Shown piece by piece: positions 1 to 37,032 of a stretch of 37,032 bases of DNA; the stretch's first letter is position 1; every line of letters begins with the position of its first letter. The notes under the pieces are model-generated. The model was given only the letters and a program-made list of their open reading frames with translations. It did no database searches and was not told the origin of the DNA. A program made the position numbers and the translations under genes. This DNA is from Candidatus Anaerobutyricum avicola. Its GTDB lineage: Bacteria > Bacillota > Clostridia > Lachnospirales > Lachnospiraceae. Where the stretch lies: assembly GCA_019113845.1 (NCBI GenBank), contig DXGQ01000037.1, forward strand, positions 1-37,032, in the 5' to 3' direction.

Positions 1-1046
1 ATAGGAATCTGTCTTATGGATTTCTTACAGGCATCCTGCGAATTGCACAGGAGAGCATTTTCAGCGGATTGAATAATTTGAGCGTAAACTCGATTATGGA
101 TGAGGACTATAGTCAGTTCTTTGGTTTTACATCTTCAGAAGTTTATGAAATGCTTCAGTATTACGGGATGACAGATGAGATGGAAGAACTGAAGGAATGG
201 TATGATGGATATCTTTTCGGTAATGAAGAAATATATAATCCATGGTCCGTTATAAATTATGTATCAAAAAAAGGTATTCCACAGGCCTATTGGGTAAATA
301 CAGGAAAGAATGAAATTCTTGTAGATGTGCTTCAGACCGCCACGGAAGAAATAAAAGGTCAATTGTATGATCTGCTTCAGGGAAAAAGTGTAATCACCAG
401 AATAGATCAGAATGTGGTATACAGAGCCCTTGCGGAGGATCCGGATAATATCTTCAGTCTTTTACTGGTTGCCGGATATCTAAAGACACCGAAGAAAGAG
501 CTGCAGCCGGATGGTTCATATCTGTGTGAGGTTTCTATTCCGAACAAAGAAATTGCTGCCGTCTATAAAAGTGAAATCCTGTTTCATCTGATGCAGATCG
601 GTGCAATTACAAGAACAACTGCAAATAAAATCGCAGAGAGTTTATTTGCATGTAATTATACGAAATTGCAGAAAGCCATTGCGGAATATCTGGATAAATC
701 TGTAAGCTTTTACGATGGAGGAACGGAAGGCTTTTATCATGGCCTGGTATTAGGGTTGATCGCATTGATGGATAATCAGTATAGAATCAAGTCCAACAGA
801 GAATCCGGAGACGGAAGATACGATATTACCATGTTCCCGAGAGAGAAAAAGTATCCGGGAATCATTATGGAGTTTAAGTGGAAAGCTGATCTGAAAGAAG
901 AGGAGATGGAGCAATTTGCTGCAGATGCTCTCAGGCAGATTGATGAAAAACGCTATGATGCAGAACTGATCGAGCTTGGTGTGGCACCTATATTCAAATT
1001 GGGAATTGCATTTTCGGGAAAACGCGTAAGAGTTAAGACCATTTAA
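1..1046 (+). CDS. AAA-ATPase/PD-(D/E)XK nuclease-like protein, C-terminal part
   Basis: The reading frame is open from base 3 and runs off the left edge, so the N-terminal ATPase part (PF09820 type) is mostly missing. The TTG near base 69 is internal, because the upstream residues (FLTGILRIAQES) continue the family pattern. The visible part has the conserved YDGYLFG and YNPWSVINY motifs of this family. The C-terminal nuclease-like domain (PF08011) has an Asp in GRYDI and an EFKWK motif near the end, which fit the PD-(D/E)XK core. Members occur in many copies in Lachnospiraceae and Bacteroidetes genomes; their true role is not established, although a mobile or toxin-like role is often suggested. 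The gene lies beside a hairpin array and a tRNA-derived attachment scar, which fits a place at the end of an integrated element. Family call is firm, function is not. Confidence 0.85.
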   Translation, partial: RNLSYGFLTGILRIAQESIFSGLNNLSVNSIMDEDYSQFFGFTSSEVYEMLQYYGMTDEMEELKEWYDGYLFGNEEIYNPWSVINYVSKKGIPQAYWVNTGKNEILVDVLQTATEEIKGQLYDLLQGKSVITRIDQNVVYRALAEDPDNIFSLLLVAGYLKTPKKELQPDGSYLCEVSIPNKEIAAVYKSEILFHLMQIGAITRTTANKIAESLFACNYTKLQKAIAEYLDKSVSFYDGGTEGFYHGLVLGLIALMDNQYRIKSNRESGDGRYDITMFPREKKYPGIIMEFKWKADLKEEEMEQFAADALRQIDEKRYDAELIELGVAPIFKLGIAFSGKRVRVKTI

Positions 1047-1125
1047 AATGATTATTAGGTCGCATAAAATGTAATTGTTTTTCATTATCTCGCCAACTCG
1101 CCCACACTTGCAGTTTTCATTACTT

Positions 1126-1430
1126 CAAGAACACCTCGGCGTTCTTGCTGCGAGATGCGCGTCATGCGTTAGCATGACAAAATTCCAAGCGCATCTCTGC
1201 AATCCGCCGGAGGCTTTTATCGAAGTCGGAGTTTGCTCCGATTTCGATAAAACCATGCTCTGGCTAATGGTCGCCAACTTGGCGACCATTAAAAATCGAA
1301 ACTCTTTTATGTACATTGTTGCATGATATGGTAAGGCATGATATATGTCATAGTGACGAGGAAAATGAATCAAGCTTGCTTGGATTCATTTGACGACCGC
1401 TGATCATCCGTAAAACGTGTTTTACGGATG
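1126..1430. repeat. array of six near-perfect hairpins, possible structured RNA or mobile-element remnant
   Basis: Six inverted repeats follow one another with no gene between them. Arms: 1126-1132/1141-1147 (7 bp); 1152-1160/1189-1197 (9 bp) enclosing 1161-1167/1172-1178 (7 bp); 1215-1231/1236-1252 (17 bp with one G-T pair); 1265-1276/1280-1291 (12 bp); 1363-1375/1378-1391 (13 bp with one bulge); 1405-1416/1419-1430 (12 bp). The stems differ in sequence, so this is neither a CRISPR nor a simple tandem repeat. No T-run follows them, so they are not ordinary terminators. The strand of any transcript is unknown. I do not recognise a named RNA family. Confidence 0.6.
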
Positions 1431-1901
1431 TATCTTACCGATACCAGGTGAAGCTGCCGGGACGGGGGATAGTTTTGACCACCGGAGCAGCCCTTCTGAG
1501 TGCCGGCTGATGAGGCCCCACGAAATAGCAAAGCGGCGAAGCCGGTGACGAATAAGAACTCCATTGCCCAAATCAGGGGTACACAATGCGTGTATTTTGG
1601 GGTATAATATAAAAGCAGAGATCATAAAAACAGGTCAATAATTTAATAGAGTTATCAATTCCGAGAAAGTACGGAATCGGTAGCCGATGAATCTATTGAC
1701 GTCGTTATAAGCACTCAATTTTTACTGTTTGGCAATTCGGTACTGAGAACTAAATTAGCTCATGCCAACATTTTGCAAACAAAACAGGCCAAAACGGGGC
1801 TGATCCGGGACCATATAAGAACTGACAATCAGGTGCCCACGATAGCTAAAAAACCCCGCAAATCAAGGCTTTTCAAGAACTTCATAAGACAGCGATAAAC
1901 C
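1431..1901. other. non-coding stretch between hairpin array and attachment scar
   Basis: No credible reading frame with a ribosome site is visible on either strand. The first 130 bases are GC-richer and continue the palindromic character. A TATAAT lies at 1603-1608 without a good -35 box, and a short ATTCCG/CGGAAT hairpin sits at 1658-1677. This could be the non-coding end of an integrated element, but I see no recombinase gene or recognisable insertion-sequence end. Confidence 0.4.
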
Positions 1902-1930
1902 AGGAGCAAGGTACCGAGTGCCTTGCTCCT
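1902..1930. repeat. 10-bp inverted repeat at the tRNA-Arg scar, candidate recombinase core site
   Basis: AGGAGCAAGG (1902-1911) and CCTTGCTCCT (1921-1930) are perfect inverted copies around a 9-bp centre. The right arm runs into the anticodon loop of the tRNA-Arg fragment. Inverted arms around a short overlap are the layout of tyrosine-recombinase core sites. Alternatively it is a plain hairpin. Confidence 0.5.
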
Positions 1931-1967
1931 AAGCGAGGGGTCGGAGGTTCAAATCCTCTCGGAGACG
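1926..1967 (+). pseudogene. 3' half of tRNA-Arg(CCU), attachment-site scar
   Basis: From 1926 the sequence matches the order of a tRNA from the anticodon loop onwards: loop with CCT at 1928-1930, 3' anticodon strand 1933-1937, 5-base variable region, T arm with stems 1943-1947/1955-1959 and a TTCAAAT loop, acceptor strand CGGAGAC, discriminator G at 1967. No matching 5' half (GTCTCCG acceptor strand, D arm) lies upstream; the sequence there is unrelated. A 3' tRNA copy beginning in the anticodon loop is what integration into a tRNA gene leaves behind. CCA is not encoded. The intact tRNA should lie elsewhere or at the other element end. Confidence 0.75.
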
Positions 1968-1999
1968 TCTGGATAAAGGCGGGAATTGTCACAGCTTAC

Positions 2000-3237
<1,238 letters not shown>

Positions 3238-3274
3238 ATTAATTTTTATTGAATATTGCATTTGGTGATATAAA

Positions 3275-3517
3275 GTGATACATCAGGCGGCGAGAAATCT
3301 TGTGGAACGCATGAAGGAAAAAGATCTTTTAAATGTAGCCGTATCAGATACGGATACGAGAGCAAGGAAGATATGCCTTTCTGAAAAAGGGGAAAAAATC
3401 TGTAATGAACTGAAAAAGAAAGGCTCTGATGTGGGCGGTAATCTTTTGCAGCCGTTAAGTGAAGAGGAAAAAGAGCAGCTCTTTGTCATCCTGGATAAAA
3501 TAATAAAAGCTCTGTAA
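3275..3517 (+). pseudogene. MarR-family regulator, C-terminal fragment
   Basis: The fragment begins in the recognition-helix and wing region (LVERMKEKDLL, then SDTDTRARKICLSEKGE) and continues through the C-terminal dimer helix (PLSEEEKEQLFVILDKI). A full MarR protein has about 60 more residues before this. The GTG at 3275 has no ribosome site, and an in-frame stop lies two codons upstream. The break lies between the bglA relic and this fragment, so one deletion may have fused both. The next gene, a membrane protein, could have been its target. Fragment call is firm; a working short protein is unlikely. Confidence 0.75.
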
Positions 3518-3575
3518 AAGGATACATTTTACCTATATATACAACAGGTTGTTTAAATGGAAACGGAGGAATATC

Positions 3576-4876
3576 ATGAGTAGAAAGGAACTTGTCAAAC
3601 GTTATTTGGTTTTTATATTTGGACTGGTATTTAATTCTTTCGGAGTAGCCTTTGTGACCAATGCAGAACTGGGAACATCTCCTATTGCTTCAATCCCATA
3701 CAGCCTTTCCATGATCATAACAAGTTTGTCGCTTGGAACGTGGGTCGTCATTTTTAATGTGGGGCTGGTTTTGGTTCAGCTTGCTATTCAAAGGAAAGAG
3801 GCGGATAAATTCCAGATTATCCTTGAAGTGATTATAGCTTTCTTTTTCGGCTATGGGATTGATCTGTCAATGCTGTGTTTACAGTGGCTTCATCCTACAG
3901 CATATATCTTTAAGTTGATTTCTCTGGTCATTGGTTGCTGTATCATAGCGTTTGGCGCGTATCTGGAAGTGATCGCCGATGTGGTCATGCTCCCTGGCGA
4001 TGCCTTTGTACGTGCAATAGCTAAAGCGGTACATAAGGAATACGGCGGTACCAGAATGATTTCTGATATCAGCATGTCTGTTATAGCCGGAGTGATCTGT
4101 CTGATTTTCTGCATGAGCTTTCAGGTGTACGTGAAGGAACGATTATTTCAGCTTTGCTTGTAGGGAATATGGTAAAACTTTTTTCGAGACTTTTTGCCGG
4201 TATGGCAGAACGTATTTTTCCGGAGAAAATCCGGAAATAGGAGCCGAAATCTGCTTCTGAGACTAAACCGAAATACGTGATTACCATTTCCAGAGAATAT
4301 GGAAGCGGCGGAAGAGAGATCGGAAAAAAGATTGCCGGAGAATTAAACATTGCATATTATGACAGTGAGCTTATCTATATGGCAGCTGAAAAAAGCGGTT
4401 ATACGGAAAAATTTGTGAAAGATAATGAAGAGCAGATGTCAAGATTGCAGTATAATCTGTATTCCTGGTATACGCCATCCATAACGGAAAAAGATGTGCC
4501 GGGGGTTGAGCAGTTGTTTCAGATTGAAAAGAAGGTGATCAACGAGATTGCATCAAAAGATTCCTGTGTCATTGTAGGAAGGTTGGCAAATTTTATTCTG
4601 GGTGATCATGAGAATACCTTTCATATTTTTATCAGCTCTGATTCAGATGCTAAGATTAAAAGAATCATGGAGCGGGACGGATTATCTTTGGAAGAGGCCA
4701 GAAAAAAGGCGCGGAAAGTGGACAGGGAACGTGCCACGCATTGCAGATATTTTACTCACAGAGAGTGGGGAAGAGCGAATTGTTATGATATGACTGTGAA
4801 GTCCTCAAAATATGGTATAGAGATGACCGGTCGCATGCTTGCCGATATGATTCGAAATTATGTAAACAGGCAATAG
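3576..4876 (+). pseudogene. YczE/YitT-like membrane protein fused to cytidylate-kinase-like domain, broken
   Basis: The start at 3576 has GGAGG at 3565-3569. Residues 1-180 are a polytopic membrane domain (FGLVFNSFGVAFVTNAELGTSP, GDAFVRAIAKAVHKEYGGTR) of the YczE/DUF6198 type. Near 4122 the frame is lost: one missing base turns the expected GVREGTIISALLVG into a dead end at 4163. In the shifted frame the domain continues to an amber codon at 4238-4240. The same frame then reads on without another stop into a cytidylate-kinase-like domain (PF13189; SREYGSGGREIGKKIA, IVGRLANFIL, RKVDRERATHCRYFT) ending at 4876. The GTG at 4277 has no ribosome site. Membrane plus kinase-like fusions of this kind are known in Clostridia from general family knowledge. 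I infer one ancestral gene with two lesions; separate translation of the kinase part is less likely. Confidence 0.8.
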
Positions 4877-5069
4877 ATATAAAAAATGGGCCATAATTTT
4901 CACAGGAGGGTAAAATTTCCGGAATATCTATGATTTATAAAATAATAAGAGATTTCATTGTCATTTGCCGTGTTTTAAGATATATTTTTTTATAAATACA
5001 AAAGAATGTCAGTAAAACAGACTGCAACAGAAAATGAAAAAGATGGATGGTAAGGAGACAGTGAAATAG

Positions 5070-5639
5070 ATGAAAGAAGAGGGAAAAACGCAGGATACGA
5101 TGAAATATCGTCTGGTGGATGCAATGAAATGCTGTATGAAGAAAGCTCCCGTGGAAAAGATTACGGTGAAAGAAATTGTCAGGGAGTGTGGAACGACAAG
5201 GCAGACTTTCTACAGAAATTTTCAAGACAAGTACGATCTGATTAACTGGTATTTTGATAAAATATTGCTGGAATCCTTTGAACATATGGGAAAAGGAGAT
5301 ACCATCCGGGAGGGGCTTATCAATAAGTTCCGTTATATTGAAGCAGAAAAAATCTTTTTTCGTGCAGCGTTTAAAAATGATGCGCAAAATAACCTTCGGG
5401 ATCATGATTTTCAACTGATTCTGAAATTCTATACAGATCGGATTGAAGGAAAGGCAGGCAGGAAGATGTCGGCAAATCTCAGGTTTTTACTGGAAATGTA
5501 TTGCCAGGGTTCTGTCTATATGACTGTTCAATGGGTTCTTGGAAAAATCTGTGCCACGGCGGAGGAGATGGCCGATTCTCTTGTATCAGCTATGCCGTCA
5601 GAATTGGAAAAAGTGTTTAGAAAATTGAAAATTATTTAA
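5070..5639 (+). CDS. TetR/AcrR-family regulator (DhaS-like)
   Basis: A 189-residue one-domain regulator. Residues 10-60 form the TetR helix-turn-helix (ITVKEIVRECGTTRQTFYRNFQDK YDLI), and the rest is the helical ligand domain of the TetR_C_8/DhaS type. The start at 5070 follows AAGGAG (5051-5056) at a wide spacing; no better start is seen before residue 11. The gene is read in the same direction as the broken alcohol dehydrogenase 115 bp downstream. DhaS proteins activate dihydroxyacetone or diol metabolism genes, so this dehydrogenase was its likely target. A weak CAGGT/ACCTG inverted pair at 5646-5650/5671-5675 could be an operator. With the target broken, the regulator may be on its way out. 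Confidence 0.85.
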   Translation: MKEEGKTQDTMKYRLVDAMKCCMKKAPVEKITVKEIVRECGTTRQTFYRNFQDKYDLINWYFDKILLESFEHMGKGDTIREGLINKFRYIEAEKIFFRAAFKNDAQNNLRDHDFQLILKFYTDRIEGKAGRKMSANLRFLLEMYCQGSVYMTVQWVLGKICATAEEMADSLVSAMPSELEKVFRKLKII

Positions 5640-5753
5640 TGAAATCAGGTAAAAAGTAACAAATTCTATCACCTGTAACTTTATATTTTATACATTAATT
5701 GTTAAAATGTAAATAAACAGTAGATTCATTAAATGAAAGGGAGAATGATGATT

Positions 5754-6742
5754 ATGGTAAACAGAGTCATGCTTAACGAGACATCCTATCATGGAGCAGG
5801 TGCAATCCAGGAAATCGCAACAGAGGCGAAAGCAAGAGAATTTAAAAAAGCATTCGTATGTTCTGATCCGGATCTGATCAAATTCGGTGTGACAGGAAAA
5901 GTTACAAAAGTTCTTGATGATGCGGGTCTTGCATATGAGGTTTATTCTGATATTAAAGCAAATCCGACGATTGAGAATGTCCAGCACGGTGTACAGGCTT
6001 TGCAGTTCCTACAACCGCAGGAACCGCTGCCGAGGTAACGATCAACTATGTGATTACAGATGTGGAGAAGAAGAGAAAATTTGTATGTGTGGATCCTCAC
6101 GATATGCCGATTATCGCCGTTGTTGATCCGGATATGATGGCTTCCATGCCAAAGGGTCTGACTGCCTCTACCGGTATGGATGCCCTGACACATGCTATCG
6201 AAGGATATACAACAAAGGCTGCATGGGAAATGACAGATATGTTCCATCTGAAAGCGATTGAAATTATTTCAAAATCTTTAAGAAGCGCTGTGGCCAATGA
6301 AAAAGAGGGACGTGACGGAATGGCCCTTGGTCAGTACATCGCAGGAATGGGATTCTCCAATGTCGGACTGGGAATCGCTCATTCGATGGCACATACTCTG
6401 GGAGCTGTATATGACACACCGCACGGAGTAGCATGTGCGATGATGCTTCCGATTGTTATGGAATACAATCAGGAGTGCACCGGAGAAAAATATCGTGAGA
6501 TTGCGAGAGCAATGGGCGTAAAAGGCGTAGATGAGATGTCGGTGGACGAGTACAGAAAAGCGGCTATCGATGCCGTACGTCAGTTGTCTGTTGATGTCGG
6601 AATTCCTACCAAATTAGATGCGATCAAAGAGGATGATCTTCAGTTCCTTGCAGAATCCGCACACGAAGACGCATGCGCGCCGGGTAATCCAAAAGATGCC
6701 AGTGTTGAGGATTTGAAAGATCTGTTCAGAAAAATTATGTAG
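5754..6742 (+). pseudogene. fucO: iron-containing alcohol dehydrogenase (lactaldehyde reductase-like), internal deletion
   Basis: The start at 5754 (MVNRVMLNETSYHGAGAI) matches the FucO/lactaldehyde:propanediol oxidoreductase opening, with GGGAG just upstream. The first part stops matching at about 6000 (GVQALQ), and the second resumes at once with the codons for VPTTAGTAAEVTINYVITD in another frame. By comparison with E. coli FucO (382 residues), about 50-55 residues are missing, including the NAD-binding GGGS loop. All metal ligands lie in the kept part (DALTHAIEGY and HSMAHTLGAVYDTPHG). The junction also shifts the frame, so the first part ends at 6038. The enzyme cannot be made whole. It would have reduced lactaldehyde or a similar aldehyde in fucose/rhamnose or diol metabolism. 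Confidence 0.9.
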
Positions 6743-6779
6743 AGAATAGTTTCTGTCGTAAAATGATATGAAAAACAGG

Positions 6780-6817
6780 ATTCCCGGGAAGAAGCCAGAT
6801 GGCCTCTTCCCGGGAAT
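6780..6817. terminator. 12-bp hairpin after the fucO relic
   Basis: ATTCCCGGGAAG at 6780-6791 pairs with 6806-6817 over 12 bp, with an inner GCC/GGC pair. Only three T follow on the plus strand. It may terminate or stabilise the upstream transcript. Confidence 0.6.
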
Positions 6818-6835
6818 TTGTGATGTCTATACTCA

Positions 6836-6876
6836 AATCCGCCCGGCGCAAGAGTTTCGTCCGGGCGGAATTTTTT
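6836..6876. terminator. GC-rich terminator between convergent fucO and Uma2 relics
   Basis: TCCGCCCGG (6838-6846) pairs with CCGGGCGGA (6861-6869), followed by a T-run to 6876 on the plus strand. On the minus strand the reverse reads as a stem with weaker T content, so it could serve both convergent units. Confidence 0.75.
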
Positions 6877-6912
6877 GTATAGTTTTTGTCCATTTCAGAA
6901 AAAAGATGTTGT

Positions 6913-7442
6913 TCAATCGTACAAAAATGAAATATCGTGATAGATCCTGGAGAAATCAATGACACACTGTTTATCCCAAATGGAGACAGGAACCTTGTCG
7001 TCAAAACTGTAGATGGAAGGAATATCGCTGTTTTCAAAATCATAGACAACGATGGTCTTCCGATTCGGATCGATCATCCAGTATTCCCGCACTCCGGCTT
7101 CTCCGTATTTATATAATTTCAGACGGCTGTCCTTTTTGCTCGTGGAAGGAGAGAGTACCTCAACGACAAAGTCCGGGGCGCCAAATACCCGTCCGTTCTG
7201 AAACTTGGAACGGTCACAGACGATCAGGACGTCAGGCTGGACAACGGTTCTGTCATCTTCATCCAGCTGGACATCCACGGGGGAGACGAAAGGCATACAT
7301 TCTCCGCCGTGTTCCAGGACGAAATCAAGAAGAAACTTATAAATATAACCTCCCAGTGCCAGAAAAACATAGACATCCTCCCGGATACAGTGTATAATGT
7401 TACTATTTGCCGGGCAACGGACAGTGTGTCTGCTGCCCGCAT
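6913..7442 (-). pseudogene. Uma2-family endonuclease-like protein, N-terminus lost
   Basis: Uma2 (DUF820) proteins have a PD-(D/E)XK fold; their role in the cell is unclear. The core motifs are present: QPDVLIVCD, APDFVVEVLSPSTSKKDSRLKLYKYGEAGVREYW. A recognisable but worn upstream part (YVFLALGGYIYKFLLDFVLEHGGE) continues in frame to a TAA just above 7442, with no start codon or ribosome site. An internal ATG at 7296 does have GGAG before it and could give a 127-residue product. The normal N-terminal 40-60 residues are missing, and the putP promoter now sits in the truncated end. I judge it a remnant. Confidence 0.75.
7370..7398 (+). promoter_or_regulatory. putP promoter
   Basis: TAGACA (7370-7375), 17-bp spacer, TATAAT (7393-7398). 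The leader contains a GGGCA/TGCCC hairpin before the AGGAGG of putP. The promoter lies inside the antisense Uma2 relic. Confidence 0.7.
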
Positions 7443-7468
7443 ATTAATTACAGGAGGATAGAAATAGT

Positions 7469-9019
7469 ATGAATGATACCATGCAGATTATGATTACGAT
7501 GGTTCTCTACATGCTGGTTGTCATTGGAATCGGTCTGGCTTTCGCCAAGAGAGCGAATCAGAGTTCCGAGGATTATTTCCTCGGCGGACGTACGCTGGGA
7601 CCGTGGGTGACAGCCATGAGTGCGGAGGCATCGGACATGTCCGGATGGCTTTTGATGGGTCTTCCGGGTGTGGCGTATTGGTGCGGAATCGCCAATGCGG
7701 CCTGGACAGCCATCGGACTGGCAGTGGGAACGTATATTAACTGGCTGATCACATCGAAGCGGCTGCGCCGCTACAGCGAGAAGGCGAAGGCAATCACGCT
7801 GCCGGAGTTTTTCTCCAATCGTTTCCATGAGGATAAAAAGGTGATCATGACGCTTGCGGCGCTGTTTATTCTCGTATTCTTTACGGTGTATGCGGCAAGC
7901 TGTCTTGTGACCTGTGGTAAGCTGTTTTCCACTTTGTTTGGATTTGAGTATGTGCCGATGATGATCGTTGGAGCGGTGTTTGTGCTGGTGTATACGATCA
8001 TCGGCGGTTTCCTGGCGGAGAGTGCTTCAGACTTTATGCAGGCCATCGTGATGATCGTGGCGCTGGTTGTTGTCGTTGTGACAGGTACCGTCGCTGCCGG
8101 AGGCCTTGGCGCTGTCATTGAAAATGCACAGAATATCCCGGGATTCCTTGATTTCTTTGGAGCGGCGACGCCGGTGATGCAGGATGGCGCGCAGCAGATC
8201 GTAAACGGAGCTCCGGTATTTGGCGAGGCAGGCACTTACAGCGTCCTGACCATTTTGTCCAGTGTGGCATGGGGACTTGGATACTTCGGTATGCCGCAGG
8301 TTCTTTTACGGTTTATGGCGATCAGAAAAGAGGGGGAGCTTAAGATGTCCCGCCGGATCGCTACGGTATGGGTGCTGATCTCCCTGACGGTTTCCGTATT
8401 CATCGGTCTTATGGGAAGAACGTTATTCCCGGTCGCTCTCACGACAGAAGCTTCCGCGGAGAATGTATTCATCGTGCTGGCGACAAATCTGCTCCCGCCG
8501 CTTCTGGCAGGACTGGTGATGGCAGGTATCCTTGCGGCGACCATCAGTTCTTCGGACTCTTATCTGCTCATCGCGGCGTCGGCGTTCGCGAAGAACATTT
8601 ATCAGGGACTGTTACATAAGAAGGCAAGCGATAAGGAAGTGTTATGGATTTCCCGTATCACACTGCTTCTCATCACAGTCATCGCGATCTTCATCGCTCT
8701 GGATGAAGACAGTGTCATCTTTACGATCGTAAGTTTTGCCTGGGCAGGATTTGGCGCGACTTTCGGACCGCTGATGCTGTTTTGCCTGTTCTGGAAGCGG
8801 ATCAACCGGGCGGGCGCCATCGCCGGTATGGTGAGCGGCGGCGTGATGGTATTCGTATGGAATCTTCTGGTGCGTCCTCTGGGCGGCATCTGGGATATCT
8901 ACGAACTGCTGCCGGCCTTTCTGATCTCCTGTGTATGTATCGTGGTCGTATCTCTGCTCACCGCAGAGCCTTCCGAGGAAATGCAGAGAGAATTTGAAGA
9001 AGTCCGCGCAGGAAGATAA
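7469..9019 (+). CDS. putP: sodium/proline symporter
   Basis: A 516-residue sodium:solute symporter (SSS family) of normal PutP length with about 13 membrane helices. It imports proline with sodium. Diagnostic stretches are DYFLGGRTLGPWVTAMSAEA, SDMSGWLLMGLPG near residues 50-65, and FGMPQVLLRFMAIRK near 275. AGGAGG at 7453-7458 sets the start. The gene stands alone between its own promoter and a strong terminator at 9125-9195. Proline specificity is inferred from overall similarity to PutP; other small solutes are possible but less likely. Confidence 0.9.
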   Translation: MNDTMQIMITMVLYMLVVIGIGLAFAKRANQSSEDYFLGGRTLGPWVTAMSAEASDMSGWLLMGLPGVAYWCGIANAAWTAIGLAVGTYINWLITSKRLRRYSEKAKAITLPEFFSNRFHEDKKVIMTLAALFILVFFTVYAASCLVTCGKLFSTLFGFEYVPMMIVGAVFVLVYTIIGGFLAESASDFMQAIVMIVALVVVVVTGTVAAGGLGAVIENAQNIPGFLDFFGAATPVMQDGAQQIVNGAPVFGEAGTYSVLTILSSVAWGLGYFGMPQVLLRFMAIRKEGELKMSRRIATVWVLISLTVSVFIGLMGRTLFPVALTTEASAENVFIVLATNLLPPLLAGLVMAGILAATISSSDSYLLIAASAFAKNIYQGLLHKKASDKEVLWISRITLLLITVIAIFIALDEDSVIFTIVSFAWAGFGATFGPLMLFCLFWKRINRAGAIAGMVSGGVMVFVWNLLVRPLGGIWDIYELLPAFLISCVCIVVVSLLTAEPSEEMQREFEEVRAGR

Positions 9020-9124
9020 GAACAGGTGCAGAAGAATGATCTGCGGGAGAGCCTGCAAAAGATAATGCTCTGAAAATGGAACATTAAAAGAAAAATATCC
9101 AAAAGAAAATAGAAAAATCACAGA

Positions 9125-9195
9125 AAATGCCACCGGCAGATATCCATTTCCTCAGAAAATCATCTGGGATGGGGTATCTGTGCGGTGGCATTTTT
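9125..9195 (+). terminator. putP terminator
   Basis: AAATGCCACCG (9125-9135) pairs with CGGTGGCATTT (9183-9193), with a second inner stem (CAGATA/TATCTG), then a T-run. A strong intrinsic terminator. Confidence 0.85.
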
Positions 9196-9289
9196 ACAGT
9201 TTCAGCTGCTGTGGGAGTGATGCCGATTGATGATAACACCGCAGATGGAAACGCAGGCAAGTCATTATGTGAAATGTGAGCAGGGCCAA

Positions 9290-9865
9290 TCAGCCCGTAA
9301 CGATCATATGCAGACAGTCCGCGATCAGGATCAGGGCGATGACGCCGCTTACCACAAACAGCGTTTTCCGGGACAGCTTATGTACAGCCTTTTGAAAAAG
9401 CGGCTGCAAAAGATAGAGGATGACCATTCCTCCGATGCCGAAGCGGATGCTCGGGTTTAAGGCGATGCGTCCCTGAAAGTTGGCAAAGTAATCGGAATAG
9501 TCCCACATCCATCCGCCCTGGGTAAATTCCATAATGTAGCTTCCAATCAGTTCCACAACGGTGGCGATCAAGATGATGGCAAAGAAGACAAGCACCGGCG
9601 TCAGATTCCATTTGCCCGGTCCAATCCGCTTTGCCTTTAAGTTTTTGAGAAGGATGAGGAAAATCAGGGCGCCGAACCCGTAGATCACGCAGTAGGGACC
9701 AAAGAGGGCGCCCCGGTTGGAAAATCCCCAGCGATAGATGAAGACCTCCAGGACAACTTCATAGATCCAGCCGAGGACGGAATATAAGAAGAAATATATC
9801 AGATATTCCGCAATCTGCGCAGAAAGCGAGGGGGATGATACGTGATTTAATCGTATGTTTTTCAT
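9290..9865 (-). CDS. PF06541 membrane protein (putative ABC-transporter type IV permease)
   Basis: A 191-residue protein with about five membrane helices. Family landmarks are FFLYSVLGWIYEVVLEVF, RGALFGPYCVIYGFGAL, ELIGSYIMEFTQGGWMWDYS and NPSIRFGIGGM. Despite the family name (CmpB-like), no transport role is proven. The start at 9865 is set by AAGGAGAG on the minus strand; an upstream Met would lack a site. It is a single-gene unit facing away from aroK. Its upstream region carries a 13-bp perfect inverted repeat that probably binds a regulator. Confidence 0.85.
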   Translation of the reverse strand: MKNIRLNHVSSPSLSAQIAEYLIYFFLYSVLGWIYEVVLEVFIYRWGFSNRGALFGPYCVIYGFGALIFLILLKNLKAKRIGPGKWNLTPVLVFFAIILIATVVELIGSYIMEFTQGGWMWDYSDYFANFQGRIALNPSIRFGIGGMVILYLLQPLFQKAVHKLSRKTLFVVSGVIALILIADCLHMIVTG

Positions 9866-9921
9866 AAGTTCTCTCCTTGTATGATGATTGATCAGATGAG
9901 ACAGGATTTTGGTCGGGCCCT

Positions 9922-9976
9922 GTCTGTACGGTATTGTATGAGGCAATGAATGATTACAAAAATATACCGTACAGAC
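9922..9976. promoter_or_regulatory. 13-bp inverted repeat upstream of the PF06541 gene
   Basis: GTCTGTACGGTAT (9922-9934) and ATACCGTACAGAC (9964-9976) are perfect inverted copies 29 bp apart, 57-111 bp before the start codon at 9865. The space between carries a loose minus-strand promoter (TTGTAA, then TACAAT). This is likely a pair of operator half-sites flanking the promoter. Confidence 0.55.
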
Positions 9977-10035
9977 GTTACTATTCGATAAATATAATGT
10001 TAAATTTTTAATAAGTTATTCGAAGGTTGATTCAC

Positions 10036-10058
10036 AAATGCGCCCCATCGGCGCATTT
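10036..10058. other. 9-bp palindromic hairpin between divergent genes
   Basis: AAATGCGCC (10036-10044) pairs with GGCGCATTT (10050-10058). It lies just before the aroK promoter, so it is not that gene's terminator. It may separate the divergent units or bind a protein. Confidence 0.45.
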
Positions 10059-10060
10059 CG

Positions 10061-10090
10061 TTGCCTGTATACTTATTTTTATGATAGAAT
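10061..10090 (+). promoter_or_regulatory. aroK-aroD promoter
   Basis: TTGCCT (10061-10066), 18-bp spacer, TAGAAT (10085-10090). Confidence 0.6.
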
Positions 10091-10162
10091 ATCGTTGAGA
10101 AAGAAAGTAGAAGAAAAGTATCAGAAAAAAGTATCGAAAGGACAGTATGACGGGAGATCATG

Positions 10163-10756
10163 ATGAAAGAGTGTGAACGATTACGGCAGGAGTTTTTGCC
10201 GGAAGCGAAAGCAGAGAAAGAACTGTTTGATTATAATATCGTGTTGATCGGCTTTATGGGAGCCGGGAAAAGTACGATCGCCAGTATGATGCAGGAAGCG
10301 TTTTCTATGGAAGTGATCGAGATGGATCAGGTGATCGTGGATCAGCAGGGGATGAGTATACCGGAGATTTTTGAGAAGTACGGAGAAGAATATTTCAGGG
10401 ATCTGGAGACAAAGCTTCTGATTGAGATGCAGGATCATCGGAATGTGATCATATCCTGCGGCGGGGGAGTGGCTCTTCGGGAAAGAAATGTAAAGGAAAT
10501 GAAGAAGAACGGGAGAGTTGTTTTCCTCACAGCTTCGCCGGAGACTATCCTGGAGAGGGTGAAGGATGATGAGGACAGACCGCTTCTCCAAGGTCATAAA
10601 AATGTGGAAGATATTTCTGAGATGATGGAGAAAAGAAGGCCAAAATATGAAGCGGCGGCGGATATTGTTATCCGGACAGACGGAAAATCAGCGTATGATA
10701 TCTGTCGGGAGATCGTATCAGAACTTCAGAAACAGGATAAAGTACAGCCAAAATGA
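10163..10756 (+). CDS. aroK: shikimate kinase
   Basis: Phosphorylates shikimate at the 3-hydroxyl with ATP, in the chorismate pathway. The P-loop GFMGAGKST lies near residues 30-38, the shikimate-binding Asp in IEMDQVI, the CGGGV motif follows, and the lid carries DEDRPLLQ. The C-terminal DIVIRTDGKS is normal. About 25 extra residues precede the kinase core (ECERLRQEFLPEAKAEKEL); they could be the last helix of a lost chorismate-mutase-like partner, but this is a guess. Start 10163 has GGGAG at a better spacing than the adjacent ATG at 10160. The stop overlaps an ATG at 10753, and aroD follows directly. Confidence 0.92.
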   Translation: MKECERLRQEFLPEAKAEKELFDYNIVLIGFMGAGKSTIASMMQEAFSMEVIEMDQVIVDQQGMSIPEIFEKYGEEYFRDLETKLLIEMQDHRNVIISCGGGVALRERNVKEMKKNGRVVFLTASPETILERVKDDEDRPLLQGHKNVEDISEMMEKRRPKYEAAADIVIRTDGKSAYDICREIVSELQKQDKVQPK

Positions 10757-10773
10757 CGGAGGGAAGAAAGAGT

Positions 10774-11577
10774 ATGAAGCCGGTAACAGTGAGAAATGTG
10801 AAGATCGGCAAGGGAATGCCGAAAATCTGCGTGCCCATTGTGGGGGTGACAAAAGAAGAGATTTATGAGGAGGCAAAAAATATGAAAAAGCTGCCGGTTG
10901 ACCTTGTGGAATGGAGGGGCGACTGGTTTGCGGATATACTGGAGCCGGAGCAGACGGCGGAAGTGCTCGGAGGACTTCGGAAGATTCTCGGACGGCGGCC
11001 GATTCTTTTTACCTTCCGAACAAAAAAAGAAGGCGGAGAGAAAGAAATCACGGCAGAAGAGTATGAGAAGATCAATCGGCAGGTCATCGCGACGGGAAAT
11101 GCCGATATGATCGATGTGGAGATCTTTATTGACGGAGAAGAAGGCAAAAAAAATGAAACGGAAGACGGCGGGCAGGAGGGCACGGTGGAGCGACTGATCC
11201 GGGAGGCGCATGCCCATGATGTGAAGGTCATTGCGTCCAGCCACGATTTTGAGAAGACGCCGCCGAAAGAAGTCATCATCAGCCGGCTCATGAGAATGCA
11301 GGATGCTGGGGCCGATATTGCAAAAATCGCGGTGATGCCGAAGGACAGGGCGGATGTGCTGACCCTGCTTTCTGCCACAGAGGAAATGTGCCGGGAGTAC
11401 GCCAGATGTCCGGTTGTCACCATGTCCATGTCTGCAAGGGGCGTATTAAGCCGTCTCTGCGGGGAAGTCTTTGGTTCGGCCATCACATTTGCCAGCGCGG
11501 GAAAAGCGTCTGCGCCGGGACAGATGGATGTCGATGAATTGAAGGAAGTATTGAAGATTCTTCATAAGAATATGTAA
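10774..11577 (+). CDS. aroD: type I 3-dehydroquinate dehydratase
   Basis: Converts 3-dehydroquinate to 3-dehydroshikimate through a Schiff base. The catalytic His (ASSHDFE, about residue 157) and the Schiff-base Lys (IAKIAVMP, about 184) are 27 residues apart, as in known type I enzymes. The family C-terminus (PGQMDVDELKEVLKIL) is present. GGAGGG at 10759-10763 points to start 10774 rather than the ATG at 10753 that overlaps the aroK stop. A loop near residues 125-135 (GEEGKKNETEDGGQEG) is longer and more acidic than usual. The gene forms a two-gene operon with aroK, neighbouring pathway steps. Confidence 0.93.
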   Translation: MKPVTVRNVKIGKGMPKICVPIVGVTKEEIYEEAKNMKKLPVDLVEWRGDWFADILEPEQTAEVLGGLRKILGRRPILFTFRTKKEGGEKEITAEEYEKINRQVIATGNADMIDVEIFIDGEEGKKNETEDGGQEGTVERLIREAHAHDVKVIASSHDFEKTPPKEVIISRLMRMQDAGADIAKIAVMPKDRADVLTLLSATEEMCREYARCPVVTMSMSARGVLSRLCGEVFGSAITFASAGKASAPGQMDVDELKEVLKILHKNM

Positions 11578-11593
11578 ACATTGTGTGAAATAC

Positions 11594-11623
11594 TTGTATA
11601 AGCTTTCCTGTATATGGTAGAAT
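11594..11623 (+). promoter_or_regulatory. promoter of the lipid-kinase gene
   Basis: TTGTAT (11594-11599), 18-bp spacer, TAGAAT (11618-11623), about 80 bp before the start codon. Confidence 0.55.
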
Positions 11624-11704
11624 GTCGGTAGCTTATCAGGGTGGTGAGAGGGACGGCGCGGATGCGTCGTTTTCTGACTGCCGAATCAAACAGGAGGGAT
11701 GAAC

Positions 11705-12619
11705 ATGAAAGGGTTGTTTATTATTAATCCATCATCCGGAAGACAGAATTTTCACGACAAGTTAAAGGAGATCACAGGCAGTCTGATCATGGATCAGATC
11801 TGCAGTACCATAGATGTATTCTATACAGAGAAGCAGGACGATGCGCTGAACAGAGCAGCGGCATTGCAGCCGGAGGAGTATGATTTTGTGGTAGCTGTGG
11901 GAGGAGACGGTACGCTGAATGAAGTCATAAACGGGATCATTCTGAGCGGAAGTCACATCCCTGTGGCGGTCATTTCTGCCGGAACGGTAAATGACTTTGC
12001 CAACTATCTGAAGCTGCCGCAGACGCCGAAGGAGTTCTGTGAGATGATCAAAGAGTTTCGTCTGAAACAGGTGGATGCCGGAAGGGTGAACAGCAAGTAT
12101 TTTATCAATGTGGTGGCGGCAGGGCTGCTGTCGGACATCGGTTTTAAAGTTGCAAAGGATAAAAAGGCTGCCATGGGCAAGCTTGCCTATTACCTGGAGG
12201 GCGCGATCGACCTTCCGAAGCAGTTCGGGCGGACGCTGAAGCTTAGATTTACTTCTGATGAAAAGAGTCTCGAGGAGGAGATTCTTCTTTTTATGGTCAC
12301 AAACAGTCAGAGCGTGGGAGGATTCCGGGAGATAGCGCCGTTGGCGTCCACTTCGGACGGTAAGTTTGATGTGGTCATCATCAAAAAGATGGATATCTTC
12401 CAGGTGACGCCGCTGCTCCTGTCCATTTTGCAGGGGGATCATGTCAATCATCCTGCTGTGGAATATTTCCAGACGAATCATCTGAAGATTGAGAATCTGG
12501 ATGAACAGGAGATCAATGTGGACTACGACGGAGAACAGCTCATGGACAGTTTTCCGCTGGAGATGGAGCTGATCCCGAAGGCAGTGCGCATTGTGATACC
12601 GCCGCAAAAGGAACAATAA
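11705..12619 (+). CDS. diacylglycerol-kinase-family lipid kinase (DgkB/YegS type)
   Basis: A 304-residue soluble lipid kinase. The nucleotide loop GGDGTLNEVINGI starts near residue 66, preceded by IINPSSGR at the N-terminus, and SAGTVNDFA follows. In Gram-positives, DgkB returns diacylglycerol from lipoteichoic-acid synthesis to phospholipid; other members (BmrU, YegS) have different lipids, so the substrate is open. Start 11705 is 7 bases after AGGAGG; the ATG at 11699 touches that site. It has its own promoter and is followed by a separately promoted serS. Confidence 0.85.
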   Translation: MKGLFIINPSSGRQNFHDKLKEITGSLIMDQICSTIDVFYTEKQDDALNRAAALQPEEYDFVVAVGGDGTLNEVINGIILSGSHIPVAVISAGTVNDFANYLKLPQTPKEFCEMIKEFRLKQVDAGRVNSKYFINVVAAGLLSDIGFKVAKDKKAAMGKLAYYLEGAIDLPKQFGRTLKLRFTSDEKSLEEEILLFMVTNSQSVGGFREIAPLASTSDGKFDVVIIKKMDIFQVTPLLLSILQGDHVNHPAVEYFQTNHLKIENLDEQEINVDYDGEQLMDSFPLEMELIPKAVRIVIPPQKEQ

Positions 12620-12622
12620 AAC

Positions 12623-12651
12623 TTGCAAATCACAGGTGAATAGACTATTAT
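12623..12651 (+). promoter_or_regulatory. serS promoter
   Basis: TTGCAA (12623-12628), 17-bp spacer, TATTAT (12646-12651). The leader to the start codon is only about 50 bases, too short for a T-box. Confidence 0.65.
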
Positions 12652-12707
12652 ATCAAATGTGAGAGTCTGCAGGGTAGCGGGCAGTAAATATACCTCTGGA
12701 GGAAAAT

Positions 12708-13994
12708 ATGTTAGATTTAAAATTTGTGAGAGAAAATCCGGATATTGTAAAACAGAATATCAGAAATAAGTTTCAGGATGAGAAGCTTCCACTGGTAGAC
12801 GAAGTGATCGCTCTCGATGTAAAGAGAAGAGAGACACAGCAGGAAGCAGATGATTTAAGGGCGAATCGTAAAAAGATCTCCAAGCAGATCGGAGCGCTGA
12901 TGGCGCAGGGCAAGAAGGAAGAAGCGGAAGAAGTGAAAAAACAGGTCACAAAGAATGCGGAACGTCTGGCAGAGCTGGAAGCTCTGGAAACAGAGATCGG
13001 CGAGAAAGTGACTTCCATCATGATGCGGATTCCGAATATCATCGACCCGAGCGTGCCGATCGGAAAAGATGACAGCGAGAACGTGGAGATTCAGAAATAC
13101 GGTGATCCGGTGGTACCGGACTTTGAGATCCCGTATCACACAGATATTATGGAGAGCTTTAACGGCATTGATTTGGACAGCGCGAGAAAGGTTGCCGGCA
13201 ACGGTTTCTACTATCTGATGGGTGACATCGCCAGATTACACTCCGCAGTGATCGCCTATGCCCGTGACTTCATGATTGACAGAGGATTCACCTACTGTGT
13301 GCCTCCGTTCATGATCCGAAGTAACGTGGTGACCGGCGTGATGAGTTTTGCGGAGATGGATGCCATGATGTATAAGATCGAGGGAGAAGATCTGTATCTC
13401 ATCGGAACGAGCGAACATTCCATGATCGGTAAGTTTATCGATACTGTTCTTAAGGAGGAGACGCTTCCGAGAACACTGACTTCCTACTCTCCTTGTTTCA
13501 GAAAAGAGAAAGGCGCGCACGGTATCGAGGAGAGAGGCGTATACCGCATCCATCAGTTTGAGAAGCAGGAGATGATCGTTGTCTGCAAGCCGGAGGAGAG
13601 CCCGATGTGGTTTGATAAGCTGTGGCAGAATACGGTAGACCTGTTTCGTTCCATGGACATCCCGGTTCGTACACTGGAGTGTTGTTCCGGCGACCTGGCA
13701 GACCTTAAAGTGAAGTCCATCGATGTGGAAGCATGGTCCCCTCGTCAGAAGAAGTATTTTGAGGTGGGAAGCTGCTCCAACCTGGGAGACGCTCAGGCAA
13801 GAAGATTAAAGATCCGCGTGACTGGAGAAAATGGCAAATACTTTGCTCACACACTGAATAATACAGTGGTCGCTCCGCCTCGTATGCTGATCGCTTTCCT
13901 GGAAAATAATCTCAATGCGGACGGTTCCGTAAATATTCCGGAAGTGCTTCGCCCATACATGGGAGGCAAATCCGTGCTGATTCCGGAAAAATAA
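12708..13994 (+). CDS. serS: seryl-tRNA synthetase
   Basis: Class II synthetase of 428 residues, charging tRNA-Ser. The N-terminal coiled-coil arm spans about residues 25-110 (heptad-rich, Glu/Lys-rich). The TSEH motif near residue 239 is followed by motif 2 (CFRKEKGAHG, then RGVYRIHQFEKQEM) and motif 3 near the end (LNNTVVAPPRMLIAFLENN). A start at 12708 with TGGAGG fits. Own promoter upstream and strong terminator downstream. Confidence 0.96.
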   Translation: MLDLKFVRENPDIVKQNIRNKFQDEKLPLVDEVIALDVKRRETQQEADDLRANRKKISKQIGALMAQGKKEEAEEVKKQVTKNAERLAELEALETEIGEKVTSIMMRIPNIIDPSVPIGKDDSENVEIQKYGDPVVPDFEIPYHTDIMESFNGIDLDSARKVAGNGFYYLMGDIARLHSAVIAYARDFMIDRGFTYCVPPFMIRSNVVTGVMSFAEMDAMMYKIEGEDLYLIGTSEHSMIGKFIDTVLKEETLPRTLTSYSPCFRKEKGAHGIEERGVYRIHQFEKQEMIVVCKPEESPMWFDKLWQNTVDLFRSMDIPVRTLECCSGDLADLKVKSIDVEAWSPRQKKYFEVGSCSNLGDAQARRLKIRVTGENGKYFAHTLNNTVVAPPRMLIAFLENNLNADGSVNIPEVLRPYMGGKSVLIPEK

Positions 13995-14009
13995 CAGAAT
14001 AGAAAATAA

Positions 14010-14059
14010 AAAGGCTCCTCCGGGCAGATGAAAAAGATCTGTCCGGCAGGAGCTTTTTT
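14010..14059 (+). terminator. serS terminator
   Basis: AAGGCTCCT pairs with AGGAGCTTT around an inner CCGGGCAGAT/ATCTGTCCGG stem, followed by six T. Confidence 0.88.
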
Positions 14060-14119
14060 GATGAAATATTTTGACAAGCTTTTTTAAGAAATAGAAAACA
14101 TATGAGAACCACTGCGGCA

Positions 14120-14737
14120 TCAGCCGATAAAGTTTGTGTAAATATGTTCTTCTTTTTTCGGCATACCATATTTTTCTTTGCCGAGAGCGATGCTCTTCAT
14201 GAGAAACGCCATATTTCTGGCGAGAATCCGCATGGTCTGCAGTCCCTCGATATCCTGCGCTGCCTCACCCTGCGCGCGTCCGTGCACGCTGTTCCAGTAC
14301 TGGCTGGATGCCACTGGCATACCGGAGATGGTGAAATACTTGTTCAGCTCATCGTAAGTGGCGGAGCAGCCGCCTCTTCTTGCCACGGCAACGCTGGCGC
14401 CGAACTTCATGCTCTTGTCAAAGCCGGTGCTGTAAAAGAGCCGGTCAAGACAGGCGATGAGAGTGGCGTTGGCGGAAGCGTAGTAGACAGGGCTGGCAAC
14501 GACGAGACCGTCTGCTTCCTGGAACTTTGGTGCCAGTTCATTGACAACATCGTCAAAAACGCAGCGGCCTTTTTCTGCGCAGGTGCCGCAGGCGATGCAG
14601 CCTCTGACATCTTTATTGCCAATCTGGACAGTTTCCACTTCAATGCCTTCCTCAAAGAAGGTCTTTTCCATCTCTTTTAAAGCGATGGATGTATTGCCAT
14701 CTTTTCTCGGACTTCCGTTGATCATTAAAACTTTCAT
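14120..14737 (-). CDS. flavodoxin-like NAD(P)H-dependent FMN reductase
   Basis: A 205-residue flavodoxin-fold protein. The FMN phosphate loop is GSPRKDGNTS at residues 8-17. A GCIACGTCAEKGRC cluster near residue 47 has four cysteines, as in iron-sulfur flavoprotein-like reductases of anaerobes. SPVYYASANA and VARRGG follow. The role is probably reduction of quinones, nitro compounds or metals, but the substrate is unknown. Start 14737 follows GGGAGG at a proper distance; the ATG six bases earlier is too close. A promoter lies at 14845-14873, partly over the trmB end. Confidence 0.85.
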   Translation of the reverse strand: MKVLMINGSPRKDGNTSIALKEMEKTFFEEGIEVETVQIGNKDVRGCIACGTCAEKGRCVFDDVVNELAPKFQEADGLVVASPVYYASANATLIACLDRLFYSTGFDKSMKFGASVAVARRGGCSATYDELNKYFTISGMPVASSQYWNSVHGRAQGEAAQDIEGLQTMRILARNMAFLMKSIALGKEKYGMPKKEEHIYTNFIG

Positions 14738-14844
14738 GTTCATACCTCCCGGATTCTGGCGGCAGCATGTTCGGCTGACCGCGTCGTATTCTTCCTGTGA
14801 TACAGGGCAAATATAAAGATATGTATACAAAACCCTGAAAACTT

Positions 14845-14873
14845 ATTGTACACCCGAAAATCAGCAATTGCAA
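14845..14873 (-). promoter_or_regulatory. promoter of the flavodoxin-like gene
   Basis: On the minus strand, TTGCAA (14868-14873), 17-bp spacer, TACAAT (14845-14850). It starts just after the trmB stop codon. Confidence 0.65.
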
Positions 14874-14875
14874 TA

Positions 14876-15526
14876 TCAGCCCCGGCGTGGTTCCCGGTGA
14901 ATGACCATCTTGCAGATCGGATTGCCCTTCTGTACAAACTTCTCCTCGTATTCGGTCATGACATTTCCTTCGAGATATGGGCTGTGGTGCAGGTCAAAGG
15001 TGGAATAATCGAGGATCCATCCGGCCTCCTGCACTTCCTCGAGAGAGAAGTCAAAGAGCCCCCGGTTATCGGTCTTGAAAATGACCCGTCCGTCCGGTTT
15101 CAGAATCTCATCGTAGCGGGCGAGAAACTGCCGGGATGTGAGACGTCTCTTGGCATGTCTTTCCTTTGGCCACGGGTCGGAAAAGTTCAGATAGATCTGA
15201 TCGACTTCCCCCTTATCAAAATACTGTGTGATGTATTCCGCGTCCATTCGCAGAAAATGCAGATTAGGAAGAGGGGCTTCTTCCATTTTTTCCAGAGCGC
15301 GCACCAGGACGCTGGAATATTTCTCAATGCCGATATACTGTACATCCGGATGAAGCCTCGCCATCTCCATGAGAAATCTGCCCTTTCCCATGCCAATCTC
15401 CAGATGGATGGGTTTGCCGTCATGGAAAATATCCGCCCATTTTCCTTTATTCTTTTCTGCCTCTTTTAAGACATATTTATTTTCTGCAATCTGTTCTCTT
15501 GAACCTTTTACATTTCTTAATCGCAT
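14876..15526 (-). CDS. trmB: tRNA (guanine-N7-)-methyltransferase
   Basis: Adds a methyl group to G46 of tRNA using S-adenosylmethionine. The 216-residue length is normal. The SAM-binding motif is LEIGMGKGRFL near residue 42, followed by IGIEKY, the family-specific NFSDPWPKERHAKRRLT near 115, and FKTDN. The TEYE motif lies near the end. Start 15526 has AGGAAAGGA upstream on the minus strand. The leader contains a long stem and a terminator-like hairpin, described separately. Confidence 0.95.
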   Translation of the reverse strand: MRLRNVKGSREQIAENKYVLKEAEKNKGKWADIFHDGKPIHLEIGMGKGRFLMEMARLHPDVQYIGIEKYSSVLVRALEKMEEAPLPNLHFLRMDAEYITQYFDKGEVDQIYLNFSDPWPKERHAKRRLTSRQFLARYDEILKPDGRVIFKTDNRGLFDFSLEEVQEAGWILDYSTFDLHHSPYLEGNVMTEYEEKFVQKGNPICKMVIHREPRRG

Positions 15527-15547
15527 AGGTATCCTTTCCTCTGTTTT

Positions 15548-15638
15548 AATAAAAGACCCGTTCGCGGGTCCCGGCACAGGAATGGAAGCCGGCGTCAGCC
15601 GACAGGATCATTTTTTTCAACTCCTGTGCCATATCTGC
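15548..15638 (-). promoter_or_regulatory. structured leader of trmB, candidate attenuator
   Basis: In transcript order the leader first forms a stem of 15622-15630 with 15573-15581 (GGCACAGGA with TCCTGTGCC), enclosing a GC-rich inner stem. It then has a hairpin of GACCCG/CGGGTC at 15555-15570 followed by TTTTATT. A stem followed by a terminator-like hairpin just before the gene is the layout of an attenuator. A 28-codon open frame (15546-15632) also runs through it, without a good ribosome site. I do not recognise a known riboswitch class. Confidence 0.5.
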
Positions 15639-15645
15639 ACTTTAC

Positions 15646-15674
15646 ATCCTACTCGAAAAGTAACATTTTTGCAA
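15646..15674 (-). promoter_or_regulatory. trmB promoter
   Basis: On the minus strand, TTGCAA (15669-15674), 17-bp spacer, TAGGAT (15646-15651). Transcription would begin around 15638, at the edge of the structured leader. Confidence 0.6.
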
Positions 15675-15685
15675 ATTATTTTTAC

Positions 15686-15714
15686 TTGATTAGTACAAAC
15701 TGTTAGTATACAAT
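15686..15714 (+). promoter_or_regulatory. promoter of the carboxypeptidase gene
   Basis: TTGATT (15686-15691), 17-bp spacer, TACAAT (15709-15714), back to back with the trmB promoter. Confidence 0.6.
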
Positions 15715-15824
15715 AAAAAAATACATGTGCACCATTAAAAGTGTAATGAAAAAATAAAAAGACTGCTATATTTATGAAAGGAAAGCAATGACAGAATAAT
15801 AATACAGAACAGGAGAACATACAT

Positions 15825-17672
15825 ATGAAACGTCTATTGACAGTAATCGTAGCTTTATCCATGAGTATTTCCGTCTGTCTGCCGGTGCAGGCGCAGTTCT
15901 CCTTCCAGGAGGACGCCACAGTGGAGAGTTCCACGGAAGCGGCAGCCGGTACGGAGGAAGCGGCAGACACTGCCGCTGAGGAGGATACCGCAGAAGAGAC
16001 TGCTTCCACAGAACCGGATGCGGAGGAGAGTTCTGCTGCCGGAGCCACCGACACAGGCGCCGGAGAGGGAACGGCCGACGCCGCTGCCTACGGTGTGGAG
16101 AAGCTGAAAAAAGCGCCGGATGTCACAGCGGAGTCCGCCCTTTTGATGGATGCGGAGTCGGGAGCCATCCTCTATGGAAAGGATGAGGATTCCAAACAGT
16201 ATCCTGCCAGCATCACCAAGGTTATGACGGCGCTTATCACCATCGAGAATTGTTCCATGGATGAGATCGTCACATTTTCCAATGAAGCGGTCAATGGCAT
16301 TGAGGCGGGCAGCAGCAGCGCCGGCATCAATGTAGGAGCGGAGCTTACCGTAGAAGATACGCTGTACGCGATGATGCTCGTTTCCGCCAACGAGGCGGCG
16401 GCAGCGCTGGCAGAGCATGTTGCCGGTTCCAATGAGGCGTTCGCGGATCTGATGAATCAGAGAGCGCAGGAACTGGGATGTACGGGCACACATTTTGTGA
16501 ACCCGCACGGACTGCCGGATGAGGATCATTATACGACAGCGCACGATATGGGGCTGATCCTGCAGCAGGCGATGAAGTATGACGAGTTCAGAAAGATCGC
16601 CGAGGCAGACACTTACACGCTGCAAAAGAGTGATACGCTGACAGACACGCTGGAATTATGGAATCATTCCAAGATCATCCGGGAGAACAGCGATTATTAT
16701 TATGAGTACGCCGAGGGTTCAAAGCCGGGCTACACGCAGGCGGCGCTCAATACGCTGGTCACTTACGCGAAGAAAGATAATGTGGAGCTGATCTGCGTCA
16801 TCCTGAAAGATTACGGCGCAGATAACAGCTACTATGATACGACGAATCTGTTTGAATGGGGATTTGAACAGGTAAAGGGGATCACACCGCTATCGTCTTT
16901 TAACCTGACGGAGGCGCTCAGAGCAAATTCTGATATCACAGAAGATGAGCTGACGAATATTCAGCGCCTGAACTGCACATTCCCGGAGGATTATTATATT
17001 CTCGTTCAGAAAGATTTTGATGATTCAACGTTGAAGACAGCCTTCGTGATGGATGAAGACACGCGTAGCGGAAGGATCGGCTACATCAATATCACTGCGG
17101 GAGATACGGTGATAGGAGCTGCTCCGGTAACTTATGATATGAATTCTGAGGCGGCGCAGAGTTATCTGAGCAGCGGAAGCGCCGACGATGATCTGGAGAC
17201 GGCGCCGGTGGATGAGGGACGCCTCACGCCAAGCAAAGTGTTTACTTATATCGTCCGGGCGGTTGTAGTTCTGATCATCGTGGCCATTCTCATCAGTTTT
17301 CTGCGAAGAAGACAGGCGGAGAAGCGCCGCCAGCAGCGGATTCTGGAGAGAAAGAAAAAACATGCTTCCTCCAACACGAGAAGTAGCGGCGGATATTCCC
17401 GGACGGGAACCGGCAGAACGACTTCATATGGAAACAGAAGCAGAACGGCGTCCTCATCCCGGAGCAGAAGTTCTTCGACAGGAAGCGGCTCCGGAAGAGC
17501 GTCATCTGGCAGAACGACAGGAAGTACCTCCGGCAGAACGTCATCAGGGAGGACAACAGGAGCCCCGGGAAGAAGCGGCTCCGGCAGAACGTCCGGAAGA
17601 AATACTTCCGGAACAGGAAGGACATCACAGAATACTTCCTCCAGACAGAGACGCACAGGAAAGAAAAAATAA
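15825..17672 (+). CDS. D-alanyl-D-alanine carboxypeptidase (S11, DacF-like) with basic repeat tail
   Basis: A 615-residue penicillin-binding protein that trims the last D-Ala from peptidoglycan stem peptides outside the membrane. Residues 1-23 are a signal peptide ending VQA. Residues 30-88 are an acidic Ala/Glu/Thr linker. The S11 domain follows, with the active Ser in SITK (129-132), SAN (187-189) and KPG (300-302, in place of the usual KTG). A membrane helix lies near 472-493 (VVVLIIVAILISFL). After it comes a basic RRRQAEKRRQQR run and about 95 residues of Ser/Gly/Thr/Arg repeats (units such as SSGRTTG), which is far longer than the short anchor of typical relatives. By topology this tail should be cytoplasmic. 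Start 15825 has AGGAG 9 bases upstream. Confidence 0.92.
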   Translation: MKRLLTVIVALSMSISVCLPVQAQFSFQEDATVESSTEAAAGTEEAADTAAEEDTAEETASTEPDAEESSAAGATDTGAGEGTADAAAYGVEKLKKAPDVTAESALLMDAESGAILYGKDEDSKQYPASITKVMTALITIENCSMDEIVTFSNEAVNGIEAGSSSAGINVGAELTVEDTLYAMMLVSANEAAAALAEHVAGSNEAFADLMNQRAQELGCTGTHFVNPHGLPDEDHYTTAHDMGLILQQAMKYDEFRKIAEADTYTLQKSDTLTDTLELWNHSKIIRENSDYYYEYAEGSKPGYTQAALNTLVTYAKKDNVELICVILKDYGADNSYYDTTNLFEWGFEQVKGITPLSSFNLTEALRANSDITEDELTNIQRLNCTFPEDYYILVQKDFDDSTLKTAFVMDEDTRSGRIGYINITAGDTVIGAAPVTYDMNSEAAQSYLSSGSADDDLETAPVDEGRLTPSKVFTYIVRAVVVLIIVAILISFLRRRQAEKRRQQRILERKKKHASSNTRSSGGYSRTGTGRTTSYGNRSRTASSSRSRSSSTGSGSGRASSGRTTGSTSGRTSSGRTTGAPGRSGSGRTSGRNTSGTGRTSQNTSSRQRRTGKKK

Positions 17673-17713
17673 AAAAGGGGAATCTGCATGATATTCGGCA
17701 GATTCCCTTTTTT
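17671..17713 (+). terminator. terminator of the carboxypeptidase gene
   Basis: GGGAATCTGC pairs with GCAGATTCCC (17698-17707), flanked by A-run and T-run, so it could work in both directions. Confidence 0.9.
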
Positions 17714-17863
17714 CACGGAAAATTGTGTTCTTGTGCAATAAAAACACTCCGCGAGGATCGCACTGTGGCGCATGTTCTTGTTTCAAAGAAAATGCGTCAG
17801 AAGAAACAGACAACGAAAAAACACCGTCCCCAATGGTCAAGCCATCAAAAACAGTGCTTTCAA

Positions 17864-17936
17864 TGCGCCTTCAGGGGCTCGAACCCTGGACACCCTGATT
17901 AAGAGTCAGGTGCTCTACCAACTGAGCTAAAAGCGC
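17864..17936 (-). tRNA. tRNA-Lys(CUU)
   Basis: The minus strand folds into a complete 73-base cloverleaf: acceptor GCGCTTT, D arm with AGCTCAGTTGGTAGAGC, anticodon stem CCTGA/TCAGG with loop CTCTTAA (anticodon CTT), T arm with GGTTCGAGCC, discriminator A. CCA is not encoded. A consensus promoter lies 41 bases upstream. Confidence 0.96.
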
Positions 17937-17976
17937 ATACATTTGAAATTGTTGTGAACTTTTCAACGCAAGGAAC

Positions 17977-18005
17977 ATTATATACGATAAGCGAAAGAAT
18001 TGCAA
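17977..18005 (-). promoter_or_regulatory. tRNA-Lys promoter
   Basis: On the minus strand, TTGCAA (18000-18005), 17-bp spacer, TATAAT (17977-17982). Confidence 0.8.
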
Positions 18006-18055
18006 GCATTTTTTTTAATTTTTTCACTTTTTTTAAGTATTTTTTTCAATACAAT

Positions 18056-18184
18056 TTATTTATCGTTGAGAGTCCGGCTGATTTCGTCAAAACTTTTGAG
18101 AATCTGGTTGAGCCAGCGCCAGATGCCCCGGTTACTGAAACTTTTTCTCTGGATATTCCAGCGTATTTTTTCTGAAAAATTCAT
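18056..18184 (-). CDS. putative 42-residue small protein
   Basis: I do not recognise this protein. It begins MNFSEKIRWNIQRKSFSNRG, continues IWRWLNQILKSFDEISRTLN and ends DK. An AGAGG site lies 6 bases before the ATG. The composition is protein-like: two Trp in IWRWL, an amphipathic helix pattern, a basic first half and a mixed second half, with no low-complexity run. The flanks are AT-rich while the frame itself is GC-richer, as expected for coding DNA. It is read towards tRNA-Lys and diverges from the response regulator. It could be a small membrane-surface or regulatory protein, or a chance frame. Confidence 0.5.
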   Translation of the reverse strand: MNFSEKIRWNIQRKSFSNRGIWRWLNQILKSFDEISRTLNDK

Positions 18185-18331
18185 GAAAGCCTCTTTTTTG
18201 CCAGTTTGATATAGTGTATGCTATAGTTAAAAGAATGATTCCATATGGACTTTTTTGTTCTTTTTTAATATGATATCATGTATGGGATCTGTTACACATT
18301 TACAGGAAAGAATATTTAGATAGGAGATATG

Positions 18332-19006
18332 ATGCGGCTGCTGGTTGTGGAAGATGAGAAAGATCTGAACAGTATCATTGTGAAGAATCTGGAAGCGGAA
18401 GGCTATATTGTCGACTCCTGTTACGATGGGGACGATGCCGTATTTTATATGACAACCATACAGTATGACGCTGTGATCCTGGATGTGATGATTCCGAAGC
18501 GCAACGGGTTTGAAGTGTTAAAGACGATACGGGAAAAGAAGATTGAGACGCCGGTATTATTTTTAACGGCCCGTGACAACGTGGACGATATCGTCTTCGG
18601 GCTGAACAGCGGAGCAGATGACTATATGGTCAAGCCGTTTTCTTTTGATGAACTGATCGCGAGACTTCGGGTGATCGTGAGGAGAAAGCCGGAGGTTCGT
18701 GAGAATATATATACCTGCGGGGATCTGACGTTGAACGTCAACACGAGGCAGGTGACGAGGCAGGGGAAGAAGATTTCTCTCTCGCCGAAGGAGTACGCGA
18801 TTCTGGAGTGTCTGATCAGAAATAAAAATATCGTTCTGACGAGGGCGCAGATCGAATCGAATATATGGGATATGGATTACAACGGGGAATCGAATGTCAT
18901 TGATGTATACATTCGGTACCTGAGGAGAAAGATTGATGATGACTTTGAGGAGAAGCTGATTCATACCGTGAGAGGGGCTGGGTATATGTTAAAATGCAGC
19001 GAGTAA
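18332..19006 (+). CDS. OmpR/PhoB-family response regulator
   Basis: Receiver domain with acidic pair (VVEDEKD), phospho-acceptor Asp near residue 51 (VILDVMIPKRNG), Thr/Ser switch (LFLTARD) and Lys (YMVKPFS), all intact. The winged-helix DNA-binding domain (SLSPKEYAILECLIRNK, IDVYIRYLRRKID, VRGAGYML) follows. The ATG at 18332 is better spaced from AGGAG than the one at 18329. The histidine kinase overlaps its end by 13 bp. OmpR-type proteins bind direct repeats spaced 10-11 bp, and such repeats occur before both nearby sulfotransferase genes, and more weakly before this gene (18253-18269, ahead of TATCAT at 18274), so I infer it controls them. Confidence 0.93.
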   Translation: MRLLVVEDEKDLNSIIVKNLEAEGYIVDSCYDGDDAVFYMTTIQYDAVILDVMIPKRNGFEVLKTIREKKIETPVLFLTARDNVDDIVFGLNSGADDYMVKPFSFDELIARLRVIVRRKPEVRENIYTCGDLTLNVNTRQVTRQGKKISLSPKEYAILECLIRNKNIVLTRAQIESNIWDMDYNGESNVIDVYIRYLRRKIDDDFEEKLIHTVRGAGYMLKCSE

Positions 19007-20367
19007 GTAAGAAAATGTCCATCGCAAAGTACATTTCCATGCATTTTCTTGGGATCACCTTTGCGACGGCAGTGCTGATGGCAGTATTTATCACTTATTT
19101 TTCCGATGTGGCGATCGACTATGATCTGAAAAAGCAGATACGGCGGGAGTCCCGATACGATTATCTGAATATCGGAAAGGTAAACGGTGAGGTTCAGGTA
19201 TCCGATAATTTTGTCTACGAGGATAACGAGATCATCAAGGTGGTACTGGATGCCGAGGGAAATCTGGTGGCAGGTTCCTGGCCGGATGTGAGTCTGTCAG
19301 AATTAAGACCGGTGATGAAGATCGTCCGGGAGATAGACAGCGGGAAGGTGCATTATCTGGTCTATGACCGCTCCATCGTCAAGAGAGATGAGACGGGGCG
19401 GCAGCAGGTGATCGCCTATGTGCGCAGCATGGTGGACCGGGCAGAGCTTTCCAGCGGATACCGGGCGCTGAAATATGCCTCCTATATCTGTGCGGGGGCG
19501 ATCGTCGTGGTATCCACGATTCTGGCGTCCATCTTTTCCCGGCACATCGTGGAGCCGATCAAGCAGATCTGCCAAACTTCCGAGAAGATCGGACTGGAAC
19601 AGGATCTGTCCCAGAGGATTGAGTACGACGGCACATTTCAGGAGATCGAGATACTGGCGCAGGCCAACAACCGGATGCTTGACCGGCTGGAGGAGATGTT
19701 CGAGAGGCAGAAGCAGTTTTCCTCGGATGTGAGTCATGAACTGAAGACGCCGGTCGCCGTCATCATGGCGCAGTGCCAGTACGCCAGAAAGCACATACAG
19801 GATAAAAAAGAGTTTGACGAGGCGATCACAGTGATCGAGCGCCAGGTAAAGAAAACAAATGCGATCATATCGCAGTTTCTGCAGCTTTCCCGGCTGGACC
19901 AGAACAGGATCCACGTGGATCTGGAGTATGTGGACCTCCGGGATATCGTGGAAGAAGTCTGCGAAAATGAAAAACTGAATGATGATAAGAATATCCGTCT
20001 CCGGCTTTCTCTGGAAAAGGCAGAGGCAAAGGTGGATATCGGTCTGATCATGACGGCTGTCCGCAACCTTGTGAACAATGCCATAAAGTACAGTGAGAAA
20101 GACGGAACGGTTGATATTTCCTTAAAAAAGGCGGACGGCTCGGTAGTGCTCACCGTACAGGATCATGGCTGCGGCATGAGCGAAGATGTGAAAAAACATA
20201 TCTTTGACAGGTTCTACCGGGCGGACGAAGCGAGGAACTCCGAAGGGTTCGGACTGGGGCTTTCCATCACTGCCAGGATCGCGCAGCTGCATTCCGGCAG
20301 GGTCACGGTGGAGAGCGAGGAGAAAAAGGGAAGTATTTTCCGACTGATCCTTCCGGGAACGCTTTAA
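18994..20367 (+). CDS. sensor histidine kinase
   Basis: A 457-residue membrane kinase, partner of the overlapping response regulator. Membrane helices lie near residues 17-37 and 163-183, with a sensor loop of about 125 residues between them. A HAMP-like segment follows (IVEPIKQICQTSEKIG). The phosphorylated His is residue 248 in SDVSHELKTPVAV. ATP-binding boxes are intact: AVRNLVNNAIKYS (N), VQDHGCGM (G1), IFDRFYRAD (F), GFGLGLSI (G2). The signal is unknown. The coding end touches the promoter of the first sulfotransferase gene. Confidence 0.94.
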   Translation: MQRVSKKMSIAKYISMHFLGITFATAVLMAVFITYFSDVAIDYDLKKQIRRESRYDYLNIGKVNGEVQVSDNFVYEDNEIIKVVLDAEGNLVAGSWPDVSLSELRPVMKIVREIDSGKVHYLVYDRSIVKRDETGRQQVIAYVRSMVDRAELSSGYRALKYASYICAGAIVVVSTILASIFSRHIVEPIKQICQTSEKIGLEQDLSQRIEYDGTFQEIEILAQANNRMLDRLEEMFERQKQFSSDVSHELKTPVAVIMAQCQYARKHIQDKKEFDEAITVIERQVKKTNAIISQFLQLSRLDQNRIHVDLEYVDLRDIVEEVCENEKLNDDKNIRLRLSLEKAEAKVDIGLIMTAVRNLVNNAIKYSEKDGTVDISLKKADGSVVLTVQDHGCGMSEDVKKHIFDRFYRADEARNSEGFGLGLSITARIAQLHSGRVTVESEEKKGSIFRLILPGTL

Positions 20368-20390
20368 TTCTATTTTAATGTTGGTATACT
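20363..20390 (+). promoter_or_regulatory. TTTAAT direct-repeat promoter of sulfotransferase 1
   Basis: TTTAAT at 20363-20368 and again at 20374-20379, exactly 11 bp apart, then 5 bp, then TATACT at 20385-20390. No -35 hexamer is present; the repeats occupy that place, as in promoters activated by PhoB/OmpR-type regulators. The same arrangement occurs before sulfotransferase 2. The first repeat overlaps the kinase stop codon. Confidence 0.65.
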
Positions 20391-20451
20391 AAACTGCAAC
20401 AATGTGGACTGCCATGAGATGGCTGTCGTAAAAAGAGAAAGGTTTGAAATA

Positions 20452-21612
20452 ATGAAAACATTATATATTCATATAGGAACACCAAAGACAGGAACAACAT
20501 CTTTACAGCATTTCTGCACGGAAAATGCACAGCTTTTTGAGGAAAAGGGGTACAGCTACCCGATTTTTCCACATAAATTCAAATATATCAATATCATGAG
20601 AAACGGATATTTCCTGTCTTATAAAGGGTATGATGAGAACAGAAACCGGGATCTGATGGATGAGGAGAAGTTCTTCCGTCAGGGGATGGATTTTGTTCTG
20701 GATAATTTCAAGAAGACAGACAATATCATTTTATCCGATGAGTCCATCTGGAATGTAGTGTTCAAGAGAGGAAAGCCGGACTTGTGGGAGCGTCTCAGAA
20801 AAGAGGCGGACGCGCACGGCTATGTGATCAAAGTGATCGTTTATCTCAGAAGACAGGACAGCCTGGCTACTTCCTGGTGGAATCAGAAGATCAAGATCGG
20901 AAAGCGTGTGTATTCCAAAGCTTCCTGGGAGAAGTTTGTCAGTGACCCGACAAGACTGGAGCTCAACTATTATGAGCCGCTCAAGATCATTGAGAAATCC
21001 GTCGGAAAGGAAAACATGATCATCCGCCGGTTTGGAAAGCAGTACTTTAAGAACGGGTCTATTTTTGAAGATTTTATCGATGCGGTCGGTATGAAGTACA
21101 GCAGCAGATTTGTCATCTCCGAGGGACAGAGAAATGTAAGCCTGGTGGGAAATGCGCACGAGATCAAGAGAATCTTAAACGCGATCCCGGATCTGAGCGA
21201 CCAGAACAATACATTTTTCCGCAGGATCGTGATCGCCATGTCAGAACAGCGCGCAGACTTAAAGTCAGAGACGATGTTCTCCGCTGAGGAGGCGCTGGAG
21301 TTCATGGAGCAGTACCGGGAAGGCAACCGCAAGATCATGCAGGAATACTTTGGAAAAGACGAAGATCTCTTCGATATGGACTTTTCAAAGAATAAGAAAT
21401 GGGTTCTCGACCACAAAGAGATGGAGAAAGATATCATCCGTTTTATGGGACGTGCCATCATCGAGCTTCGGAGAGAGAATAAGGAACTGAAAAAGAGGGT
21501 AAAAGCGACAGAGATAGAACTGTCCGAGCAGAGAGAGATGATCAGGGATATTCAGGCGAAACTTGATAATCCTGTAAAGACTATGCTTTTTTCCATCAAG
21601 AAGAAGAGATAA
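20452..21612 (+). CDS. sulfotransferase-like protein 1
   Basis: A 386-residue cytosolic protein predicted to move sulfate from PAPS to an acceptor. The N-terminal HIGTPKTGTTSLQ (residues 7-19) is the loop that binds the 5'-phosphosulfate; VIVYLRRQDSLATSWW (128-143) fits the 3'-phosphate site with its Arg and Ser. The last about 45 residues are a coiled coil (ELRRENKELKKRVK) with a basic end. A GAAAGG site precedes the start at 20452; the upstream ATG at 20404 lies in a leader hairpin. Close relatives are at 22554 and 33768. PAPS would be made by cysD/cysNC 11 kb downstream. The acceptor is not identifiable; a surface glycan is my best guess. Confidence 0.8.
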   Translation: MKTLYIHIGTPKTGTTSLQHFCTENAQLFEEKGYSYPIFPHKFKYINIMRNGYFLSYKGYDENRNRDLMDEEKFFRQGMDFVLDNFKKTDNIILSDESIWNVVFKRGKPDLWERLRKEADAHGYVIKVIVYLRRQDSLATSWWNQKIKIGKRVYSKASWEKFVSDPTRLELNYYEPLKIIEKSVGKENMIIRRFGKQYFKNGSIFEDFIDAVGMKYSSRFVISEGQRNVSLVGNAHEIKRILNAIPDLSDQNNTFFRRIVIAMSEQRADLKSETMFSAEEALEFMEQYREGNRKIMQEYFGKDEDLFDMDFSKNKKWVLDHKEMEKDIIRFMGRAIIELRRENKELKKRVKATEIELSEQREMIRDIQAKLDNPVKTMLFSIKKKR

Positions 21613-21716
21613 GAGAAAAACACATGAATCGGACAGCGGACAGGTATGCTTTTTTTAAAGAGAGAGAAAAATATGAGTTGCTTTGAGAAGGAAAATCCAT
21701 GAAAGGAGAAGTTGTT

Positions 21717-22403
21717 ATGAGACGTAATACCATCTTTTTAGTGGAAAAAAGCGTGGATTACATTAAAGAGTTTTGCGGATTTTTTGATAAGGACTATGAC
21801 ATTTTGTTTTCTTCTGACGGCGAAAAAGCGATGGAACTGTTTGCGGAAAATAATACGGACATTCATCTTGTATTGCTGGATGACAGAGTCTGTGAAAAGA
21901 AACGGTTTGATATTCTGGAAGAGATACGTGCCTTCTGCGATGTGCCGGTGATCGTGCTCATGGAAAAAGAGGAGCCGGAGCTGCAGATCATGGCGTACCG
22001 CATGGGGGCGGACGAGTGCGTCTCCGGCGATATCACTCTTCCTCTGTTAAAAATGAAGCTGGAAGCCATCATCAAGAGAGTTTACGGAACCGATAATTCC
22101 ATCCAGGAGGGGATTCTGGAGTTGGATCTGGATAAACGAACGCTGAAGGTGGACGATGAGTACGTGGATATCACGATCAAGGAATTTGAACTCCTTGCCT
22201 TCTTCATGCGGAATAAACATACGATCCAGAGTCGGGATCAGATCATCACGGCAGTCTGGGGGATCAATTATGAGGGCAGCGACCGTGTGGTGGATTCTCT
22301 TGTGAAGAAGCTCAGACTGAAGTTAAAGGGCGCTTCAGATTATATTCATACCGCCTATGGTATGGGATATTATTTTGAGCTTCCCGTGAAGGAGCCGGCA
22401 TAA
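21717..22403 (+). CDS. orphan OmpR-family regulator with degenerate receiver
   Basis: A 228-residue protein with an intact winged-helix DNA-binding domain (ITIKEFELLAFFMRNKH, RVVDSLVKKLRLKLKG, TAYGMGYYFE). The receiver keeps an Asp at the phosphorylation position (LVLLDD, about residue 55), but the acidic pair at the start is replaced (FLVEKSVD), the Thr/Ser switch is Met (VIVLMEK), and the conserved Lys is missing (ECVSGDITLP). Such pseudo-receivers usually do not depend on phosphorylation. AAAGGAG 8 bases before 21717 fixes the start. It lies between two sulfotransferase genes with no kinase partner and no clear terminator before it, so it may be read with sulfotransferase 1. Confidence 0.85.
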   Translation: MRRNTIFLVEKSVDYIKEFCGFFDKDYDILFSSDGEKAMELFAENNTDIHLVLLDDRVCEKKRFDILEEIRAFCDVPVIVLMEKEEPELQIMAYRMGADECVSGDITLPLLKMKLEAIIKRVYGTDNSIQEGILELDLDKRTLKVDDEYVDITIKEFELLAFFMRNKHTIQSRDQIITAVWGINYEGSDRVVDSLVKKLRLKLKGASDYIHTAYGMGYYFELPVKEPA

Positions 22404-22471
22404 AAGACGCCATGGAACAATAGAAAGATGCAGGGCAGGATCTGTGTTTCGTTCTTAATTCTTTCAAATTT

Positions 22472-22499
22472 TTTAATGGAACTTTAATGCAATCATACT
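22472..22499 (+). promoter_or_regulatory. TTTAAT direct-repeat promoter of sulfotransferase 2
   Basis: TTTAAT at 22472-22477 and 22483-22488, 11 bp apart, then 5 bp, then CATACT at 22494-22499: the same geometry as before sulfotransferase 1. A third TTTAATG lies at 22499-22505, overlapping the -10 region. Confidence 0.65.
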
Positions 22500-22553
22500 T
22501 TAATGAAAGAGACGTTAGAGAGCATGAAAAATCGGGAAGGATGAGAAGGGCAG

Positions 22554-23645
22554 ATGAAGACATTATATCTACACATTGGAACACCGAAAACAGCGACAAC
22601 CTCCCTGCAGCATTTTTGTGAGGAAAATGAGACGATCTTCAAAGAGAATAATTATTGTTATCCGCTCTTTCCCCGCAAATTCAGGCATATCAATATTTTG
22701 AGAAACGGATTTTTCCTCTCCTATAAATGTTACGATGAGAATGGAGACCGAAGAGAACAGGAAGAGGAAGCCTGTTTCAGACAGGGAATGGACATGGTTC
22801 TGGAACATTTCCGTACATATGATAATGTCATTTTATCGGACGAGTCCATGTGGAGCGTTGCCTTTAAGAGGGGAAAACCGGAGCTCTGGGAAAAAATCCG
22901 CAGGGAAGCGGATGAGAATAACTATCGGGTGAAAGTGATCGTCTACCTGCGAAGGCAGGACAGTCTCGCGGATTCCTGGTGGAACCAGAAGGTAAAAAAC
23001 GGGAAGAGAATCTACGCGACTTCCTCCTGGGAGGACTTTACCAGGGACCCGTCGCTTCTGGAACTTCATTATTATGAGCCGATAAAACGTATCGAGCAGT
23101 ACATTGGAAAAGAAAATATGATCCTTCGCCGTTTTGTCATTTCCAATGAGGACAGAAATATCCGGCTCTTTGGCAACACCCATGAGATCAAGAGAGTCCT
23201 GAATATGCTGCCGGAGCTCAGCGATGCGGATAATCTGTTTTTTAAGAGGATTACCATCAGTATGTCGGAACAGCGCACAGAACATAAGGGGGAGACGATG
23301 TTTTCCGCGTAGGAGGCGCTGGAGTTTATGGAGCCGTTCCGGGAAGGCAACCGGAAGCTTATGGAGGAATACTTCGGGAAAGACGAAGACCTCTTCCGAA
23401 TGGACTTTTCCAAAAACAGAAAATGGACGCTCGACAACACGGAGATGGAGAGAGATATCATCAGCTTTATCGGCAGTGTTGCCGTACAGCTCCGACAGGA
23501 AAACCGTGAACTGCGTGCCCGTATGCAGACGATGGAGAAAGAGTGGAGCGCCAGCAGGAAGAAGGCGGAAGAAAAAGAATCCGGAAAGAAAAATCCGCTT
23601 CGCAAGGTGGTGCGGGGGCTGAAAGTGAAAACAACCGGAAGATAG
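22554..23645 (+). pseudogene. sulfotransferase-like protein 2, inactivated
   Basis: A close paralogue of sulfotransferase 1, opening with HIGTPKTATTSLQHF and keeping VIVYLRRQDSLADSWW. Two lesions are visible. About 26 residues present in both other copies (the stretch from GKQYFKNG to the second RF in copy 1) are deleted in frame, so RRF joins directly to VISNEDRN. A GAG codon in copy 1 is TAG here (23310-23312), cutting the protein at 252 residues; the frame then continues for 111 codons with clear homology and the coiled-coil end. The promoter and the start with GAAGG are intact. A truncated product could still be made, but normal function is unlikely. Recent inactivation fits the otherwise well-kept sequence. 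Confidence 0.88.
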
Positions 23646-23722
23646 CCGCCGGGTGATGAGTGCTCATCCTGTCAGAAAACGGATGCGATCAGGAAAATAT
23701 GTGAAAAGATACAGATAAAAAA

Positions 23723-23774
23723 CAGATATATTTACGAAATAAAACATATCCGGTAAATATATCTGCTTTTTTTG
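23723..23774 (+). terminator. terminator after sulfotransferase 2
   Basis: CAGATATATTTAC (23723-23735) pairs perfectly with GTAAATATATCTG (23753-23765), followed by a T-run. Confidence 0.85.
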
Positions 23775-23857
23775 TGATATTACACTGACGGATGACAATA
23801 CAGAAACGTGAAGTATAAAGAGAATAAAAAGGAGTCCATCAGTCAGTGAGAAACGTA

Positions 23858-24286
23858 TTACAGAGAGGAGCCGGCTTCTTCTTCTCTCATCTTTAAAAGC
23901 TCCTGTTTTCTCTTTTCAAGGATGGCGGAAAGCTCATCAAGAAGTTCGAAATCAGTCTCTTCCTCCACGAGAGCGGTGAAGAGATGAGCCAGTGCGGTGG
24001 AAGCGGACTTCTGATCCTGCTTTACCTGGAAGAGACTCCACTGGTCTCTGGTCATGGTCGGTTCGAAGGTGCGGGCATAATTTTTCGTTGTCTTTTTGAA
24101 TCCGGCAACTTTGATCATCTCTTTCTTTAATAAGGAGTTGATCATGATATGGATGTAGCTCGGCTTCCATGTGCGGCCGGCGCATAACTTAACGATCTCT
24201 GTTGAAGTGAGAGGTTCATTGCTGTCCCAGAGGAGGTCGAGAACCTGTTTTTCGCTGTCTGTTAATTTTTTTGTTTTTTGTCTCAT
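23858..24286 (-). CDS. BlaI/MecI/CopY-family repressor
   Basis: A 142-residue winged-helix repressor (LTDSEKQVLDLLWDSNEPLTSTEIVKLC near the start, SYIHIMINSLLKKEMI as recognition region) with a C-terminal dimer helix (DFELLDELSAILEKRKQELL). In the classic system BlaR1 cleaves BlaI to switch on beta-lactamase; no BlaR1 peptidase or beta-lactamase gene is next to it here, so it is an orphan with another target. GAAGGGAAGG precedes the start at 24286. A 21-bp palindrome covers its own -10 box, which predicts self-repression. The divergent cbiQ promoter lies about 180 bp away and could be shared, but no second palindrome is seen there. Confidence 0.88.
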   Translation of the reverse strand: MRQKTKKLTDSEKQVLDLLWDSNEPLTSTEIVKLCAGRTWKPSYIHIMINSLLKKEMIKVAGFKKTTKNYARTFEPTMTRDQWSLFQVKQDQKSASTALAHLFTALVEEETDFELLDELSAILEKRKQELLKMREEEAGSSL

Positions 24287-24346
24287 GTAATTACCTTCCC
24301 TTCTGATTTTTCAAATAGTAGTAATCAAGATGTTTCATTTGTTTGT

Positions 24347-24382
24347 TAGTATTATAATATAATACTATACACAATTTTTCAA
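24347..24382 (-). promoter_or_regulatory. promoter and palindromic operator of the BlaI-like gene
   Basis: TAGTATTATA (24347-24356) and TATAATACTA (24358-24367) form a perfect palindrome around one base. On the minus strand, TTGAAA (24377-24382), 17-bp spacer and TATTAT (24354-24359) make a promoter whose -10 box is inside the palindrome. Confidence 0.7.
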
Positions 24383-24520
24383 TGAATTAAACATTAAATA
24401 TTTATAAAACATTTGTTTCATTAAAACAGGGGGCAGAAAAAGATGTCAGGAGGTAAAAAATTTTCATTTCCTCACTATACTAAATTGTCTCCTTTGTTTA
24501 AAAATGATAATATTATTACC

Positions 24521-24548
24521 TTTACAAAGAAAAATGTTGTGCTATAAT
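24521..24548 (+). promoter_or_regulatory. cbiQ promoter
   Basis: TTTACA (24521-24526), 16-bp spacer, TATAAT (24543-24548). The roughly 135-base leader has a 7-bp ATACAGA/TCTGTAT stem (24554-24560/24601-24607). The rest of the 400-bp gap to the BlaI-like gene is AT-rich and shows no gene. Confidence 0.5.
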
Positions 24549-24688
24549 TTTACATACAGAAAATCATTTTATTTACAGTCTGTTATCTCCGGACTTTCTG
24601 TCTGTATATAGCATGGTCTATTTAACTTCTATTTTCTATTATACCCATGAATTTCATTAATTGATATAGTCAGGCGAGGGAGAATGTC

Positions 24689-25585
24689 ATGAATATCTGC
24701 ATGTTGATTTTTCTATTTTGTCTTGCTGTCTGCATGTTTGCCCACGGATCGTGGAAGGGGAGAGGACGCCGGGGAGGCGGATTCGGACATCGCCACGGGG
24801 GTTCCATGTTGTCAGTGGATTATTTTGCCTACGCCTCCGCTCTCAGAAAATGGAATGCGGTTTTCAAGGCGGTGTTTGCCACAGCGTGTCTGCTGCTGTG
24901 TATTATTCTGAATAATATATATGTCTCCATCCTGGTGATCCTGGTGATGGGATATCTGACCGTGGTCATCGGCGGGATGTCTTTTCGCCAGTATCTGTCG
25001 ATGATGCTGGTGCCGGTCGTGTTTTTGCTGCTGGGAAGCGTGGCCATCGCCGCGGGATTTTCGATGGAACCGGCGGGGCAGTATCAGCTTCGGGTGTTCG
25101 GATTATTTTATATCTACTGTTCCGATGCGAGTCTTCTTCGGGCAGCAGAGCTTGTGTTGAAGGCGCTGGGAGCAGTGAGCTCTCTGTATATGCTGACATT
25201 GACGACGCCGCTTGGAGAGCTCATCACGGTGCTTCGCAAAGCGCATGTGCCGAAAGTGCTTGTGGAACTGATGCATATGATCTACCGGTACATTTTTATC
25301 ATGCTGGATACACACAGCCGGATGAAGAATTCGGCGGAATCGAGACTGGGTTATGTGGATTTTAAGACATCGTGCTATTCTTTTGGGCAGGTGGCGAGTA
25401 ACCTTCTCATCGTCTCGCTGAAAAGAGGAAATGCGTACTATAACGCGCTGGAATCCCGGTGTTATGACGGAGAGCTTCGTTTTTTGGAGGAGGAAAAGCC
25501 GGTGCAGGGACGACAGATCGCACTGGCAGCGGGTTTTGTGATTCTGCTATTTTGTGTGTGGTTATTGGGGAAGTACATGAATTGA
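24689..25585 (+). CDS. cbiQ: cobalt ECF transporter membrane component CbiQ
   Basis: Energy-coupling (T) component that links CbiM to the ATPase CbiO. The usual CbiQ start (MLSVDYFAYASALRKWN) is at residue 40; here it is preceded by a membrane-like stretch and a Gly/Arg/His run (GRGRRGGGFGHRHGG). GAGGGA before 24689 supports the longer form. The ATG at 24806 would give a normal-sized protein, but with a weaker site. The coupling motif region (ESRCYDGELRF; TTPLGELI) is present, as are about five membrane helices. First gene of a cbiQ-O-M-N operon. Confidence 0.88.
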   Translation: MNICMLIFLFCLAVCMFAHGSWKGRGRRGGGFGHRHGGSMLSVDYFAYASALRKWNAVFKAVFATACLLLCIILNNIYVSILVILVMGYLTVVIGGMSFRQYLSMMLVPVVFLLLGSVAIAAGFSMEPAGQYQLRVFGLFYIYCSDASLLRAAELVLKALGAVSSLYMLTLTTPLGELITVLRKAHVPKVLVELMHMIYRYIFIMLDTHSRMKNSAESRLGYVDFKTSCYSFGQVASNLLIVSLKRGNAYYNALESRCYDGELRFLEEEKPVQGRQIALAAGFVILLFCVWLLGKYMN

Positions 25586-25607
25586 CGGAAGTGACGAGGA
25601 CAGCAGA

Positions 25608-26465
25608 ATGGAATGGAAGAAAGAAAAACAGTCGGAAAAAGATGCGGTTCTGGAAGTCAGAGACCTGCACTTTTCCTACAATGATGAAAAGCACGCCTTA
25701 AACGGTGTGGATGTAAAGATTTATGAGGGAGAAAAGATCGCGGTGCTTGGCTCCAACGGAGCGGGAAAGTCCACCTTTTTTCTGAGTATCAACGGGGTAT
25801 TGAAACCGCATGCGGGAGAGGTCATCTACCGGGGCGAGAAGATAACAAAAAAGAGGCTGAACCATCTCAGAAAAAATGTGGGTATCGTTTTTCAGGATGC
25901 GGACAACCAGATCATCGCCTCCACGGTGATGTCGGAAGTCGCTTTTGGTCCCATGAATTTAAAACTTCCCCGGGAAGAAGTACTGCGCCGGGTGGACAAG
26001 GCACTGGACTATATGAATATCACAGAGTTTCGGGACAGACCGCCGCATTATCTGAGTGGCGGGGAGAAAAAGCGGGTGAGTATCGCGGATATCATCGCCA
26101 TGGAGTCGGAGGTAATCATCTTTGATGAGCCGACGGCGGCGCTGGACCCGCTCAATGCGCAGATGCTGGAGGAAGTGCTCCGGAAGATGGGGGAGGAAGG
26201 AAGGACGATCCTGATCTCCACCCACGATGTGGATTTTGCCTACCGCTGGGCGGAGAGAGTGCTGGTCTTTCATCAGGGAAAAATCATCGCCGATGACACG
26301 CCGCTTCGGGTCTTTCATCAGGAGGAACTCTTAAAAAAGGCGAACCTCCGGCATCCGATGTTGTACGATGTCTGTGAGATATTGAAGAAAAAAGGGATCA
26401 TTCCTGACGGGGAAATGTACCCGAAAAATATGGAGGAATTCCGTACGATGACAGATCATCTATAA
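25608..26465 (+). CDS. cbiO: cobalt ECF transporter ATPase CbiO
   Basis: ABC ATPase of 285 residues driving cobalt import. Walker A is GSNGAGKST, the Q-loop is FQDADNQI, the signature is LSGGEKKRVSIA, Walker B is VIIFDEPTAALDP, and the switch His follows in ISTHD. The C-terminal extension (MLYDVCEILKKKGIIP) is typical of CbiO. GAGGA precedes the start by 7 bases. It lies 22 bp after cbiQ. Confidence 0.93.
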   Translation: MEWKKEKQSEKDAVLEVRDLHFSYNDEKHALNGVDVKIYEGEKIAVLGSNGAGKSTFFLSINGVLKPHAGEVIYRGEKITKKRLNHLRKNVGIVFQDADNQIIASTVMSEVAFGPMNLKLPREEVLRRVDKALDYMNITEFRDRPPHYLSGGEKKRVSIADIIAMESEVIIFDEPTAALDPLNAQMLEEVLRKMGEEGRTILISTHDVDFAYRWAERVLVFHQGKIIADDTPLRVFHQEELLKKANLRHPMLYDVCEILKKKGIIPDGEMYPKNMEEFRTMTDHL

Positions 26466-26529
26466 AGAAAAGCAGCGATTTCATAGTGCATAGTACTGAA
26501 AATAATAAGTAAGAAAGAAGGAGATGAAC

Positions 26530-27267
26530 ATGATGTTAAAGAGAAGAGAAAAACTGAGCATTCTTGCATTTGCTCTGCTGGTGGTATTTGCGGTGGCGCC
26601 GGTATCCAATGCCATGCATATCATGGAAGGATATCTGCCGGTGACGCACTGCGTATTATGGATGGTAGTCTGTCTGCCATTTCTGGTCCTCGGGCTGGTG
26701 AATATTAAAAAGGTTCTGCGGGACGACCGGCGGACTCTGATGGTTCTGGCGCTCACGGGAGCTTTTGTGTTTGTGCTTTCTTCCCTGAAGATCCCGTCCG
26801 TGACGGGAAGCTGTTCCCATATGACAGGGACCGGTCTGGGAGCGATCCTTTTCGGACCGTGCGTGACGAGTATCCTCGGCGTGATCGTTCTTTTATTCCA
26901 GGCGGTTCTGCTGGCGCACGGCGGGCTGACGACGCTGGGAGCCAACTGCTTTTCCATGGCGATCGCAGGACCGATCCTCGCTTATGCGGTGTACAAGCTC
27001 TGCTGCAAGATGAACGTCAATAAAAAAGTGACCGTGTTCCTCGCGGCGTTTCTGGGAGACATGTTTACCTACTGCGTGACCAGCGTGCAGCTGGCTGCGG
27101 CGTATCCGTCCGAGGTCGGCGGTTTCGGCGCTTCACTGGTGAAGTTCCTCGGTATCTTTGCGGCGACACAGATTCCTCTGGCGGTCATCGAGGGTATCCT
27201 CACCGTCGTGATCGTGATCGCGCTGGAGACTTACGCGAAAAATGAGCTGAGAAGCCTGAGTTTCTGA
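26530..27267 (+). CDS. cbiM: cobalt ECF transporter substrate component CbiM
   Basis: Membrane S component that binds the cobalt ion. A signal peptide ends near SNA; the mature N-terminus MHIMEGYLP carries the Met-His metal site, which needs this cleavage. [19 protein letters not shown] and [16 protein letters not shown] are family motifs. AGAAGGAG supports start 26530 over the ATG at 26524. Followed by cbiN after a 126-bp gap without a clear promoter. Confidence 0.93.
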
Positions 27268-27393
27268 GTCGCGGAACATGAGCGGAGAAGAGTTTTTGAT
27301 CTGCGGAAAATAAGTGGAGGAGCGTAAGCTTCTGTTTCACAAAAATGAGTGAAAAAAACAGAGTGACGGGAAAAATTTGACAGGAGGGAGAAC

Positions 27394-27750
27394 ATGAGTA
27401 AAAATACGAAAACTGTTATTATCTTATTAGTGATCGCTGTTCTGATCGCCATCGTTCCGCTGTTTGCACTTCGGAATGCGGAGTTCGGCGGTTCGGACGA
27501 TGCCGGCAGCCAGATGATATCGGAGATTCAGGGAGAAGAATACGAGCCGTGGTTTACGCCGGTTCTCGAAAATGTTCTCGGCGGCGAACTGCCGGGAGAG
27601 GTGGAGAGCATGATTTTCTGCGTGCAGACCGGCATCGGCGTCGGTATCGTTGCCTTTGTGCTTGGACGGTATGTGGAGCGCAGGAAGTGGATGGACAAGG
27701 AAGAAAAAAAGACTTCGTATGAGAAAAAAGAACCGCTCAAAGAGGAATAG
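27394..27750 (+). CDS. cbiN: cobalt transporter accessory protein CbiN
   Basis: Small membrane protein of 118 residues with two helices (TVIILLVIAVLIAIVPLFAL and IGVGIVAFVLGRYVERRK) around an external loop. The loop has the CbiN pattern FGGSDDAGSQMI and EEYEPWFTPV. It works with CbiM to load the metal. AGGAGGG sets the start. A charged tail (EEKKTSYEKKEPLKEE) follows the last helix and is longer than in enteric CbiN. Confidence 0.92.
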   Translation: MSKNTKTVIILLVIAVLIAIVPLFALRNAEFGGSDDAGSQMISEIQGEEYEPWFTPVLENVLGGELPGEVESMIFCVQTGIGVGIVAFVLGRYVERRKWMDKEEKKTSYEKKEPLKEE

Positions 27751-27802
27751 CAAAGACGGAACAGAGGAGAACGTGACAAAAGAATAAAAAAACAGGATAA
27801 AA

Positions 27803-27904
27803 AATATCCCGGCGCCGCAATATGGTGTCCGCTCTCAGATAAACGGTAAAAAGGATAACAACAGTTTATCTGAGAGGGACATGATAAAGGGGTGTCGGGA
27901 TATT
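27803..27904 (-). terminator. nested terminator of the LOG-family gene
   Basis: Outer arms AATATCCCG (27803-27811) and CGGGATATT (27896-27904) are followed by T-rich sequence on the minus strand. An inner 13-bp stem is formed by 27832-27844 and 27864-27876, extended by TGTCC/GGACA after one bulge. The right outer arm overlaps the stop codon of the LOG gene. It also ends the convergent cbi transcript. Confidence 0.7.
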
Positions 27905-28466
27905 AAGCATTTTCCAGACGTTTCATCTCCTCGACGGCGTTCACGGCCTCGGCGGCTGTGCTGCATACGCGGAAAAGAGTCATCGCCCGCGGGCGGATAA
28001 AGCCTTTTTCCGTACATTTTCTCATGAAAGCGATCAGGTCGTCGTAGTATCCGTCGATATTGTAGATGACGATGGGCGCGACCTTTTGTCCGAGTTCCGT
28101 CAAGGTGAGGATCTGAAAGAATTCATCAAAGGTTCCGATGCCGCCGGGAGCGATGATGAAAGCGTCGGCGCGGTCTTCCATGGTATCTTTGCGCTGGCTC
28201 ATGGTCTTGGTGCGGATGATATCCGTACAGTTGTCGTTGATGACCTCAAACTCATCCATGAACTCCGGCACAACGCCGATGACCGTTCCGCCCTCTCTGG
28301 CAGCGCCCCGCGCGCAGGCTCCCATGACGCCGCTGGCGCCTCCGCCGTAGATGATCCGGTGATGCCGCCGGGCGATCTCTGTTCCAAGCTTCTCTGTCTC
28401 TGTGACAAATACGGGGGCGATCCTGTCGCTGGCCGCTCCGTACACACATATCGTCATATTTTTCAT
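27903..28466 (-). CDS. LOG-family nucleotide 5'-monophosphate phosphoribohydrolase
   Basis: A 187-residue Rossmann-fold protein of the TIGR00730 family, long misnamed lysine decarboxylase. These enzymes split the N-glycosidic bond of (cytokinin-like) nucleoside monophosphates. The two family motifs are present: GGGASGVMGA near residue 41 and PGGIGTFDEFFQ near 107, with RKDTM before it. GGAGG on the minus strand sets start 28466. It stands alone, divergent from the MetH-activation-like gene. Confidence 0.88.
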   Translation of the reverse strand: MKNMTICVYGAASDRIAPVFVTETEKLGTEIARRHHRIIYGGGASGVMGACARGAAREGGTVIGVVPEFMDEFEVINDNCTDIIRTKTMSQRKDTMEDRADAFIIAPGGIGTFDEFFQILTLTELGQKVAPIVIYNIDGYYDDLIAFMRKCTEKGFIRPRAMTLFRVCSTAAEAVNAVEEMKRLENA

Positions 28467-28608
28467 GATCAGACCTCCATTTCTGTCTCTTCCGGTCAGT
28501 GATTTGTCCGTAATTCCCTCTATGTATATGCAAGACTCTTCTGTGATCAGTATAGTGAAATTATACCATCCAGCCATTTGAAAGACAACAAAAATTGACA
28601 AAACGTTC

Positions 28609-28637
28609 TTGTAACTTCCACAGAAAGTGCCTATAAT
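28609..28637 (+). promoter_or_regulatory. promoter of the MetH-activation-like gene
   Basis: TTGTAA (28609-28614), 17-bp spacer, TATAAT (28632-28637). Confidence 0.8.
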
Positions 28638-28691
28638 ACAAAAAAGTTCTTATAGTATATCATTATGCGACAGAAAGAAAAAGGTGACAAA

Positions 28692-29429
28692 ATGGCGCGG
28701 TTTTATCCGGAAAAAAAGACAGATATGCAGCGGCTGTACAGACGGCTGCATGTGGATGGAAGAGACGATGGGAAGTTAAGAAAACAGGTGGACGTTCTCT
28801 CAAAAAGAGCGGAAGAGCAGACCGATATCACGGTCTGTTACCGGATGGGAGAGAAGGTGTTCCGGACGGGCATCCCGGCAGTGGACGCCTGCCGGGTGCA
28901 GATCGTGTGCCTGGTGTATGCCGGAGATCAACCGGCCGCCGGTGGGAGATCAGTCTGTGCCGTCGGGGATCGGCCGGATGGCGGTGGGAAGCCGGTCTGC
29001 GCCGCCGGGGATCGACTGACCGCCGGCGGAAAGTTGGCCTGTGTCGCTGAGAATCAGTCGGAAACCGGTAAGAATAATCTGCTCGACCTTTTTTTTCTGG
29101 ACGGTATCGGCAGCGAGAGGATCTTTCGGGCTTCGGAGCAGTTAAACGAGTATCTGGCAAAGTATTTCTGTCAGCAGGGTATTTTTCTGACGGCGCCTTA
29201 TTTTCCGGGAGACGGAACGGTTTCTCTGGAATGTCAGAGGGATTTGCTGGAAATAATAAAGGAAGAAGAGCAGGTCGGGGTGAACATCAGCAGCGGTATG
29301 ATGCTTGTCCCGGAGAAATCTCTGCTCTACGCTTTTGGGGCGGATGAGAACAATAAAAGACGCCTCTGGGAGCATAATTGCGGGCAATGCCACGATTTTT
29401 CTTGCAGTTTCAGGAGTTTGAATATATAA
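28692..29429 (+). CDS. MetH-activation-domain-like protein with tandem-repeat linker
   Basis: A 245-residue protein. The second half (LFFLDGIGSERIF, LTAPYFPGDGTVSLECQRDLLEI, GVNISSGMMLVPEKSLLYAFG) resembles the activation domain of B12-dependent methionine synthase as found in free-standing clostridial proteins, which bind S-adenosylmethionine. The end, NCGQCHDFSCSFR, fits the Cys motif of those homologues. Residues 78-119 are three copies of a 14-residue unit (GDxxxxGGxxxCxx) that I do not expect in the family. AAGGTG precedes 28692; the ATG at 28665 lacks a site. No metH is in the window, but the cobalt operon is close by, which fits B12 metabolism. Confidence 0.7.
   Translation: MARFYPEKKTDMQRLYRRLHVDGRDDGKLRKQVDVLSKRAEEQTDITVCYRMGEKVFRTGIPAVDACRVQIVCLVYAGDQPAAGGRSVCAVGDRPDGGGKPVCAAGDRLTAGGKLACVAENQSETGKNNLLDLFFLDGIGSERIFRASEQLNEYLAKYFCQQGIFLTAPYFPGDGTVSLECQRDLLEIIKEEEQVGVNISSGMMLVPEKSLLYAFGADENNKRRLWEHNCGQCHDFSCSFRSLNI
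28923..29048 (+). repeat. three tandem 42-bp repeats inside a coding region
   Basis: Units 28923-28964, 28965-29006 and 29007-29048 each encode 14 residues beginning GD and keeping GG at positions 7-8 and Cys at position 12. A decayed fourth unit follows to about 29072. The frame is kept, so copy-number change would leave the protein in frame. Confidence 0.85.
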
Positions 29430-29430
29430 T
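29402..29430 (+). promoter_or_regulatory. promoter of the pyruvyl transferase gene
   Basis: TTGCAG (29402-29407), 17-bp spacer, TATAAT (29425-29430), inside the end of the preceding gene. Just after it, TGTAA occurs twice 11 bp apart (29441-29456 region). This may start the long transcript through chrA. Confidence 0.65.
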
Positions 29431-29547
29431 AAATTAACGTGTAATAATTATGTAACAATCAGCGAGAATCCTGTCAGTATCAGGGAGAGAGAAGACTGCT
29501 TCCGGCAGGAGGAAGGGCCTCGTGGCAGACAGCAAAAAGGAGTCCGT

Positions 29548-30960
29548 ATGAAGAAGATATTGATGCGTTCGGCGATGCCGCTGGACGGAGGAAAAAATGT
29601 TTCTGAGATTCTGCTCCATAATCTCATCGGCAACAATACCGGCAATCTGATCTTTCAGACCAGCGTTGCCCGGACGGTGATGACGGAGGATGTGGAGATC
29701 ACCACGATCCGCACAGACAGAGTCTATTCGGACGAGCAGGTGGAGCAGTGGAATGCTGAGTACGACCTGTTCCTGATTCCTCTTGCCAATGCATTTCGCA
29801 TCACGTTCATGGCAGAGCTTCGGATTCTCACGAACCTGGTAAAGAGGATGAAGATCCCCTGTGTGGTCGTCGGCGTGGGCATGGCGAGAAAGGTGAACTC
29901 CCGCAAATGGAAGTTCCGCTACGATGACGAGGCCGTTGCGTTTACGCGTGCCGTTCTGGAGAAGTCCCCCATGGTGGGGCTTCGCGGAGAGATCACGGCA
30001 GAGTATCTGAAGAGAAAAGGCTTCGTGCCGGAAAAAGATTTCACCGTGATCGGCTGTCCGTCCATGTATATGTATGGAGACCGGCTGCCGGAACTGCAAA
30101 AGACCGAACTTACCCCGGCGTCAAAGGTGACTATGAACTTCAAGTCGACGCAGATCCCGAGGCTGTATCGTTTCCTGCGGGCGCAGGGAGAGCTGTTTGA
30201 ACACTCCGTGTTTGTGACACAGCTTCTCGATGAGATTCAGACACTGTATGTGGGCGAGCCTTTCTTTGACAAAGAGCTCAAGAAAACGATACCGGAAGAT
30301 TATCCGATGCATTTCACCTCTCCCCTTATGCGGGAGAACCGGATCGCAGGCGTGGTGGACATCCCGTCCTGGTTTTCTTACCTTCGCGGACAAGATTTTA
30401 ATTTTGGCAGCAGGATTCACGGCAATATCGCTGCGATCCTTTCTGGAACGCCGTGCTATATCATCGCGGGCGACTGCCGGGTAAAGGAACTGGCGCAGTA
30501 CCATCACATTCCTCACATAACGGTTAACGACGTCACGGAGGAGACCAGCGTATTTTCTCTCTATGAACAGGCGGACTACGGGCAACTTTTTGTCGGTCAT
30601 TCGGAGAGGCTGAGCCGTTATCTGGATTTTCTGGACAAAAGCGGAGTGCCCCATATCAGCAGAGAGGCGATGAGCGGCCGGGATACCCCGTTTGACCGGC
30701 GGTTCGGCAGCAGAGAAGGAGCAGGGATCATCGAACCATTTCCTGTTGTATCGCCTGAGGAGCAGGAGAGACGTCTGGCAGAATACTTCCGGGCATACCG
30801 GAACATCAGGCAGACACAGGCAGAAGCGCTGGAGACCCGGAACAGACGGGCGGCAGCCCTGCAGGAAGAGGTGCAGGCGCTTCGAAGGGAACTGGCGGAG
30901 ATAAAGAGCAGCCGGTTCTACAAAATGAAAAACAAATACGATGCATTCAGAAAACGTTAA
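29548..30960 (+). CDS. polysaccharide pyruvyl transferase-family protein
   Basis: A 470-residue protein of the PF04230 family, which adds ketal pyruvate from phosphoenolpyruvate to sugars of surface polymers. Landmarks are NTGNLIFQTSVAR near the start, VVGVGMA in the middle, and FGSRIHGNIAAILSGTPCYII near residue 289, the C-terminal donor-binding signature. The last about 55 residues are a coiled coil (ALQEEVQALRRELAEIKSS) ending in a basic FYKMKNKYDAFRKR, much like the ends of the sulfotransferases in this window. AAAAGGA precedes the start. Only 77 bp separate it from cysD with no clear promoter between. It is the best hint that the sulfated product is a glycan. Confidence 0.82.
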   Translation: MKKILMRSAMPLDGGKNVSEILLHNLIGNNTGNLIFQTSVARTVMTEDVEITTIRTDRVYSDEQVEQWNAEYDLFLIPLANAFRITFMAELRILTNLVKRMKIPCVVVGVGMARKVNSRKWKFRYDDEAVAFTRAVLEKSPMVGLRGEITAEYLKRKGFVPEKDFTVIGCPSMYMYGDRLPELQKTELTPASKVTMNFKSTQIPRLYRFLRAQGELFEHSVFVTQLLDEIQTLYVGEPFFDKELKKTIPEDYPMHFTSPLMRENRIAGVVDIPSWFSYLRGQDFNFGSRIHGNIAAILSGTPCYIIAGDCRVKELAQYHHIPHITVNDVTEETSVFSLYEQADYGQLFVGHSERLSRYLDFLDKSGVPHISREAMSGRDTPFDRRFGSREGAGIIEPFPVVSPEEQERRLAEYFRAYRNIRQTQAEALETRNRRAAALQEEVQALRRELAEIKSSRFYKMKNKYDAFRKR

Positions 30961-31037
30961 TATCAGAGCAGGGAGCCTGCATGTTCCCCTCTGTTGTTAT
31001 ATATTACATCAAATCTACAGAATAGGAGTATGATATC

Positions 31038-31940
31038 ATGAGTGATATGACACATCTTGATGCGCTGGAAGCGGAAGCGATTTATATTATGCGTGAAGTT
31101 GTGGCAGAATGTGAGAAGCCGGTCATGCTGTATTCCATCGGCAAAGATTCTTCGGTTATGCTGCATCTGGCGTTAAAGGCTTTTTACCCGGAAAAACCGC
31201 CGTTCCCGTTCCTGCACGTAAATACCACATGGAAGTTTAAAGAAATGATCGAGTTCCGTGATAAGACGGCAAAAAAATATGGTCTTGATATGATCGAATA
31301 CATCAATGAAGAAGGCGTAAAACAGGGGATCAATCCATTTGACCACGGCGCAGCCTACACGGATATCATGAAAACGCAGGCGTTAAAGCAGGCGCTTGAC
31401 AAATATGGATTCACCGCAGCCTTCGGCGGCGGCCGGAGAGATGAGGAAAAGTCCCGTGCCAAAGAGCGTATTTTCTCCTTCCGTAACTCCAGCCATGCCT
31501 GGGATCCGAAGAATCAGCGTCCGGAAATGTGGAAACTGTACAATACCCAGATCCATCAGGGCGAGGAAATGCGTGTGTTCCCGATCTCCAACTGGACAGA
31601 GTCCGATATCTGGCAGTATATCAAGCGGGAGAATATTGAGATCGTGCCGCTGTACTTTGCCGCAGACCGTCCGTTTGTGAGAAGAGACGGCAACATCATC
31701 ATGGTGGATGATGACAGAATGCGCCTGAGAGAGGGCGAGAAGATCGAACACGGAAAGATCCGTTTCCGTACCCTCGGCTGTTATCCGCTGACCGGTGGAA
31801 TCGAGAGCGATGCGGATACTCTTGACGCCATCATCGAAGAAACTCTGAGTGCTGTATCGTCAGAGCGTACCAGTCGTGTCATCGACAGCGACGGCGGAGC
31901 AGCCAGCATGGAAAAGAGAAAGAGGGAGGGTTACTTCTAA
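31038..31940 (+). CDS. cysD: sulfate adenylyltransferase subunit 2
   Basis: Catalytic subunit of the ATP sulfurylase heterodimer; makes adenylyl sulfate (APS) from ATP and sulfate. The PP-loop SIGKDSS is at residues 33-39. [37 protein letters not shown] and REGYF at the end are family hallmarks. The 300-residue length is standard. AGGAG 10 bases upstream sets the start. cysNC follows after one base. In enteric bacteria this leads to sulfate reduction, but here the next genes are an APS kinase fusion and a sulfotransferase. Confidence 0.95.
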
Positions 31941-31941
31941 A

Positions 31942-33768
31942 ATGAATAGTCTTCTTAAATTTATCACCTGTGGAAGTGTGGACGACGGTAAGTCCACCTT
32001 GATCGGGCATATGCTTTATGATGCCAAATTATTATTTGCAGACCAGGAAAAAGCGCTGGAGCTGGACAGTAAGGTCGGTTCCCGCGGCGGCGCCATCGAC
32101 TACTCCCTTCTGCTGGACGGCCTGATGGCAGAGAGAGAGCAGGGGATCACCATCGACGTGGCATACCGCTACTTCACGACAGACCACCGCTCCTTCATCG
32201 TGGCGGATACCCCTGGTCATGAAGAATATACGAGAAACATGGCGGTAGGCGCTTCCTTCGCAGATCTGGCGGTCATCCTCGTGGATGCCACCCAGGGCGT
32301 GTTGGTGCAGACCAGAAGACACACCCGTATCTGCTCTCTGATGGGTATCAAGCACTTTGTCTTCGCCGTAAACAAGATGGACCTCATCCATTACGACGAG
32401 AACCGCTTTGACAAGATCCAGAAAGAGATCAAGATGATGATGGGAGAGTACGATTACAACTCCATCAAGATTCTTCCGGTCTCCGCCACAGAAGGCGACA
32501 ACGTCACCGTAAAATCCAGCCACATGCCGTGGTACAAGGGCGAGTCCCTTCTTACTTATCTGGAGAACATCGACGTCCATGAGAATCCGTCTGAGACAGG
32601 ATTTACCATGCCGGTACAGAGAGTGTGCCGTCCGGACCGTACCTTCCGTGGATTCCAGGGACAGATCGAGACAGGCGAGATCCGCGTGGGCGATGAGATC
32701 ACCGCGCTTCCTTCCAATGAGAAGGCAGAGGTAAAAGGAATCATCGACGCCGGCAAAGAAGTGGAGGCTTCCGACGCCGGTCACGCTGTGACGATCTCCC
32801 TCGACCGTGAGGTGGACGTATCCAGAGGATGCGTTCTCGTAAAAGATACGGCGCCGGCTGTCGGCAATCTGTTCACCGCAGAGCTGTTGTGGATGGATGA
32901 CTCTTATCTGGTTGCCGGAAAGAACTATCTGTTAAAGCTCGGCACGAAGATGGTTCCGGCCGTTGTCATGAACATCAAATATAAGATCGACGTCAACACA
33001 GGAAATGAAGTGCATGCCGATACCATTTATAAAAATGAGATCGCGGTCTGCGATATCTCCGTTTCCGATAAGATCGTCTTTGATAAATTCAAAAAGAATC
33101 AGGCGCTCGGTTCCCTGATCCTCATCGACCGTATCACAAATATGACTTCCGCCTGCGGCGTTGTGATGCATTCTCTGCGTCGTACTGATAACCTGACCTG
33201 GCATGAGATGGATATCACCAGAGAGTTCCGCGCACAGCAGAAAGGCCAGCAGCCAAAGACCATCTGGATGACCGGTCTGTCCGGTTCCGGTAAGTCCACT
33301 CTGGCAAATGAGCTGGAAAAACGTCTGGCAGCCCTCGGCAAGCATACCATGCTTCTGGACGGCGACAATGTCCGTATGGGTCTGAACAAGAACCTTGGTT
33401 TCAAGGAGGCAGACCGTATCGAGAACATCCGCCGTATCTCCGAGGTGGCGAAACTGATGAACGACGCCGGTCTGATCGTCATCACTTCCTTCATCTCCCC
33501 GTATGTGAGAGACAGAAGAAAAGCGAGAGAGATCATCGGTGAGGACAGCTTCATCGAAGTATATGTGAACACTCCGCTGGAAGAGTGCGAGAAACGGGAT
33601 GTGAAGGGCTTATACAAGAAGGCGAGAGCCGGCGAGATTCCGAACTTCACCGGAATTTCCAGCCCGTACGAAGCGCCGGAACACCCGGATGTGACGATCG
33701 ACACCAGCGCTATGCCGCTTGAAGATTGCGTGGACGCACTTCTCAAGCAGATTGAGGGACAGATTTAA
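31942..33768 (+). CDS. cysNC: sulfate adenylyltransferase subunit 1 fused to APS kinase
   Basis: A 608-residue bifunctional enzyme. The N-terminal GTPase (CysN) drives APS formation by CysD: GSVDDGKST (11-19), DTPGHEEY and NKMD are its G1, G3 and G4 boxes, followed by two beta-barrel domains. The C-terminal APS kinase (CysC) makes PAPS: Walker A GLSGSGKST at 445-453, DGDNVRMGLNKNLGF, and SFISPYVRDRR. The start at 31942 follows GGGAGGG at the end of cysD. The stop codon overlaps the ATG of the sulfotransferase (TAATG), so the PAPS-using enzyme is translationally coupled to the PAPS-making one. Confidence 0.95.
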   Translation: MNSLLKFITCGSVDDGKSTLIGHMLYDAKLLFADQEKALELDSKVGSRGGAIDYSLLLDGLMAEREQGITIDVAYRYFTTDHRSFIVADTPGHEEYTRNMAVGASFADLAVILVDATQGVLVQTRRHTRICSLMGIKHFVFAVNKMDLIHYDENRFDKIQKEIKMMMGEYDYNSIKILPVSATEGDNVTVKSSHMPWYKGESLLTYLENIDVHENPSETGFTMPVQRVCRPDRTFRGFQGQIETGEIRVGDEITALPSNEKAEVKGIIDAGKEVEASDAGHAVTISLDREVDVSRGCVLVKDTAPAVGNLFTAELLWMDDSYLVAGKNYLLKLGTKMVPAVVMNIKYKIDVNTGNEVHADTIYKNEIAVCDISVSDKIVFDKFKKNQALGSLILIDRITNMTSACGVVMHSLRRTDNLTWHEMDITREFRAQQKGQQPKTIWMTGLSGSGKSTLANELEKRLAALGKHTMLLDGDNVRMGLNKNLGFKEADRIENIRRISEVAKLMNDAGLIVITSFISPYVRDRRKAREIIGEDSFIEVYVNTPLEECEKRDVKGLYKKARAGEIPNFTGISSPYEAPEHPDVTIDTSAMPLEDCVDALLKQIEGQI

Positions 33769-35246
33769 TGCCAACACTGTATATACACATGGGAACGCCG
33801 AAGACGGCGACCACATCCATTCAGATGTTTTTCGTGGAGAATCAGGAGCGTTTCCGGGAAAAGGGATACAGCTATCCGCTTCTGGATTTCGTGTATCCCC
33901 ATGTGGCCCACCGCAGGAACGGACATTTTCTGGTAGGCCGGGTCTTTAATCCGGATAAGACAGAAAATGTGGAGATGGAACAGGAACTTTGGGAGAGAGG
34001 TCTTGCCATGATTCACGGGGAGTTTGAGAAATATCCGAACGTTATCCTCTCCGATGAAAATATCTGGCACGCCTCCCTCGGCTCCAAGTTCGAGTTCTGG
34101 GAGAAGATCAAAGCCGACGCGGCGGAGCACGGATACGATATCAAGGTCATCGTCTACCTGCGCCGCCAGGACGGGCTTGCCATCTCCTGGCTCAGCCAGC
34201 AGGTAAAAGAAGGCTGGAACACCAATGCCTGCATCAAATGGACGTTTTTTAAGAAAAAGACCCGGAAGATCGTTCTGAATTATTATAATCATCTGGAGAA
34301 GATCGCCGCGGTCATCGGCAAAGAAAATATCATCGTCCGTGTATTTGAGAGGGGCAAATTTAAAGGAAACGGAAATACGATTTTTTCTGATTTTTTGGAG
34401 GCAGTAGGATTGGAATATAAAGATGAATATCAGATAACGGAAGCAGAAGCGAACAAATCTCTCACCGGAAACAGTCAGGAGATTATGCGGATCGTGAACT
34501 CCGTGCTCCCGGACAATCCGCGGGTTGTCGCTTTTATGAGAAACGCAGCCATGGCCTGTGAAGAATTAAAAGACCCGGAGAACAACTTTACCATGTTCTC
34601 CAAAGAAGAGCTCACCGCATTTCTCAAACGCTATGAGAAATGTAATGAGTCCATCGCGAAAGAATACCTGCACCAGGATGAGCCGTTGTTTGACACGAAG
34701 ATCAAAGAAGGCGAATGCTGGACGCCGGAAAACCGGTTCATGTATGAGGATATCATCCGCTACTTCGCCGATGTGGTCGTAAGACAGCAGGAGTGCATCG
34801 ACAAGATGACACAGGATATGAAACGGCTCAAAGAGAGCCGGATTGACGCTGTCAAACAGTACGCGGCAGAGTTTGAGCTGGAAAGACGCCAGGAAATGGA
34901 AGAGCAGGGCATCACACCGGAGGAAGAAGAAAAGTTCGAGACGGTCAGCGAGGTCATCTTAAACCAGCACAGAGACATCGAAGACATGGAAGAGACAACC
35001 AGAAAAATCGAGACGACAGACAACCGGATCCATGCGCTTCGGACAGAGAACCTGCTTCTCAAAAATGAACTGGTCGACCTGAAACGGGAAAATATGGAGA
35101 TGCGCAAACTGGCAGACCAGAGAGAGCGGGAGAACAAAAAGGATAAAAAAGAGCTGGAAAAAATGATCAAAGAGCTGCGGGAGGACGTCTTCTTCTACAG
35201 ACTCAAGAGAAAGATGCGTCATATTTCCGGCAAAGATGAACAGTAG
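33768..35246 (+). CDS. sulfotransferase-like protein 3 with long coiled coil
   Basis: A 492-residue relative of the two upstream sulfotransferases. HMGTPKTATTSIQMF (7-21) is the 5'-phosphosulfate loop and VIVYLRRQDGLAISW (about 126-140) the 3'-phosphate region. It keeps the middle segment lost in copy 2. From about residue 335 to 480 it is a strongly charged coiled coil, three times longer than in copy 1, ending with FFYRLKRKMRHIS. No signal peptide or membrane helix is visible, so it should act in the cytosol, perhaps docked to membrane enzymes by the coil. The start overlaps the cysNC stop by one base. The acceptor is unknown; surface glycan precursors are a fair guess. Confidence 0.85.
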   Translation: MPTLYIHMGTPKTATTSIQMFFVENQERFREKGYSYPLLDFVYPHVAHRRNGHFLVGRVFNPDKTENVEMEQELWERGLAMIHGEFEKYPNVILSDENIWHASLGSKFEFWEKIKADAAEHGYDIKVIVYLRRQDGLAISWLSQQVKEGWNTNACIKWTFFKKKTRKIVLNYYNHLEKIAAVIGKENIIVRVFERGKFKGNGNTIFSDFLEAVGLEYKDEYQITEAEANKSLTGNSQEIMRIVNSVLPDNPRVVAFMRNAAMACEELKDPENNFTMFSKEELTAFLKRYEKCNESIAKEYLHQDEPLFDTKIKEGECWTPENRFMYEDIIRYFADVVVRQQECIDKMTQDMKRLKESRIDAVKQYAAEFELERRQEMEEQGITPEEEEKFETVSEVILNQHRDIEDMEETTRKIETTDNRIHALRTENLLLKNELVDLKRENMEMRKLADQRERENKKDKKELEKMIKELREDVFFYRLKRKMRHISGKDEQ

Positions 35247-35299
35247 CGCAGTCGACGTTACAAATGAAAAGCAGTATAAAAATCTACGAGGCATCAACG

Positions 35300-36742
35300 A
35301 TGAACACAAAAAAGTTTATGTCAATGATCACGACCATGCTGAAGATTGGCTTTATAGGATTTGGGGGCGGTACCGCCCTCATTCCTGTTATAGAAGAGGA
35401 GATCGTAGAAAAAAACAAGATCGTGACCGAAGAACAATTTAACAATGAAGTAATGATCGCCAGCATCACGCCGGGAGCCCTCCCGGTGGAGATCGCCAGC
35501 GGGATCGGCTACCAGACCGATGGCAACCGGGGCATGATGGCGGCAGCCTCCGCCATGGCATTTCCCGGCGCCTTCCTGACGGTGCTCTTTCTCGTTCTCT
35601 TCTCCAGCGCCGGCGCGTCGGTAAAGACGCAGATCAGCTATCTGGCAGTAGGTATTTCTGCTTATATTATACTGACGCTGATCAAATACTGCACCGGCAC
35701 CCTGCAGCAGGCGAAAGACAAGAGTGAGATGATTCTGTACCTGATCATCATGATGGGCGTCTTCCTTCTCTCCGGAGAGGCAAGCATTTACCGGATTCTC
35801 GGTCTGTCCATCACACCGATATTCGGTATCTCCACCATCCAGATACTGGGAGCGGCCTTCTTCGTCATCCTGTTTACGAAAGGACAGCCGCGGGACAAAA
35901 AACGGGCAATCCCCGCCCTGTTTATCGCCCTGCTGTACTTTCTGTGCGCCGGAGAGGCGCACATCATTCCGGAGATGCTGCAGCCTTTCCTGGTCGGACT
36001 GATGATCCTCCTCTCCATCATCGGCATGGTACAGACACTGATGGACAGTAGCCAGAAACGGGCATTTGCCGGAAAGGCACTGACTATTTCCCTCATATGC
36101 TGGGGCTTATTTACCGTGATCTTATCCTTCCCGGCCATCATTTCCTTGCCGGGAGTAGCAAGATATATCGGCGACGGATTCCTGTCTTCTGTCCTCTCCT
36201 TCGGTGGAGGCGACGCCTACCTGTCTGTGGCCCAGGGAATGTTCGTGGACAGCGGCATGATCGGCTACCATGACTTTTATCAGAACATCGTCTCCGTTGC
36301 CAACGCCCTGCCGGGCTCCATTCTCTGCAAGATTCTGTCCGGCTGTGGCTACGTCCTCGGATACCAGCAGAGCGGCTCCGTGACCCTCGGTCTCTTCATG
36401 GCCATCTGCGGCTTCGCCTGCAGCGTGGCAGCCTCCGGCGCCATCGTCATCGTCGTCCGGATGATATACGATAAATACGAAAATCTCCGTATCTTCGCGG
36501 TGGTCAAACACTTTATCCGCCCGATCATCTCCGGCCTGCTGCTCAACGTGGCATTGTCCCTGTACTTATCCGGCATCCTCGAGATCGCCGGCGGCGGACT
36601 GAGCATGACGATACTATCCATCATCACTCTGCTCATCATCGTACTGGTTTTCGCCATCGAGCAGAAAAAAGACATACATTTGCTGTGGAAGATCGTGTTG
36701 GCAGCGGTCATCTCCTCTGTGGGATGTAATTTATTTGTATAA
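35300..36742 (+). CDS. CHR-family transporter (ChrA-like), candidate sulfate importer
   Basis: A 480-residue protein with two CHR domains in one chain. Each opens with the family motif: IGFIGFGGGTALIPVIEEE near the start and SFGGGDAYLSVAQGMF in the second half; NEVMIASITPGALPVEIASGIGYQ follows the first. About ten to twelve membrane helices. CHR proteins are named for chromate export, but chromate is a sulfate analogue and sulfate transport has been proposed for the family. Here the gene lies last in a cysD-cysNC-sulfotransferase operon, so I infer sulfate movement. Start 35300 has a weak GAGG site; 35264 is possible but has none. Confidence 0.85.
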   Translation: MNTKKFMSMITTMLKIGFIGFGGGTALIPVIEEEIVEKNKIVTEEQFNNEVMIASITPGALPVEIASGIGYQTDGNRGMMAAASAMAFPGAFLTVLFLVLFSSAGASVKTQISYLAVGISAYIILTLIKYCTGTLQQAKDKSEMILYLIIMMGVFLLSGEASIYRILGLSITPIFGISTIQILGAAFFVILFTKGQPRDKKRAIPALFIALLYFLCAGEAHIIPEMLQPFLVGLMILLSIIGMVQTLMDSSQKRAFAGKALTISLICWGLFTVILSFPAIISLPGVARYIGDGFLSSVLSFGGGDAYLSVAQGMFVDSGMIGYHDFYQNIVSVANALPGSILCKILSGCGYVLGYQQSGSVTLGLFMAICGFACSVAASGAIVIVVRMIYDKYENLRIFAVVKHFIRPIISGLLLNVALSLYLSGILEIAGGGLSMTILSIITLLIIVLVFAIEQKKDIHLLWKIVLAAVISSVGCNLFV

Positions 36743-36832
36743 AGTGCATAAAGAAAAAACCTCCAAAAATACAAAAATTTATAAATATAAACTAGTTCAC
36801 AAAAAATTTATAAAAAAATTTCAAAAAACGGG

Positions 36833-36911
36833 AAAGTGTAATGCTTTCTGTAATGGGGGGTTAGACTGTTCGTAAGAATTTTGAAAACTATTACACTTTT
36901 GCGACAGAAAG
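36833..36911 (+). promoter_or_regulatory. crossing stems (pseudoknot-like) over a ribosome site
   Basis: AAAGTGTAAT (36833-36842) pairs with ATTACACTTT (36890-36899). CTTTCTGT (36844-36851) pairs with ACAGAAAG (36904-36911). The two stems cross, which is pseudoknot topology. The last arm contains the start of the AGAAAGGGG ribosome site of the next gene, so pairing would block it. Confidence 0.5.
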
Positions 36912-36923
36912 GGGTTTTGGGAA

Positions 36924-37032
36924 GTGCGGGCGAGAGGATATAAACAGGAGCAGACCTTCCTCATCAAGGTGCTGGACAAACAGCACGGCACCTGGCAGGG
37001 CAGTATTCTCTGGGCCGAGGGGAAGAAAGAGC
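36924..37032 (+). CDS. hypothetical protein, N-terminal part
   Basis: The frame runs off the right edge after 36 codons. The GTG at 36924 follows AGAAAGGGG by 9 bases, and an in-frame stop lies 39 bases upstream, so the start is secure if the gene is real. The visible part reads EQTFLIKVLDKQHGTWQGSILW, which resembles small uncharacterised proteins common in Lachnospiraceae (a QTF, then QxxTWQG pattern), from memory. No function can be assigned. Confidence 0.65.
   Translation, partial: MRARGYKQEQTFLIKVLDKQHGTWQGSILWAEGKKE

Follow-up and report, generated by a model that had tools for sequence, protein, structure and literature searches.

A predicted PAPS synthesis and sulfotransferase operon in Candidatus Anaerobutyricum avicola and its relatives

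Introduction

Gut bacteria are known chiefly for stripping sulfate off host mucin. The enzymes that attach it, the PAPS-dependent sulfotransferases, carry a 5′-phosphosulfate loop of the form K-T-x-T-T/S after strand 1 and a 3′-phosphate site composed of an Arg and a Ser that lie eight residues apart, and include the animal Golgi enzymes NDST and 3-OST. In Sinorhizobium meliloti, the PAPS synthesis genes of NodPQ accompany the sulfotransferase NodH, which decorates the carbohydrate-based Nod factor.

Within the gut, bacterial PAPS-dependent sulfation is tied mainly to Bacteroides in the two reports drawn upon here (PMC9417993, PMC10932419), the latter of which also reports a wide distribution. 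As described in the former, BT_0416 of Bacteroides thetaiotaomicron sulfates cholesterol, BT_0411 to BT_0415 are putative PAPS genes and BT_0412 is proposed to import sulfate (PMC9417993). Putative glycosaminoglycan sulfotransferases, together with a detected sulfated exopolymer, are described for Pontiella sulfatireligans (PMC7356697). Here we analyse an operon from Candidatus Anaerobutyricum avicola, a member of the Lachnospiraceae probably belonging to the genus of Anaerobutyricum hallii (hereafter the genus), that combines PAPS synthesis genes with a predicted sulfotransferase. The titles and abstract openings of the CC-licensed PMC matches listed contained no description of this sulfotransferase (ST) family or of a PAPS sulfation operon in Firmicutes, which is weak evidence of novelty.

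Results

The window, that is, the whole stretch of DNA analysed, comprises 37,032 nucleotides of contig DXGQ01000037.1, and all genes discussed lie on its forward strand. The operon consists of cysD, encoding the ATP sulfurylase small subunit (31038..31940; NCBIfam NF009214, 514 bits against a cut-off of 413), cysNC, encoding a fusion of the large subunit with APS kinase (31942..33768; NF004035, 859 against 715 bits), the gene of a predicted PAPS-dependent sulfotransferase designated ST_C, assigned from residue conservation and predicted fold (33768..35246), and that of a CHR-family anion transporter (35264..36742; PF02417, 130.5 against 28.6 bits in two stretches). The APS kinase domain of CysNC is complete, covering positions 2–152 of the 152 in PF01583. 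Read directly from the sequence, the cysD/cysNC junction is TAA-A-ATG with a one-base gap, cysNC and the ST_C gene overlap in TAATG, and 17 bases separate the latter from the CHR gene. Gene calls and junctions agree with the initial annotation, which had placed these four genes consecutively on one strand, and its claim that no internal terminator interrupts them is upheld by the gaps from cysD to the CHR gene, which contain no terminator-like sites in a noisy scan (20 sites across the region scanned where 9.9 were expected, the majority within genes). An Rfam search of the window found tRNA only.

A pyruvyl transferase gene, a putative accessory partner, precedes the operon (29548..30960; PF04230, 55.4 against 25.3 bits). 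Its presence there, as originally noted, is confirmed by position and domain; however, the 77-base gap between it and cysD contains a weak terminator-like hairpin at 30971–30988, so the gene may form a separate unit. The protein stays below the cut-off of the CsaB equivalog model (22.7 against 213.1 bits) and ends in a coiled-coil-like stretch and a basic FYKMK tail similar to that of the STs. In 5 of the 13 genus genomes (the window, G014, G009, G021 and G008) a pyruvyl transferase gene precedes cysD, and in G016 one lies downstream of the ST, making six of the 13 operon regions.

Looking up the gene order in relatives, as had been suggested along with the initial annotation, recovered cysD-cysNC-ST-CHR in 10 of the 13 genus genomes that carry cysDNC (the window and 9 of 12 relatives), which shows that the arrangement is not accidental. 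The exceptions are G016, where the operon lacks the CHR gene, and G002 and G012, in which the order is cysD-cysNC-CHR and STs are located elsewhere; an ST directly follows cysNC in 11 of the 13 (the window and 10 of 12 relatives). CysD, CysN, APS kinase and a sulfotransferase are genetically linked as in a module of the NodPQ-H or RaxPQ-ST type. The occupant of the ST slot is far more variable than its neighbour, being 32–90% identical to ST_C in ten relatives, against 79–98% for CysNC.

At E-values up to 0.01, ST_C falls into no Pfam or NCBIfam family and ST_A, a second ST of the window, into no Pfam family, and neither ST_C nor the family profile drew a credible match in sequence searches of the PDB. 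Nonetheless, ST_C and ST_A are predicted to be members of the PAPS-dependent sulfotransferase superfamily on the basis of residues, fold and co-occurrence. First, the expected cofactor-binding residues are retained in an alignment of 114 sequences, a set that contains close relatives and ST_A twice, once as the reference. H8, T14 and E98 are found in all 114, the position of the last being one that we take as possibly fitting the catalytic Glu of heparan-sulfate sulfotransferases. The 5′-phosphosulfate loop retains K13 in 112 (Arg in two) and T16 in 107 (Ser in seven), and the 3′-phosphate site retains R134 in 113 and S142 in all, R135 being absent from seven. Next, the predicted models (pLDDT 85.5 for ST_C and 91.2 for ST_A) resemble sulfotransferases. 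The top eight Foldseek matches of ST_C are all sulfotransferases, seven of them of the heparan-sulfate type, with the bacterial sulfotransferase 3rnl the nearest fold and heparan-sulfate enzymes following; for ST_A, the first hit is a sulfotransferase, and further sulfotransferases are mixed with P-loop kinases, GTPases and a toxin-antitoxin complex. The scores are modest overall (E 2e-4 to 5e-3, TM to target 0.2–0.6), with 3rnl, 3bd9 and 8ccy at E 2e-4 to 2e-3, probability 1.00 and TM to target 0.24–0.59. The sulfotransferase call, made originally from motifs only, is thus borne out by residue conservation at the PAPS site and by the predicted fold. ST_C has a long C-terminal helix that ends in a basic tail. 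The last 20 residues carry a net charge of at least +2 in 105 of 113 STs, compared with 26 of 113 for a control stretch.

Two STs of the window had not featured in the initial annotation. The intact ST_A (20449..21612), which aligns with ST_C at 36% identity, lies within a two-component-system locus, while ST_B (22554..23645) is decayed into pieces at 22554–23312 and 23328–23645, with a full-length counterpart in G021 (L045:15452-16609) and a 188-residue remnant in G009 (L036:13188-13754). The locus encodes the response regulator RR1 and the histidine kinase HK (18329..20367; assigned with Pfam), which are ST-linked in several lineages, and, downstream of ST_A, a second OmpR-type regulator, RR2 (21699..22403; PF00486, 78 bits). 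The order RR1-HK-ST-RR2 recurs in several genus relatives. Among the 71 ST loci outside the genus, taken from the best 80 of at least 477 confirmed stretches, RR1 (61–64%) and HK (37–41%) occur together near an ST or cysDNC in nine and HK alone in one. The HK sensor reaches at least 80 bits in 10 of 195 genomes, nine of which carry an ST; within the genus the association is weak (Fisher 0.02). Whether the RR1/HK pair controls the sulfation programme appears to us an evenly balanced matter.

The presence of STs closely follows that of APS kinase. The 24 genus genomes comprise 13 with both, one with an ST only, none with the kinase only and ten with neither (Fisher 5.6e-6; the Fisher tests given here ignore shared ancestry). 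True APS kinases were defined by scores above 100 bits, found in 29 of the 195 genomes, and 35 further genomes whose only matches were weak (26.2 bits or less) were discounted as P-loop noise. In the part of this set outside the genus, a single genome has an ST (Fisher 0.09), and 15 have an APS kinase and no ST of the same family. The ST counts within the set of 195 omit G020 (fragments) and G157 (E 6e-4). A broader sample of 50 other ST-bearing genomes was drawn from the 71 loci, not all of which come from different genomes, as 35 without and 15 with CysNC in the fetched flank, CysNC being called by BLAST best hits, a few of which may be other GTPases. APS kinase is present in 48 of these 50 genomes, compared with 16 of the 171 non-genus genomes in the set of 195, and 33 of the 35 without CysNC in the flank still have it elsewhere. 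Records among the best 80 of at least 477 ST-family stretches are titled Eubacterium, Roseburia, Blautia, A. hallii and other Lachnospiraceae.

The CHR protein shares this distribution, its ortholog (E up to 1e-20) being found in 19 of the 195 genomes, 17 of which have a true APS kinase. It falls below the curated cut-offs of the NCBIfam chromate efflux models (71.9/171.7, 70.5/250 and 58.3/250 bits) and is likely a sulfate transporter, be it an importer or an exporter. The initial annotation had sulfate taken up through it; the tie to sulfate activation is strong, but the direction remains conjectural, since the CHR proteins that have been studied are chromate exporters.

The operon is probably a dedicated sulfation module, the acceptor most likely being an envelope glycan or a glycolipid intermediate, and we put the chance that it is a membrane-bound envelope polymer or glycolipid at about even. 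An envelope acceptor is suggested by the divergence of the ST slot, the basic tails, the heparan-type fold, the adjacent pyruvyl transferase gene and the position of some STs of relatives within loci of the teichoic or capsule type. In L131, five STs have as neighbours a pyruvyl transferase, a ribitol-phosphate cytidylyltransferase that exceeds its cut-off and a TarL-like enzyme that does not; in L130, cysDNC and two tandem-domain STs lie near PF04464 (CDP-glycerol-type) transferases. The surface glycan originally proposed as the target is a candidate on these indirect signs, but a neighbourhood control gave a null result and was rejected as general proof of a glycan acceptor. Glycan-assembly families were not enriched among 110 proteins proximal to STs relative to 110 distal ones, in a comparison confined to the 25 most frequent among 167 and 154 families, respectively, so that single-member families are mostly unseen. 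Among these commonest families, glycosyltransferase family 2 (GT2) accounted for two proximal proteins, and GT2, GT1 and Glyphos_transf for three distal ones each. Both samples (random seed 1; 130–900 residues) were drawn from 292 proximal and 144 distal proteins, which dereplication had reduced to 205 and 124, respectively; the nine loci of the genus were excluded, as were all matches to ST, CysD and CysNC. The window contains no glycan cluster, the C10 cluster of the same genome (rml-type and GT-like genes, assigned by eye) lacks the tail motif, and seeking the motif in this genome around PF04464 genes led to nothing.

The missing enrichment would also suit STs that act like BT_0416 on small molecules such as sterols, bile acids or phenols, and the arrangement of BT_0411 to BT_0416, as described, is closely parallel (PMC9417993). 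We consider this unlikely, as BT_0416 is described as found by BLAST with human SULT2 whereas no Pfam sulfotransferase model recognises ST_C or ST_A, the modelled ST_C fold appears closer to heparan-sulfate enzymes than to SULTs, and basic tails and a rapidly diverging slot are at odds with a fixed, soluble substrate. Less probable still is a protein or secreted peptide acceptor as for RaxST of Xanthomonas: the three-part chemistry is shared with RaxP/RaxQ/RaxST as described in PMC4216712 and ST_A is situated in a sensor-kinase locus, but no peptide exporter is recognised among the operon genes and the neighbours of STs in relatives are varied.

The window contains no sulfite reductase, as had been noted; however, the genome has asrA, asrB and asrC over their NCBIfam cut-offs and a NirA-like protein below its own. 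In the same genome, PF01507 (PAPS_reduct) matches nothing besides CysD in a search that is positive in 14 of 14 controls, and CysH (TIGR00434) exceeds its cut-off in none of 195 genomes (this one and relatives) and in none of the 50 other ST-bearing genomes, against 7 of 14 controls. PF12139 (AprB) finds no match in this genome and equally none in the controls. Long PAPS_reduct-type proteins of 535–811 residues occur in some relatives, including G007 and G009, and in 8 of the 50 other ST-bearing genomes. An assimilatory role, in which PAPS is reduced to sulfite and then by AsrABC or the NirA-like protein to sulfide, might draw on these sulfite reductases and, in some relatives, on the long proteins, but is very improbable and was rejected, given that CysD is the sole PF01507 match, no CysH passes its cut-off and APS kinase tracks the STs. 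The same evidence makes it very likely, as judged from gene content, that PAPS is made for transfer rather than cysteine synthesis, as the initial annotation had proposed, and the full assimilatory pathway that it named as contrary evidence was sought genome-wide and found to lack CysH, although sulfite reductases are present.

Discussion

In the proposed mechanism, CHR would import sulfate. CysD and CysN would convert it to APS and the APS kinase half of CysNC would form PAPS, as expected for these families given their complete domains. The sulfuryl group would then be transferred by the cytosolic ST_C and ST_A to an acceptor on the inner side of the membrane, where a coiled coil and the basic tail may hold these STs. 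The same acceptor may receive a second acidic group from the pyruvyl transferase encoded alongside, and the RR1/HK pair would control the programme.

A family without a Pfam or NCBIfam match that is paired with APS kinase in nearly all ST-bearing genomes may alter cell-surface chemistry. Should an envelope polymer prove to be the acceptor, sulfated surface glycans or lipids would be products of common commensals, and these could influence recognition by lectins and the immune system, the adsorption of phages and the competition for sulfate. A broader picture, which we put forward tentatively as possible rather than probable, is that of a sulfation system spread across the Lachnospiraceae, in which CysD/CysNC and a CHR sulfate importer supply an undescribed ST family, a dedicated two-component system steers it, and slot divergence or exchange leaves the envelope polymers of related butyrate-producing strains differently sulfated and in places pyruvylated.

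Each of the described systems shares some of these features. BT_0411 to BT_0416, as described, likewise combine putative PAPS genes, a sulfotransferase and a proposed sulfate importer in a gut bacterium; in contrast, going by the description, BT_0416 is SULT2-similar and sterol-acting, whereas ST_C has no Pfam match and a long, basic-tailed helix (PMC9417993). In Xanthomonas, ATP sulfurylase, APS kinase and sulfotransferase similarly act together as RaxP/RaxQ/RaxST, but raxST is described as sharing its operon with type I secretion genes and its product as presumably acting on a secreted peptide (PMC4216712), and no type I exporter is recognised here. Pontiella sulfatireligans is likewise an anaerobic bacterium with putative STs, although those described carry PF13469 and one lies inside a glycosyltransferase cluster (PMC7356697), while PF13469 finds no match in ST_C, whose gene is not flanked by glycosyltransferase genes. 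The heparan-sulfate sulfotransferases NDST and 3-OST are the nearest solved folds to ST_C after 3rnl, albeit at about 11–16% identity and a TM to target of 0.2–0.6. Finally, the ST operon resembles NodPQ and NodH in gene content, pairing PAPS genes with a sulfotransferase, and differs from them in its linked two-component system and in the CHR transporter within the operon.

Sulfotransferase genes of the window and their assignment

The window spans the entire contig C9 of a 2.87 Mb genome that is 98% complete. The positions and junctions of cysD (31038-31940), cysNC (31942-33768), the sulfotransferase gene ST_C (33768-35246) and the CHR transporter gene (35264-36742) were confirmed as initially annotated. 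The pyruvyl transferase gene said to precede them (29548-30960) is likewise real (PF04230), but is separated from cysD by a 77-base gap with a weak hairpin. Beyond the genes listed at first, the window carries two more members of the ST_C family. ST_A (20449-21612) is intact and flanked by a histidine kinase on one side and by a second response regulator, RR2 (21699-22403), on the other, while ST_B (22554-23645) is decayed into two pieces, with a frame that ends at 23312 and a homologous remainder at 23328-23645; at the position of ST_B, relatives have either a full-length gene (genome G021) or a 188-aa remnant (G009). No additional members were found in the rest of the genome. Between the two ST loci lies a CbiQ-CbiO-CbiM-CbiN cobalt transport set (24689-27750), whose order is conserved in several relatives. 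Rfam places a tRNA gene on the minus strand at 17864-17936, upstream of the two-component-system locus, and finds no riboswitch in the window at the gathering threshold.

ST_C has no matching family in Pfam or NCBIfam and ST_A none in Pfam, and PDB sequence searches with ST_C and with the ST profile gave no credible match. The original assignment, made from PAPS-binding motifs, is upheld by residue conservation, confident models and the Foldseek ranking. Across 114 aligned sequences (ST_A as the reference and 113 distinct ST frames no shorter than 300 aa), the residues of the PAPS loop and the 3′-phosphate site are near-invariant, with Lys13 present in 112, Thr14 in 114, Thr16 in 107, Arg134 in 113 and Ser142 in 114 sequences; Glu98 and His8 are each found in all 114, and Arg135 in 107. 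The AlphaFold2 models reach a pLDDT of 91.2 for ST_A and 85.5 for ST_C, the latter pairing a globular portion with a long C-terminal helix. The eight best Foldseek matches of ST_C are sulfotransferases without exception, and seven of these are heparan-sulfate enzymes. ST_A has 3rnl, AGAP001425, a toxin-antitoxin complex and 3-OST5 as its top four, below which sulfotransferases are mixed with P-loop kinases and GTPases. Since E lies at 2e-4 to 5e-3 and TM to target at 0.2-0.6, both modest, the models support the sulfotransferase fold class, while the subgroup is no more than suggested.

Co-occurrence with APS kinase and the fate of PAPS

The strongest evidence that this family would use PAPS comes from its pairing with APS kinase. 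Fifty ST-bearing genomes were drawn from 71 loci outside the genus, and 48 of them encode an APS kinase (E up to 1e-20), namely 33 of the 35 without a kinase in the fetched flank and all 15 with one there, the misses being G204 and G226; the comparison rate outside the genus is 16 of 171 genomes. In the set of 195 genomes, where a score above 100 bits defines a true APS kinase, 13 of the 24 genus members have both ST and kinase, one has ST alone (G011, 84% complete), none has the kinase alone and 10 have neither (Fisher 5.6e-6, a value that ignores shared ancestry, the fragments in G020 not being counted). The single ST genome of this set outside the genus, G080, likewise carries the kinase (Fisher 0.09); a further 15 genomes there have the kinase without this ST family, so APS kinase has other uses too. 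A scan of named genomes returned at least 477 related stretches, and the best 80 of the 477 were kept as loci. Their record titles nearly all name Lachnospiraceae, Eubacterium, Roseburia, Blautia or other Clostridia, the remainder being a few entries of "uncultured bacterium" and one of Bacteroidales; CysNC-like matches are present in 36 of these best 80.

The proposal that PAPS is made for transfer and not for cysteine is well supported, as APS kinase accompanies the STs and no CysH was found. PF01507 is the domain carried by PAPS reductases, and its single match in the genome is CysD (14 of 14 controls matched). No CysH (TIGR00434) score passed the cut-off in the 195 genomes or in the 50 other genomes with STs; in each search, 7 of 14 controls passed. 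Weak matches of 42-57 bits occur in nine of the 50, eight of them in long frames of 535-799 aa, and some could be reductases, with none in the genome studied here. While the absence of a PAPS reductase gene thus extends to the whole genome, that of sulfite reductase genes does not: asrA, asrB and asrC on contig C14 (L056:6856-9707) score above the NCBIfam cut-offs, and contig C28 (L055:8741-10393) encodes a NirA-like protein that falls under its own. With no CysH, these reductases have no connection to PAPS and may serve other sulfite sources. For dissimilatory APS reductase, a search with the AprB domain (PF12139) gave no match in this genome, nor in any control genome. A second CysD-like gene lies outside the operon in two genomes (G018:C5:6703-7071 and G005:C1:572600-572968), with a frame of about 305-310 aa as judged from the CysD-like match pattern alone.

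The CHR transporter

A CHR ortholog (E up to 1e-20) is found in 19 of the 195 genomes, 17 of which have a true APS kinase (Fisher 7e-15 overall and 7e-5 outside the genus, ignoring shared ancestry). Outside the genus, the two genes lie less than about 2 kb apart in G051, G105 and G114 and on separate contigs in G044 and G052, and in the two CHR genomes without a true kinase, G094 and G106, CHR lies 2-3 kb from a CysD-like match. In G002 and G012, CHR directly follows cysNC with no ST in between. Being tied to the kinase and present without an ST in that position, CHR is a companion of sulfate activation more than of any particular ST. CHR scores far under the cut-offs of the NCBIfam chromate-efflux models. 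A Bacillus study describes CHR pumps as exporting chromate, with possible co-extrusion of sulfate, and a title in its references holds that the CHR family probably contains chromate/sulfate antiporters (PMC8940164). We infer that CHR mediates sulfate uptake. In other lineages the ST is followed by an NMT1-like ABC binding protein and ATPase, or by a symporter-like gene with 25-26% identity to the SSF protein of the window (L049:11392-13134, L067:11346-12881, L075:11365-12900), which may be alternative uptake genes.

Possible sulfate acceptors

The nature of the acceptor is inferred, with the surface glycan named in the initial annotation as a candidate. In a near/far control of 110 ST-proximal and 110 distal proteins, the listed glycan-assembly families showed no enrichment near STs, and gene and family annotation of the window revealed no glycan cluster, both of which count against a glycan acceptor. 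Sulfation of small molecules appears rather unlikely; an envelope polymer or glycolipid, to which we give an even chance, is favored by several observations. First, the ST directly after cysNC shares 90, 89, 89, 73, 59, 54, 45, 43, 34 and 32% identity with ST_C in ten relatives, whereas CysNC retains 79-98% (local alignments), which suggests that PAPS supply stays constant while specificity for the acceptor may differ; CHR is also variable, with 59-91% in the nine relatives that have it. Next, 105 of 113 STs have a net charge of at least +2 over the last 20 residues, compared to 26 of 113 for control residues 101-120, as expected of proteins held at the membrane. The C-terminus of the pyruvyl transferase has a basic tail resembling those of the STs, and polysaccharides are the substrates of this enzyme family.

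A few loci also point to polymers. At L131:4956-15686, five STs in a row are followed by genes for a pyruvyl transferase, a TarL-like protein (under its cut-off), a ribitol-phosphate cytidylyltransferase (above its cut-off) and an epimerase-like protein, possibly a locus for a sulfated teichoic-type polymer. Locus L130 combines cysDNC and two tandem-domain STs with PF04464 and TarF-like proteins and an ABC ATPase; its ST genes, of 754 and 793 aa and each seemingly with two ST domains, lie behind the cysDNC and PF04464 genes (L130:8840-13482). Stealth and PF04464 proteins occur near the ST in L086, and L093 is similar by gene layout only. Finally, the nearest Foldseek matches to the modeled fold of ST_C after 3rnl are glycan sulfotransferases.

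Regulation

The response regulator RR1 and histidine kinase HK (18329-20367) adjoin ST_A both here and in several relatives, and the order RR1-HK-ST-RR2 is likewise retained in several. Among the 71 loci outside the genus, nine have counterparts of RR1 (61-64% identity) and HK, 2-5 genes from ST/cysDNC on the same strand, and a tenth has the HK counterpart alone near ST/cysDNC; other regulator matches there reach at most 40% identity. With 80 bits as the minimum score, the HK sensor part is present in 10 of the 195 genomes. Nine of these carry STs, among them the one ST genome from outside the genus, in which the RR1/HK pair is not adjacent to the ST. The tenth, G010 (84% complete), retains RR1, HK and RR2 in a row without an intervening ST, and no APS kinase was found in it. 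Within the genus the link is weak (ST in 8 of 9 versus 6 of 15, Fisher 0.02). In the neighbor scan, histidine-kinase domains occur in 6 of 110 ST-proximal proteins and are absent from families with at least two members among the 110 distal ones, and response regulators number 8 versus 5.

Comparison with known sulfation systems

Among the matches listed in CC-licensed literature, none describes the ST_C/ST_A family. A published survey of gut sulfotransferases ran BLAST with BT_0416 and an ASST (PMC10932419), and a search of that design would probably miss this family. The interest of the system lies in its being widespread in gut Lachnospiraceae and testable. Its working scheme is like that of NodPQ-NodH, RaxPQ-RaxST and BT_0411 to BT_0416, a likeness that need not extend to membership of their ST families.
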